Shown here: positions 1-64,000 of the stretch, one piece after another | Layout: each line of letters begins with the position of its first letter | Numbering within the stretch: position 1 is the stretch's first letter | NCBI RefSeq assembly: GCF_026151205.1 | Contig: NC_087074.1 | Coordinates: forward strand, 11,441,226-11,505,225 | Length of the DNA: 64,000 bases | From: Bolinopsis microptera | Taxonomy: Eukaryota > Ctenophora > Tentaculata > Lobata > Bolinopsidae | Direction: 5' to 3' | Position numbers and translations under genes: made by a program | Notes under the pieces: model-generated | What the model was told of the DNA's origin: nothing | Seen by the model: only the letters and a program-made list of their open reading frames with translations | Databases searched by the model: none

Positions 1-1332
1 ATGAGAGGTATCACCCTTCTTTGGTACAATTATCACGATGCCTTTCAACCAGTCGTCAGGCACTGCTTCTGAATTCCAAACTTTAGAGAACAATTTCTCC
101 ATCCTATCCACAAGACCACTTGCCCCATACTTTAACTGCTCATTAGAGATTTCGTCAATCCCAGCACTTTTGTGATTCTTCAATTTTTTGAGACAGTTTA
201 AAATCTCAAGTCTTGTGGGGGGACCATCACCATCACCAAGATAAGGAAAGCATGGAACCACTTCAAGATGGTCCAGGTCAGACATATCCGCATTCGTGGG
301 AGGAGGGTTTAATAGCTCCGAAAAATGTTCTCCCCATCTCTCTCTCTGAGCAGAGGGATCAGCAATCAACTTCCCGGATTTGTCTCTTACAGCAGTTGAT
401 TTTCGATTCTTCTTACCAGACAGTGTTTTTATCCGTTGCCAGACTTCCCTTTGACGGCCATGGACAGCAGCTGTTTCCAGATCTGCTGCAACTCTAAGAG
501 CCCAATTCTCGTCGTCTTTCCTGCAGCTCTTTTTGACAAGTTTGTTGGCCCGAGAATACTCGCTCCTATTGTTGTTGTCATTAGGCGCCATTTGTTTAAT
601 CTTACTGCGTTCTGCAATAAGGGTTTTTGTCTCCTGAGACAAATGCTGCTGCTTTCTGCGCCGGGGGCGCTCACCCAGTACCTCCATAGACACTTCTTTA
701 ATAGTATCCTTAACTAATGTCCATTCTCCATCAAGATTCTCCTCCATTGGTAGGCAGCTAAAACGATTTTGAAGAGCAATGCAGTACTCTTCAACCTTGG
801 ACTGATCTCTAAGATTCTCAATTGCTGGAGATATCCTACGAGAGGCGTTCATTTTTTGAACTGCCATAAGTTTGACTCTAAATTGACCCCGAACCAAATA
901 ATGATCGGAGCCAATGTCTGCACCCCTGCATGATCTTACGTCAAGTAGAGAGTGACTCCACTTGGTAGAAATACAGACATGGTCAATCTGATTTACTGTG
1001 CGGCCATCTGGAGACTTCCAACTTCCTTTATGAATATCACGATGCTGGAAAAGCGTCCCACCGATTGTCAACTGATGTAATGCACAGAAATCTAATAGTC
1101 GAAGGCCGTTGTCATTTGATGAAACGTGAAGGGAATGCTTACCAATCACACCGGACCAAGCTGAGTTATCTTGGCCAATGCGAGCATTTAGATCTCCAAG
1201 TAAAAACTTCACGTCATGAGCTGGTAGTTCATCAAATGCCCCAGATAGCTGCTGATAAAAGTCATCCTTTACCCCGACTGCTGCATCCTCAGTTGGAGTA
1301 CTAGTAAAAATTCTTGTTTTCTTATTCGTACA
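1..1332 (-). mobile_element. 5'-truncated LINE fragment, endonuclease to start of reverse transcriptase
   Basis: An uninterrupted reading frame of about 440 codons runs off the left edge of the window; it is closed upstream by a stop at 1333-1335. Reading from about 1300 downwards it shows the C-terminal half of an exonuclease-endonuclease-phosphatase (APE-type) nuclease: LLGDLNARIGQ, then IGGTLFQHRDIHKG, DGRTVNQIDHV and GSDHYLVRGQ near 880-1230. A basic linker follows, and then the entry to a non-LTR reverse transcriptase (VPKKGDTS at positions 3-25). This order is typical of RTE/CR1-like LINEs whose proteins are often labelled craniofacial development protein 2-like. The nuclease N-terminus is missing, so this is a 5'-truncated copy, but the absence of stops suggests a young insertion. 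It lies downstream of the NADPH oxidase gene on the same strand. Confidence 0.85.
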
Positions 1333-2212
1333 TTAAGAAAGGAATCTTTCAATCAGACATTAGGGAGGGGAAGGTGATGTCCGCTTTAACATCAGGGTTC
1401 TATTATACAGGCCTAGCTGTAAAGCTATGATCTGGGATATTAACCTCATTAGCAGGTACAATCTAGGGCTTAGTACGACAATTAACCCCCATGTTATTAT
1501 ACTGAGATCAATTGACTCAGTGTAATTGCATGGGGGGTCAATTGTAAGCCGGGGGCTTACAATAGGCTAGGGGGGGGGGGGGTCATTTGTCGCCCACCCG
1601 CTTTAATCTCCCCGTCCCCAAAACTGCTTCCCTCTTAAATTCAGAGTTTCAAGACCATTCTCATAGTCATATACCTGGATTGACGAGTAAACTAGTACAG
1701 TAGGGAGTAAAACGAAAGATTAGTTGTCGTTGTAGCAGCTACAACGTAGCTTATTAGAAAGTTAACTTTGTAGCTTTTTAGAAAGTTCGGAGTAATCACT
1801 CAGGTATAGTATCTTACACATTTACTGATATATTATAATAATAAGCGATAAATAGGCATTTATTGCTCAATTGAGGTGAAGTTAAGTGTGTTAATTTCTC
1901 CACGGGCAGGTTCATCAGAGCTTTCCAAAGGTAGGTTTTAACCAGCCATCTCATTTCTGGAAGTTTTTGTAGCTTTTAATCAGATTAAGGAGGGGTAGGG
2001 GGGGTCCTACCTGTAAAGATATGATCTAGGATACTCACTTCATTAGCAGGCACATAGAGATTTCAGACAAATTCTATTGACTTATTGACATTCCTACTAT
2101 ACCTAGTAATATCGTATTTATTATATTCTTTGAAAGAAATAAAAAGATGTAATATCAATGTATATTCTTGTGGTTATTGTATAAATTCTATCTAAAGATT
2201 TTTCGCTGTCTC
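1333..2212. other. No gene seen
   Basis: AT-rich sequence with a G homopolymer near 1570-1581. No coding exon, RNA gene or clear transposon end could be recognised on either strand. Confidence 0.5.
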
Positions 2213-2575
2213 AGGTTTTCTTAAATTTTGTCTCAGGATTTTTCGCTGTCTCAGGTTTTCTTAAATTTTGTCTCAGGATTTTTTGCTGTCTCGGGATTTC
2301 TTAAATTTTGTCTCAGGATTTTTCGCTGTCTCAGGTTTTCTTAAATTTTGTCTCAGGATTTTTTGCTGTCTCGGGATTTCTTAAATTTTGTCTCAGGTTT
2401 TTTCGCGCGTCTCAGGTTTCTTAAATTTTGTCTCAGGTTTTTTCGCTGTCTTGGGATTTCTTAAATTTTGTCTCAGGTTTTTTCGCTGTCTCGGGATTTC
2501 TTAAATTTTGTCTCAGGATTTTTCGCTGTCTCAGAATTGCTTAAATTTTGTCTTAGGATTATTCTGCTGTCTTAA
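2213..2575. repeat. 40-bp minisatellite, about 9 copies
   Basis: The unit starts TTAAATTTTGTCTCAGGATT and recurs at 2221, 2261, 2301, 2341, 2381, 2421, 2461, 2501 and 2541, an exact 40-bp period with point changes. Each unit itself holds two TCTCAGG-type half units, so the array probably grew from a ~20-bp ancestor. It has no coding potential. Confidence 0.9.
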
Positions 2576-3629
2576 CTTTTGCACCTGTGTCTCAGGAATT
2601 TTTGCAAATCTAATCCTAAGATACGAGGCTGGGGGAGGCCTTTATAAATAAACTAACTTGCTGATTCTCTCGTAAGCTCGTGATTACGTGTTTTCTGCCC
2701 AAATTTCAAGTGTGTTATTTAACATAATAGGATATGGGATATATGATAGTTAGCATATTGTTATTTATAACTTAATAAAGTGGTCATAATTTTACCAATT
2801 ACTGTTCTCCGAATGAGATAAAATCACATTCTTTCACTGAAGGCAGAGTTATATAATCATATTGGCGATAGCGGATTGCAAAATAGCTAACTATAATTTA
2901 GAAATATTGCATATTTTGTAATAGACATCATGGAGACAAGCCATTTTCAGCTACTAAAGGTTGAAATAATTATCGATTGAAAACTGATGTTTATACAAAA
3001 TATCTTGAACATAAGCAGTAAGGTATTTTACCAAACAAACCCAAAACTTTTTTGGTTCAATATTTATTTTGCAGAGTTTACACAATATGTGCATTGTGCA
3101 ATGTGCATTGTGCTTCATAGTTTGTTGGTGAGGCCAATTTTTAGCGTTTACCCTCATAAAAATTTGAATTAGTATTGGGCTTAGAACCAAGAAGGAAAAT
3201 TTTTTACAATTTACATTACTTTTTAAATATTAATTTAGAAGCAAATAGTTGTATTACTTTTGACTTTTCAGTTTTGCATTACTTCGTTAGTAATGACTAT
3301 GATTTGTTTCAAACAGGTGCAATACTTAAATGTGTCATCTCACAACTCTCTTTCGAATAAAACATTTCAGCAAGGCCAAAAAATAATTCATCATATAATA
3401 TATAATAAATAAATAAATAATTAAACAAGTGCTTCTAAACTCACCATTTAAAGAAAATGTCAATATAAGACCCAAAACCAGTGGCTCACGACATGAAGTT
3501 ATGGGTCGAAATCAAAGAGTGAGAAAATAGTCTGTTCAAATCATTTCTGGCAGAAATCGGCCACAGTATTACGTAATTTACCTTTTGATAATCTCAACGA
3601 GATACTATTTAAAGATTATTATATGCTAA
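2576..3629. other. No gene seen; would be expected to hold the missing NOX 3' exons
   Basis: AT-rich sequence. I looked on the minus strand for the terminal NADPH oxidase exons (a TGWD-like segment and the terminal CGP...F segment) and found none. Short open frames here have no recognisable features. Confidence 0.4.
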
Positions 3630-3960
3630 TTATGTTAAATTTGCTAATTTTTCTAATTATAATGATTTTGCTAATTATAAAGATTTTTTTAGTTATACTA
3701 ATTTTGCTAATTATACTAATTTTGCTAATTATACTAATTTTGTTAATTATACTAATTTTGCTAATTATACTAATTTTGCTAATTATACTAATTTTGCTAA
3801 TTATACTAATTTTGCTAATTATACTAATTTTGTTAATTATACTAATTTTGTTAATTATACTAATTTTGCTAATTATACTAATCATACTGATCATACTAAT
3901 TATGATAATTATACTTGTTATACTAATTATACTAATTGCATTAACTAGGTATACTAATTG
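3630..3960. repeat. 18-bp AT-rich minisatellite
   Basis: Repeats of ACTAATTTTGCTAATTAT with TTTTGTTA variants. The unit is a multiple of three, so both strands stay open and give spurious Leu/Ile- and Ile/Ser/Lys-rich frames. Coding is not supported. Confidence 0.9.
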
Positions 3961-4023
3961 CATTAATTACACATTTAGATACTTATTATACTAATTTAAA
4001 TTCTAATTATACTGTTTACTCAC

Positions 4024-7000
4024 CACACTGATTTTAATATGGATGCATACGGTGTTACTCCGACTCCAGCTCCAATTAAAACCGTAGTCTTGTACTTGAA
4101 TATGTCCTGAGATCATATAATGTAAGGTGAAACTCACAGGTCTCTCGTGAATAACAGCTGATACATTCTTATCAATTATTCTTTGGTTGACTGGTTGGGC
4201 TATGAGTTCATTATAGGATATACAGCAAGTTGAGTTTGCACAGAAAATGTGCAACTAACGTCTGATGGTGTCCCATAAGGTCCATCAACAGCTATCTTAA
4301 AGTTCAGCTCTGCTCTCTTTCCCTCTTTGGTAGTCTTGTCTTTAGAATGACCGGCTACAGCTTTCAGTAGGGAAGCTGTATAAATGGTTGGGTTAGACAA
4401 TATATTTAGTTTTCTTCAAACTAAGTCGACAAACTAAGTCGACGAACTAAATTTGTAGCTTGTGTGTTGATAACAGTTGCTCTCTTATCAGTAAAATCGT
4501 TTAATTGCACTGCGACCACCGTGTAGCCTTGTAATACAAGTTAAGTACATGATGGAGGACACAGATTTACTGCAGCGTTTATCAGGACACTCTATATTTT
4601 TCAACGAAGCGAATGAGGATTTCAACGCTTTAATTTCGAATGTTGCAGAAGCCACGAACTGTGAAAATAAAATAAGGTTTTCAGTTGAAAAGTTTGAAAA
4701 GCCAGTCAAGAAGGTTTTATCAAATTTGATGTATAATATGTACTATCAGTTGAATTCTGTCGTCGGAGAAACTCTGAATGCAATGAAAGATGTTGCTCAG
4801 GAATTGATGAGTTTTCTCATCCGATCACAAGAGTCGGTTATCAAACTGCAGAGGGAACTTCTTGAAGCCAATCAGTTGGAATCCGTTCAGACCGCAATAA
4901 AATCTACTGTTCAGGACATTGTTCAAGCTGAGATCAAGTCATACAGTCAAGCTGTGTTAAAAGCCTCGCCGAACACTACAATAACGGAGGAGAGCCTGAA
5001 AAAAGTTGTGCAGAAGGCTATGTCAGAAGAGGATCGCAGCAGGAATGTTCTTATTTTTGGTTTAAAGGAGACAGATGAAGAGAAACTATCAGACAAAGTA
5101 GACGAACTGTTTGAACAGATTGAAGTGAAACCCCACTTTGAAGCTGTAAGGATTGGAAGGAAATCAGCTGACAAGACCAGACCTGTCAAAATTTTGTTAT
5201 CAAATTCGAATACTGTACATCAGATTTTATCAAAATCGAAAAACCTGAAACTGAGTGAGCACCACAAAACTGTGTTCATTTCACCAGATCGGTCACCTGA
5301 GGAGCAAGCCGGACATCATCTGCTCGTTTTGGAGATGAAAGAGAAGGCAAAGAAGGATTTTTTCTTGTGTGTGACTTAACGGGTGATACTCGTAAATTTT
5401 GTGTTCTAATTATATAAGACCGTCGACGAGTCTAACTCGGCGCACGTCTTGGTAGTTTATAAACCTTAGGTGTGACACAATTTTTTATCTTTTATTGTCA
5501 AATAAAGTACATTGGTTCTTAAATTTTTATGAGATCCCCAGTTTATATATTTTAAATAAAAACTTTCTGCTCTGAGGAGGAGAGAAAGTTTTTGTGGAGA
5601 GCCGCTCAGACATGGGCACCGTATTGTGTAAATTATTTAGGTATATTTTATGCAATATCTTTGTCGCATACGAGCGGGGTAGTAAATATTGTGTTTCGTT
5701 TCGTTTCGTTTCGTATGTCTCCAAAAACTGAACGAAAGCTTAAAAAGATAAACTGGAGAGAACAGGACATATTAATACACAACAATACAATTTACTACTA
5801 ACACCAGGTAAACATCCTGGTAATAACTCACCTGTCCAGTCACCCGATTTCCTGATATGCACGGAGAGATAGTCCTCTTCAGGAGCTGAAGTTAGGGTGA
5901 AGGGATGCCACTCAAATATAGACAACTCACTACATTGCAGGAACACGTACTGGAGAGGGTGTGGTGGGTTTTTATTTGTATCGAGAGGTCTGATTATATT
6001 GACATGACTTGGCAGCAGTTTAGGAACTGTTAAAATAGCTTTAATAATTAGGATTGAGTATTAATCATTTATTCTGTATGAACTATAACCATATTAACAT
6101 GAATTAACTATAGATGTGACTAGTAGATTCTTCACCACTTTGACTACGCGTCATGTTGTGCTGTATTTCTCACCTGGCCAGCATGCTGTTTCCAGCCCTT
6201 CTTCCTCATCCGTAGTTCCAGACAAGGTCCAGGATGCTCAATAGCCTTGTACACAACCGCCGGGTTGAACCGCCTTGACCACCGTACAATCCGGTCAATA
6301 GTGTATATTATCAGGGGCACACCGACCCACCAATACGACTGAAGATTTTATGTAAGAGAAGAATAAATTTCTCTGTGAAGAAAATATACAACATTAATCT
6401 CATTACAGCATCTTTAAAATAATTAAATGTGACAAGGAGTTCAAGGATCAATAATTAGTGAGATGAGGAACAATCGAAAAATTATCAGACACACCAGTCA
6501 TTGAGTCACGACGAGACTAATATTTCCAAAAGAGCCAGACCACAGTTAAACCAACCTTGGAGTAGTTGACATAGCCAGGACCCTTAAAAGCTAAATCTTT
6601 ACAGATGGTGGTCCCCGGAAGACTAGACACTGTTTTGTCGTAAGTGTCACAGAGGTAATTACACCACTCCTTGCCCTCCCCAATCATACACTCTGGTCCT
6701 TGCAGTGATTTTATCATCTGACTGAATATAATTGTGTCAATAAAATTATAATATTATGAGAATTACCATTGATAATATGAGTAATACCATTATTATTATG
6801 ATATTGTTTCATTGGGTTCATTTGACGAAATAGAACTAGAAGCAACAACATTTTGTTGACAAGAACCCGATAACATCAATTAATTACTGTTTGCATTTCT
6901 AACCCAGAAGCGTGAACAAGAAGGCAGATGAAGAAGACGATAAAGAGATGGTGCGTGAACCAGAACACCTCAAAGAAAGATCTTCGAACTATCTTTATAG

Positions 7001-10000
7001 ATGAGGTGACCATGAGAAAGAGACAGATGTCTATTATCACACCCGTCAATCCACCCACTGAAAATTAGACACTAGACAGGTTAAGAGTGTTGATACGTAT
7101 TATTATGTGTTATAATCAGCACTTCTTGACAAAGCTGAAGGTTATAATCACTACCAACATTAAGGTTTGAGATTAAACTGCACTAATATAATGATATAAA
7201 AACAATAAATGTTCAAAGCTTTTCAAAAGCATATTCTCCGACCGATTTAGCTACACGAAAGAATGTAACAGGAAGGAACAATTCGTCGAATATTGGCCAC
7301 GAGAAACTAGTATTAATGTAACCAGCAACATCATTTTCAGCGGGACGGGCACAATAAACACGATCCTTGGAGCACTTGCAACTTACCTGTTCCAAACAGA
7401 ACGGTATACACCGTCTAAAAGTGGTTGTAGTCAATTAAAAATCTATAGATATCATTCAGTTACCTGCTAACAGTATGCCAAATGCTTATTAATTTTCATT
7501 TGCTTGATTCTCACTATTTCTCAAATTTTGAAAAATAGTTAAATGATAAAATATGATATAATAGCAATGATTGGATTTGTAATAATAAAACTCACATCTT
7601 TCTTATCCACGAAAGACGACTTTGCTAGCTCGTCAGTAGTGGTGCCATTGAGCACTATCCTCTCCAGGGAAAAGAAGGAGATCGCAAACTCCACATTAAA
7701 GGTGTGTGCAAGAGTGTGTATTACTGAAAAATAATAATTGCACCGAATGGGAAATTAAAGCCAAGATTAGATTCTTCTCAATAAAATGTAACTATGAAAT
7801 TAAACCACATAAAAACTTTTAAACATTTGCTGACCTGTATGAAGAACAATAGACCAAGCACATAATTTGTGAAGTGACAGATTGTGATTTATCAGCCTTC
7901 TTATGACCCTTGGGCAATACTGAAATGTATAAGGCTACAGTAAATGGCTACAGTCAATGGATAGAGTAAATGGCTATTGGCAAGGTAGTTCATATTGCGA
8001 TAGTATGGTGTCTTTTAACTGATGTAACAGCATAATCAATCAAAGAACTAAGACATTGTAAGAAATATAAATTAGGGAATTGGGATCAACGTTGGCAAAT
8101 AACCTGCACAATTTGTCAATTGAGTCAGTAATTTTGACTAACCGGACTGTTGTGAATAAGGGAGAGGAAGTTTCTGCAGACGCACAACACGATTAGTGCG
8201 CAGTTCAAGTTAAGACATGCTGCAGATCCTCTTGCAAATGGCAAGCCTGCCTGGTTAATGAAGAGGAAAAATGGAAATCCCATAACATGTTTTTAGAAAA
8301 TGGTTCATATTATATAATATACAGTAAAACCCCTATTTACCGCACCCCGATTTACTGCGCCCCGATTTACTGCATGTATTTACTTTCCCCCAAATTATTC
8401 TTCACAATTCACTTAAAAATTTGTTCAACAATTTCGATCTTTTTTCGGACAGTTTGGTCAGAATTTTTCGACAATTTCAGTTTTTTGTACGAGGGTCGCC
8501 CTAAAGACATAATTTATGATATTATTATCTGTCCAGGTCTGATTATTTCTTTAAAATATCATCCGATTCCAATGCAAAGTGTTTGGCAACTCAAGTGGAA
8601 TGAAGCCGCTCTTCAGAATTTGAATCACTTAGACGTTCACGTTTAGAGGAGGGTGATTATCACTAAGATGTAGTGGACTTTATTGACGTGATCCCTTATT
8701 ATAGTATTAATACTGAGGATGCGACCCCTTACGCAAGCTCATTAGCTCACTTCAAGGTGTGTTTGTTAGCTCATGTGCTCGAATCACATACTTTTAATCA
8801 GAATGTGTTCTCATATTACCCCTTAACTCCTCTCATGCTTTCTACAATACTTCGCTCTGTCAGGGTACAAGAAGGATCGGCACTACAGGAGCAATAATAT
8901 GTGATTCGATATGAATTTACTGATCATACAATTTTAGGACACGTGATATTCACATGTTCTAATAATACCATGTACCATATAATACAAAGGCAGCAAGAAT
9001 TGCTTATAAAATATCACATCTATAGATTTTAGGCCTTATCCACCCGTTTTAGACCTTAAAAACCAAAACCCCCGATTTACTGCAAACCCCAATTTACTTA
9101 AAACCCTGATTTACCTCAAACCCCGATTTACCGCAAACTCTGATTTACCGTAAACCCCGATTTACTGCGGGTATTTGCTTTCCCCAAAGTCTGCGGTAAA
9201 TCGGGGTTTTACTGTATATAATAGTTCTAAGTAGTTACATTGAAATTACACTACATGTGCCCAGTCTATTATTGCTATCTCTATTTTAATAACACAAAAT
9301 AATAGAATAACTTACTCCAATGATCTTCCTTAGGTATGTATACTTTGTCAGCGTGTCGTACTGGTAGTAATCGTATGCAAACAAGAATATGTTTAGAGCG
9401 AGCCAGATTAACTGAAAAATCATAAATGATTAAGGTTGTGTAGAAGAAGATATTTGATAAGGAAAGAAAACTAATAAATTTTCAAAGTTGATTGAGTTAA
9501 GGGGGTCTTATTAAAATTATCTCGATATCAACTTTATAGTTGTTTCTAATAAAAAGAGTGATATCTATCAGCTGCTTTTGGTCCCATGGAAAAATATTGT
9601 TCCTAGCCGATATTATCGCTGGTGAAAGGTCAGCGCTTATGTGTAATTGTATTGCGCGAGCGATTTTCAATCGTGCGTTCTGAAAATAAAGTCGATTTTT
9701 GTCAATTTTTAGAGGTCCAAGATTTTCAAAATCGAATTAAAAATCTTTAAAGGCCTATCTCAAAATTCTGGCCCTAGAGTTTTCTTCTAGCTGATCCAAA
9801 GAACATATCCTGAAAGTGTGAGGGTGATTGCTCAAAAAATGTAGGAGAAGATAGATTTACACAAAATACAATTACACAAAAGCACTGACCTTTGACCGGC
9901 AATAATTTCGGCTAGGAACAATATTTTTCCATGGGACCAAAAGCAGCTGACAGATATCACTCTCATCCATCAGAACTAACTATAAAGTCGATTTCTTAAG

Positions 10001-10079
10001 AAGCTAGAAAACTTACCAAAAAAATAGTCTTTGGACCATGGGCATAGAACAGAAATTTGAGCTGTTTTGTAGAAAGCAT
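4024..10079 (-). CDS. NOX2-like NADPH oxidase (C-terminus not in window)
   Basis: Exons in transcript order: 10017-10079, 9316-9411, 8143-8250, 7835-7919, 7596-7723, 7387-7414, 6904-7057, 6556-6721, 6174-6338, 5832-5949, 4260-4375, 4024-4106. All junctions are GT-AG and all phases agree, giving 436 codons. The family moves electrons from cytosolic NADPH through FAD and two haems to oxygen across a membrane, making superoxide. Haem histidine pairs are visible with family spacing: H106/H120 (14 apart) and H205/H218 in [18 protein letters not shown] (13 apart). The FAD motif is [12 protein letters not shown] and the NADPH motif [18 protein letters not shown]. There are no EF hands, so it is the NOX1-4 type rather than NOX5/DUOX. 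Start is ATG at 10079 ([17 protein letters not shown]). The length up to SVW matches NOX2 closely, so no internal exon seems missing. The terminal ~130 residues were not found between 4023 and 1. Introns carry three mobile elements. Confidence 0.93.
4549..5379 (+). mobile_element. LINE ORF1-like protein (276 aa) in a NOX intron
   Basis: An open frame lies antisense within the NOX intron 4376-5831. It has a coiled-coil-like N-terminal half, then a conserved block beginning [20 protein letters not shown], with [19 protein letters not shown] and [12 protein letters not shown]. This block is the RRM-like nucleic-acid-binding region I associate with ORF1 proteins of CR1-type LINEs in cnidarians and other invertebrates. 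It stops soon after [10 protein letters not shown], where related proteins continue, so the copy is probably 3'-truncated. No reverse transcriptase follows. An AATAAA lies about 120 bp downstream (near 5500). Confidence 0.65.
8322..9214. mobile_element. Non-autonomous TA-flanked TIR transposon (Tc1/mariner/pogo-like)
   Basis: The element begins CAGTAAAACCCCTATTTACC and ends with the inverted form GGTAAATCGGGGTTTTACTG. Both ends are flanked by TA (8320-8321 and 9215-9216), the target duplication of the Tc1/mariner superfamily. Extra CCCCGATTTAC subrepeats are stacked inside each end. Internal open frames of 119 and 74 codons show no transposase motif. It sits in the third-to-second exon intron of the NOX gene. 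Confidence 0.8.
9531..9990. mobile_element. MITE with ~110-bp terminal inverted repeats
   Basis: The segment starting near TCGATATCAACTTTATAGTT is repeated in inverted orientation at the right end. The shared core includes AGCTGCTTTTGGTCCCATGG and AAAATATTGTTCCTAGCCGA at both ends. The inner spacer is about 230 bp and non-coding. It occupies most of the first NOX intron. Exact ends and target duplication are uncertain. Confidence 0.75.
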
Positions 10080-11137
10080 TCTTGACTCTGTTGCTGTACT
10101 TAAATTACCTCTCACAGAGCTCAAGCCATTAAACTGTAAATATGAATTTAAATTAGGTTGTTTAGTTGTGTTTTATTTTCTGCAGTTAAGTGCTCATAGA
10201 GTCAGTCATCATTGCCCTCAATTATTTTCCTCTCATTTTAGTCATATTTAAATATTCTTTGGTTCTACTTCATCGCTCATACTCATGTATGATCGCTATC
10301 ATCAGAACCCTGTATTAGGAGCTGCATGATAAAATCAAACTTTCTCGTTTTGTACCATTGTTTTCTGGAGAACATGACCTTTTTCACAATACTAAATTTG
10401 TATTTTTGGAATAATTAGTGAGTTTCATTTTAGTGCCATATTTAATGACACGCTTTTGAGTTTTGGAGCTACAAAAGCAGCTAATTTGAGCTGTGCCATA
10501 ATGTCTGCTGATTGGATATGCTTAAACTTTTTTCAAAGTTTCCTTTTAAGTGTTTGAATGTTCGGTTAAAATTTTGTTACAATTGGAACAATTGAACAAA
10601 AATTCAATTTTATGCCATTTATTACAGAGTACCTCCTACCTGTATTCAAAAATGTTTCAAGTTGTGTAAATTGTGTATAATCATGTATAATGCGCCAAGA
10701 TTTGGAAGACTGTCCATAAAATGTATCAATCAATGAAACAAGAAATTTCAATGAAACAAGAAATTCAATTTTTAGCAAATTTTACAGAATAATAATATGT
10801 AAAACGATTCATAAAAATATAATGCTCATTTGAATTTGGTGTATGAGTTTTTGTCCTTGACTACCAGTTTAATTGTGAAAGGACAGGTAACTTTAGAAAA
10901 ACAAAATTTAGTAAAACAAAATTTAAATTAACGGGGCAAGGAATGTGCATGCCTGAAAGCTTTTGCACACACCGATACGCTAGTTCAGTTTAGATTTTAG
11001 AGACAATGCTCATATTAGGACCAAAAGAAAATTGTAAGCAGACATTAGGGGTTCTGTTTCTCTTAAAAAAATTGTTTCTCTGTTTATAGTTGTTATGAAT
11101 GTAATTACTGTGGGTTGTAGTCTTGAACACAATTATA
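10080..11137. other. NOX 5' flank; no gene seen
   Basis: AT-rich sequence upstream of the NOX start. The NOX promoter must lie here, but I see no certain TATA box or initiator. Short open frames on both strands are repetitive or featureless. Confidence 0.4.
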
Positions 11138-11903
11138 CAGGGTGGGCCAAAAGTCAGTACCCATACGTTGGCCTTAATAGCTCCGCCGTGTTTTATATTT
11201 GAGAGCTGTTGCTTTGCAGATGGCATACTGTACTTACTGGTTCGAGGATTCCGTCGTCAAAATTTGAAAATTCGTATATTTTAGACCACGCCCATCCAAT
11301 ATTAAAACACCTATATTGTTTTCTCTGAACATGCTGACGCCTAATTTTTTCAGAGACGGTAGATTATCAAATGTTGCATATGATCTGAAAACATGAGGCA
11401 AAACAGATTAGAAATGACGAAGTTATCAAGCATTTTCTGTATCTCGTTAACAATATTGACTGGGTGATTATGTGACACCGTGACACGACACCTTAATTGG
11501 GCACCCTTAACAATTCTCATAATGTTTAACGGGGTAGTTAACGGGGGCACCTTATCACGTGATTAGGTAAACCAATCACCTGATCACACGTAATGAATAA
11601 ACTCGTTATGCTTCATATCTCGGTAATCTGAGAAGCCACAGTTCTAATTCTTTCAGGACAAACGTAATTCGAATGGCCAAACACAATTCAATAACATTTA
11701 GCTTGATCCGACTATCCAAACTATCAAATAAATGTGAAAATGAACCTCCATTTGAAAAAAATGAACGCGAATATTTTTCGAGTTGACAAATTCCTCGAAC
11801 CAGTGGTGGTACTAAGTCATACCAGAAAGAAGTATTTAAATTGGGCACTCAGTGACTGAGCTATAAAGGCCAACGTATGGGTACTGACTTTTGGCCCACC
11901 CTG
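11138..11903. mobile_element. Mariner-like non-autonomous element, long perfect TIRs
   Basis: The left end CAGGGTGGGCCAAAAGTCAG is matched by an inverted right end CTGACTTTTGGCCCACCCTG, and the match continues through CCCATACGTTGGCC (about 35 bp). TA dinucleotides flank both sides (11136-11137 and 11904-11905). At 766 bp it is too short for a complete transposase, and its internal frames of 66 and 80 codons show no catalytic triad context. Confidence 0.85.
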
Positions 11904-12111
11904 TAGTATGATGAAATATAAATATGACCTTATTAGTCACGTGCTATACCATATGCGAGTTTTAAACTTTTATTTAACAGTCTATGGTCTATAACTCTTA
12001 GGCACATTGTTTTCTATTTGGTGTGAAAATATAACATATAAGTTAGAGCAGACGTAATCCCGCTGAGTTATGGCTGTTATTGACATTTATAATGAACGCG
12101 CGGCACAGGAA

Positions 12112-12688
12112 GACCAAAGTGCAAAGAAACTGCTGCTAACTGCTACTCAATGCCTATAACTGCTAATAACTGCTGCTAACTGCTACTAACTGCTACTAAC
12201 TGCTGCAATCGCGCCCACGCATTGCGCGCGCCATTTTCAGCAGTTAGTAACAGTTTGCAGCAGTTTTCAGCATGCAGCAGTTGCGCGCGGCGTGTGTTGC
12301 GCAGTAAAGACACATAAAACTGCAGCAAACTGCTGCAAACTGCTACTAACTGCTACTAACTGATACTAACTGCTACAAAACGCGCGCTCAATGCGTGGGT
12401 GCGATTGCAGCTAGTAGCAGTGCAGTTATTTGTAGTTAGTCGCAGTTGTCAGCTTACCTGGGGACCTCAGGCTATCATGTTCATAAACATAGAATAGAGA
12501 TTCGGCGGAATGACAGGCTGAGCGCGGCCCAGTAATTTGCAGCAGTTTCACATAGCGCTTGTTTCGGCGGATGCGCGCTACTGCAAGCGAGAGGGCTCTG
12601 GTTAGAGCAATGCAGCAGTTAGCAGCAGTTAGTATGTAGTAGCAGTGAGTACCTTAGCAGTTATCAGCAGTTTCTTTGCACTTTGGTC
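12112..12688. mobile_element. Hairpin element made of CTGCTAACTG repeats
   Basis: A 24-bp end (GACCAAAGTGCAAAGAAACT then GCTG) at 12112-12135 is exactly inverted at 12665-12688. Between them, AACTGCTACTAACTGCTGC-type units run in one direction in the left part and as the complement (GCAGTTAGTAGCAG) to the right. The single strand could fold into a very long hairpin. GC-rich islands (GCGCGC) interrupt the array. No coding frame. Confidence 0.7.
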
Positions 12689-13154
12689 CTTTTGTTATGT
12701 GCAGTGTCGGGTGCCCATTGACAACAATTAAATTGTAAATGCTTTTGCGCGTAGTTCCCGTCGAAAATTTGACAAAAACGCTTGCAAATTGACAATATTC
12801 ATACTTCGATAAAGTATATCATATATCAAATGGGTATTTTCTGGTAAACGTTAAATGGTAGTGGCCGCGCGCCAGATCATCAAAATGCGCGAGCATTTCT
12901 AAAATTTATTATGTCGCCGCGCCTCACGTTTTGTACAATAACAAATTGACTGTCCATATTTTGTAACAAAATCTAAAATTCCATTACATCGTTTTCTATA
13001 TGTTGAAATATCATTTTAATTGAAGGGGACAAGCTTTTAACAACAATATCATACGGCTTTCTTTTCTTCTCACTGTAACACTTAGAAAGAAATTGAAAAG
13101 TAAGACGAAGATTCAACAGCGGGACAGAGAATGAACACTGAGACAGAGAATTAA

Positions 13155-13500
13155 TACTAAGACGGAGGATGAACAGAGAAACAGAGAATGTACAGTGAGA
13201 CAGAGAATTAACGCTGAGGATGAACAGTGAAACAGAGAATATACAGTGAGACAGAGGATTAACGCTGAGGAATAACAGTGAAACAGAGAATGTACAGTGA
13301 GACAGAGAATTAACGCTGAGGATGAACAGTGAAACAGAGAATATACAGTGAGACAGAGAATTAACGCTGAGGAAGAACAGTAAAACAGAGAATATACAGT
13401 GAGACAGAGAATTAACGCTGAGAAAGAACAGTGAAACAGAGAATGTACAGTGAGACAGAGAATTAACGCTGAGGATGAACAGTGAAACAGTGAATGGACA
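13155..13500. repeat. 51-bp minisatellite, about 7 copies
   Basis: The unit reads GATGAACAGTGAAACAGAGA, then ATGTACAGTGAGACAGAGAA, then TTAACGCTGAG. Copies differ by a few substitutions. The array abuts the 91-bp array that follows. Confidence 0.9.
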
Positions 13501-13505
13501 GTGAG

Positions 13506-13962
13506 TACTGGGTCAATAAAATGGGACCTTCATTCAAATCAGTAAAATAAGGTGGGCTGGGAGAGCTGCACAGACTCCACTACCATTTAATATTAGCCTG
13601 TACTGGGTCAATAAAATGGGACCTTCAAATCAGTAAAATAAGGTGGGCTGGGAGAGCTGCACAGACTCCACTACCATTTAATATTAGCCTGTACTGGGTC
13701 AATAAAATGGGACCTTCAAATCAGTAAAATAAGGTGGGCTGGGAGAGCTGCACAGACTCCACTACCATTTAATATTAGCCTGTACTGGGTCAATAAAATG
13801 GGACCTTCAAATCAGTAAAATAAGGTGGGCTGGGAGAGCTGCACAGACTCCACTACCATTAAATATTAGCCTGTACTGGGTCAATAAAATGGGACCTTCA
13901 AATCAGTAAAATAAGGTGGGCTGGGAGAGCTGCACAGACTCCACTACCATTTAATATTAGCC
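13506..13962. repeat. 91-bp tandem repeat, 5 copies
   Basis: TACTGGGTCAATAAAATGGG begins copies at 13506, 13601, 13692, 13783 and 13874. The copies are almost identical; the first has a 4-bp insertion. High identity indicates recent expansion. Confidence 0.95.
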
Positions 13963-16641
13963 GTATTTTCTCGGAAATGAAAAATTTAGGCAAACACGAT
14001 ATAATTATTTTTGGGTTGATTGATATAATTTATAAATACAACTGCAAAAAATTATTCCAACTTTAAGCAAAAAAAGAGACATTTTGACCACCTTTTTGGA
14101 TTTTTACTCGGGGGAATCCGATCCTGAAATAATAGCGGCCAGTTAATTGTGACATGCCATACCATTAGGTAGTGCGCCATCGACAGTAAGCCGCGCGTGC
14201 CGACTGTAGGATGGTTTTTTAGCGCTAATTTCGGCCAGCACAATTTTCTTCAAACAAATAGATATTAAGTATCCTTCCCGACCTTCGATTGCAACAAAAA
14301 TTGGTAAGCTTACTCATAGACTTACAAGGAAGGTGTCCGAAAAGTTTAAAGCATATCCAACCATCAGACATTATGTTATAGCTAAAAGCAGCGTATTTTG
14401 CCCCATTTTGATCACTATATCAACTCCGATATCCACCAAATTTTTCGGACAGTTGTGAAAGCCCTATTGGAAGGTCGTCGCCAATTTTCAGAATGATCTC
14501 ATTCAAGGAACTGAAGATATATCCAAATAATACGACAAAAATCAACGAATTTGGTCAAATTGCGCGACTTTTACAGCTAATTTTGCTCCAAAAGCCGCGC
14601 ACCATCAAATATTGCACCTAGGCGAAACTCACTGATCTTTCCAAAAAGGTATGACAAATTTGGTATTGTAAAAATTCTCACAGTCTCTAGAAAACAATGG
14701 TACAAAAATTTTCAAAATCCGAGCAAGTTTATTTTTATGGTGCACCTCCTAATACCATCATGTGCGGTTGTGTTTCAGCTATCTTTATGAAAATTTTGCC
14801 AACAATATTAATTTGCTCAAAAGTTTGAAAAACATGGTTTTTTGGCCCCAAAATCAGTTTTTTGCAATTTTACCCGGGGAACTGAGCGGTTTCACTAATT
14901 TACTCGCCATGCATTATAGGAAAAGCGCGCTATTTTTATGTCGCATTGGATATAAAGATAACCAATGATATTTGATATTGCAATGTTTAAGTCACGTGAT
15001 ATTAAATAGTATAGCGCTTGAGATCAGATGACAGATACAAACTTTGAACTTTTGTTCCTTCCTTTTTCGCACTCGCTCTCTGCATTCTGCTTTTTGATAA
15101 ACCTATTGCTCATGCTTGCAGTTTGTTGAATATCTCTGTCATCTGTCATCTGTTTGACGGATGTTACTCGTCTAAATTTCTTCGAAGTAGCGCGCGCCGC
15201 TTTTTTTCTAGAAATAAATAGCGAAGTAGCACGCGCCGGGCCAGACCATTAACAATACAATGGTCAATCATCTTTCGTCTGTCATCTTTCATTTTTGCCT
15301 TTAATTGATATCTTTCTTGTAGTACGCTTTTGTTATGTGATGGTTTCTTGTCATACGTTGTATGACCCGCCGCGCACGAAGCGCGCGGCTCCCCTGTATC
15401 GTCAGGACGATAAAGTGATAGTGAAACGACCGTGGGGGTCGCAACGTGATACAATGGTCATTCAGGGCCACCTATAGGACGTGTTTAAAAAGTCACGTGA
15501 CAGTCGAGTGGTTCACCTAACCATGTGCTTTCGCGCCGTGAGGCGGGCGCGCGCTACTGCAAGCGCAAGGGCTCTGGATAGAGCAATTCGAGTGGTTAAT
15601 GCATAATGGCGCGCGCTCTGTCTGAGCCGAAAGCACATTAAAATTGATACTACGTTGTACGTTTGAAATTAATGTTTATAACTTGCTTGATTCTGCACTT
15701 AAAGTTTTGACGGATGTTACTCGTCTAAATTACTTCGAAGTGCTACGAAATAGCGCGCACCGGGCCAGACCATTAACAATGGTCAACCTAAGCACTAAGT
15801 AGATGGCCCCTTATCTAAATCTAATTCTACGCAGATGTAGCCGTAGGGACACATAAACAAAAATTAATGGAAATAATTACCGGACTTTATAATTCGAGAA
15901 CCTTAATCTGTGACAATTATGTCCAATAAGGTATTAACGATTTGCACATAAAATTTAAAGTAAAACATCGTAAATCGAGTAAAATAAAGTAATAGTTGTA
16001 CAATTTGAGCAATAATAATATATAATTTTCTTGTAGCGCGATGCGTTACTGTGCCGCGCCGCGCACTCAATGAGGCTTCTCACAGCTAGATCGGCGAGAT
16101 GCGCTACTGTGCCGCGCCGAGCTGAATTGACATCGTCAATTAAATAATTTTCTTACCGGCCGGACTCTATTTGGACATTCATAATTGGAAGCTGGAGGCC
16201 CTAGTAGCGTTCATTTTAATGTCCGTTTGGATAAAGTCTGTCCGTTTACGAAGTCATTGTGACTACTTTTAGTTTGAAATTTCGGTCTAAATTATATTAA
16301 CATTTTTACTGCTCAGTGACTGATTTTTTTGCTCATTGTAATAAAAATAGACCGAAAAATTATCTGCTAAAATTGGGGGACAACGCCCAAAAAGGCAAAA
16401 AGGTAGACAAATTTCGAATGTTTAATTGCTTTGATTGCCTTTGAGTTTGAGCGTTCATTTTAATGTCCGTTAAAAACTATGCCTATTCACGCAATTGGCA
16501 ATGTCCAGTCAAATAACGTCCGATTCATAAGGACCAAAAACATTGCATCCTTATGAATAACATCAATAACAATATTAATTCAATGACGCAAACATAACGT
16601 ATGCTAAATGCTAAATTTATAAAAGACCACCGGCTGGACGT
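13963..16641. other. Intergenic, dispersed GC-rich repeats
   Basis: No gene seen. A block with GACGGATGTTACTCGTCTAA and GGGCCAGACCATTAACAAT appears near 15157-15260 and again near 15709-15780. GCGCGCTACTGCAAGCG occurs near 15547 and 12572. GCGTTCATTTTAATGTCCGT occurs at 16209 and 16450. TGCGCCGCG-type segments are duplicated at 16035-16125. These look like scattered copies of one or more uncharacterised repeat families. Confidence 0.5.
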
Positions 16642-19600
16642 CTAGCGGAAGTTTCTCTGCTGGCGGAGATATTGGGGGTTGTTGTTGTTGTTGTTGTTGT
16701 CTCTATACCGCGCTCCTCTTCCACCACCTCCACTAAACCTGTCTCTGCTGTACCACGTGTTACCATGACGACCCCCCGTGTCAGCCACGTGACGCTGATT
16801 GTTTGTGTCTCCCTAGCAAGGGGAGTGGGTTTAGATTTTAGTTTTAAATACCGGGTACCGCTTTGTTTTTTATATCTTCTTTAACATTTAAAAACAGCTC
16901 AGAAAATCTGTACCCATAAGAGTTCATGATGTTACAGAACTGAATGGCTATTTAAAGGAAACTACATTTACCAGAACAAAATCACAGTAACACCAAAATA
17001 AAAAGTACACAGACCTGGTACCAAGTGCCGCCGTGTTGGTTGCTCCTATCACTGGTAACAGCTCGGTTATAGTACACAGAGTGCTGCCCCTGGTGGTGGT
17101 AGTTACCAGGGTGAGAGTTCCGGTCCCGACCCCACATCAGGGGCGAGGGGTGCTGGAGGTCGGCGTTACTGTAACGTTCTTGTAACACTGGGATCTGGGG
17201 AGACATTTTCTGTTGTCTTGTTAGTGACAGTGTTATCAGCTTGTAGTGATGTTAAGGTGTTGTTTCTGTTGTCTTGTTAGTGACAGTGTTATCAGCTTGA
17301 AGTGATGTTAAGGTGTTGTTTCTGTTGTCTTGTTAGTGACAGTGTTATCAGCTTGTAGTGATGGTAGGGTGTTGTTTCTGTTGTCTTGTTGGTGACAGTG
17401 TTATCAGCTTGTAGTGATGTTAAGGTGTTGTTTGTGTTGTCTTGTTAGTGACAGTGTTATCAGCTTGTAGTGATGTTAGGGTGTTGTTTCTGTTGTCTTG
17501 TTAGTGACAGTGTTATCAGCTTGTAGTGATGTTAGGGTGTTGTTTCTGTTGTCTTGCTAGTGACAGTATAATCAGATTGTAGTGATGTTAGGGTGTTGTT
17601 TCTGTTGTCTTGTTAGTGACAGTATAATCAGCTTTGCAATGATGTTAGGGTGTTGTTTCTGTTGTCTTGTTAGTGACAGTGTTATCAGCTTGTAGTGATG
17701 TTAGGGTGTTGTTTCTGTTGTCTTGTTAGTGACAGTGTTATCAGCTTGTAGTGATGTTAGGGTGTTGTTTCTGTTGTCTTGTTAGTGACAGTGTTATCAG
17801 CTTGTAGTGATGTTAGGGTGTTGTTTCTGTTGTCTTGTTAGTGACAGTGTTATCAGCTTGTAGTGATGTTAGGGTGTTGTTTCTGTTGTCTTGTTAGTGA
17901 CAGTGTTATCAGCTTGTAGTGATGTTAGGGTGTTGTTTCTGTTGTCTTGTTAGTGACAGTGTTATCAGCTTGTAGTGATGTTAGGGTGTTGTTTCCAGTG
18001 CAGGTGAGTGGTGAGCGAAACACGTGAGATTATTTACACGTTTAACAGCGAACTCAATAAACATTTGTGAACTTCAATTTGACAAATAACAATAGGCCAC
18101 CCTATAGTCTATAGTCTAGCTATCTGATGTAATCCCGATACCTGGTTAGTTGGTGGGAGAGTGGGTCCAGTCTTGTGTTAGTTACCTGGTTAGTTGGTGG
18201 GAGCGTGGGTCCCGTCTTGTGTTTCTCCATCTCAATAAAATCATCAACGTGCATGGAGGGGGGTCTACTGGTGTTCTGTTTACGGGACCTGAGGTTTGTA
18301 ACATTAATTAGCTTGGTAATTAGTGACTAATTGAAGTGTATACAGTTGATATAACCACAGTTTCAGAGAGTAATTATGAACCAACTAATCAATCAGTAAT
18401 TAATGAATAATTATCATGTGAACTGTTAATATCATCACTCTACCTGAACACGTCTCTGACAAAGTCATTTCCTCCAGCTAGGCGCATCATGGAGGTCTTG
18501 GTGAGACGACCTCTACCGTAGTTACCACCTCGCTCTGGGAAAGGAGATGATCAGTGACTAATTACTGTCTAATTAGTGACTAATTACTTAATTACTGTCT
18601 AATTAGTGAGTAATTACTGCCTAATTAGTGACTACTTAATGTCTAATTAGTGACTAATTACTGTCTAATTAGTGACTAACTACTGGCTAATTAGTGACTA
18701 ACTACTGGCTAATTAGTGATTAATAATCATTGACTAGCAGAGATAGTAACCTTACCACTGGCTGATTGACAGGACAATATTTAACTAGGAATCGTAGGAA
18801 GGCAGATATATAACAGGTATCCGATAAAACTACTAACTGTCCATATCTCTAGCGTTGACATGTTCACCCTCCCCCAGTCCAGCAACCCTCTGTTCTTTCT
18901 TCTCCTTGATGTAGGTGACCCCTCCCAGGGTAAGATGGGACTCCAGAGCCTCCTTTAAGTCGTAGTCAGGGAGAGTGCTCTTAGAGAGATCTTCTAGATC
19001 GACTCTCACGTGACCCTGATCACGTGTTACTGTTACAACTTACACTTCATGATGTGCGGAAGTTAACTGACAGAACTGACAGGACGCACCAAACTTTAAC
19101 TTAAATATCAAAATGAGAAAATGTGAAGGGTAAATTCAAATTAAAGGTCTTCTTCTAACTTGTTAAATGTTAGGGATGTTAATAGATTAAATATCAACGT
19201 TTAATAAAACTCTACCACTACCACTACCAGGTAAACTAATCTATGATTAACTGTTGGAACTGATTTAAAAAAGTAAATGTAAACTAACAGTCTGATTATC
19301 ACTGTCCTCCTCGTATGAAGGAGGTTGCCAGAAGTTAGAGCGAGGCTGAGAAACACAGATCTTCCTTGTCTCCCACTGGTCCTTACCTGACCCTCTTATC
19401 GGAGCCACCGTCACATCTGGAGGAGATAAGGGGTGAGATAATCTTACAATCAACAAACTTTTACCTGCTTTTTAAATGTCACTTAATTAATCTGTCCGAC
19501 AGCAGTATATTCTTGTATTTGAGGTGATATCTCAAATTTGGCACATAGAAATTCACCCAAACTTGCCCAAATTATTTGTCTGAAAGCTATCTTACTATCT

Positions 19601-21378
19601 AGAAAGTTTCAAGAAAATCGTATCGTTGGATCTCCAGATATATGCCTTGGAACCACTGCAAACCACCGAATTGGAGATATTTCTTGTGATATCTCAAATT
19701 TAGCACATAGAAACTCGCTAGAACTTACACAGATTATCCAAGCGATAAAGAAAAAACATGAAACCAATAACAGTGGTCCTATAACTAAAGTTATCTTCCT
19801 AAAGCAGTACCTCGTTGTACATGTCTATCAGAGGGAGGGTCGTTCAACTTGCTGAGGAGCTCTACGATATCAACAGAGAGGTCTGATCCAGGCCCCAGTA
19901 TCAGAGACAACTGTTTCAACATGTCAATACCGTCCTCACCCAGCAGGGACCTTGCCATGTCGTACATACTTCTCTCTCCGTCTCTCTGAGAGGTAATGGT
20001 GAGGAGGCAGGCTTGTTTTGATGATAGTTTGACCGTTTTAAGAAATGTATTCACGACTGAGAGGGAAAATCACGGGCTAAATTGTAATTTGCAATAAGAT
20101 CGTAATAAGTCCGGAAAATGTTATGAATTAGAGATGAGGTGATGTTACCTGTTCAGTGAGTCTGTGAAGGAGGTCGAGGAGAAGAGAAGAACACGTGTCA
20201 TGTTCCTGAGTTACAGAGGGATCTCCACAGAGCCGACCTAGAACCACCCTGTACTCTCCACCCTGGATACTTACCCGCACTGCTTCCTGACCTGAATCAA
20301 CGGCATTAGCGACTTATATTTAGAATATGGAGGGTCATCAATTACTCCACCGCTCACACTTGAGGGTCAACAATTACTCCATCACTCACACTTGAGGGTC
20401 AACAATTACTCCATCACTCACACTTGAGGGTCAACAATTACTTCACCACTCACACTTGAGGGTCAACAAGAAATATTCTTAACAGGTATTGAAACTATCG
20501 AGAAAAACATGGTCTTATTCCGAGATAAAGTGAGCAGCTAACCAAGATGATGATCGACTAGAGTCCAGATGGTTCTGAGCCTGAGAGTGATGGTAGTGTA
20601 GGAACCCTGGTTAAGGTTGGCTAGCAGGGTCTGTGCCATTGTTTGGAGCATGTCAGTCGGAGGGACACTGTTTACCAACATCTGGGAGATACCTGTACAA
20701 ATATGAAGTTAAAGGACTTGAAATACATTTAAAAATACGAACTGTTATGTAAGTTCGGTTTGAGTCAGAAAATTGATGGTTCCCGCCAAATGTCATTTAC
20801 CAATGAGCTTCCGCCAATGGCATATCAAAGCCCAGAATCATTGTCACTCATCACGATTCAGAATTCATCTTATCACCAATATTGAATATTTAGATCTATA
20901 TTTTCTGTATCTTTAAATTTTGGAGTAACGCTGAATCTAACCAGGCTCAGCGGGGTTGAAGTCTAACATTGAGACGAAAGGATCGCACAGCCCAAACAAA
21001 CATATCAGTGCGGGCTGAGACAATCCAGCAGAGTCACATGTAGTTCCTTCTAGAATCTTCTCGAACACTTCTTTGTTGCATATCAGGTAGTCCATTATCG
21101 CAGCTGGGAGTTAGTTTGTTTAGAAGGGTGGAGTTGAAGTGAATCCTATCAAAAGTCTAAGCAAAGTGTAACATTTTGCAAAAATTCAAAACACACGATT
21201 TAAATTTCAAGTTTAATCCACAATGAAACCAACCTTTACTAGATCCCACATAGGAGAGATATGAGATGAACTGTAGCACGGAAGGGGTTTCATTGAAGGC
21301 TGTGAAAAGAAGCTCCACTATTTCTTCTGAGAAATAATTGCTCAAGTCACAGATCTGTCCAAGGAATCGGCGCACCAC
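16642..21378 (-). CDS. VIRMA: VIRMA exon block 3 (11 exons, C-terminus)
   Basis: Exons in order: 21234-21378, 20942-21103, 20543-20692, 20149-20291, 19811-19985, 19289-19416, 18838-19015, 18444-18534, 18186-18288, 17015-17209, 16642-16812 (stop 16642-16644). Recognisable pieces are KEKKEQRVAGLGEGEHVNAR, the signature RPPSMHVDDF, and a final Gly/Arg/Asn-rich tail with an eight-Asn run encoded by AAC repeats. Low-complexity RGG-like tails are typical of the virilizer C-terminus. The acceptor of exon 17015-17209 is formed by the edge of a 14-copy minisatellite. The donor of exon 18186-18288 is duplicated 44 bp downstream. Confidence 0.92.
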
Positions 21379-24300
21379 CTGAAAATTCCGATTGTTTATA
21401 TTTCCGCAAATATAGAATGAAAAGTAGCCGAAATAGCTCAGTTGGGAGAGCGTTAGACTGAAGATCTAAATGTCCCTGGTTCGATCCCGGGTTTCGGCAG
21501 TCTTTTTGTCCAACTACTATTTTGTGGTTAAAACAATCATCAACATTGAAAGTGAAATAATATAATTTACGATTTAAGTATCATCATTTTGATAAGTAGC
21601 TTGAATACCGAAAATTTAGTATATTCTTATTGAGCACGAGTGTGAACAAGTAAACCGAGCTCAACGAAATAGTTTTCAAGCTCAAATGTTTTCATTGCAT
21701 CGGGTTCTCAGGTTGCAATCACACAAAACTTATGCTATACGAAGATTTTTCGTTGTTTAAATCATCATCATAATGATGGATTTGATAAATTAACCTGATT
21801 ACAATTTACACAGCTTCAATATAGTTTCAGTCGTGAAACTTAGTGGACAGACGGATCTCGACTTTCGAGTGGTAAATTGATATCGAAAGGCTCTTGTCAG
21901 TAGTGTGTAAACACTGGCAGATATCACAGTCTCGCTGGTTATTATGGTCGATGCAGTTTTTCGTTGGTTTTAAGTTTATGCCTTATGGTGGAATCTAAAT
22001 GTTAGCGTGATGGCCATTCATCAAGCTGTCTCACGTGTTCGCTGTTAGCGTGATCACTGATCAGTACAGTCGAGTCGGACTTCCAATGTTCATCTTAATG
22101 AGTGATAGATGGACATGGAGCTTGTGATTGAGAATGGGGTATGATTGTTACCGCTCAAACAGAGGATCCGGCTTGTGGTCTGTGGAGAGAACCCTTGGCG
22201 CCGTACGTGAAGTGGGATTATGAAAGTCACCTAGGTGCAACTCCAGGACATCCACGCAGAGGCGAAAATTGCTCGATGCAGTCCAAACTAAAGTTCAAAC
22301 CACTTCCATATTTGCTCCTTGAGAAACCGAGGCGGCAATTTTCAGTGCAGTGATGGCTAGCTAGCTATGCTATCTAGCTCAAAAGTGCTAGCTTAGCTAT
22401 ACGTACTATTGCAGCCGGGTAAGTAGCGCAAAATACCAAGCTGGAAGAGCTGTGCGCGTTACAAATTAGTAATCCATGTGTACAAAACGTGACTGTTCCA
22501 TTAGATATGAGTTGTTGTCTTTTAGAATGGAATACACTGAAAACCAAATGGTCATGATTTACACGCTGTCTAGGCTAGGAAATGAGGTTTGAAATGAGGT
22601 TATCTTAACTCTAGAAGCAGTGCAAAGAGACTTTCTCCAAGAGATCCGAGCCGATTACGATCTGGTGAAAAGACCGACAACAGCTGAACGTTGGTCCGAG
22701 ATTGAAAGCTTCACGTGGGGTTGCAAGTCCCAGGAATCGGTTCAGAAAATATTAGAGGATTAAGGACTAAAGTAATCGTGAGCATGCCTATCAAGGGCCC
22801 CTCTCGGCTGGGAAAAAACTGATGACGACATGGAAAGACCCAGTGGCGTAACTTTGCCTGTTGGCGCCCCCCCCCCCCCCCCGCTCAGTGACGAAAAGTG
22901 CCCCCCCCCCCCCCTAAAATTTGTTGTGTCCCTAATAAAAAAATTAAAAAAAAAAAAAAAAGGTCGGTACTTTTTCTCTCGCCCCCCCCCCCCCCCCCCA
23001 CAGCTTTTTGCGCCCACTGAAGCAAAAAAGGTACCCCAAATATTTTTCGCGTCCTACAAACGCTAAATTGGACAGGAAAATACACAAATAAGGCGTTTTT
23101 TCAGTGAAAGGGCCTAAAATTCAAGAAAATTGAGCCCCCCTTATACAGCGCCCCCCCCCCCCCCGCACAGCGGGGTCTGCGGGGCCCTAAGTTACGCCAC
23201 TGGAAAGACCTGACACAGAGTGCGATAGTTTACCTTTATCACAAGTTTAAAACAAGAATCATGCCTATAAGCTGGGAATCACCGTGGGAGAATACCACGG
23301 TTCTCGTTCGCCACAAACAGGGCGTTCTTCCGGAATAGTGGGATCATCATTTCCCCCGTCCGGTCGAATGCTAGGTGCTGCTTTCCCTCGTCATACAGCT
23401 TCATAGTTTCTTTGGGGGACAACTTTTAAGTAGTATTCTTTTGCCAGAGAAGCACCTTATAAGGCACGGATTAGAACGAGTTTCATTTCTACTAGTCATT
23501 CAGATTGTGATATTGAGTCAGGTTGTTGCACCTAATGTCCAGGTGGCAGGTTGTTGCACCGCAGCACCTAATATCCAGGTGGCAGGTTGTTGCACCTTAG
23601 CACCTAATATCCAGGTGGCAGGTTGTTGCACCTTAGCACCTAATATACAGGTGGCAGGTTGTTGCACCTCAGCACCTAATATCCAGTTGGCAGGTTGTTG
23701 CACCTTAGCACCTAATATCCAGTTGGCAGGTTGTTGCACCTTAGCACCTAATATCCAGTTGGCAGGTTGTTGCACCTTAGCACCTAATATCCAGGTGGCA
23801 GGTTGTTGCACATCAGCACCTAATATCCAGGTGGCAGGTTGTTGCACCTCAGCACCTAATATCCAGTTGGCAGGTTGTTGCACCTCAGCACCTAATATCC
23901 AGGTGGCAGGTTGTTGCACCTTAGCACCTAATATCCAGGTGGCAGGTTGTTGCACCTCAGCACCTAATATACAGGTGGCAGGTTGTTGCACCTCAGCACC
24001 TAATATCCAGTTGGCAGGTTGTTGCACCTTAGCACCTAATATCCAGTTGGCAGGTTGTTGCACCTTAGCACCTAATATCCAGTTGGCAGGTTGTTGCACC
24101 TTAGCACCTAATATCCAGGTGGCAGGTTGTTGCACATCAGCACCTAATATCCAGGTGGCAGGTTGTTGCACCTCAGCACCTAATATCCAGTTGGCAGGTT
24201 GTTGCACCTTAGCACCTACCATCCAGGTGGCAGGTTGTTGCACCTTAGCACCTAATATCCAGGTGGCAGGTTGTTGCACCTTAGCACTTAATATACAGGT

Positions 24301-27300
24301 GGCAGGTTGTTGCACCTTAGCACCTAATATCCAGTTGGCAGGTTGTTGAACCTCAGCACCTAATATCCAGGTGGCAGGTTGTTGCACCTTAGCACCTAAT
24401 ATACAGGTGGCAGGTAGTTGCACCTCGGCACCGAATTTGTGTCCTAGCCGTACATGGTTATAGCTGCTTCCCTGAAAATCTTCTCTTACATATTTTTGTG
24501 TGAAAATCATTACTTTCTGCAATGACAATATCAATTTTCTAAGAACATTAACAACATATTTACCATACTATTTACCATACTAGTTAGTGTTATAATATGT
24601 AACATACTAGTTAGTGTTGACTAGAAGTCTGGCAAAGCTTCACATGTGAGTAGCACAAGTTTTTTTGTAATTCTGTGTACTTTTGTTCTCAAGTAGTTTC
24701 AAGTTGGATATTAAACTGTTTACTGCTGGATATATAGCATTAGCATTTATTAATTCATTCAGAAGATTAAAACTTGGTAAATGTTAATTGTTAAGTCGCA
24801 AGTGTGGGTCCTCAGTTAACTTTAGCTGATGAAAATATGACGACATGAGAAATGCAGCCACATTTCTTGTTAAAAAACTGTGAAAAATATTACTCTACAC
24901 GTACAACAGCTTGATGTATTCGCTTTTGATTATTGCCTGTTTTATTATAGTGACGGAGTTTATGAGTTTATGTTAATCCGGATTCCGGAGTTCACTTTCG
25001 ATGATCTACATATTATTATTGTAACTAATAATTTGAGGTTCACCTATGGGCTATGACGCAACACTGAAGATATCATGAACTGTAATTAATGCCTGAACAA
25101 TTTACAACAACTCGTTTTGTCTGATTGTATTGGGAATCATTATATTCTCAGCATGAACAGTAAACACGCTGTAATTACATCGCATCAGGAGACAGTTTAA
25201 ACCTTATCATTATATTGAATATAAACAAGATAAAACCACAAAACGAGTAAGCAGCTTAATATCTCCAGACTGTTCCATTGTGACTTTGATTGAGGAACAA
25301 TACTTGTATATCTTTGGCTTTGTTCCAACTGTACCGGAGTACATCAGCTTCAGTAAAGGGTAAATTACCCCGTATGTATCATGGCTGCATGGTTTGATAC
25401 TATTCATTGGTTATCTTGCTTTTGGTTACATCATATCTTTACCCGTTGATAACATCACGATTCCCGCCATCTTACAAGAAGTGCCTCATTTCTCATAGTT
25501 GGTGTCCCTCTACATGTCCCACCAGTTACCCTTGTAGTGAGATAAGTGCTCCCTGATGATGACACTTGTAACACTTACACTGGTGTTGGGTCTACCAGTC
25601 CTGCTAGTCTCCCTCTGTAACAACGGAGAGTATGAACACACCAACTCCACCACACACACCACCACCTGTAGAACCTGCTCACCGGACAGTGCTACCTCAG
25701 AGTGTTCTAGATCTTTTTTACCCTTTTTACCGGTGGTCACAACTCCTAGTAACTCTGTTACAACGTTAAAAACAGAAGAGCACATTTTAAAAGATAACCC
25801 CATACCAGCAGAGAATATAACACAGAATCATGTTGTAATAGTGGAGCCAACAACAACAGCTGATATTAACGCAGTGGATCTGACAGCAGTGGAGCAAGAT
25901 GTACCTGAGCCTTTAACAGCTGAGCCAAATACAGTATTAAAGCCCTTAACGACTAAGCCAAATACAGTATTACAGCCCTTAACGACTAAGCCAAATACAT
26001 TATTGAAGCCCTTAACAGCTGAGCCAAATACAGTATTAAAGCCCTTAACAGCTGAGCCAAATACAGTATTACAGCCCTTAACGACTAAGCTCCCAACATC
26101 AAATGATACAACGAAGCAGGCCGAAGAAAAAATTGCCAAAAACCAACAAAACAAAACTACAGATCATGAGAATCCAGCGACGCAGCCAAAATCTACAGTT
26201 TGGATATGGTCTATTGCAATAACCATGTTATTACTAATAGTAGCGGGGATTGTTGGTTACACGGTCAGGAAAAGATATAGGGTGGGAGACAGCATTGAGT
26301 ATGTGACACTACTTGATGTCAAATCCGGTGAATACGTGTGAACACTTTAACTAAATATATGCAGTATGACGTCATACGTGTGAACAGTTTAACTAAATTT
26401 ATGCAGTATGACGTCATAAAAAGTTAAAGCCTTCATTTATCACGGAATCTGAATAACTGTACATTTTTTGTTTACCTAAAATCCGCGGGGGTTTACTATA
26501 CGTTTAGTGCAAGTTGACCTTCTTTTCTCATAATTTTACAACCAATAAAATGTGTAATGTTATTTTATCAAATGAATGACACTCGGAAATGACCAGTAAT
26601 ATTTTAAATGTCTGTTTTTCTGAAACAAAGGAGTTGGTATTTCTAGTCTTGATTGTTGGTTTGATTAATATTATTGATATCATATAAAAGCAGATTTAAA
26701 GTACAAATAACATCATGTTTAGCATTTAACTGAATAAAAATAATAAATCTGTCAAATTGACAGAGACCACGTTAACTGATATGCTGATTATAAAGTACAT
26801 TAATTATTCGTACCGTAACATGATACTTACATACTGCCTGTCTTGTACACATCTTAAAACAAAAGATTAACCAAACAATTAATTTAAAAGAAGACTAACC
26901 TATTAACACCCAAACTTGTAATTGTCTCTGTTTTCCAATTTTTAGTCTCACAAGAAACGTCAACTTTACAAAATATACTATCAAGACATTTTAATTGTAC
27001 AGGGGTTTCAGGAGACAGATATAACATTATACAGGGGTTTAAGGAGACAGATATAACATTATACAGGGGTTTAAGGAGACAGATATAACATTATACAGGG
27101 GTTTAAGGAGACAGATATAACATTATACAGGGGTTTAAGGAGACAGATATAACATTATACAGGGGTTTAAGGAGACAGATATAACATTATACAGGGAGAC
27201 AGACATAACATTATACAGGGGTTTAAGGATACAGATATAACATTATACAGCTATTATTTGAACAGTAACACAACATGTCCGGTATTATGACGCACTGGAT

Positions 27301-30300
27301 AGTTCAAGATATTAACAGCAAGATTACCCTTGCTAGGGCCTAGTATTGTTGTTTATCCATTCTTTGATACTTTTTATCCAGTTCTGTCGCTCTAATTGAA
27401 CTGCATGTAGTATCCAAACTGTGTATTTATGCTGTGTGTATCTAATCATCATCATTTATATTGCATCTAAAACTTAAAATTGAAGTTTTGCAGGCTCCAT
27501 AAATCATATCCTACATTCAAAGAAACCATGATTAACTTAGCGCTCAAATTCAGTATACTTAATTAAATTGAAGTATGTTAATTAAAAACTACCTTTGGAT
27601 GAAACGCATCGCATCATCATAAATTACTAAATTACTTGGTCCGCCCGGTAATTACAGATTACAAAGGGAGGATGCATATTAAAAAAGGAACCACGGAGCC
27701 CAACTCAATATTACAATACTGCAGCTGTCTGCAGCTTTGAGAGCTCCCTGAGGTTCCCTGGGTCTTGTGAATAATCATTAACCTGGTTAGTAAGCGGTGA
27801 TAATATATTGCTGTGGTCCTTTACCTCCCCCCCCCCCCCCCCACCACCTTCAGACTGCTTGACGATCTAAATGTTGAAAAGACAAGAAAAAAGGAGTTAT
27901 ATAGATGTAGCAGCTATTGTCAGATTGAAACCTGCCGTTTATTATTTAACAATCCAGAAGGTAGATGAGTTATGAGGGTCCGGGTGAGAGTCTTCTTATT
28001 CTTAGTGAGTTAGTGGCTGGCTGGAGGCATGAGCAGATATTTACGATATTGTGATTGGATGGATCGTAAAATCACGTGGTAAGGGTCTCGGCACAATTAG
28101 CTAGCACAGTTCCTGTCCTCATTTCTCATTACCTCAGTTCAGTTAAACCGCTCAATATTTCGGTTGTTGTAAAGTTAAGTAAGTTTAAAGACACGAAACC
28201 TCGATATAGGTTTCAAGAGAAGACAGCAGAGATCGTTAGAGAATGGCGAGTTCCTGCTTTCTTATCTTCATTGCTGTGGAGATAATCAGAACTACTGCTG
28301 CTAATGAAGGTATTCTTTAATGATATTTTAGTGGGCTACATTATTACAATTCTGAGAATTAACTATGGGCGACATTCTTAAATTCATGATAACATCAATC
28401 GTTGCTCAGTAGTCATGAGTTAAACATACAAATAACAGGTTGGTTACCAGTCAAACGTGAGGTGGAAATAGAGTGGGATCTTGAGAACTTCTTATGAAGT
28501 CAGATAACAAAAAGTGACCCTAGAGTTTAGACTTATAGATATTATAGTGATAATGCAGTGCAGAGGCACATATTAGGTGCGGTAAAAAAATCGAAATTAT
28601 GCGGTACCGCACCCGACTATAAAGGTAAAATGTGCGGTAAGGTGCGGTAAATTTTTACCAATTATGCGGCAAATGTGCGACGATTTTTCGAAATTTGTGC
28701 GGGAATTGTGCGGTTTTCTTTTGCATTTTCTGAAGGACTTTGGAAATTCTAAACGTGTAACCGCCGCTCTTATCAAAAATAGGTCTGTTTATGTGTTACT
28801 GAGGGTGTAGTTCTTTACTAAGACCATGATTGAACCTATATTGAGATTCAGTTGTCTGAGAACAGTGACTTGATCTGGTAGAGATCAGGAGACAGTTATT
28901 TGAAGACGCCTCTTGATAGAGTCGATCAGATCCGATGCCTGATCGCAAATATCAAATATGTGACACGCTTGTTGGCATTGATCGTCAGTACTTGTAAACC
29001 ATTTGATCCAAGATCCATTAAGCCCACTATAAAGCCAACGCTACAACGATAAAAAGGGCTGCAGGTATGATCGAAGTACGGTAACGACGAGGGTTCCATA
29101 ACGCCTGGGTCACGGTCCCGAAAGGGCCTGGGTCATGGTCCCGAAAGGGCCTGGTCACGTGGTAACCGGGTCACGTGCCTAGGCATGAGTTCCAAAGGGC
29201 CTGGGTCACGGTCCCGAAAGGGCCTGGGTCAGGGTCCCGAAAGGGCCTGGGTCACGTGGTAACTGGGTCACGTGGCCTAGGTATGAGTTCCAAAAGGGCC
29301 TGGTCACGGTCCCGAAAGGCCTGGTCAGGGTCCCGAAAGGGCCTGGGTCACGTGGTAAACCGTCATTCGGTGTTGTAAAGTTAGTAACGTTAGCCTATAA
29401 TGCAGTGAAAAAAAAACTTTGTATCTTATATCAACTAAATTTGCACAGTTCCGAAATAGTAACGGTGATTACAAAATATGTTCGCACTAAATAGTCTAGT
29501 TGTTTATAAAAAAAGACTTTTGAATTATTGATAATGATAAATTTATGAACTTGTGATATCTTAGAAGTTGAGTGGGAAATCGTACTTTTCTTTGCAAAGA
29601 TTTCCGATGCATAAAATTTCCTAATTTATATTTAAAACATAAAATTGATAATTTTGTTTTACCTAATTATTCAGGTGTTTCGCGGATCAATTGACACAGC
29701 ATTTTCGTGACCTAATATTTTAAGATGTCCAATGTTTTGTATCATGATTCTTGTAAGTTGTACTTTATTTAATATTCATTCTTCTGATGATCCCGGTTTT
29801 CGTTATATAGAAGTCAAAAATTTAGTAACAATCACCGATTTATCTTTTCTTTACTCTAAACATTCTTTGTTGCCATTTGTTCGAATTCTTGATTCATTAT
29901 TCTGCATACCGCTGACCCGCATACCGAAAGTTGGTAAAATAATGAAATCAAATATGCAAATCGTAGAGCTACTTAATAACATTAATCCACAAATTCTTCG
30001 CTACTCATATACATGTAAATTCAAATTCTACGCCCAAACGTTTGTCATTTTGCAACAGACGTTTTTAAACCCAGCTGAAATAATGTATTAAAATTATACC
30101 AAATTTTAAAACTTAATTTTATTTTTCAAGCGTAGTAAAATCGCGCAAAGATAATTGCTAACTGGAGCTGTACCTACAGATCTTGGGTGGAGTCGATGAT
30201 CTAATGTATTCTCAATAGACTTTGGTATCACACGTGACCCACACCCACCAATGAAAACTGAGGATACCCCAATAAAACATTAGGAGTGATACAGTGATGA

Positions 30301-33300
30301 GCGTCAACTAAAATTGTTTCTTTCATGCGCTAAATATCCATTGTCAGATTTGCACGTGGTAGAACAAGTACAAAAGATACCTTGATTAAAGTGTACGACC
30401 TGCAAAGCAGAGTTAATCTACTGTGATCCTTTTGTCGCCTGTATTTTACTCTTGTCGTAAGGATAGGTAGGAGTCGATAATTTTAATCGTAATAATCTTT
30501 GATTCATTAGTTCAATCCAGGTCATTACTAATTTCAAAAAAGGTTCTAAAAATCTTTCTTTTTATACTGTAAAGCTGTAAACAGTGAAGGTCTTTTGTAT
30601 CAATCTCCTTTGAGGGGTTCGTTTTTAAAACTTTTATAAGAATTAAGCTACTTATCACAGCCACATATTCGAATACTGTAAAATATCTATATTATACCGT
30701 GCTTCTTTAATCTTCATACCGGGTACCTCGATAAACCGGGCATTGTCCCCAAAACTTTTAGTTAATTAGCTTGTGTTGTGCAAGAAACCGGGCATTGTCC
30801 CCAAAACTTTTAGTTAATTAGCTTGTGTTGTGCAAGAAATGTAATTTATCGTAGCTCATAATACCACACTTGGTGGTGATCTGAGTATTATATCGAGCTG
30901 TATTCCACCAGAATACGTGTGCATATATATAATTATATTAATTTCCGTGGCTGTGGTTGCAATGCGCCTAGTCTACTGGAATGATTCTTCGGAATTTCGC
31001 TGGATTGTACAACTTTCGTCTTGGTAGATTCCAAACACAAGGAAATTTTTCCTTTGGTTGGTAATATACTCAATGATGGAAGTATAGTGAATTGGCTATG
31101 CCCCGCTTACTAGTTTAGCTCTTTCTAGTCCCCTGCTATACGGCATGTAAACAGGGATTGGCTAGTTAGAGGCGGTCCGTGTAGGCCTTACACTGTGCTT
31201 TCAGCAATACTCATATATTATATATTATATAAGGCCCTAGTAATATACAAAACGCCTGACAGGTTATTTCTCCCGGGAGGCCCACTATATAGAGGTTTAA
31301 CTGTATTTAAAATAAGTGAAAAGTTAGGAAAGCATCTACGACATGATGCAGATACGATAATAAGTTCACGTTATGATGCTTGAAGTTTGAATTATGGTAT
31401 TGCCCATGATAAGATTATACAAACTAACTAACCTAAACACAATCAGATGGATGACTCAGTGCAATAGTCGGGGGAATGAAGACCTTGTATGTCTTCACGA
31501 AATTTCTAAGTCTCGTAATTTGGATCGAGGTTTCTCAATGTTTGCGTTCAACAGCAACTCCAAATACCCTACTTCAAGAGGCAAACGCAACAACATCTCC
31601 AAAGAACACACCAGAAATTTCAACAGCAACTCCAAGGATTCCACTTGAAGTGAACACGTCGATATCGACAGAAACTTCAACGGAGTCATCGTCGAAAAAG
31701 TCATCCTCCGATCATGTAACCACATTTTCCACTAGTACTTCATTCACTTCGGTCTCCCTGAAAACATCTGCAAATACTACAAAGATGACAAGAGACGTGA
31801 CCGAAGTCAGTGTGGTATCTTCGAACAGGACCTCTCTACCGGGCGTACAGTCGACAACATTCATAGGATCGACAGTGCAAGCCAATGGTAAATCAAAAAC
31901 AACAGCATATCTGAGGGTCCAGCCAGAGATTGTAACAACAACCCCAACAGCAACTCCAAGGATCCCACTCGAAGAGAAAACTACAGTATCTGAAAGGGTC
32001 CAGCCAGAGATTGTAACAACAACCCCAACAGCAACTCCAAGGATCCCACTCAAAGAGAAAACTACAGTATCTGAAAGGGTTCAGCCAGAGATTGTAACAA
32101 CAACCCCAACAGCAACTCCAAGGATCCCACTCGAAGAGAAAACTACAGTATCTGAAAGGGTCCAGCCAGTGATTGTAACAACAACCCCAACAGCAACTCC
32201 AAGGATCCCTCTCGAAGAGAAAACTACAGTATCTGAAAGGGTCCAGCCAGAGATTTTAACAACAACCCCAACAGAAACTCCAAGGATCCCACTCGAAGAG
32301 AAAACTACAGTATCTGAAAGGGTCCAGCCAGAGATAGTAATAGCAACTCCAACAGAAACTCCAAGGATCCCACTCGAAGAGAAAACTACAGTATCTGAAA
32401 GGGTCCAGTCAGAGATTATAACAACAACCCCAACATCTCAAAAATCCCCATCAGAAGTTAAGACATCAAAAGCGCTGATATCGACAGAAAGTTCAACGGA
32501 GTCATCGTCGAAAAAGTCATCCGATCATGTAACCACATTTTCCACTAGTACGTCATTCACTTCGGTCTCCCAGAAAACTTCTGCAAAAACCACAACTTCA
32601 AATTCCAAATTACCAATAAGATCTACTAAAAACTCTCCATCAACTTCATCAAAAAGACCCAGGACAACACCAAAGACGGTTGAAGATGTAACTGAAGGGA
32701 GCGTGCTATCAACGAACAAGACCTATCTACCAACTGTCCAACCAACAACGTTCATAGGATCGGCTGTGCAGGCCGATGAAAAATCAAGCACTCACCCGAA
32801 ATCAACAAAACATGCAACGTACAAAGGTTCATCGGATATAAAAGTTTCAGTTTCTGGAATGTCTATAGAGGAACCAAAAACATCATTCTTATCGATCGAG
32901 AAATCGAAAGAGAGCACCTCATCCGGTAGTGATCACAGTACCAAATTTTCCACTAGTACTTCATTTTCTCATGCCACTACATCAAATTCCAGAGTACCAA
33001 TAGGATCTACTAAAAACTCTCCATCAACTTCATCAAAAAGACCCACGACACCACCAAAGACGGTTGAAGATGTAACTGAAGCGAGCGTGCTATCAACGAA
33101 CAAGACCTATCTACCAACTGTGCAACCAACAACGTTCATAGGATGGGCTGTGCAAGCCGATAAAAAATCAAGCACACATGGGAAATTGCACAAAACATCA
33201 ACTCACAAAAGCATCAAGGAGAAAGAGTTTACAAATAAATCGGAAACGTCTACAGAGGAGACTAAAACATCTGAAAAATCGAGCGAAACATCTGAAACAG

Positions 33301-36300
33301 TTACTGAGAATAGATACACAACATCTGTGCAAACTGAAAGCCCAACCTTTGTCAATGATATTGACAACATCAAAGAGCAGCCCATGACGAAAGTTGTCTC
33401 CACAAACACATCCTTGACTCTGGAGACCAAGACAAAGCTTCCTACAACAAACGCACCCACGACAAAAGAATCCTCTACAAAGACTCCCACAAAAAAGGCG
33501 CCCACAACTGCGACCAAAACAAAGGTGCCAACAGATAAGCCGACAACAGAGAAGCCGACAACAAAGAAGCCGACAACAAAGAAATCCACAACAGAGAAAT
33601 CCAAAACAGAGAAGCCCACAACAGAGAAGCCCACGACAGAGAAGCCTACAACAGAGAAGATCACAATAGAGAAGACCAAACCAGAGAAGCCGACAACAAA
33701 AAAGCCGACAACAAAGAAATCCACAACAGAGATGTCCACAACAGAGAAGCCGACAACAAAGAAATCCACAACAGAGAAATCCAAAACAGAGAAGCCCACA
33801 ACAGAGAAGCCCACGACAGCGAAGCCGACAACAGAGAAGATCACAATAGAGAAGACCAAACCAGAGAAGCCGACTACAGAAAAGCCGACAACAAAGAAAT
33901 CTACAACAGAGAAATCCAAAACAGAGATGTCCACAACAGAGAAGCCGACAACAAAGAAATCCACAACAGAGAAATCCAAAACAGAGAAGCCCACAACAGA
34001 GAAGCGCAAGCCCACGTCAGTGAAGCCTACAACAGAGAAGATCACAATAGAGAAGACCAAACCAGAGAAGCCGACAACAGAAAAGCCGACAACAAAGAAA
34101 TCCACAACAGAGAAATCCAAAACAGAGATGTCCACATCAGAGAAGCCGACAACAAAGAAATCCACAACAGAGAAATCCAAAACAGAGAAGCCCACAACAG
34201 AGAAGCCGCCAACAAAGAAATCCACAACAGAGAAATCCAAAACAGAGAAGCCCACAACAGAGAAGCGCAAGCCCACGTCAGAGAAGACTACAACAGAGAA
34301 GATCACAATAGAGAAGACCAAACCAGAGAAGCCGACAACAGAAAAGCCGACAACAAAGAAATCCACAACAGAGAAATCCAAAACAGAGAAGCCCACAACA
34401 GAGAAGCGCAAGCCCACGTCAGTGAAGCCTACAACAGAGAAGATCAAAATAGAGAAGACCAAACCAGAGAAGCCGACAACAGAAAAGCCGACAACAAAGA
34501 AATCTACAACAGAGAAATCCAAAACAGAGAAGCCCACAACAGAGAAGCCCACGAAAGAGAAGCCTACAACAGAGAAGATCACAACAGAGAAGACCAAACC
34601 AGAGAAGCCGACAACAAAGAAGTCCACAACAGAGAAATCCAAAACAGAGACCACAACAGAGAAGCCGACAACAGAGAAGACAAAAACAATGAAGTCCACA
34701 ACAGAAAAGTCCACAACAGAGAAGCCCAAAACAGAGAAGGCTACAACAGCGAAGTTCACAACAGAGAAGTCAACAACAGAGAAGTCCACAACAGAGAAGC
34801 CTACAACAGAGAAGCCCAAAACAGAAAAGGCTACAACAGAGGAGTCAACAACTAAAAAGTCCAAAACAGACAAGCCCAAAACAGAAAAGCCAACGACAGG
34901 GAAGCCCACAACAGAGAAGATCACAACAGAGAAGAACAAAAAAGAGAAGCCGACAACAAAGAAATCCACAACAGAGAAATCCAAAACAGAGAAGCCCACA
35001 ACAGAGAAGCACAAAACAGAAAAGGCTACAACAGAGAAGTCCACAACGAAGAAGTCCACAACAGAGGGGTCAACAACAGAGAAGCCCAAAATAGAAAAGG
35101 CTACAACAGAAAAGCCAACGACAGAGAAGCCTACAACAGAGAAGATCATAACAGAGAAGGACAAAACAGAGAAGCCGACAGCAAAGAAATCCACAACAGA
35201 GAAATCCAAAACAGAAAAGCCCACAACAGAGAAGCCTACAACAGAGAAGATCACAATAGAGAAGACCAAACCAGAAAATCCGACAACAGAGAAGCCGACA
35301 ACAAAAAAATCCAAAACAGAGATATCCAAAACAGAGAAGCCCACAACAGAGAAGCCGATAACAAAGAAATCCACAACAGAGAAATCCAAAACAGAGAAGC
35401 CCACAACAGAGAAGCCCACGAGAGAGAAGCCTACAACAGAGAAGATCACAACAAAGAAGACCAAACCAGAGAAGCCGACAACAAAGAAGTCCACAACAGA
35501 GAAATCAAAAACAGAGAAGCCCACGACAGAGAAGCCTACAACAGAGAAGATCACAACAGAAAAGACCACAACAGAAAAGCCGACAACAGAGAAGACAAAA
35601 ACAATGAAGTCCATAATAAAGAAGTCCACAACAGAAAAGTCCACTACAGAGAAGCCCAAAACAGAGAAGGCTAGAACAGAGAAGTTCACAACAGAGAAGT
35701 CAAAAACAGAGAAATCCAAAACAGAGAAGCCCACAACAGAGAAGCCGACAACAAAGAAATCCACAACAGAGAAATCCAAAACAGAGAAGCCCGCGACAGA
35801 GAAGCCTACAACAGAGAAGACCAAACCGGAGAAGCCGACAACAGAGAAGCCGACAACAAAGAAATCCACAACAGAGAAATCCAAAACAGAGAAGCCGACA
35901 ACAGAGATGCCCACGACAGAGAAGCATACAACAGAGAAGATCACAACAGAGAAGACCACAACAGAGAAGCCGACAACAGAGAAGACAAAAACAAAGAATT
36001 CCACAACAAAGAAGTCCACAACAGAAAAGTCCACAACAGAGAAGCCTACAACAGAGAAGCCAACAACAGAAAAGTCCACAACGAAGAAGTCCACAACGAA
36101 GAAGTCAACAACAGAGAAGCTCGAAACAGAGAAACCAACAACAGAGAAGCCCAAAACAGAGAAGGCTACAACGAAAAAATCCAGAACAGAGAAGTCCAAA
36201 ACAGAGAAGGCTACAACAGAGAAGTCAACAACAAAAAAGTCCACGACAGAGAAGTCCACAACAAAGAAGCCCACAACAGAGAAGCCTACAACAGAGAAGA

Positions 36301-39300
36301 CCACAACAGAGAAGACAACAACAGAGAAGCCGACATCAGAGAAGCCTACAACAGAGAAGACCACAACAGAGAAGCCTACAACAGAGAAGCCTACAACAGA
36401 GAAACTAACAACAGAGAAGACCACAACAGAGAAGCCTACAACAGAGAAGCATACAACAGAGAAGCCTACAACAGAGAAACTAACAACAGAGAAGACCACA
36501 ACAGAGAGGTCCACAATAAATAAATCCTCAACAGGAAAGTCCACAATAAATAAGTCTGAAACAGAGAAGCCCACAGTAAAGAAGTACACCATAGAGAAGT
36601 CAACAATAAAGAATTCCACCACAGAGAAGCCCAAAACAGAGAAGCAGACAATCAATGACATCACCGAGCCAGAAGAGTCCAAAAATTCAACAGTGGCCCT
36701 GTCGAAATCGTCCGAATCATCAGGAGAAAATCCGAGCAATACTGCACTTCATTTTCTTCTTATCGTTATAGCTGTTGCTGGAACTGGTTCTCTCATATAC
36801 ATCGGCCTGATCGAGTCTGTTTCAAAAAGGCCAGCACCTTCAGCCCTAATGGTTGATCCAACAATTTCAAATGTCTAAATATCATAATATTAGATATCAA
36901 TCTCTCATCTGATAATTGTCATAATTATTCATAATTATACTCGACCAATTTTTAGATATTGAACAAAACCTGGTTTAAGGAAATAATAATTGTATATAAT
37001 TTATTCCATTTAAAGTTTGCTGACTTAACAATAATTGCACTACATAGAAATTTTAGGAGCATGTGTAATTTGTTCAAGAGTATAATAATTGAGTAATTGA
37101 TATTAATTGTAAATTACGGGAATATGTTGTTAGATATGCAAATAATATGAACATATCGTTAAATATGCGATTTGTAAATGGTAGTCGTGCCTCATTGACA
37201 ATATTACTATAGATGACAATATTATTGTGATGTTACAAGACTTATTGAATGAGAACTGGCAATGAAACTGTTTTAAAGAATGCCTGTATTTACATGACGA
37301 GCCATAACGACTGAAAGCTTTGCAAGTAAGAAAGATCCTTCGGCTTCCTGTAATTGGCTGGTTGCACTTGTGTAACATTGTGGCTGTTGGAATACACCGA
37401 AGTAAAATAAGTGTCTAGATTAAAAAAAAAAAAAAAAAGTACAAGTAGATCAAGTTTCAAGTTTTGTGAATGTTTTGCGACCTGTGTCTGACCAGTCTAC
37501 GATATGATTTTATATTTTTCTGAGACAATAATTTAATTTTAGCTTAGTAGTGATAGAATTGGGATGTGAATTTTTATTTAAGTTGTTAAATTTAATTCTA
37601 ATTCTAATTATTATTCAATCGTTTGAATGTCTGACATAAAATATCAATCACTCGATAATGTTTGTTAGTTTAATATTCTGTGAGCTTTTAATGATACCGG
37701 ACGAAATTACAATTTTAAGTCACTCAACACCTAACATAATATCTTTGGTATTTGGTAAAACTGTAAGGTAAAACCACTTTGAATTGCATTTACACGGATT
37801 GTCTCTAAATGTACTTTTTGAGTAGTTTGCCGTTGCAAATTATGATAAAACCTCTCTCATGATCAGCACTACAATCTCCGGCAGGGTCAGCTTTTAGTCT
37901 ACTTGAAATCGTGCATATTGTTATCAATAATTGTAGTCAGTCCCGTTATGAGACTCTCATCAATTCTCATCATATTTCTGGTGTTCTGTCAGGCTGAAAT
38001 GCTTATTAGACGTGGAGAACAAACCGTGAATCCAAAACATCCAACAAAGTCGCCCGCAAAAGAGGATCATAATACACCACCTCAGAAAATGAAGACTGAA
38101 GTGTTTGAACAACCAGACAGCTCGACCACAAAGCACGTGATAGAGCACGTGACAGAACACGTGATAGAACACGTGACAGAGAAAAATAGAAGAAACAGAG
38201 AAGAAGATAAGCTCTCTAATAAGAAGGGGTCCCCTGAGTTAAGCCTGCAGGAGAAAGTGCTGATATCAGTTCTCCTACTCCTCCTTTTAGTTGTTACAAG
38301 TCTATCCATCACATGGTCCTGGAACAAAGCTCAAACCTCACTCACTAATCCTGAGAGAGGACCCGAGGATTCAGATAATATCAATAATCTGTCTGCTTTC
38401 TCGACATTATCTAACTCTGTATTTGAGGTGGTAGAGCTTCAGGAACTACATCTTGAGGAGAGTGGAGAGAGATCTGTGAGAGAAGGTGGGGGAACATCAG
38501 CTTCACTATTCAACCCCGCCTCAAATTAGAAGCTGGCTACTGGCGGTGAATCACAGTACTACCAAAACAGTTTGTCCGAATTTTATTTTAACTTTCAACA
38601 CAATATATAATTTACATGTGATTACTCTAATTAACAACCAATAAACAGTTCTATTTTTAACTCCTTACAGAGGTAAGACTGATGAGAAACACTGGGCCAA
38701 CTCTGTTTGAACCTTGTATTTGAGTACCACTTAATTTGACCCTGTCTAACTGAAGAGTCTGTAAATACTCCGTCACCTCTCCACAGTACACCCAAACTAA
38801 CCATACACTTGCTCAGCGTCTAGTTTACAGTTTTAACTTTGCAATGCGTCCCTTAGCAGTAATACTCGTAGTGAGACTGTTATTATGTTCAGTGTGGTTT
38901 GTTACAGTCAGTGAATGTTTCCCACGTGGTTCAACGGCTCAACAGAAAGTTCAACAGGAGGTGTTGTCTGGAGAGGAGCAAGGAGGACCTGAGATGGAGA
39001 CTGTAGTCACGGAGACTGTAGTCACGGACACTGTAGTCACGGAGACTTCAACACCTGACAACGGAGTACAAGTCTTAACCACGGACAATACATCAGATCA
39101 TACAATATATCCAGGGACAGTGTCGGCTACTACAACATCTTTTTCGTTAAGGACTGATACTCCTCCAAGTAAACCAGTGATAACCGGTTCATCATCAACA
39201 ACAAATAGTTCCCCTTCCGAAGGGACAGTAGCCATCAGCCTGCTGCCATATACGTCAAGAGAATCAACATCTAAGGAGCTACCGGAAATTTCCACTGACG

Positions 39301-42300
39301 AAAAGACCTCCGTTTTGCCAAAATTAGAGCCTGCCTCAACAGAGCCAGTTGGATCCAAAGAGAGAACCCTAAGATTAACAGTGCCCACAACAGTACTGAT
39401 AGCATCTGCCTCCGCAGTTCTGCTAGGTGTGTTCGGCTACGCCAACTTCCGCTACTGGAGAAAGAGACGTCAGGAGATGAACTTTAACATCTCGTACGTG
39501 TCCCGGCCTTGAGGACATAAGGACGATTCTTTTAGAACTTAGAAATTAGATATCTAGTACTCACTACTCTGTATTAAACTTAAAGACAATTTGTAGTGAA
39601 ACATTGGGGAGGGTTGAATTTAGGATATTGTCTTTAATGATTGTGTTTTAAATAATCCAATACTGTGTTCGGCTATTGTGATTGCGAACAGTTAAACCTC
39701 TATTCATCGTGCTCAAAGATTTACCGGACCTAACCCACCTCTATTTATGTATTTATAAGTTATAGCCATCAATATTTCCGTCCCCGAGAAGCACGGTAAA
39801 TATAGATTTGTATGTTCAATTCACATTTTGATTTAAATTTGTATTGAATCGTGTGATTATCATTATAATATTCTTTCATTAATTGTAAGAAATTTGTCCC
39901 ATCAATATAACGATATAATGGTTTGGACGATTAAGATGGTCTGGTCAGTGGTCAATGTCCGCGTCAAAAAAGCGCAAAGTTCCTGCTTACTGTAAAAGTA
40001 TGTCTGATCCTCAAATTTTCACCCATCCGCTATTATACTAGATAGTAATATTTGTATCTTTTTATGCATAATATTAATTCTTCTTCTTTAACCGTGTACA
40101 GTTCGTACTAATTGTTACCCCCTGACTCAACCAGCAATTCACCAATTTTAAGTTTGAAATTTTTACCTCATCGGTTAACTGGTTAAGGGATGTAATGGGG
40201 TTTAAATTGTAAGGACTTCATTACGTAATGACGTATTGGGAGGGGGTAAGCTGACTGTACTAGAACGCAGTTTTCAAGTGCAGTCCCGTCCGAGTTACAG
40301 CTACAAACAGACGTACCCTGTCTAGATTCATCCACAAACCCTTTATTAGTAGTTCACAGTGCGGTGGTATCATCCACACAATTAAAGTACCCCAAATTGG
40401 TGCGAATCCTTTAGTTGAGTACCCCAAAGGTAGTCGTAGCTCGTTCCCGTCTATGTTTCAACCCAAGTTGGAACATTTCTCTTTTACTCGTTAAACTTGT
40501 TGAGCAATGCGGCTATTACCACTTATCTCGGGATTGCTACGCCTTGCAGTCTGGATTAAAGTACAGAGATGTGAGAATGTCCCGGACCAGGCTGCAAAAA
40601 CCACGTCTCCCTCTCCTTCTTCTTCAGACATTTTTACTAGTCCTAACGGTGTCCCAACCAAACTGCAAACTAGTGGAGGATACAACACACACCCTACATT
40701 ACAGAACAGCAGCAGTCCTCTCAGGAACATTACAGAGACCAGATCGGAGGAGTCAGCTTCAGAATCATCTCCCTCCAACACGAAGGAGTGGGGAACTGAA
40801 ACGCCTTCCTCCAAAGAGCCTATGCTGAACTGCAAGTTTGAATTATGCTTGGTACTGATGATCCTAGTCCTAGTAGTCGGAACTGTGATTACTGCTCTAG
40901 TGTACTGTGGACGGAGGAACAGACACCACACCATCCAACACACCGTGTATACATCTCCTGGTTCTGAACTTAACACTGGTTTGAAGAGTGGATCTTGTGC
41001 TCTGACACTGATGGACGATACTAACGTGTACGCTGATGCTGTAGATTTAGAAACTGAGGGCATTGCAAGGAGGGTAGCAAGTACGGACAACTCTGTTAGA
41101 CCAGAGAAACCTGCTAAACCTGCCAAACCTGTTAGATTAAACCATAACTATGTCAACATAAGCATACAGACTTGTTACACTAAACCATAACTATGTCAAC
41201 ATAAGCATCCAAACTTGTTACACTAAACCATAACTATGTCAACATTACCAGCTTACACAAGTGTTGAGAATTAGTGAAGGGTATAATATCTGGACTACAG
41301 CGAGATTGGACTGTTATTAATTATTATTTCAATACGAGGTTAGTATGATATGAATTGAGATGTTTATGAAAGTCAGTCGAAAAACCTGTTATTTCTTTAT
41401 ATATTATCAATTTCGATCTCTACCCATGAAACGGCTCATTTTTATTTGTTCTTGAATTATTAATGATTACTGTTGTATGTTTATAAATTAATTTACATAA
41501 ATTATCATAGTTAAGTGAAATGCTCGGTAAGTTCCATTGTCATGATTAAGATCAAAAAGTTGTCAAAAGTCAAAACAAATCGTGATTTACTATGAAAAAA
41601 CTGTTCGTATCATCTCCTAATTTGTTTCAGTCTAGCGCTTTGTTGGCAATGGACCCAACCTATTACAAATCATGATCTAGATATAAGCTGTAATTTACAT
41701 CATACACAGTGTATGTATTATATTATACTGATGATACAATTCTCTAGAAAGAGTAAGATGATAATAAGATAATAGAAGTAAAATTCCGGCGGCTACGATT
41801 AGTATTAGTCATGTTACGTAATTATTCTAAGAATTCTAACCTCGTGGTTTCATCCAAGTCACAAAGGTATAAAGTATCATAATCAGAACATGCAATGGAA
41901 CGGAATTATATCTTGAGAAGACAATGAAATTGTTTCTAGGCCGGACTCCATAACAAGACCCTTACACTCGTCATTGTGAGACTCCATGGTCTAACAGTAA
42001 TAAAGTGACACACCACTCTGCACTGTAACACAATACCACAACAATGAAACAGATTGATGAGTAGTACCTTCGTATCCGCTCAACACAAATCATCGGTATT
42101 TCAGTTTGACCAACCTTTCCCGGTACTGCACAAATCATTGGTATTTAAATTTACATAAAAAGCGTAGACATGTAATATTAGGTTGAGCAGCCGGTTATTT
42201 GTTGGATGATGCAGGCAGTTTTGTTAATATCGTTGTTTGTTACAGCCTCTATACAATCTCAAGACTGTGAACCTGGAGAGCACGAATACACCGACCCAGC

Positions 42301-45300
42301 TAACAACTCCACGTGCAAGGTCTGCCCTGATGGTTTTATCTCTGCGCACGACAAAAAGGACATTTGCCAGTGGGTTGTTAAGAAGAAGCGGACTTGTGAG
42401 GCCGGGGAATACAGAAGTTACAAATCCCACACGTGTAGCCCATGTCCAGAGGGGACGACTAGTAAAGCTGGAGCTGTCAAGATGCAGGAATGTAGGTCCG
42501 GTAATGTAACCGCTCCTCCGGGCCAACTAACTGACAGGGTAACAGAGAGAGCTCCTATAAACACGACCACGGCACACGAGGTGACTAGGCCACAGGTTCC
42601 AGTAACATTGCGCAGACCAGTACACAGACCAGTAACCAGGAAGCCAGTTGTACCCGAACAGTGGAGGCCTGGAATAGGACTGGTAGTGGCCCTGACTGTG
42701 GTTCTGGTGGCAGGAACTTCCTCTGCAGCTTTCATCTGCTGGCAGAGGGCATCTGAGAAGGCATCTGAGAACTTAATAGCGGCCAGACCGAGACCGAAAC
42801 AGTTTAGAGTAAGACTTTCAACCATTAATGCTTCCAACTGTTCTTCTGTTTTCAGTAGTGACGGTGATTTCCAACGTGGTAACGGAAGACCGGAGAGTTA
42901 TATTACTGCAGAGGAGCTCCAACGTGAGAGGACTGAAGCAGAGTATTTTGATAATGTGGGATCTTTTCAGGAGTCAGACTACGTCATCGCAGACTCAACC
43001 TTAGCAGGGTCCCAACCTGAACCACAACCCGGATATGTTAATAATTCCAGTAAAGTTGGACTCCATAAAGCTGAGTCCACAGCGACGCTGGACGATGCGT
43101 CTGAATACGTGTAGGCGACCCTTATTTCAGCTGGATTTATGGTGAATCTCTCATATCCGGAGTATGCTGAAACAGCTGTACAAAACAACAGTACACACGA
43201 GGACGGAGGAGATGCCGGAGGGAAATGAATACGTGGGCCCAACATCAGACAAAAGAGATGAAGACGGGTAACTTGGTTCTGGAGACGAGGACGATGTTTA
43301 CTCAGAGGGATCAGAGGGTTTATAAGAGAAAAGTGAGGAAGAGAGAGGAACGTCAGAATCTGAACAATGCGAAGGTTAGAGGGACCTGGATAATCAGTAC
43401 GTGAACATGTATACCATTAATTATTAGCTGAGCAAAATAGCGACTAATTATATTAAATAATGTGCTGTTCAAATAATGATTAAAGTTGTACCATGTTGGA
43501 AGACTGTGACCCGAACTATTTTATTTTTAATACGATTACTGATTTTTCACAGTAGCTCATAAAGTCATAAGACTTGATGAAACAGGTCTGAGAAACTGCT
43601 ATCTTATAATGCTGAGTGCTATAGCGACAACATTGTTATAGCAATAACATTGCTATAACAATCAGATGTTGCCTGCGCGGCGGGTAGCAACACTGTATTT
43701 GATGAGGGTAGGAGCTAGTTTAAATTTTACAAGAGATAATCTTCAATTGCAATAAAATATTGATCAGAATGTTTAAATTTCAATTTTGTAGCGAATACTC
43801 GAATATTACAATTTAAACACGAAATAACAAAAGCAATTTGAATCGTTGATCCGTGGATTCGTGATCTTTCATGTGCATTCTTTTTTGCTCACTTTTTTTT
43901 GCTCACTATTTAACAGTAAAGTTTAAAAGTAATTAAAAAAATATAAATACGAATTATTTCGTTGTTTGTGGCATAACTATTAATCAAAGGTTTTTTAACT
44001 ACATCAATAATTATTAATGGTATTGCATTAGTTTACGGCAGTTAATATTCTCTGTTTTTTACTACTTGTTCAAAGAGTGTTGGTGTCAACATAAATTTAA
44101 CCACTGTACCATTCGAATTAAAATAGAGAACTGGTAAAATAAGTCACCACGATAGATATCATGAATTGTAATTCTGTAACATTAAACCATTGTTTTTTAA
44201 TATGACATCAGCTGACATGGCCAATATTTTCTTAGAGTAGCTACAGGAGTAAAGGTTGCACCATAAATCATCAGTAACGCTGCAATTATACAAATGCCAC
44301 ACCAGTACACTTCTACACTACTCTCAAACGTTTTGATATTCTGATATTTTAATGCAATACTTGTCAGCTCTTCTAGTTTTCCTGCATCTAGCAGTCCCGA
44401 TAGAGTCCAGCTGCAAGCATGGAAAGTACGAGTATACGGACCCAGTGACCAACCAAATAACCTGCAAGATTTGTCCAGACGGCCAAATTTCAGGACACTC
44501 TAAGAAGCACACCTGCCAACTTATCCATGATAGATCAAGAAACTGTACGGCAGGATCATATGGCTTCAAAACCATGGGCTGTATCTCTTGTCCTGCTGGT
44601 AGAATGAGCCCTGCTGGAGCTGTTAAAGTTCAGGAATGCAAGAAAGCTGTTACAAACCAGACTGTAACGAATGAGGCTGCCACTCAGCTGCTGACCACAC
44701 CCGAGCGACAGGAAACATCATCAATAAGACCATCAGTTCATCCAACCATACCAAAGATTCCTACTACTTCTCCACCCGAGGGGACAACAGAGCCTTTAAA
44801 TCACATGACAACACCAAATATACCAACTAAACCTTTACCAAAGGAGCTTACATCTAACACAACAACCAAAGTAACCCAACCAAAGATACCGGCAACAAAG
44901 AAGCCAGTGTCAGCTGCGCCTCCAACAAAAGCACCCACTAAGAAAGGGCCCCCCGTAGGCCTAATAGTGAGCCTGCTGTTAGTGTTTCTAGTAGTTATGG
45001 GGTCAGCCGGCTACATCGTCTGGAGGGTCACTTCACATCGCAGACAGGGCGGAGGTCTTCCACTGATCGAGCCTAATGGGTTCACAAACCCCACTCTTGT
45101 AGACGACGAAACCCCAGTTTCTCAGGGATTTGGACTTCGCAGATATAAAAGACAGGACAGTAACTACGTTTGTACGGATGAGCTGAAGCTGGAGAGTGAA
45201 TATGTGGAGGCGTCACAGGTCAGGATATCTAGCCAATACGAGGTGCTGCAGCTGAAGGATGACGGAAATCAAGGGAATGCTTCCGGATCGAAATGCAGTG

Positions 45301-48300
45301 CTGTTGAGAATACTCCAGAGTCAGAGTATGTCCTTTCTGACCTAAAGAACACTCCAACAAAGCAATCTGAGTATGTAAATACCTATTCAGTTGGAGCTAA
45401 GCCAAAAGCTCAACCGGAATCCGAATACGTTGTTGCAAGCCCATTCCATGCAGGATCACAGCCAACAGAAAATAACCAAGAATCTGAATATGACGTCCCC
45501 AGAAATCTAAATAATATTACAACTCCAAGAGAGCACCCTCAGTACATGAACACAGTTGGATCCAAGCCTACAAAGTTAACTCAACCAGAATCTGAATACG
45601 TCGATGCCAATCCATTCCACACAGGACCACAACCTACAAAACCGGAGTACGTTAACACAGGTCTTGGTCTCACCCAACCAACTAACACGGATATGAAGGA
45701 AGAGTCCGAGTATGCTTACGCTAGTCAGGGTCAACTCAGATTCCTACGGAACCGTCCAGAACCCGCAAAAGCTTCAACAAGCAGGGAGCAGGGGAGCTGG
45801 GGTCAGGGGGCCATGCCTGAGGAGCAGGGGAGCTGGGGTCAGGGGGCCATGCCTGAGGGGAGCGAGTATGTGGAACCCACATTCCAGCAATCTATATACG
45901 AGAATGAGGAGGGAATTTACTCTCAGTGTCGGAATGACAGCTAGGGTGAGGGACACAGTCTAGTGTGAGGGACAATGACGTTATGATAGTGATATCTCTT
46001 ATTATCGACGCCTCGACGGGGTCAAAAGGAAAGGTCCGTGATTTTGATAATCAGTACTTTCATCTCATGGATCCGGACGCTCTCATCATATTATTGAAAA
46101 GAACAAATTTAACATTAAAGGCTGACAAGAGTTATCTAGTCCCCAGTCCCCCTTCACACTCCGGATATACAACTTAAAACTTACTGAAAGTTCTAAACTG
46201 ACCTGATTGACGTTAGTGCTGCAGCTGGGTAGAAGAGACTGAATGTGTAGCTGAAGGTCCCCCCAGAAAGGGAGCAGGTGAGCTGCCCATGTGTCTCTAT
46301 AGTGGAGCAGTACTTTCTCTTCTTCTGAACCTGGATTTGTTTTATCACTAATCGACCGGATACAGTGTGAGAACTCGTATTATTATGAATATTTGTGTAA
46401 CTGTGTTGTGTTTGATTTCTAGCTTTTAAGAGACTTTATTATATAACTTATTTTAATTGGTGTCGGTGATTTTAAACTTTGCATAAGTTTCAGGATACTG
46501 ATTATTGCAGTTTTGTAGGTTTTTTTTATATCAGTGATTTTAAACATGTGGTATAAGGTGATTTAGCAATTCGGTACTCTGTCGGTGGACAATTAATGCA
46601 GACGTTAAGGCACACTTGCCTTAAACATCCCTTTACTAAGCGAGCAAAAGTTTAAAGCTGTTACGTAGAAGAAACTGTTATTTAGCTAATTATTGATTTC
46701 TTCTTTGAAAGTAAATTGTCAATTTCTTGTTTTCTAGCATAACTGAAATACGAAACATACAGAAAACACGCGTTACCAAGTTCAATGTGAGAGATGATGG
46801 GCAGGGTTTGGGGGAGGAGCTCACAGAACATCATGAGAGAGCTGATAAACGCTTGCGGAGTAGAGGTGGAATAGTCCAGAACTTCCTGAACCAGCTTAGT
46901 CCAGCTGGTGTCACTTGAGAGACTTGATCCTGAGTGAGGTTCTCATTCTGAGCTAGTTATTGTTTAATTTTATTCAAATCAAAAATAGAACATAAATTAA
47001 CATCTTAAAGATCGGATAATTAGGCAAGTGAAGTTTCACTGCAGATTAACAAGGCGGATAATAGATAATTGCTAACGCCACAAATACCGAGTCTGAAATG
47101 CTGAACAATAATAATAACAATTAATTAACCATCATCTCACCAGTGGTAAAGGTAAGTAAAATGTTAGCGATGGTATGCTGCAGAGTGGACATGGTGTTAG
47201 CTATAGTAGCTGGAGGAGGAAGTGAGAAAAGGAGGGTGTGTAGTTGTAGCAGCGGCTTCACTATCGACATATCTGAAATAAATATGTCTACATTTCTCAA
47301 TTCTCATTCACCATCAGCTGCATTATAGGTATCTGAATAAACTTGTCTGCATTACTCATTCTTATTTCATTCCATGTTTGGGGTTTCGATTTGTACGTTT
47401 TAATTCTGATTTTTAAATTATGCAGCTTTATATAAATCTGGTAGTATATAGTAGTATAATACCACTATATACTATATTATATAGTATTATATAGTACTGC
47501 GCCTAATTAGTAATTTCGGATTTACTTATTTTATAATTATTGTTTCATGGATTTCTACTGCCATTAAATGCTGTTCTGATGAACTGTCCATCGAAAACAT
47601 GGAACCTTTTGAGCATTTAGCGCTAACCATCGCGTTTAGAATATCGCAAAAGAACCCAAAACTGGCCACGAAATAAGAACTTTAGAGCTTTAGGTCCTCA
47701 AATTAGGATCGTAAAATACATAATCAATATTAAACATTTTTGTCTCTTGACACCACTTTGAGAAACTAGTACAAAGAGTATTGCTAATACCAAAAATCCT
47801 TAAAACATCCTTTTTTTTCTTCACGGAACATATTAACTAAATTCCATAGTCCTACAAACGTTTCTTACCATAAATTATGTATACGAAGTTGATTGTTCCA
47901 CGATAAGACCGCTAAGTTTTAACAATAGAAACAATGTGGATTTATGAATTATCTGAAACTAACATCTATCACAAACAAAATACATGCAGACTCTATTTAA
48001 AATCATGGAAATTCAGATTTCAAGGATCTCATGTGCCCCTTAAACTTACCTTATATAAATTGGACAAATTATCTAATAATATGGACAATTTCACTAGAGC
48101 AATAGGGAGATTACCTTACAATGCACAAATTATAAGCCGTTCTAATTCTATATATAATCGTTATTTTCTGCGAGTCGACATTTACGACAAGTCAACCAAT
48201 TCATTAATTAATACTTGAATAATCAGAGACACTCAAAATTATGTTTATCTCATTCTGAACAGAAAGTGTTAATTATAAAGGTTATAATTAGTTTTAGCTT

Positions 48301-51300
48301 TTCGTCCATGACCATCTGTTTTACAGAATTCACCATCATTTTTAAAAATCCATCGACACACTCGGCATTTCTGAATCTCGCTCCGAATGGAATCTTCGTT
48401 GAATTCCTCTCGAGCAAACAGTTTCCTGCACCCAGTACACTGAAGATCGAGAGAGGTAGCCTCTGTTAAAATATTGTGAGGCAAGCAGGAGTGGAATATA
48501 TATTCAGTTTCTACAGGAAGAGCGTCATACGACCTGAAATAATCAACATATCTCCCTGATGCTTCTGAAACCATCTCCATGTCAACGCCTGTCTTCAAGG
48601 TCTCGTACAGGGTAAACATGTTTAGAGTTCCTGCTGCCCAATATATCACCAGTCTTTCTTCCAACGGTCGTTTCTCCCAAACATTCCGCCCACCGTCTCT
48701 AGTGTTTCCAGTAGAGTAGAAGTTTGGTGAACATTTCAGGGAATTTCTGGGAATTCTCCTCATGCACGTTTTCCATCCTTTCAGCAGGTGAACAGAGTTA
48801 ATATCTATGTTGTTCCTCTCCTTATTCCGGGGACTGATTCGCCAACTCAGCACATTAATCAGCTGAACATCAACAACATGTGCCAGCCAAGTACCGTGCA
48901 TCTTGTGGAATGTGTCCGCCTCATCTCGGCAGTCAAACATCAGTTTGACTGGAGTGGGGCTCTCTAGAACATCTCTCAAGCCACTGTCGAAGGCTGGTCT
49001 TCCCATGGTGGTTATATCAAACACGTACACGGTGCAGTCGTTTGTTCCTATGAAGATGACATCCATGGGCCCGGTTCTAGCGAGGTTATGTTTCTGGCAA
49101 ACAACTGAGACATAATCTTCCGACTGCAAATCCCTAGCAGCTTCAGCAACGTCCCCTACATCGTCCAACCACACTATGTTGGGTTCCCCTTTGTCAACCT
49201 CGATACAAACATCACACATCTTCACTAACTTCCCTCTATTTGTGGCCTTAAGTTCCTTTAAGATAAAGAGCTTTTCACAACATCCACACTTCTGCTTTTC
49301 ATATCTTCTTCTGAGCTTATTTTGTCATTCAGAATCTTCATCGGTAGGAATTGATTGTAAATGTACCTTTTGTGTGGCAAATTCTCATATGATCTCAGAT
49401 AGTCAACAAACTTCTGGGATGCTTTGAATATTAGATCCGTATCTATTCCGAATACCAGCTTATAGAAAAGTGAAAACAGATTGGCGGTCAGAGCAGATTT
49501 CCAATTTTCTCTAGCGGTTTGTTTCTTGAGTTCCTCATCATCCCCAAATTCTTCGACATCTTGCCTTAAAGTGTAGCATCCCTTCTTGATGTAAGTGTGA
49601 ATCGACCTGACCAGGCCATTGAGTCTTGTCGTTTTTGCTGAACCATTTTTATATTCACTTTTCTCGCGAAACATCACCTCGAGTAGCTGTATATCTAAAA
49701 CTCGTGCCAGCCAAACATTATGCATCTTATGTAAAGTATCAGAACTGTCCCTGCAATCGAACATAAGCTTCACACAATTGGATCCTTCTAGAATGTCCTT
49801 TAACCCCGCCTCAAAAACAGCGTCACCAAGAAGCTTCACATCAAAAACATACACTTTTGAATCATCTGTTCCTATGAATATGGTGTCAAGAGGAACACTT
49901 CGAGCTTGACGAGTTGACTTTTGGCAAATAACTGCGATCGTTTTCTCTAGTTTCAACTCTTCGATAGCGTCCATCAGAGTGAATTTATCGTCCACCCAAA
50001 GGACATTAGGTTCATCTTGATCAACTATCCTGCATATCTTGCACTTCAGGCGCCCGTTATCCTGCAGTAAGCCGAAATCTTCAGAGGGAAGATTCTTTTT
50101 ACAGCATACACACAATTGACCGATCTCATAAGATGTGTATGTGCGGGCTAAAACATCTGATGGAAGGAACGGATGACAGAGGTACTTGCTGGGGGGTAAA
50201 CTCGCACATGATCGCATATGATTTGCATACCGTTCCGATGCCGCAGCCAAGAATTTCAGATCTTTGGCTTCCTTGAGAGAATCAAATAGTGAGAATATGT
50301 TGAGAGTACTTGCTGTCCAAACTTTTACAATTTCTTCCCGAATCGGCCGTTCTGCCCATACATTTTGTCCGCCGTATTTTTGTTCGTAGTAGTCTCTATC
50401 TAAGCACTCGTCATCTTTCATGAATGGGGAAGCTTTCTTACGTTTGTTTGCGATATATTTTTTGATACAGCTTTTGAAACCTTTGGTTCTAAAGATCGAC
50501 ATATCAGGAGATTCATCTGTGTTTAATACAAGGCTTTTTCGGTGCATTACCTCCAAGATTTGAACGTCGAAAAAATTTTGAAGGCAAACACTATGCATAA
50601 CGTTCAACGTATCTGCCGCATCTGGGCAGTTGAAAACAAGCTTTATGATATCATTGCTTTCTAGAAGTTGTCGGAGACCCAAATCAAAAGACTGGTCACC
50701 GAGAGCAGTAATATCGAAGACAAACACTTCACTCTCTTCTGTGCCGATAAATATTATGTCTAGTGGGTTACTTCGTTCCAGACGAAACGGTTGAAGAACA
50801 GCCGTTATCATCTTCTTCCTGCAGAGTTTCTCAATCGCGGTAGCCACATCATAGTTAACGTTGTCAACCCAGAATACTTCAGGATTTTCTATGTCTATCA
50901 ACTTGCACATTTTGCATTTCCTTTCAGTTTTGGAAACAGCATCCTCTCCAAAATGCACTGCTAAGAAAAGCTTTTTGCATCCCGAACAAACTAATTTTGT
51001 ACCTGAAGTCTGCAAATCGCAAACTATCACATTTTGAGGCAGAAACGGATGGTCATAATATTTATTTTCGGGCATAATTTCGTAGGATCTAAAATAGTCA
51101 GCGTACCTCTCCGACGCCTCTCGGGCTAAAGACAAGTCTTCACTCTTTTTGAGAGTGTCATATAAAGCCATGATCAAAATGGTTTTATAATGGTCTGGTG
51201 GGGGCGGAATCTCGTTGGTCCGATCAAGAAAAGGACTGCCTTTCAAGAATTGTTCGCAGCTCGTCTTCAAACTCCTAAGAGTTTTTGTTGCCATGGCTCC

Positions 51301-54300
51301 TGATTTTTCTCCAGCGCTAATATGTTTTTCCAAGTTCAAGACTTCTAGAAGCTGCACGTCCATTACATTTGACAGTTTAACGTTAAAGAGATGGAAAAGA
51401 GCATCTGATGCTCGTTTACAGTCATACATGAGCTTTACCCAGGGCTGATTTTGCAATATCTCCCTCATCCCAGCTTCAAAGACCTCACTTCCTAAAAGCT
51501 TCATATCGAACAAAAATGTCTCTTTACTGCGTGTGTAAACCATCAATTCGCTAATCGAACCATGTCTCCCAAGATGTGCTGAAACTTCTCCTTTTCCTCC
51601 TTTCAGATGCAACACAAAAACTTCCTCATTTCTAATCTTTTGGATGGCTGCTCTTAAATCTTCACTGTTACCAACCCATTTGGTACTATCGTCTATGTCC
51701 CAAGACGTCATAGTGCTGGTAGGAAAAGAATGATTACAATAGCTATGGTTACTGCTAGTATGGCCAAGACATGATATATATGACGGAAAATTCAACATTG
51801 TAACTCAAAAAGAAAAACTCAAAATCTTAATTTTCATTTCAGTTCAAGTGTTAATCGGTGGTCAGGCAAATAAATGTTCCATCATGTCAACAGAAAGTAC
51901 TAAGATGCTGTCTCGCAAATGCGAGAGAATGATTCAGAATGATTCATTGAAACATGTACAACAAAACCTAACTGACTACACAAAAAAGTATGTAAATTAA
52001 CAGAAAATGTTATAAGCACCACATGGTATAAGTTATCAAGTTACATAACATGTAAGCCACATAATAATGTAAAGTAACACCCCAGTTCCATGGCCGGATA
52101 TTATGCCAAATTATTAAGTCATTACATTCTTTAACGTAATGTGATCTCTAGTATAATATTATAGTCTATACAATTACTCAATATGCTTTATGACATCAGG
52201 ACTTGATGCAACAGTAATTTCAAATTCATACCAACAGTATGAAGTATCTAGCTATGGGGTACAGTTAGGGTTAAATAAGTCGTAGAACGATGTTAAAATG
52301 AACTCGAAAATTAATTGTCAGCCCGACATTTCTCGTGGTACCAGGTTCGATTCCCCGCTCTGCCAAAAGCCGTGGGGTGAGCGTCGTCGACGCTCAGCTA
52401 AGGATCCTGGGTGGTCTATGCAGCCCCCCGGTCCACTCAGCCTAATACTCGAGAAATCGGGTGTGAGGGTTAAATGAGAAGCTGCCCATTGCAGTGAAGT
52501 CACGGGTGAAGAAAGTATGGTACACACTACCGTAACCGTCACTGGCCTAATGTATAATTGAATCGTTCGGCTTCCTGTAATTGGCTGGTTACACCCGTGT
52601 AACTAATATGGCTGCTGGAATCTCCGAAGTAAAATAAGTGTTAGATAAAAACCCTCTAGATTTACTTAATCATAGTTAACTTCCCAAACTGAGTGACTAT
52701 TACACTTACAGCACTGTCTACATGAGCTGCAGAGCTGATGGCTGTAACTATAACAACATTGATAATGATTGAGTCATGATTTTAAAACATTCGTTAGCGT
52801 TTGTGATTTCAAAAACACGAGAGAATCAGAACGGTACAGAAAAGTCTAGATAACATGTGATACATTTTATGTGTTATAACTTCAATAAGGTAATAATATT
52901 GTGTAATACAAACCTTACAACATTGAACCCTTTTATCGTAATTCTACAGAATTTGGGAAACTATACTTTCCATGCAAGTAGCTTTTTAAGATCAGGTTAC
53001 AAAATAATTCATTTTGTAACTTTTTTTACAATTAACGTCGGAAGAAAAGTAAAATAAACGTTAGAATAATGGCGTTAATTTAGTAAAGCCCTGGTCCCCT
53101 CATCATTGGTCCACTCCCGATCACGTAAAGCACACAGTCACGTGCTCCGATCACGTTATCGGGAGTGGACCAATGTTAGGGGACCTTGCTCATTGCTGGG
53201 TCAGGCGTCCTCATTTTACTTTCTACTTGTATCTAGGCAATTGCGTCGTTGCTTAACAACAACAAGTTAAGAGATTAGCAACGCGCGTTGCCATGCTTCA
53301 TGATACGTCATGACTCTAGCTTTCACATTCACGCTATGACTATTCATAACTTTGGTTGTGATCGATACTTTTTGATGCGGTAAGAAGTACCTATCGTTTT
53401 GGGAATCTAAATACTTACATTACTACTACTACTACTATGTCGGAGCTAAGTCCGATCTACGCCAGAAAACCCCCTCCATATATCCCTGTCCCGCATCAGG
53501 GTTCGCAGTTCCTCTTTAGAGTTTGTCCCAACTTCCTTCAGTAACATAGACAAGTAGCTTTGTCTTGGTCGGCCTTGCTGTGCTCTACCGTGCGTAGGTT
53601 CCCATAAGACTAAATCACTGGCAAGTAGCTCAGGATGTCGGATGCAGTGTCCCGCCATTTTTAATCTCCTGCTTCGTAACTTGTTTGACAGCCTTGGGAG
53701 GCTACCATACAAAGTTATATTGCTGACCTTGTCCTTCCATGAGATACCCAGCACCATACGCAACATCTTTGTGTATGTCCCGTCCAAACTTTTCTCTTGA
53801 GCCTTTGTCAGTGTCCAGGTTTCTGATCCGTAGAGCAGTACTGATTCACAAGCCGCTATGAACAATCTAATCTTTAGGCTCTTTGAGAGTTTGGATTTCC
53901 AGATATCCTTCAGTCTATGTAGGGCACCCCACGCTTTTCCCTTTCTAACCCTTATCTCCCTATCTGTGCTCTCAATCCAGGAGCCTAAGTAGATGAAATC
54001 ATCTACATTTTCTATGGCTTCCCCGGATCGATTTTGTAGGTCGCTAGATCGATCCTCCATATTCAGTGTCATGACCTTGGTCTTGTCTTCGTTTATGTGT
54101 AGTCCCACGCTTGCTGCCGCCGATTCTACTCTGAGCAGGAACTCGTTAGCCTTGTCCATGTCCTCAGATATAAGTGCTATATCATCTGCAAAGTCCACAT
54201 CGGTGATGATCTTGGGCCCCATTCTTCTGCTTTTTCTACGTTCGAGGGTGAGTCCAAGTCGCTCCGCGTCATCGCCTATGGCTTGCCTCATACAGTAGTC

Positions 54301-57300
54301 GATGACTATTGCAAAGAGGTAAGGTGCTAAGGTATCACCCTGTAACACACCTGCAAGTATCTCGAACAATTCAGTTTCTCCGTCTGGAGTTAGGACTTTG
54401 GCCATTGTCTTCTCGTACATGAGCCGTATAAGCTGCACGATTTTGACTGGAATGCCGTAAGCTTCTAGAATCTTTAGCATTTTCCCACGATGTACACTGT
54501 CGAAAGCCTTCTTAAAGTCTATAAATGTCAGAACAGCTGGCAGTTTCCGACTCTTGACACCCTCTATAAGACGTCTCAGTACCAATATCTGTTGAGTTGT
54601 TGACCTTCCTGGTCTGAATCCATTCTGGTTTCTACGCAGAATTGTCTCGATTTCTGGCTTCAACCGGTTTAGAACCATCTTGTTTAGAGACTTGGCAACT
54701 AGGGATGACAAGCTTATTCCCCGATAGTTCATTGGTTCGCTAAGGTCGCCCTTCTTTGGAATTGGTATGATGTTGGCAGTTGACCATTGGTCTGGTTTCT
54801 CACCTTTCAATAGAGCATTGTTACAGAAGTCTAAGACAATTTGATCAAGGTCGCATCGTTTTAAGACTTCTGGGGCTATGTTGTCATTATCAAATAAAAG
54901 CCATACTTTATATAGCACAGAGCTATTATATACGATGAATGATGAAAAGAAACAAGACTTGATTTTTTACTTTTTTAAATTTTCTCGAACAAAGCTTTCG
55001 ACTAGCGGGTTTCTAGTAATATTATATTATTTATTTAAGGCTTGTAAGCACAAAGTAGCCAAAAGGAACTCAAAGCAGGTAACCAGCACGTTAGAACAAT
55101 CATAACAATTGAATATTATCATAATGAACGGGTGTATACGCGATAATAGTTGGATATACTCAATGTTATATTTCGATGAATCAGTTCTTGTGAATTCGAA
55201 CCAAGTTATAGCATCGGACGAGGAACACAATATACGCCCACCAGCCTAGCTGATACTTATTGATTTTTGCAAATACCAGACCCGTTTGTTTCGGGGTTGT
55301 AAGATCAAGACGTGAAGAATGTTGTTTGAATTTAAGTATTGATTTTACTTTGCTTTCCGCGGAATGGTTCAGGACGGTTTCCCGAGAATATTCCTCCTGT
55401 TTATACAGCACGATATAATACGACTTCGACAACCTGACCATAGGTGCAGATTTCGTTTTGAGGTGAACTTTTAAGTTCCCGAGAAATTTTCTTATGTTTG
55501 CTTTTTTTTTCCTCCTCGGGCACATTCGTAACCTACGGGCCAGGTAAACCTAAACTACATATTGACCGTTATGTACGTCGGTATCTGTTGAGGAGCCAAA
55601 TCATCTGAAAAGCCCTAAACCTATATTTTGCTCAGGCACGTAGCCAGGATTTTTCTTTGGGGGGGGGGGGGGGGGGGGGCTGTCGGCGAGCGAAGCTGCA
55701 AGCTGTGGCAGGGGTCTGGGGGCGCGGCCCCCAGCGGGTTCCAGGTAAGGGGCGGACCCCATTGGCAGGGGCTAGGGCGGCGCAGCCCCCCGGAAAAATT
55801 TTGCGAAATAGGGTGTTTTAGGCTAAATTGAAAGTTTAATGAATTTACAAAAATGTATGGTTTGGCATAATCATTGCCTACAATCCTGACCTGAGTAATT
55901 TACCCCTTTGAGACTTTATTTTGGGTTGAAAATTGAGTTTATCGAAAGGAAGTGAAAAATCTCTGGTTCAAATTTGGATTTGAAGCCATGTTTAATTTTT
56001 TCTGTTGAGGTCAATTTTTTGCGCAGAAAGCGTTTGATTTTAGGGGAAAAAATTTATGTTTGCTTTTAATTTTTATGGTGCCGACGGCACCTGAAATCGA
56101 CGAAATCTGCAGGGGTGAACCTGACTACTTTACATCTCCATAAAAGTGCCAAATAACGGGTGTTCTGTCTAAAAATATGCCGATTTTGACCAGGAGGTGG
56201 GTCGACCCTTGGTAATGACTAATTGTATTCTTTGTCATGTCATGTCACATAGTGAAAAGTAAAGATCACTCAAAGCAGCTCGGATCTCCACTCCTGGGAA
56301 TGAACATGTTGCACATTCAGTGTATGAGCATGTATAATGAATAATGAATAATGACTGGATAATGAGCAGACACAGTGTCCTTACAGTTACACGTGTTGTG
56401 GTGCCTCTCAGCGCTGTCATTAAACACTATATTATTATAATATTATGTACTTAACACAGTCTTTATTAACGGCAACCCTTTAGAAGAAGTTCATGACTTT
56501 ATGACTTTAAGTACCTTGGATCCTTTATAGCCTCAACAAGCAGAGACATCAATGTCAGGAAAGGCCTCGCATGGAAAGCTTTACAGAGTCTAGATGCTTT
56601 TTGGAAATCTAATATGTCCAGGAAGATCAAGACTAAGATTTTTCGAACTGCAGTAGAACCTGTTCTGCTGTATGGTGCAGAAACCTGGACTCTTAAAAAG
56701 GCTGATATCAGAGCACTAGACGGTGTTTATACTAACTCCGTTCTTCACTAGACGGTGTTTATACTAACTCCGTTCTTTACGGAAAGATTCCATCGGTGAC
56801 AGATACTATAAAGACACGAAGACTTCGTTTTGCAGGACATGTCTACCGTCTACAGGACCAACCTGCTCAACAACTCCTTTTCTGGCAACCATCCTATGGC
56901 CAGCGTTATCGAGGACGACCACATAAGACCTTCCCGGACGTCCTACTTGAAGACACTGGAATGGAACCTGACCAGCTGCGTTTACTCATGTGTGATAGGG
57001 ATAAATGGAGAGAAGCGTTGACACGAAACTCGTTCCAGATTTCATCTGGATCGACCTAGGCAGGCGGCAACACAATAAATACGCTAAGAGAACAGTCATA
57101 AGAAATACATGAAATAGGTTATTTTAGTACTTATTGTAAGAGACTTACTGGCAAAGGAGTGGTTTTTGGAGAGAAGATAAGAGATGTAAGTGTAGCAGAG
57201 ATCCAGAGCAGGCTGGATCATGTTAACAACAGACAGCACTATGTCTCCGCACAGTACTCCTAGGGGAGACAAGGCCAATCATTATTAACAAAAAGTAAAT

Positions 57301-60300
57301 ACTTTTTAACTCAAAAAGTTTAACTTCTGTTCTTCTATTAAATAATAAAACTACTAGTACTACAAATAAACTAATCTAAAACTAATAAATCAACGAACTT
57401 AAATTAAATGTGCCTACCTTCCATCCAGGGTCGCTCCAGCATCTTACAAGTGGACTCAAACAGCTGTATAATAGTCTCAATAGCCCCACATTCAGTTAAC
57501 TGCAGGGCTAGCTGGTGCGGCATGGGCTTGTGTTGTAGGACCAGGTGTTCCACTATCCTCAGTGAGGTTGTCAGCCGCGGGAGACATGACTCGTCCTTCT
57601 GGGGACGAGAGTGGGGTGACATGGTGACTTGATAACCTAGTAACCTAGTAACTGTAATCTGTAAAGTAGACTAGTAACCGTACCTGTAACCTAGTAACTT
57701 AGTAACTAGTAACCTCACTGGTACCTATAACCTAGAATGTAACTAGTAACTGGTAACTAGTAACTGAGTAACCTTATAGTCAGCCGCGGAGACATGACTC
57801 GTCCTTCATGGGACGAGAGTGGTGGTGACATGGTGCTTGATACCTAGTACACCTTAGTAATCTGGTAATTGGTAACCATAGTCTGCGGGATACATGACTC
57901 CAGTTCTTCTCGGACGTAGTTTTTTGCATAAGATTACAGTTCAGGGAATCTTGATCTAGCTTGATCATTGTCATTAGTAGTCCTAGGCTCGAGTAACCCG
58001 ACAAACCTGCATATCTCGAAATTGACTGAGTTCCCGACAACCTCCGCATACGGGAGAATGTTGTGGTTTGTCCGAATGGTTTTGCCTGGACGGTAATGAG
58101 GTCTTCCTGTAAATGGTTGGTACTTAGTACTGGTAGATTGATAGATCCGGTCCTCGCTTGTACTGTACTGAATGGAGACTGTACAGTAGTAAGGAAGGTT
58201 TACCTTGATGAAGTGGACGGTACTGGTAAGTTGGTAGAACCTGATGGAAACTGGTCACCAACGCTGGTACTGTGACCTGGTAACCTGGTGACCTGATAAC
58301 CTGGTAACCTGGTAACCTGGTAACCTGGTGACCTACCTGTACAGTAAGGAAGGTAAGAAGGGCGGTCATGTTGTTCTCAGCAGATAGAAGAGTGAAGTAG
58401 GCTGCTCTACCAGCAGGTACCATCAAGAGAGCTGCTATGTAGGACAGGGCTGACACCATACTAGAGTCATCTGGGAGGTGAGGGTTGGTTAAACTTATTA
58501 TACTTAACTATTTAATAATATAAAAATATTAAATTAATATAAAAACAGTCAATAATATAATACCATTCAATACAATATTATTGTTTCCTAGTATGTAATA
58601 TGTATTCACTAATCTTACATTATAACTCTATTTCGCCAAACTAAAAGATCATTATAAATCAACACTTAATCACTTAATTTCAGGTACAGTATACAACACT
58701 TAATCATTTAATCATTTAATCATTTAATCATTTAATCACTTAATCACTTAATCACTTAATCACTTAATCACAGGTACAGTACACAACACTTAATCAACTG
58801 ACCAGTGAAGGGCTCCTTAACAGCCACAGCCAGCACCCTATCCAGCAGCTGGATAGCCTGGAGATGTACCGTCAGCAACAGTCCCAGACTGTGTGAGCTC
58901 AGCTTTACCCCGGCATGTTTTATCTGCCCGAAGGTGGGTAGTTCAGTGACCACCAGGTCCGGTTCCACGTTATCAAGCAGGGTTCTGATGAGGAGGTGGC
59001 AGGTGTCCGAGCGGGACGCTAGGAACATGCAACCGTTATATGAGCCAAGTAGAGTCATGATAAACTCCTGGGAGAATAGGTTCTGTTATTATAATGATTT
59101 CAAGTAGTAGTACGTGAAAGAAACGGTTCATGATTGAAACCAATGTCTTCAAATTCACATTAATTTATAATGATAATATTAAAGTAAAATTACTGTTTTT
59201 TTGGTGTAATTTTATTGCGACTTGTGTATACTGTAATTATAATAGTCCTGTAAATAAAAGAGACACAAATCAAACTATTCTCACATGAAGATCCTGGCTA
59301 AGATTGACACTACGTCTAATGACAGGTATACTCATAACCAAAGCTACACTCTCTATTGTCAGCATCCCCTCCAGCAGGGTCAGCAGGTATATGAACCCTG
59401 TAACATAACAAGGTCAGTTTCAACAACCTGGTAACCTGGTAACCTGGTAACCTAGTAACATGGTAACCTGGTAACCTAGTAACCTGGTAACCTAGTAACC
59501 TGGTAACCTAGTAACCTGGTAACCTAGTAACCTGGTAACCTAGTAACCTGGTAACCTGGTAACCTAGTAACCTGGTAACCTAGTAACCTAGTAACCTGGT
59601 AACCTAGTAACCTGGTAACCTAGTAACCTGGTAACCTGGTAACCTAGTAACCTAGCATCCCCTGCAGCAGGATCAGCACTCAGCAGGTACATATGAACCC
59701 TGTAACGTGAACACTAGTTTAAGTAGATGTTAGTTTTAGAAGATGAAAGTGGCCACAATTTCATCATTCATGATGATATGATAAATCATTGGGTAATTTC
59801 TGAGGGAACAGAGGATAAAAACCACGCCTAACAATCATCATAACAAGACCACATTATAATACCATCATTAGAGGTCTCAGGAGAAACTTTATCCTGAGGG
59901 AATGTCTTGATGTTAGGGAAAGCGAGACAGTGAGGTTTATCCAGGTACTGTTCCACCAAGGTAGAGAGAGCCTGGGAGATACTGTTGTACTCTCCTGTCA
60001 GTACTCTGCTGTTCTCGTCCATCCTCTACGGAGAAATTAACTGGTTTAGGGTCGGAGTCGGGGCTAGGGTCAGGAATAGGGTCGTGTCATCATTTTAACT
60101 TTCTTTTCCGAACAGGTACAAAATATATTCAAGTGCACACACTAATATAACATTACCTTGCTCTCTTGAGAGAGTTTTACACACTTCTGAGCGGACAACT
60201 TGATGCATAACAGTAGTTCGTACAAGTGCACCCTGTAATGGAGATAATCAATATTGAAAATTTCTTTGAAAAATAGTTAAGAAATGTCTACCACAAGATG

Positions 60301-63300
60301 GTTTCCACAACCTAGTAAGCAGTAACCTGGTAACACAGTAACCTGGTAACCTACCTGTTGAGGAGCACAGTAGCAGCATTGCTGACTCTCTCAGTTGGGG
60401 AGTGTAACAGTATCTCTGATAGCACCTGGTAACCTGTCTTGCCTACACCCACTAGAGTCATCTTTACGAACTCTTTCAGGGCTTTCTCAGAGTTGAAGGA
60501 AGACCCTATTGCCTGAGGGTCGTTGTGCGTTTAACTTTTTATTAAACTAGTAAATACAACTTTACAAAATCTTCTAGGAAGAAATGTTGAAAATCTTGTG
60601 TGGAAATTAATAAGAACTTCATAAAATTAGATATTTCAAGTGATTGGAACTATTAGAGATATAACGAGACATCATAACTTACAGTGGATGTTAGTATAAA
60701 TATCTCCGGGATTTCGACGCGGGATCATATTATCACTCAGCCCGGCCCGTGTTAGGATAAAACATTCAAGGTGATATTGACATCCCGCCCCGAGGAAATT
60801 TGAGATATCTCAACCCGCGGTCCCGCACTTTTTTTAGATCTGTAATGAATTGTTATATCATGCAATTCTCCGACACTTACAATAAATCACCTCGGATACA
60901 GTGCCTGATTTGTAAGAGAGAGTCGATCATATTTATGAACTCAGTTAGACGCGGCGATTCACGTGGTGCGCGGTCACGTGGTACCACTTGCACCAATTTG
61001 CATAGCGCCGAGTGCTATCCACGTGACACATCGAAGTAGCGCACCACAGATGTCCGGAACATGTGTAACGTATCCACTTATTTTGTACACGCAAATTCCT
61101 TTGGACGTTGCCATATCGCAGCTATAATTCTTTGGATTTCTCACGGCTCTCCTTAGCTCTTGTTCTCTGCTAAACGCAAGCTAGTTGCTATCGGGGTTCC
61201 ACTATGACAGATCGGTTTGGACATTCAGATTGATGAACTGCTTTCAGCAATAGATGTTCCGGACAGAGAGAGTTAGAGTTCAATCCCTTGCCACCCTCCC
61301 AAAATTAGCATAACATCTATAATCCCTTGTCGAAACTCGCCGGAGAGATGATTATAATCCATAAACACTTCACGCTAGGGAAATAAATGTAATCCCTCAG
61401 CTGGCGCTTCGGAGATATTACAATGACTCGAGATCACACAAAACTCGTCGTGTCGCGCACTCGTATGTGTTTATCAGATCATCCCGCTAGCGCGGGCTGA
61501 GCTGTTATATAATCCCTTTGCGTGGCGGGTTTATGTTATTATAATGACTTACAAACCCACATCTAACTGTCAACTTACCTTCAAAACAAGAGGTCTGGTA
61601 GGAGTACTGAGACTAGGTTCAGCTAGAGTTCTAACTTACCTTCAAAACAAGAAGTCTGGTAGGAGTACCGAGACTAGGTTCAGCTAGAGTTCTAACTTAC
61701 CTTCAAAACAAGAAGTCTGGTAGGAGTACCGAGACTAGGTTCAGCTAGAGTTCTCAGCAGTTTGTGTACCACATTCTCTTTCAGGAGGATGTCCACCACC
61801 TCCGGTGAGCAACTACAAAGGGCATCCATCAGCATCAAACCTGCGATAGGTAAAGGTTCAACATACCGACCAAGAATGAGTTTCTGTTGATTCTCAGAGA
61901 TGTTAGGAGAAGTTTGTTGTTAATCAGAAAAATTAAATCTAGTAAGTGTCCACTGATTTAGGCAAATATTAAGCATAACACCCCATTTCCCAACTAACCA
62001 GCTTTTAGTCCCCTAACATTGAGGCCAGGTTGCAGACCAGACAGAGCAGTCAGAGAGAGAGCTGACAGGACCCACTTCCCCAGCAGAGTTACCATCGACT
62101 TGAGATCTTCCTTGGTTACGTAGTGCAGGAAATTAGATACCAGCCCTGAAATTGGAGATGCGATATTACAGGATAATCTTAATCGGATTGGACAACACCT
62201 CATTTGAAATAGTGAACAAAAGTTTCCGCATCATCTGACAGAAAGGATAATATGTTTAACCAGAAGGGAGTTGATTACCATGGCATTGTTCGAGAGCCAG
62301 TATCCACTTAGCGGTTACTTCAGGGTTACTACCATGTCCTTGTACTAGTTTCGTTAACTTAGTTACATTCGGGGGAGCTTTAACAGTCCACGGTCTCTGG
62401 GGAGTGGGGTGTTAACTGTGTCACGAGAGCTTTGGTTTATTCATGTAGAGTTGTTCTTGTCGCTTATCCAGTATGTGCAATGTATCAAGTGGAATCGTTG
62501 TGAGTTTTGTGGAATCTTACCCCTTGGTTTTTAGATGCCATACGTTTAGCGTTTTTCTGGTAGAATGTAGCAGTTGGAGTGTGGAAGTAAGTCAAAGGAG
62601 CTGGCCTGTAAGTGTGGGGTTTTAATATTAATTACTTGAAACGTTCAGACAGAAACAATCATATTATAATGCTATGCTTATATTTTATATATTATATATT
62701 AGGGATGGTAATAAAGGTGGGATACCATTAGGGATGGTAATGAAGGTGGAATACCATTTTTCAATTCATTTAATTTTTGAGGACTCAATCTAGTCGTTCT
62801 CATCATGAGGAAACGAGATAAGATAGATTGAACCATGATCTGAAACGGTGTAGTCGGGACATGGTGACAAATATAGCGACCAAAATGATTGATAAGGTTC
62901 ACCTGAAGGAGTAGGGATCGTAATTAACACTGACGAATATCCAGGCCGGCACGGCCTCCTCCTCCTCCTCCGCCCCCTCCACCTGCTCCTCTCTCCGCTC
63001 CTCTCCCTTCTTCTCTCCTCCTCCCTCCTCTGTTACTGGCAGCTCCTCGTCTGATAACTCCTCGTAATCAGCTAAGGGAGGATGTGATTTAGGGATTCGC
63101 TTTATCGGACTACGTGTTGGTTTAAAATATCGAACTGGACCTTATCCAATGTTTGGTATAGTTAGTGTAACTTCGAAATTCAATAACAATGTAAAATTGA
63201 ATCACCCACAAGGTAATTAAAGATAGATACAGTACCTTTAGATGAGGTGGGTGGTTTAGGAGCATTGGCTCTGCTGGGGGAACCTTCAGGAGACAAACAC

Positions 63301-63374
63301 TCGTACAACGTGTCCACTTTATTACGCTCCTGGATAATGTGAGTTAGTAGAATAGAACGAGCACGGTCATTAGC
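16642..63374 (-). CDS. VIRMA: Virilizer homologue (VIRMA), m6A methyltransferase complex scaffold, N-terminus outside window
   Basis: Twenty-eight exons were traced in three clusters (listed in the three block entries). All introns are GT-AG, every phase agrees, and the exons add to 4053 bp, or 1350 residues plus stop. Human VIRMA has about 1800 residues, so roughly the first 400 lie beyond 64000. Virilizer is the large nuclear scaffold that holds WTAP and the METTL3/METTL14 core and guides mRNA N6-adenosine methylation. Identification rests mainly on SRKQNTSRPPSMHVDDFIEM (exon 18186-18288), the virilizer C-terminal signature. It is supported by the acidic block before VSVNYDPYSF (exon 62903-63071), the helical middle and the Gly/Arg-rich C-terminus with RFSGGGGRGARYRDN. 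Two introns are exceptional: 21379-46202 (24.8 kb, eight nested genes) and 47273-57148 (9.9 kb, a nested gene plus mobile elements). Confidence 0.93.
17211..17995. repeat. 56-bp minisatellite, 14 copies, fills a VIRMA intron
   Basis: TGTTGTCTTGTTAGTGACAG recurs every 56 bp from 17211. On the gene strand each unit ends in CAAGACAACAG followed by AAA, the same sequence as the real acceptor of exon 17015-17209. The array therefore holds about 14 acceptor look-alikes next to the true one. Confidence 0.93.
18540..18725. repeat. TTAGTGACTAATTACTG tandem repeat in VIRMA intron
   Basis: Imperfect ~20-bp units of CTAATTAGTGACTAATTACT, about nine copies, in the intron between exons 18444-18534 and 18838-19015. 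Non-coding. Confidence 0.8.
20326..20470. repeat. ~38-bp tandem repeat in VIRMA intron, 4 copies
   Basis: GAGGGTCAACAATTACTCCA plus CACTCACACTT units repeat between exons 20149-20291 and 20543-20692. Non-coding. Confidence 0.8.
21427..21499 (+). tRNA. tRNA-Phe (GAA)
   Basis: A 73-nt cloverleaf. The acceptor stem GCCGAAA pairs with TTTCGGC, followed by discriminator A. The D arm holds AGCTCAGTTGGGAGAGC. The anticodon arm TAGACTGAAGATCTA has GAA at 21460-21462. The T arm contains GGTTCGATCCC. Box A and box B promoters are intact and there is no intron. It lies on the strand opposite VIRMA, 50 bp beyond exon 21234-21378 within the giant intron. Confidence 0.97.
21503..21507 (+). terminator. RNA polymerase III T-run terminator
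   Basis: Five consecutive T residues start 4 bases after the tRNA-Phe 3' end, the usual Pol III stop signal. Confidence 0.8.
21508..22840. other. VIRMA intron, possible transposon-like relic
   Basis: Mostly non-coding. Between about 22610 and 22760 one plus-strand frame reads like a degraded protein (RDFLQEIRADYDLVKRPTTA, then ERWSEIESFTWGC), and it seems to continue after the MITE at 22841-23202. I cannot name the family. Several stops interrupt it. Confidence 0.3.
22841..23202. mobile_element. hAT-like MITE with poly-C tracts and 8-bp target duplication
   Basis: Terminal inverted repeats CAGTGGCGTAACTT and AAGTTACGCCACTG enclose 362 bp. Both sides carry the identical 8-bp sequence GAAAGACC (22833-22840 and 23203-23210), the duplication length of the hAT superfamily. 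Inside are several runs of 14-18 C residues. They create long spurious Pro/Gly-rich frames on both strands. Confidence 0.88.
23524..24430. repeat. 36-bp minisatellite, about 25 copies
   Basis: The unit is GCACCTAATATCCAGGTGGC plus AGGTTGTTGCACCTTA. Because 36 is a multiple of three and no stop occurs, both strands stay open: APNIQVAGCCTL on plus (324 codons with the left flank) and LGAKVQQPATWI on minus (338 codons). The plus frame starts in sequence with no signal or domain, so I treat coding as unlikely. Variation is limited to a few positions (GTGG/TTGG, TTA/TCA) arranged in blocks, which points to block duplication. Confidence 0.9.
24431..25555. other. Upstream region of the first nested receptor-like gene
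   Basis: No gene seen. AT-rich non-coding DNA. The promoter of the gene starting at 25556 should lie in its last part, but no distinct core element stands out. Confidence 0.4.
25556..26341 (+). CDS. Nested type I membrane protein A: short Cys module, EPNTVLKPLT repeats, EYV tail (261 aa)
   Basis: Unrecognised family, function unknown. Residues 1-20 are a signal peptide (MTLVTLTLVLGLPVLLVSL). C21 follows at once and begins a small module, C21-x16-C38-x2-C41-x8-C50, with GEYEHTN matching GKYEYTD and GEHEYTD in the genes at 44352 and 42206. Residues 120-178 are about five 11-residue repeats (PLTAEPNTVLK). Residues 215-237 form one membrane helix, followed by basic RKRYR. The 20-residue tail has IEYV and ends in GEYV-stop. 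The gene is intronless, antisense inside the giant VIRMA intron, with AATAAA at 26544-26549. The second Cys module of its relatives is absent, so it may be a reduced paralogue. Another ATG is the second codon. Confidence 0.8.
   Translation: MMTLVTLTLVLGLPVLLVSLCNNGEYEHTNSTTHTTTCRTCSPDSATSECSRSFLPFLPVVTTPSNSVTTLKTEEHILKDNPIPAENITQNHVVIVEPTTTADINAVDLTAVEQDVPEPLTAEPNTVLKPLTTKPNTVLQPLTTKPNTLLKPLTAEPNTVLKPLTAEPNTVLQPLTTKLPTSNDTTKQAEEKIAKNQQNKTTDHENPATQPKSTVWIWSIAITMLLLIVAGIVGYTVRKRYRVGDSIEYVTLLDVKSGEYV
26342..26999. other. 3' flank of gene A; no gene seen
   Basis: A 47-bp segment with GCAGTATGACGTCATA is duplicated just after the stop (near 26350-26420). AATAAA at 26544-26549 is the likely polyadenylation signal of gene A. 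The rest is AT-rich. Confidence 0.5.
27000..27250. repeat. 32-bp minisatellite, about 8 copies
   Basis: Units AGGGGTTTAAGGAGACAGAT plus ATAACATTATAC, nearly identical; one copy has lost part of its left half. Non-coding. Confidence 0.93.
27251..28242. other. VIRMA intron; no gene seen
   Basis: AT-rich with a C homopolymer near 27826-27841. Short open frames have no recognisable content. Confidence 0.4.
28243..28309 (+). CDS. Possible signal-peptide first exon (uncertain)
   Basis: ATG in a fair Kozak context (GAATGG) opens MASSCFLIFIAVEIIRTTAA, then NE, a plausible signal peptide, directly followed by a GT donor (G/GTATTC). No downstream exon could be identified. Unlike the neighbouring nested genes this would be spliced. 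It could be a chance match or the remnant of another secreted protein gene. Confidence 0.2.
28310..29103. other. VIRMA intron; GTGCGGTAA-rich patch
   Basis: Between 28570 and 28720 the motif TGCGGTA recurs in both orientations, which suggests a small degraded inverted-repeat element. No gene seen. Confidence 0.35.
29104..29357. repeat. Higher-order repeat of ~97 bp, about 2.7 copies
   Basis: Each large unit has two GGTCACGGTCCCGAAAGGGC subunits, then GGTCACGTGGTAACCGGGTC and CCTAGGCATGAGTTCCAAA. Starts at about 29103, 29199 and 29298. The frame at 29175-29378 is a product of the repeat. Confidence 0.85.
29358..31475. other. VIRMA intron; no gene seen, one 52-bp tandem duplication
   Basis: AT-rich. 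A 52-bp segment with CCGGGCATTGTCCCCAAAAC is present twice in tandem (starting 30733 and 30785). A TATA-rich palindrome lies near 31209-31230. The region upstream of 31476 should hold the promoter of the TTEKP-repeat gene; no core element is clear. The 119-codon frame at 29732-30091 has no recognisable domain. Confidence 0.45.
31476..36878 (+). CDS. Nested giant mucin-like type I membrane protein B, TTEKP pentad repeats (1800 aa)
   Basis: Unrecognised family; the architecture is that of a cell-surface mucin. Signal peptide 1-21 (LSLVIWIEVSQC, Cys22 at its end) resembles those of the genes at 38844 and 40507. Residues ~150-325 hold six full 27-residue repeats (RVQPEIVTTTPTATPRIPLE then EKTTVSE) and a partial seventh. 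Residues ~330-690 contain two long diverged duplicates with SSTESSSKKSSDHVTTFSTS and KNSPSTSSKRP. Residues ~690-1725 are some 200 pentads of T-T-E-K-P/S/A type, rich in O-glycosylation sites and in alternating Lys/Glu. A membrane helix (LHFLLIVIAVAGTGSLIYIG) spans ~1757-1777, with a short tail ending TISNV, a class I PDZ-ligand form (S-x-V). There are no Cys residues in the ectodomain beyond Cys22. The gene is intronless and fully open over 5.4 kb despite the repeats, which argues for selection. Confidence 0.85.
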   Translation: MKTLYVFTKFLSLVIWIEVSQCLRSTATPNTLLQEANATTSPKNTPEISTATPRIPLEVNTSISTETSTESSSKKSSSDHVTTFSTSTSFTSVSLKTSANTTKMTRDVTEVSVVSSNRTSLPGVQSTTFIGSTVQANGKSKTTAYLRVQPEIVTTTPTATPRIPLEEKTTVSERVQPEIVTTTPTATPRIPLKEKTTVSERVQPEIVTTTPTATPRIPLEEKTTVSERVQPVIVTTTPTATPRIPLEEKTTVSERVQPEILTTTPTETPRIPLEEKTTVSERVQPEIVIATPTETPRIPLEEKTTVSERVQSEIITTTPTSQKSPSEVKTSKALISTESSTESSSKKSSDHVTTFSTSTSFTSVSQKTSAKTTTSNSKLPIRSTKNSPSTSSKRPRTTPKTVEDVTEGSVLSTNKTYLPTVQPTTFIGSAVQADEKSSTHPKSTKHATYKGSSDIKVSVSGMSIEEPKTSFLSIEKSKESTSSGSDHSTKFSTSTSFSHATTSNSRVPIGSTKNSPSTSSKRPTTPPKTVEDVTEASVLSTNKTYLPTVQPTTFIGWAVQADKKSSTHGKLHKTSTHKSIKEKEFTNKSETSTEETKTSEKSSETSETVTENRYTTSVQTESPTFVNDIDNIKEQPMTKVVSTNTSLTLETKTKLPTTNAPTTKESSTKTPTKKAPTTATKTKVPTDKPTTEKPTTKKPTTKKSTTEKSKTEKPTTEKPTTEKPTTEKITIEKTKPEKPTTKKPTTKKSTTEMSTTEKPTTKKSTTEKSKTEKPTTEKPTTAKPTTEKITIEKTKPEKPTTEKPTTKKSTTEKSKTEMSTTEKPTTKKSTTEKSKTEKPTTEKRKPTSVKPTTEKITIEKTKPEKPTTEKPTTKKSTTEKSKTEMSTSEKPTTKKSTTEKSKTEKPTTEKPPTKKSTTEKSKTEKPTTEKRKPTSEKTTTEKITIEKTKPEKPTTEKPTTKKSTTEKSKTEKPTTEKRKPTSVKPTTEKIKIEKTKPEKPTTEKPTTKKSTTEKSKTEKPTTEKPTKEKPTTEKITTEKTKPEKPTTKKSTTEKSKTETTTEKPTTEKTKTMKSTTEKSTTEKPKTEKATTAKFTTEKSTTEKSTTEKPTTEKPKTEKATTEESTTKKSKTDKPKTEKPTTGKPTTEKITTEKNKKEKPTTKKSTTEKSKTEKPTTEKHKTEKATTEKSTTKKSTTEGSTTEKPKIEKATTEKPTTEKPTTEKIITEKDKTEKPTAKKSTTEKSKTEKPTTEKPTTEKITIEKTKPENPTTEKPTTKKSKTEISKTEKPTTEKPITKKSTTEKSKTEKPTTEKPTREKPTTEKITTKKTKPEKPTTKKSTTEKSKTEKPTTEKPTTEKITTEKTTTEKPTTEKTKTMKSIIKKSTTEKSTTEKPKTEKARTEKFTTEKSKTEKSKTEKPTTEKPTTKKSTTEKSKTEKPATEKPTTEKTKPEKPTTEKPTTKKSTTEKSKTEKPTTEMPTTEKHTTEKITTEKTTTEKPTTEKTKTKNSTTKKSTTEKSTTEKPTTEKPTTEKSTTKKSTTKKSTTEKLETEKPTTEKPKTEKATTKKSRTEKSKTEKATTEKSTTKKSTTEKSTTKKPTTEKPTTEKTTTEKTTTEKPTSEKPTTEKTTTEKPTTEKPTTEKLTTEKTTTEKPTTEKHTTEKPTTEKLTTEKTTTERSTINKSSTGKSTINKSETEKPTVKKYTIEKSTIKNSTTEKPKTEKQTINDITEPEESKNSTVALSKSSESSGENPSNTALHFLLIVIAVAGTGSLIYIGLIESVSKRPAPSALMVDPTISNV
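31915..32450 (+). repeat. 81-bp coding repeat (27 aa), 6.5 copies
   Basis: In-frame repeat inside protein B beginning AGGGTCCAGCCAGAGATTGT. Most differences between copies change single residues (E/V, A/E, E/K); no copy has a stop or indel. Confidence 0.92.
33530..36655 (+). repeat. 15-bp coding repeat array (TTEKP-type pentads), ~200 copies
   Basis: Units of ACAACAGAGAAGCCG type. Higher-order blocks recur, such as the set containing KITIEKTKPEKPTTEKPTTK. The array never drops out of frame. On the opposite strand the same property yields a false 1178-codon frame (Val/Phe/Ser-rich). Confidence 0.93.
36879..37340. other. 3' flank of protein B; no gene seen
   Basis: AT-rich non-coding DNA. No clean AATAAA near the stop was noted. 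Confidence 0.4.
37341..37438 (+). mobile_element. 3' end of a SINE with 17-A tail
   Basis: CGGCTTCCTGTAATTGGCTG through GAAGTAAAATAAGTGT matches the 3' part of the SINE at 52318-52651 with a few changes and ends in a run of 17 A. It is a truncated retroposed copy in the plus orientation. Confidence 0.8.
37439..37902. other. VIRMA intron; no gene seen
   Basis: AT-rich sequence upstream of the gene at 37903. No distinct promoter element recognised. Confidence 0.4.
37903..38529 (+). CDS. Nested small type I membrane protein C (208 aa)
   Basis: Unrecognised. The likely initiator is M16, which gives a compact signal peptide (MRLSSILIIFLVFCQA) ending near a Cys, as in the other nested genes; the upstream ATG would add 15 residues. 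A short charged ectodomain contains a (HVIEHVTE)2 repeat encoded by GAGCACGTGACAGAACACGT-type DNA, so it has several CACGTG sites. The membrane helix is ~119-139 (VLISVLLLLLLVVTSLSITW). The ~70-residue tail is acidic/Ser-rich and has no tyrosine, so it lacks the hallmark of its neighbours. Membership in the family rests on position, strand, lack of introns and topology. AATAAA at 38640-38645. Confidence 0.7.
   Translation: MKSCILLSIIVVSPVMRLSSILIIFLVFCQAEMLIRRGEQTVNPKHPTKSPAKEDHNTPPQKMKTEVFEQPDSSTTKHVIEHVTEHVIEHVTEKNRRNREEDKLSNKKGSPELSLQEKVLISVLLLLLLVVTSLSITWSWNKAQTSLTNPERGPEDSDNINNLSAFSTLSNSVFEVVELQELHLEESGERSVREGGGTSASLFNPASN
38844..39512 (+). CDS. Nested mucin-like type I membrane protein D, short SYV tail (222 aa)
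   Basis: Unrecognised. Signal peptide 1-24 (LLLCSVWFVTVSEC, Cys25) shares the W-x-x-V-x-x-C pattern seen in B and E. The Ser/Thr/Pro-rich ectodomain has a triple ETVVTET repeat and several N-glycosylation sites (NTS, NSS). The membrane helix is ~181-202, then a basic stop-transfer KRRQ. The tail is about 20 residues with one motif, ISYVSRP. Intronless; ATTAAA at 39573-39578 may be its polyadenylation signal. The previous gene ends 314 bp upstream on the same strand. Confidence 0.75.
   Translation: MRPLAVILVVRLLLCSVWFVTVSECFPRGSTAQQKVQQEVLSGEEQGGPEMETVVTETVVTDTVVTETSTPDNGVQVLTTDNTSDHTIYPGTVSATTTSFSLRTDTPPSKPVITGSSSTTNSSPSEGTVAISLLPYTSRESTSKELPEISTDEKTSVLPKLEPASTEPVGSKERTLRLTVPTTVLIASASAVLLGVFGYANFRYWRKRRQEMNFNISYVSRP
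39513..40506. other. Spacer between genes D and E
   Basis: No gene seen. Near 39690-39800, TTTACCGGACC and CACGGTAAATATAG suggest a weak inverted-repeat element. The promoter of gene E is not obvious. Confidence 0.4.
40507..41190 (+). CDS. Nested type I membrane protein E with tyrosine-motif tail (227 aa)
   Basis: Unrecognised. Signal peptide 1-21 (LLRLAVWIKVQRC, Cys22) aligns with that of protein B. The ~85-residue Ser/Thr/Pro-rich ectodomain has N-glycosylation sites (NSS, NIT) and a membrane-proximal C109/C114 pair. The membrane helix is ~112-134. The ~93-residue tail holds Y148 (TVYTSP), Y175 (NVYADA), Y215 (HNYVNI) and Y224. YVNI fits the pY-x-N form bound by Grb2-type SH2 domains. A PAKPAKP stretch lies before the last motifs. 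Intronless. The final ~43 bp with the YVN motif are repeated twice more just after the stop. Confidence 0.75.
   Translation: MRLLPLISGLLRLAVWIKVQRCENVPDQAAKTTSPSPSSSDIFTSPNGVPTKLQTSGGYNTHPTLQNSSSPLRNITETRSEESASESSPSNTKEWGTETPSSKEPMLNCKFELCLVLMILVLVVGTVITALVYCGRRNRHHTIQHTVYTSPGSELNTGLKSGSCALTLMDDTNVYADAVDLETEGIARRVASTDNSVRPEKPAKPAKPVRLNHNYVNISIQTCYTKP
41138..41245 (+). repeat. 43-bp tandem repeat over the C-terminus of gene E
   Basis: TAAACCATAACTATGTCAAC starts at 41138, 41181 and 41224. The first copy encodes the YVNI motif in frame. Because 43 is not a multiple of three, the second copy supplies the stop codon. Confidence 0.93.
41246..42205. other. Spacer between genes E and F, TATA-like element
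   Basis: No gene seen. ACATAAAAAGCG near 42152 is TATA-like, about 50 bp before the ATG of gene F; the assignment is tentative. Confidence 0.4.
42206..43114 (+). CDS. Nested Cys-rich receptor-like protein F with EYV/YVN tail (302 aa)
   Basis: Signal peptide 1-20. Two Cys modules follow at 21-96: C21-x15-C37-x2-C40-x13-C54 and C64-x12-C77-x2-C80-x15-C96, with PGEHEYTD, CPDGFIS and CPEGTTS. This is the ephrin-receptor-like (GCC2/GCC3) or TNFR-like fold pattern (family inference). The Thr/Pro/Arg stalk (97-153) has VHRPVTRKPV. The membrane helix is ~156-178. The ~120-residue tail has Y232, Y247, Y259 (SDYVIA), Y277 (GYVNN, Grb2-type pY-x-N) and a terminal SEYV-stop. Intronless and homologous to the gene at 44352, about 1.2 kb downstream. 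A decayed extension with more tyrosine motifs follows the stop (43137-43428). Confidence 0.85.
   Translation: MMQAVLLISLFVTASIQSQDCEPGEHEYTDPANNSTCKVCPDGFISAHDKKDICQWVVKKKRTCEAGEYRSYKSHTCSPCPEGTTSKAGAVKMQECRSGNVTAPPGQLTDRVTERAPINTTTAHEVTRPQVPVTLRRPVHRPVTRKPVVPEQWRPGIGLVVALTVVLVAGTSSAAFICWQRASEKASENLIAARPRPKQFRVRLSTINASNCSSVFSSDGDFQRGNGRPESYITAEELQRERTEAEYFDNVGSFQESDYVIADSTLAGSQPEPQPGYVNNSSKVGLHKAESTATLDDASEYV
43137..43428 (+). pseudogene. Relic of a longer tyrosine-motif tail after gene F
   Basis: Just past the stop, a different frame reads GNEYVGPTSDKRDEDG, then after a stop SGDEDDVYSEGSEG, then EKSEEERGTSESEQCEG, then RDLDNQYVNMYTINY. Four stops interrupt it. The upstream piece (SYPEYAETAVQ) is in yet another frame. 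EYV, VYSE and YVNM resemble the functional tail motifs, and RDLDNQYVNM resembles RDFDNQYFHLM after gene G. It probably encoded part of an ancestral tail and has decayed by frameshift and stops. Confidence 0.6.
43429..44351. other. Spacer between genes F and G; small palindrome
   Basis: GCTATAGCGACAACATTGTT with ATAGCAATAACATTGCTATA near 43619-43665 forms an inverted repeat. No gene seen. Confidence 0.45.
44352..45944 (+). CDS. Nested Cys-rich receptor-like protein G with multi-tyrosine scaffold tail (530 aa)
   Basis: Signal peptide 1-20 (LHLAVPIESS). Two Cys modules: C21-x16-C38-x2-C41-x13-C55 and C65-x11-C77-x2-C80-x15-C96, the same plan as gene F. The Thr/Pro stalk is ~100-200 with N-glycosylation sites (NQT, NTT). 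The membrane helix is 203-224. The ~300-residue tail has 17 tyrosines: SEYV at 283-285, 325-327, 358-360, 415-417 and 505-507; pY-x-N forms YVNT (341, 433), YMNT (398) and YENE (516); and YDVP (380), a Crk-type pY-x-x-P. This density resembles docking receptors/adaptors that recruit SH2 proteins after phosphorylation (inference). A 12-residue EQGSWGQGAMPE repeat is near 479-502. There is no kinase domain. Intronless, antisense in the VIRMA intron. Confidence 0.87.
   Translation: MQYLSALLVFLHLAVPIESSCKHGKYEYTDPVTNQITCKICPDGQISGHSKKHTCQLIHDRSRNCTAGSYGFKTMGCISCPAGRMSPAGAVKVQECKKAVTNQTVTNEAATQLLTTPERQETSSIRPSVHPTIPKIPTTSPPEGTTEPLNHMTTPNIPTKPLPKELTSNTTTKVTQPKIPATKKPVSAAPPTKAPTKKGPPVGLIVSLLLVFLVVMGSAGYIVWRVTSHRRQGGGLPLIEPNGFTNPTLVDDETPVSQGFGLRRYKRQDSNYVCTDELKLESEYVEASQVRISSQYEVLQLKDDGNQGNASGSKCSAVENTPESEYVLSDLKNTPTKQSEYVNTYSVGAKPKAQPESEYVVASPFHAGSQPTENNQESEYDVPRNLNNITTPREHPQYMNTVGSKPTKLTQPESEYVDANPFHTGPQPTKPEYVNTGLGLTQPTNTDMKEESEYAYASQGQLRFLRNRPEPAKASTSREQGSWGQGAMPEEQGSWGQGAMPEGSEYVEPTFQQSIYENEEGIYSQCRNDS
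45965..46177 (+). pseudogene. Possible tail relic after gene G
   Basis: An open stretch after the stop of gene G encodes KVRDFDNQYFHLMDPD, SYLVPSPP and SGYTT. The DFDNQYFHLM segment parallels DLDNQYVNM after gene F, so a conserved tail end may have been cut off in both genes. It could also be an unspliced alternative 3' exon. It ends 26 bp before VIRMA exon 46203-46330 on the other strand. Confidence 0.45.
46203..47272 (-). CDS. VIRMA: VIRMA exon block 2 (3 exons between the giant introns)
   Basis: Exons 47141-47272, 46777-46929 and 46203-46330. They encode MSIVKPLLQLHTLLFSLPPP, then SDTSWTKLVQEVLDYSTSTP with ELLPQTLPIISHIELG, then EEKVLLHYRDTWAAHLLPFW. The middle segment fits the virilizer helical repeats. 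The block is an island: it is separated from exons on either side by introns of 9.9 and 24.8 kb. The nested gene ending at 45944 lies only about 260 bp from the last exon of this block, on the opposite strand. Confidence 0.9.
47273..48268. other. VIRMA intron; palindromic AT patch
   Basis: TAGTATATAGTAGTATAATA followed by ACCACTATATACTATATTAT near 47440-47490 is an AT-rich inverted repeat. No gene seen; the 94-codon frame at 47934-48218 has no recognisable features. Confidence 0.4.
48269..49225 (-). CDS. Fourth exonuclease module, in a shifted frame of the same EXD1-like gene (318 aa)
   Basis: The frame actually extends upstream of its first ATG, to about 49330, where it reads QKCGCCEKLFILKELKATNR and then VKMCDVC. 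This is the missing third zinc knuckle of the 846-residue protein. It continues with IVWLDDVGDVAEAARDL, MDVIFIGTNDCTVYVFD, VKLMFDCRDEADTFH, VVDVQLINVL and a fourth knuckle CTGCRKLF...CRVC. The two frames therefore make one ancestral protein of ~1180 residues broken by a single frameshift near an A-rich stretch (GAAAAG at 49295-49300). It could be a real pseudogenising indel, a sequencing error or programmed frameshifting. An independent short gene starting at 49225 would lack half a knuckle, so I think that unlikely. Confidence 0.7.
   Translation of the reverse strand: MKMCDVCIEVDKGEPNIVWLDDVGDVAEAARDLQSEDYVSVVCQKHNLARTGPMDVIFIGTNDCTVYVFDITTMGRPAFDSGLRDVLESPTPVKLMFDCRDEADTFHKMHGTWLAHVVDVQLINVLSWRISPRNKERNNIDINSVHLLKGWKTCMRRIPRNSLKCSPNFYSTGNTRDGGRNVWEKRPLEERLVIYWAAGTLNMFTLYETLKTGVDMEMVSEASGRYVDYFRSYDALPVETEYIFHSCLPHNILTEATSLDLQCTGCRKLFAREEFNEDSIRSEIQKCRVCRWIFKNDGEFCKTDGHGRKAKTNYNLYN
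49258..51798 (-). CDS. EXD1-like protein, three degenerate 3'-5' exonuclease modules with zinc knuckles (846 aa)
   Basis: The protein repeats one plan three times: a DnaQ/DEDD-like exonuclease fold, a helical spacer ending in SERYADYFRSYE or similar, then a CxxC-x~20-CxxC knuckle (CSGCKKLF...CKMC; CVCCKKNL...CKIC). The exonuclease parts keep the shape seen in EXD1-type proteins: LGRHGSIS in module 1, VKLMYDCKRASDALF, and MDVQLLEVL. However, the first catalytic D-x-E is absent, with only a hydrophobic strand followed by F(L/V)FD. They are therefore probably non-catalytic RNA-binding folds, as is known for EXD1 in the piRNA pathway. Intronless, on the VIRMA strand, within its 9.9-kb intron, which suggests a retrogene origin. 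M30 (MTSWDIDD) is an equally good start. The reading continues after a frameshift near 49285-49340 in the next entry. Confidence 0.75.
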   Translation of the reverse strand: MLNFPSYISCLGHTSSNHSYCNHSFPTSTMTSWDIDDSTKWVGNSEDLRAAIQKIRNEEVFVLHLKGGKGEVSAHLGRHGSISELMVYTRSKETFLFDMKLLGSEVFEAGMREILQNQPWVKLMYDCKRASDALFHLFNVKLSNVMDVQLLEVLNLEKHISAGEKSGAMATKTLRSLKTSCEQFLKGSPFLDRTNEIPPPPDHYKTILIMALYDTLKKSEDLSLAREASERYADYFRSYEIMPENKYYDHPFLPQNVIVCDLQTSGTKLVCSGCKKLFLAVHFGEDAVSKTERKCKMCKLIDIENPEVFWVDNVNYDVATAIEKLCRKKMITAVLQPFRLERSNPLDIIFIGTEESEVFVFDITALGDQSFDLGLRQLLESNDIIKLVFNCPDAADTLNVMHSVCLQNFFDVQILEVMHRKSLVLNTDESPDMSIFRTKGFKSCIKKYIANKRKKASPFMKDDECLDRDYYEQKYGGQNVWAERPIREEIVKVWTASTLNIFSLFDSLKEAKDLKFLAAASERYANHMRSCASLPPSKYLCHPFLPSDVLARTYTSYEIGQLCVCCKKNLPSEDFGLLQDNGRLKCKICRIVDQDEPNVLWVDDKFTLMDAIEELKLEKTIAVICQKSTRQARSVPLDTIFIGTDDSKVYVFDVKLLGDAVFEAGLKDILEGSNCVKLMFDCRDSSDTLHKMHNVWLARVLDIQLLEVMFREKSEYKNGSAKTTRLNGLVRSIHTYIKKGCYTLRQDVEEFGDDEELKKQTARENWKSALTANLFSLFYKLVFGIDTDLIFKASQKFVDYLRSYENLPHKRYIYNQFLPMKILNDKISSEEDMKSRSVDVVKSSLS
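51799..52317. other. 5' flank of the EXD1-like gene; no gene seen
   Basis: AT-rich, non-coding; no promoter motif identified with confidence. Confidence 0.4.
52318..52651 (+). mobile_element. tRNA-derived SINE, 5'-incomplete
   Basis: The head contains a perfect Pol III box B (GGTTCGATTCC) within GGTACCAGGTTCGATTCCCC and a tRNA-like 3' half. No clear box A is seen upstream, so the 5' half is missing or diverged. A ~280-bp body follows, ending CGGCTTCCTGTAATTGGCTG...GAAGTAAAATAAGTGT and a short A-rich tail. The same 3' end occurs at 37341-37438. Confidence 0.75.
53092..53183. mobile_element. Short palindromic MITE (~92 bp)
   Basis: GGTCCCCTCATCATTGGTCC and ACTCCCGAT are inverted at the other end (ATCGGGAGTGGACCAATG, then TTAGGGGACC). 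The arms are ~28 bp with a central ACGTAAAGCACACAGTCACG loop. It would form a near-complete hairpin. Confidence 0.8.
53420..54900 (-). mobile_element. 5'-truncated LINE, reverse transcriptase domain (490-aa frame 53446-54918)
   Basis: The frame carries non-LTR reverse transcriptase blocks in order: ANIIPIPKKGDLSEPMNYRG, NGFRPGRSTTQQILVLRRL, FIDFKKAFDSVHRGK, GVLQGDTLAPYLFAI and the catalytic FADDIAL. A LINE C-terminal region follows (LYGSETWTLTKAQ, KMAGHCIRHPELL, GRPRQSYL). Homology begins at about 54890; the endonuclease is missing, so the copy is 5'-truncated, but the retained part has no stop. After the stop the element ends in a (TAG)n microsatellite (53424-53440), as in CR1/RTE-type elements that lack poly-A tails. 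It lies in the VIRMA intron, on the host strand. Confidence 0.92.
54901..55632. other. VIRMA intron; no gene seen
   Basis: A minus-strand frame of 114 codons (55181-55525) and small plus-strand frames have no recognisable domain. Confidence 0.4.
55633..55830. repeat. Dispersed-type repeat with G-tract (GGCACGTAGCCAGGATTTTT)
   Basis: CAGGCACGTAGCCAGGATTT, then a G run of about 19, then GGCGCGGCCCCCAGCGGGTT and GGCGGACCCCATTGGC. This head is familiar from MITE-like repeats in many invertebrate genomes. The right end was not found; homology may extend to ~56190. The 67-codon frame over it is low complexity. Confidence 0.55.
55831..56465. other. VIRMA intron; no gene seen
   Basis: AT-rich; possibly the body of the repeat that begins at 55633. 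Nothing else recognised. Confidence 0.35.
56466..57057 (+). mobile_element. LINE 3' fragment, broken frame
   Basis: Plus-strand relic of the same LINE type as at 53420-54900. It reads STSRDINVRKGLAWKALQSL, EPVLLYGAETWTLKKADIRA and LDGVYTNSVL, then after a 32-bp tandem duplication (CACTAGACGGTGTTTATACT starting near 56714 and again 32 bp on) the frame is lost. It resumes at 56796 with TRRLRFAGHVYRLQDQPAQQ and RGRPHKTFPDVLLED. The reverse transcriptase core is absent. Confidence 0.85.
57149..63374 (-). CDS. VIRMA: VIRMA exon block 1 (14 exons, N-terminal part in window)
   Basis: Exons in order: 63236-63374, 62903-63071, 62521-62605, 62279-62396, 61999-62145, 61701-61840, 60355-60512, 60157-60232, 59863-60025, 59285-59397, 58803-59067, 58337-58470, 57418-57598, 57149-57259. 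The second exon encodes DYEELSDEELPVTEE followed by a Glu-rich stretch, matching the acidic region after the virilizer N-terminal domain. It is followed by a segment with VNYDPYSF and then LTYFHTPTATFYQKNAKRMA. Later exons are amphipathic helices consistent with the HEAT/ARM-like middle of virilizer. The exon at 61701-61840 is odd: its last ~50 bp and donor site are tandemly triplicated downstream; only the proximal donor keeps the frame open. Confidence 0.9.
57630..57780. repeat. GTAACTAGTAACC-type short repeats in VIRMA intron
   Basis: Degenerate 9-11-bp units (CTAGTAACC, CTGGTACC). They belong to the same family as the arrays at 58267-58335 and 59415-59655. Confidence 0.7.
57781..57845. 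repeat. Duplicated acceptor end of VIRMA exon 57418-57598
   Basis: CAGCCGCGGAGACATGACTC and the following GTCCTTCATGGGACGAGAGT copy the junction at about 57571-57640, with small deletions. The copy lies upstream of the real exon on the transcript and has lost the AG/AAGGAC context. Confidence 0.75.
58693..58785. repeat. 10-bp repeat ATCATTTAAT/ATCACTTAAT
   Basis: TTTAATCATTTAATCATTTA passes into TTAATCACTTAATCAC; about nine units in the intron between exons 58337-58470 and 58803-59067. Confidence 0.85.
59415..59655. repeat. 10-bp GGTAACCT/AGTAACCT array, ~23 copies
   Basis: CTGGTAACCTAGTAACCTGG units fill the intron between VIRMA exons 59285-59397 and 59863-60025. GGTAACC is its own reverse complement, so the array is locally palindromic. 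Each unit on either strand contains GGTAAC, close to a GTAA donor. Confidence 0.9.
60513..61571. other. VIRMA intron, GC-rich patch
   Basis: No exon found here, and the phases of the flanking exons already agree. CACGTG occurs several times near 60960-61025, and TAATCCCT recurs four times between 61270 and 61515, which suggests a degraded repeat element. Confidence 0.4.
61572..61755. repeat. 61-bp triplication of a VIRMA exon-intron junction
   Basis: AACTTACCTTCAAAACAAGA (donor plus exon end on the gene strand) begins at 61572, 61633 and 61694. The last copy is the true exon end (61701). Copies differ at two or three bases. Confidence 0.93.
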
Positions 63375-64000
63375 CTTCAAAGTTTTTAAGCATTATAATA
63401 TTAATTATTATGTTGCTTGATAAGAGGCTATGTATGAATATACATGGGGCATGTGCAGTACACCTCCTATTTAGCCCTCTACAGCTGAGCTAGCTGGATT
63501 GTTTCTATTAATGTTCCAACTTCTAGGTAGTACCCACATTTATATGGTAATTATCTGGATACCCCGGCGGTAATATCTGGTAAATATGTCAGATATCTAG
63601 CTCGGTTCACCTCTCATTGGTTATTGTAATAGGGTAATTATATAATTACAGAGCATGCAGGATGAGTAATTACAAGGTTAGAGGCCTGCGTCACCCTGGC
63701 GACGGGACGTAAGTTTGGTAGATATTAAACCTAAATGAGCTAATCGATTTTCCGCCGGTAATTTCTGTACAAGCTTCTTTACCAGCTGTACTGTATCCAG
63801 TCAGTGTACAACTGCCGTGCCTAACTTAGTCGCGTCTCATAATGACCTTTACTATAATATATTATTATCTTGTTGTTGTTTGTTTTGAACTTTAAAAGTT
63901 TACCATGCTGTTGTGTAGCTTTGAAATTTGTACTGGCGTTTGTTTAGAATGATTTGACTTGATGCAAAGCTTTTAAAACAGAATCAGATAATTGAACCGT
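63375..64000. other. VIRMA intron or upstream exons not recognised
   Basis: No exon recognised on the minus strand. The N-terminal virilizer exons must lie further right, outside the window. A short CAGCTAGCTGG-type patch is near 63480; nothing else stands out. Confidence 0.4.

Follow-up and report, generated by a model that had tools for sequence, protein, structure and literature searches.

Seven apparently single-exon genes for predicted surface proteins lie antisense within one virilizer intron of Bolinopsis microptera

We found seven plus-strand open reading frames (ORFs; A to G), of 193 to 1800 aa, inside one intron, 24,824 bp long, of a virilizer gene that runs on the minus strand of the 64,000-nucleotide stretch of ctenophore DNA that we analyzed (the window). 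Judged from the completeness of their ORFs, A to G are apparently single-exon genes, and three of them, A, F, and G, combine predicted extracellular cysteine modules with tyrosine-containing cytoplasmic tails. With moderate confidence, we propose that the single-exon genes belong to an old family encoding type I surface proteins, which expanded in tandem, antisense within the intron, and that A, F, and G are predicted tyrosine-signaling receptors, with B, D, and E as their mucin-like derivatives.

Seven reading frames within a virilizer intron

Virilizer encodes a subunit of the m6A writer. We recognized the host gene from exons at 47.1 and 46.7 kb, which matched the solved "Protein virilizer homolog" (E=2.7e-8). 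When exons from both sides of the intron were joined, they gave a collinear but weak virilizer match with a whole-query E of 0.0077, in which the segment spanning the junction scored 3.4 bits on its own. The intron borders fall at 46203/46202 (donor) and 21379/21378 (acceptor), and all seven coding regions lie in this one intron, antisense to virilizer (Table 1). An earlier sequence-only reading had described seven plus-strand genes nested antisense in a 24.8-kb virilizer intron, and the ORFs, splice borders, and virilizer matches all agree with that description. The start it gave for gene C, 37903, needed correction: the codon there is TTG, and the ATG lies at 37948. Elsewhere in the window we noted a LINE-type reverse transcriptase and a ferric-reductase/NADPH-oxidase-like exon, which together with virilizer give the stretch an animal character.

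Table 1. Positions of the seven genes and of features of their host intron, numbered along the window
Feature	Position	Strand	Description
Gene A, 261 aa	25556..26341	+	signal peptide, one 4-Cys module (C21, C38, C41, C50), TM ~215-233
Gene B, 1800 aa	31476..36878	+	signal peptide, TM ~1761-1779, 21-aa tail
Gene C, 193 aa	37948..38529	+	signal segment with internal C14, TM ~104-122
Gene D, 222 aa	38844..39512	+	signal peptide, TM ~184-202 (three overlapping rows)
Gene E, 227 aa	40507..41190	+	signal peptide, C22, S/T/P-rich stalk, TM ~114-132
Gene F, 302 aa	42206..43114	+	signal peptide, two 4-Cys modules (C21-C54, C64-C96), TM ~159-177
Gene G, 530 aa	44352..45944	+	signal peptide, two 4-Cys modules, stalk, TM ~202-220
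Host intron, virilizer-like gene, 24,824 bp	21379..46202	-	donor at 46202, acceptor at 21379
Virilizer exon, 5' neighbor of host intron	46203..46349	-	upstream limit approximate
Virilizer exon, 3' neighbor of host intron	21229..21378	-	downstream limit approximate
tRNA-Phe (GAA)	21427..21499	+	within host intron, on the strand of A to G

Each of the seven frames runs from an ATG to a stop codon, and an in-frame stop precedes each ATG by 1 to 33 codons. The signal peptide and single helix that had been ascribed to every protein were recovered in all seven as hydrophobic stretches, one at the start and one near the C-terminus; signal peptides here are hydrophobic N-terminal segments, and those of B, E, F, and G fell below our 19-residue threshold and were judged by eye. 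Two other features said to be common to the set held for most members. As for the Thr/Pro/Ser-rich stalk, S/T/P residues make up 36-48% of the ectodomain in A, B, D, E, and G, which is clearly rich, but 26-27% in C and F, and a cysteine near the signal-peptide end is found at residues 21-25 in six of the seven, since the only cysteine of C, C14, lies within its signal segment.

Gene B has the layout of a transmembrane mucin, with a long S/T/P-rich tandem-repeat ectodomain (48% S/T/P) and a membrane segment. Its T/K/P/S/E-rich repeats comprise about 207 units of 15 bp and 6 of 81 bp, and C22 is the sole cysteine of the protein. Two Pfam models, Extensin_1 (1.5e-84) and HC2 (5e-21), scored over their cut-offs on B, matches that we take as driven by composition, and no SEA domain was among its Pfam matches. 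In D, C25 is the only ectodomain cysteine, followed by an S/T/P-rich stalk and a short basic tail ending in SYVSRP. The ectodomain of C is short and cysteine-free, and its acidic tail has no tyrosine. A weak Pfam hit between C and the GRB2-binding adapter GAPT (E=0.0035; 17.6 bits against a cut-off of 21.1) spans the membrane stretch of C and was set aside.

We asked how readily such frames arise by chance, using 100 order-2 and 100 order-5 Markov sequences, read on both strands, modeled on 21,063 bp with three tandem arrays masked. ORFs of at least 190 aa appeared on average 0.01 times under the order-2 model (one sequence reached 200 aa) and never under the order-5 model, a result that says nothing on B, since much of B consists of the masked arrays. 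The long frames other than B are far in excess of this expectation. Yet an ORF of 190 aa on the minus strand, opposite E, is no more expected under the null than C, so the null cannot separate a gene from its shadow. The periods of the tandem arrays also fit the frames: within the window, periods were divisible by 3 in 6/6 arrays lying wholly inside the ORFs vs 10/32 outside (Fisher p=0.003; periods of at least 9, best row per overlapping set, three arrays straddling stop codons excluded). Synonymous-codon scoring was set aside as a coding test: another frame outscored the ORF frame in all seven genes, F and G included, so codon choice gives coding no support. An AATAAA or ATTAAA lies within 600 bp past the stop in every gene except E, a count made with no shuffle control and not informative.

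Kinship among the seven genes

The earlier reading treated the seven proteins as one set, and the case for kinship differs in strength from gene to gene. In a BLAST comparison against a database of the seven proteins, F matched G at E=6e-25 and A matched G at E=1.4e-6. All three share the sequence of the signal peptide and first four-cysteine module as well as EYV-type tails, and their sequences make a strong case that A, F, and G are homologous. The module, present once in A and twice in each of F and G, has the spacing C-x11-16-C-x2-C-x8-15-C, and the membrane regions of F and G are also similar (z 7.7). The proportion of synonymous differences exceeds that of nonsynonymous ones in every pair: pS/pN was 0.90/0.28 for F-G over 76 module codons, and, over residues 1-56, which are partly signal peptide, 0.74/0.39 for A-G (51 codons) and 0.72/0.29 for A-F (32 codons). 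The modules look to have been kept by purifying selection, on counts that carry no significance test and come with saturated synonymous sites. This saturation implies that the duplicates are old.

For the remaining genes the links are shorter. The similarity of the signal peptides of B and E was reached by 0/2000 region-wise shuffles, and a relationship between B and E, through the signal peptide only, is supported; the test is a rough tool, since F and G, which are true paralogs, reach only p=0.06 in it. The links of D to other genes are weak, with p between about 0.005 and 0.05 in a comparison of 21 pairs, and the membership of C, which has layout and place and no sequence link, is uncertain. 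The lone cysteine near the signal-peptide end in B, D, and E has a joint chance of about 2e-5 if positions are uniform, for an interval chosen post hoc. We also compared DNA from -200 to +80 around the start codons in all 21 pairs; the fraction of 200 shuffles reaching the observed score was 0 for A-G, 0.005 for D-E, 0.015 for F-G, and 0.02 for C-G, and since the compared DNA contains coding bases, this is not a test of a shared promoter.

Alternatively, only A, F, and G form a family, and B, C, D, and E would be mucin-like single-exon genes with no kinship, which separately arose or landed in a permissive intron. Consistent with such a convergent collection, the best BLAST match of C, D, or E to A, F, or G in the seven-protein database had an E of 4.3 or worse (B was not judged there, its rows having been omitted from the output because of its repeats), and C has no module, no N-terminal cysteine, and no tail tyrosine. 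However, the signal-peptide similarity of B and E, the cysteine at an equal place in B, D, and E, and the strand and order common to the genes all speak against it, and we consider convergence somewhat unlikely. Under the shared-family explanation that we prefer, B, D, and E would descend from the ancestor of A, F, and G, having lost the Cys module and retained the first cysteine beside the signal peptide, and would have turned into mucin-like spacers or co-receptors.

Predicted modules and tails of A, F, and G

Against Pfam, the F ectodomain matched the ELAPOR1-type TNFR (1.1e-5), Ephrin_rec_like (8.6e-5), NCD3G (1.2e-4), and TNFR_c6 (3.6e-4) models, all under their curated cut-offs, and each of these models matched two of the three A, F, and G ectodomains (E up to 10). 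The Ephrin_rec_like (PF07699) cut-off was missed narrowly, at 22.7 bits for the F ectodomain vs 23.1 (whole F 19.4, whole G 9.7), and the TNFR_c6 cut-off by more, at 21.3 vs 29.4 bits (whole F 16.4; whole G and whole A had no match). A structure model of two modules was weak (pLDDT 67) and yielded no significant fold match; we used a one-module model instead (pLDDT 87). For that model, the 50 Foldseek matches listed of 218 (E up to 10) were all TNFR-superfamily members, family-3 G protein-coupled receptors (GPCRs), or ELAPOR1. Among these listed matches, probabilities ran up to 0.99 with E values of at least 0.11, and one TNFR-superfamily match was poxviral. TNFR members among the top matches had probabilities up to 0.97 and E values of at least 0.13, and the Cys domains of family-3 GPCRs ranked equally high. 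A typical TNFR repeat has six cysteines, and shorter TNFR modules exist; the modules of A, F, and G have four. The predicted modules resemble a TNFR-like/ephrin-receptor-like fold group, at scores under the curated cut-offs. The Pfam matches of the seven proteins included no Death domain, no Ig-like domain, and, unlike in ephrin receptor tyrosine kinases, no kinase domain, the tails being 20-310 aa long.

The tail of A is short, with IEYVTLL and a C-terminal GEYV, and follows a T/P-rich stalk with 33-bp repeats; that of F, in which the stalk comes after the modules, carries GYVNN and a C-terminal SEYV. G has a 310-aa tail with 18 tyrosines, including six SEYV, four YxN, YDVP, and YEVL, and E has NYVNI together with KPAKPAKP. 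Compared with shuffled tails, EYV occurred 10 times vs 0.21, an excess that is partly internal repetition within G, YV 15 vs 2.6, and YxN 6 vs 2.0. YxxP and YxxM showed no excess, nor did ITIM-like sites (2 vs 1.3), of which A and G have one each. TRAF motifs of one type occurred twice, both in F, vs 2.9 in shuffles, and three other types were absent. The tail motifs support a predicted signaling role for A, F, and G, and more weakly for E, and the classical TNFR routes, by death domain or TRAF motif, do not appear to be used by A, F, or G.

From these motifs, A, F, and G probably signal via tyrosine phosphorylation and SH2 adaptors. Their membrane-distal modules would bind a ligand or one another and so bring the receptors into clusters. 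The EYV, YVN, and YDVP sites would then be phosphorylated by a membrane-associated tyrosine kinase and serve as docking sites for GRB2-type and CRK-type SH2 adaptors. G may be the main scaffold, with A and F as shorter versions, E a docking partner with no module, and B a long glycocalyx-like rod. The antisense nesting probably reflects a large permissive intron, and it may impose transcription mutually exclusive with that of the host. Only tentatively would we go further and call these genes an undescribed animal family, in which TNFR-like receptors free of kinase and death domains, with EYV/YVN scaffold tails, and mucin-like derivatives made together with them, which retain only the signal peptide and first cysteine, form one antisense unit of single-exon genes inside virilizer, possibly exclusive in transcription with the host. 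If expressed, such proteins would join a TNFR-like exterior to tyrosine-phosphorylation docking inside, unlike the classical TNFR route, and the array would suggest how one receptor could decay into mucin-like partners. The locus is also one where the nesting of many single-exon surface genes, antisense to a single conserved host, can be put to the test.

Alternatively, the cluster could be a rapidly co-evolving allorecognition or immune locus, a role that the sequence-only reading had suggested. Selection would then diversify the ectodomains, and the tails would signal whether a contact is self or non-self. A tandem type I cluster with several tyrosine-tailed members, widely varying ectodomain and tail lengths, and the one ITIM-like site that A and G each carry would fit this role. 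One kind of invertebrate allorecognition receptor has Ig-like ectodomains and high allelic polymorphism. However, comparison of the paralogs suggests conserved Cys modules, Ig-like domains are absent from the Pfam matches, and the ITIM-like sites are at about their shuffled count; the suggestion has no direct support here, and we regard it as improbable. A mobile or viral origin, as retrocopies or from the glycoprotein genes that an integrated DNA virus brought in, is very improbable, since, despite the intronless genes, the LINE-type reverse transcriptase, the mucin-like and TNFR-like proteins known in viruses, and poxvirus CrmE among the fold matches, the viral Pfam matches of the seven were not significant (weak ones such as Orf78 0.05 and MCPVI 0.02), a comparison of 21-47 kb with the window gave no long cluster-flanking repeats (rows of the B and 36-bp arrays excluded), synonymous saturation makes the duplicates old, and a pattern scan confirmed no relatives among 28 hits in viral_contigs. 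A like scan confirmed none among 59 hits in genome_contigs; both collections are poor in animal genes, and the scans used the Cys modules only.

Comparison with known systems

The nested antisense arrangement of A to G is unusual, not unprecedented. Nested genes have been published for ctenophores. EVI2A and EVI2B each have a single coding exon and encode type I membrane proteins rich in S/T, and Pfam includes an EVI2A model, which was not among the Pfam matches of the seven proteins; we know of no TNFR-like module in the NF1-nested genes. As described in the passages cited, an NF1 intron holds EVI2A, EVI2B, and OMG antisense (numbered 35 in PMC7692384 and 30 in PMC4394429). Like our cluster, this is a set of multiple genes, some for surface proteins, antisense to the host within one large intron, whereas the nested genes there number three rather than seven and the host is unrelated to virilizer. 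According to the relevant part of PMC4394429, MOB2 contains 13 nested genes, KRTAP5-1 to -6 included; KRTAP5-1 runs in the direction of MOB2 and so is not antisense. Multiple paralogs inside one host gene are the likeness here, and keratin-associated proteins instead of membrane receptors the difference. LRRTM1-3, as reported in PMC3933685, are nested on the opposite strand in alpha-catenin introns; they too are transmembrane surface-protein genes antisense in a large conserved intron, but with a single gene per host and an LRR ectodomain. Clusters nested in one host thus have precedents in NF1 and MOB2/KRTAP5, and novelty does not lie in the layout. In the open-licence literature searched, we found no report of a gene nested in virilizer, and no on-point report of intronless TNFR-like clusters or of TNFR with SH2 in early animals.

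The view that the proteins belong to no described family can be kept only in part, given that the modules resemble a known fold group and nested clusters have been described. Like TNF receptor superfamily members, A, F, and G have membrane-distal Cys-rich modules and a type I layout, and their modules are candidates for a similar fold; they differ in having four-Cys modules under the TNFR_c6 cut-off and EYV/YxN-rich tails with no Death-domain match or TRAF excess. Ephrin_rec_like, ELAPOR1, and family-3 GPCR domains are the nearest Pfam and fold neighbors of the module, whereas A, F, and G are short, stand-alone proteins with no kinase, GPCR, or other large part. What may be new is the pairing of a TNFR-like ectodomain with a tyrosine-motif tail.

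Host intron and reading frames

When 16 of 19 picked minus-strand frames were translated and joined, they gave a match at E=2.7e-8 to the solved "Protein virilizer homolog", which we take to be the human protein, the match being carried by exons at 47.1 and 46.7 kb. The host intron of 24,824 bp runs from a donor between 46203 and 46202 (CAG/GTCAGT) to an acceptor between 21379 and 21378 (TTTTCAG/GTG). Exons from both sides of it, when joined, gave a collinear virilizer match (whole-query E=0.0077), in which the weak segment across the exon junction scored 3.4 bits by itself; an earlier, shorter joined-exon query returned only an unrelated chain and no virilizer match. Given the splice sites and the collinear match on both sides, the nesting of seven plus-strand ORFs (A to G, putative single-exon surface-protein genes) inside one minus-strand virilizer intron is well supported, with the downstream exons predicted from weak homology and splice signals.

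The sequence-only reading had given a start position for each gene. Six frames run from ATG to stop as placed, whereas C begins at the ATG at 37948. Position 37903 is a TTG within that open frame, and the cysteine counted as C29, at the signal-peptide end, thus becomes C14, within the hydrophobic signal segment. An in-frame stop lies 1 to 33 codons 5' of every ATG from A to G.

As a null for long ORFs (190 aa or more, either strand), we generated Markov sequences after the same 21,063 bp, 100 per order. These held a mean of 0.01 such ORFs at order 2 (longest, 200 aa) and 0 at order 5 (longest, 173 aa), against seven on the plus strand and three on the minus strand of the real sequence. Since the tandem arrays bearing much of B and of the 330- and 1152-aa minus-strand ORFs were masked, the null has no bearing on those frames; and since the 190-aa ORF antisense to E is as unexpected as C, the null alone does not separate gene from shadow.

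Tandem repeats offered a second view of coding. Periods were divisible by 3 in all six arrays lying wholly within ORFs (two in B, one each in A, C, D, and G) versus 10 of 32 elsewhere in the window (Fisher p=0.003), counting periods of 9 or more and the best row per overlapping set, and leaving out three arrays that run over the stop codon of A, E, or G (periods 42, 43, and 19). In the 43-bp copies in E, LNHNYVNI recurs in shifted frames past the stop. Between neighboring 15-bp units of B, 107 of 288 differences were synonymous (0.37 versus 0.25 expected) in the 121 of 206 pairs taken, the remainder being too divergent; the fractions were 5/14 for the 33-bp units of A (0.36 versus 0.29) and 6/15 for the 81-bp units of B (0.40 versus 0.28). 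For a control, the 36-bp satellite, whose long ORFs are probably not genes, four of the six frames gave 0.30-0.33 versus 0.27-0.28, and the other two gave lower values. By a synonymous-codon score, each of the seven ORF frames ranked below a different frame of its gene, which counts against coding.

The two overlapping frames in another virilizer intron matched a 3'-5' exonuclease domain (DNA_pol_A_exo1; 4e-8 for the longer, 0.05 for the shorter), and are possibly a second intronless nested gene.

Other features of the window
Feature	Position	Strand	Remark
LINE-type frame, endonuclease/RT-like	1-1332	minus	by eye only; Pfam Exo_endo_phos 0.11
Ferric-reductase/NADPH-oxidase-like exon	6876-7064	minus	Ferric_reduct E=4e-9
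tRNA-Phe (GAA) gene	21427-21499	plus	in host intron
36-bp satellite	23528-24436		~25 copies; open on both strands
Tandem arrays across stop codons of A, E, G	26332-26418, 41124-41245, 45937-45974
92-column dispersed repeat	37335-37425 (host intron), 52562-52651 (between virilizer exons)		copies 87% identical
Two long overlapping frames	48269-51804	minus	host strand
LINE-type frame, reverse transcriptase	53446-54966	minus	RVT_1 E=2e-34

Cysteine modules and kinship

Four-Cys modules occur twice each in F and G and once in A. The F ectodomain matched Pfam models for ELAPOR1-type TNFR (1.1e-5), ephrin-receptor-like (8.6e-5), family-3 GPCR nine-Cys (1.2e-4), and TNFR_c6 (3.6e-4), all under curated cut-offs, and each model matched two of the three ectodomains. 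When a three-ectodomain profile was run against PDB sequences, ELAPOR1 filled rows 1-3 and TNFRSF11B row 4, none significant (E of at least 0.54). A model of a single module, made from all five in the window, reached pLDDT 87. Every one of the best 50 of its 218 Foldseek matches (E up to 10) was to the TNFR superfamily (one poxvirus protein), to ELAPOR1, or to a family-3 GPCR; probabilities went as high as 0.99, but E was at least 0.11, presumably owing to small module size. From these weak matches and Foldseek rows, we call the predicted module TNFR-like in fold but do not class these proteins among the TNF receptors.

A BLAST comparison limited to the seven proteins paired F with G (48% identity over signal peptide and modules, E=6e-25; tails, E=0.006) and A with G (E=1.4e-6); C, D, and E had no significant match to the others, with the rows of B left out on account of its repeats. 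By simple codon counting, without a significance test, synonymous and nonsynonymous differences per site were 0.90 and 0.28 for F/G (76 codons), 0.74 and 0.39 for A/G (51 codons), and 0.72 and 0.29 for A/F (32 codons), the last two over residues 1-56 and thus partly including the signal peptide. We read A, F, and G as probable old duplicates whose modules are held by purifying selection, a reading that would argue against both decay and an arms race in the core of the modules.

When signal peptides were shuffled region by region (21 pairs), 0 of 2000 shuffles reached the B-E score, and p was 0.001 for A-G; the test is rough, since the true paralogs F and G reach only p=0.06. B, at 1800 residues, has a single Cys, at residue 22; D carries one at residue 25 and E one at residue 22. 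This placement has a joint chance of ~2e-5 if uniform, for a window picked post hoc. We infer that B, D, and E may be receptors minus the module, with the first Cys retained. C has none of these signal-peptide or N-terminal Cys likenesses.

Cytosolic tails and proposed signaling

Across the seven tails, EYV occurred 10 times (0.21 in shuffles), YV 15 times (2.6), and YxN six times (2.0; p=0.01), counts partly raised by internal duplication in G, whose tail carries six copies of SEYV, as well as YDVP and YEVL. EYV forms the C-terminal end of A and F, and the tails of B and C have no Tyr. ITIM-like sites (2 versus 1.3 in shuffles) and TRAF motifs, in their consensus forms, were not enriched in the tails, nor was YxxP (4 versus 2.1). 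The E tail has three overlapping proline-lysine SH3-type matches (0.5 in shuffles, p=0.02). YxN binds GRB2-type SH2 domains, and YxxP binds CRK-type ones. Receptors would cluster via ligand or homotypic contact, a membrane-associated kinase would phosphorylate the tails, and adaptors would then dock on them. The role in allorecognition or immunity suggested earlier is a guess.

Comparison with known nested genes

A search of open-licence literature found no paper on a gene nested in virilizer. The layout itself is of a known kind, since nested clusters have been described: EVI2A, EVI2B, and OMG lie antisense within one NF1 intron (PMC7692384, PMC4394429), EVI2B being the surface protein CD361 (PMC9287322); LRRTM1-3 lie on the opposite strand in alpha-catenin introns (PMC3933685); MOB2 holds 13 nested genes, KRTAP5 paralogs included, of which KRTAP5-1 at least is described as not antisense to its host (PMC4394429); and 1654 host genes with 2357 nested intronic genes are reported in Hormiphora (PMC8527503). 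NF1 resembles our locus in having several antisense genes in one intron, as A to G lie in virilizer. What may be novel here is the gene number, the pairing of a TNFR-like module with EYV, and the module-less siblings.
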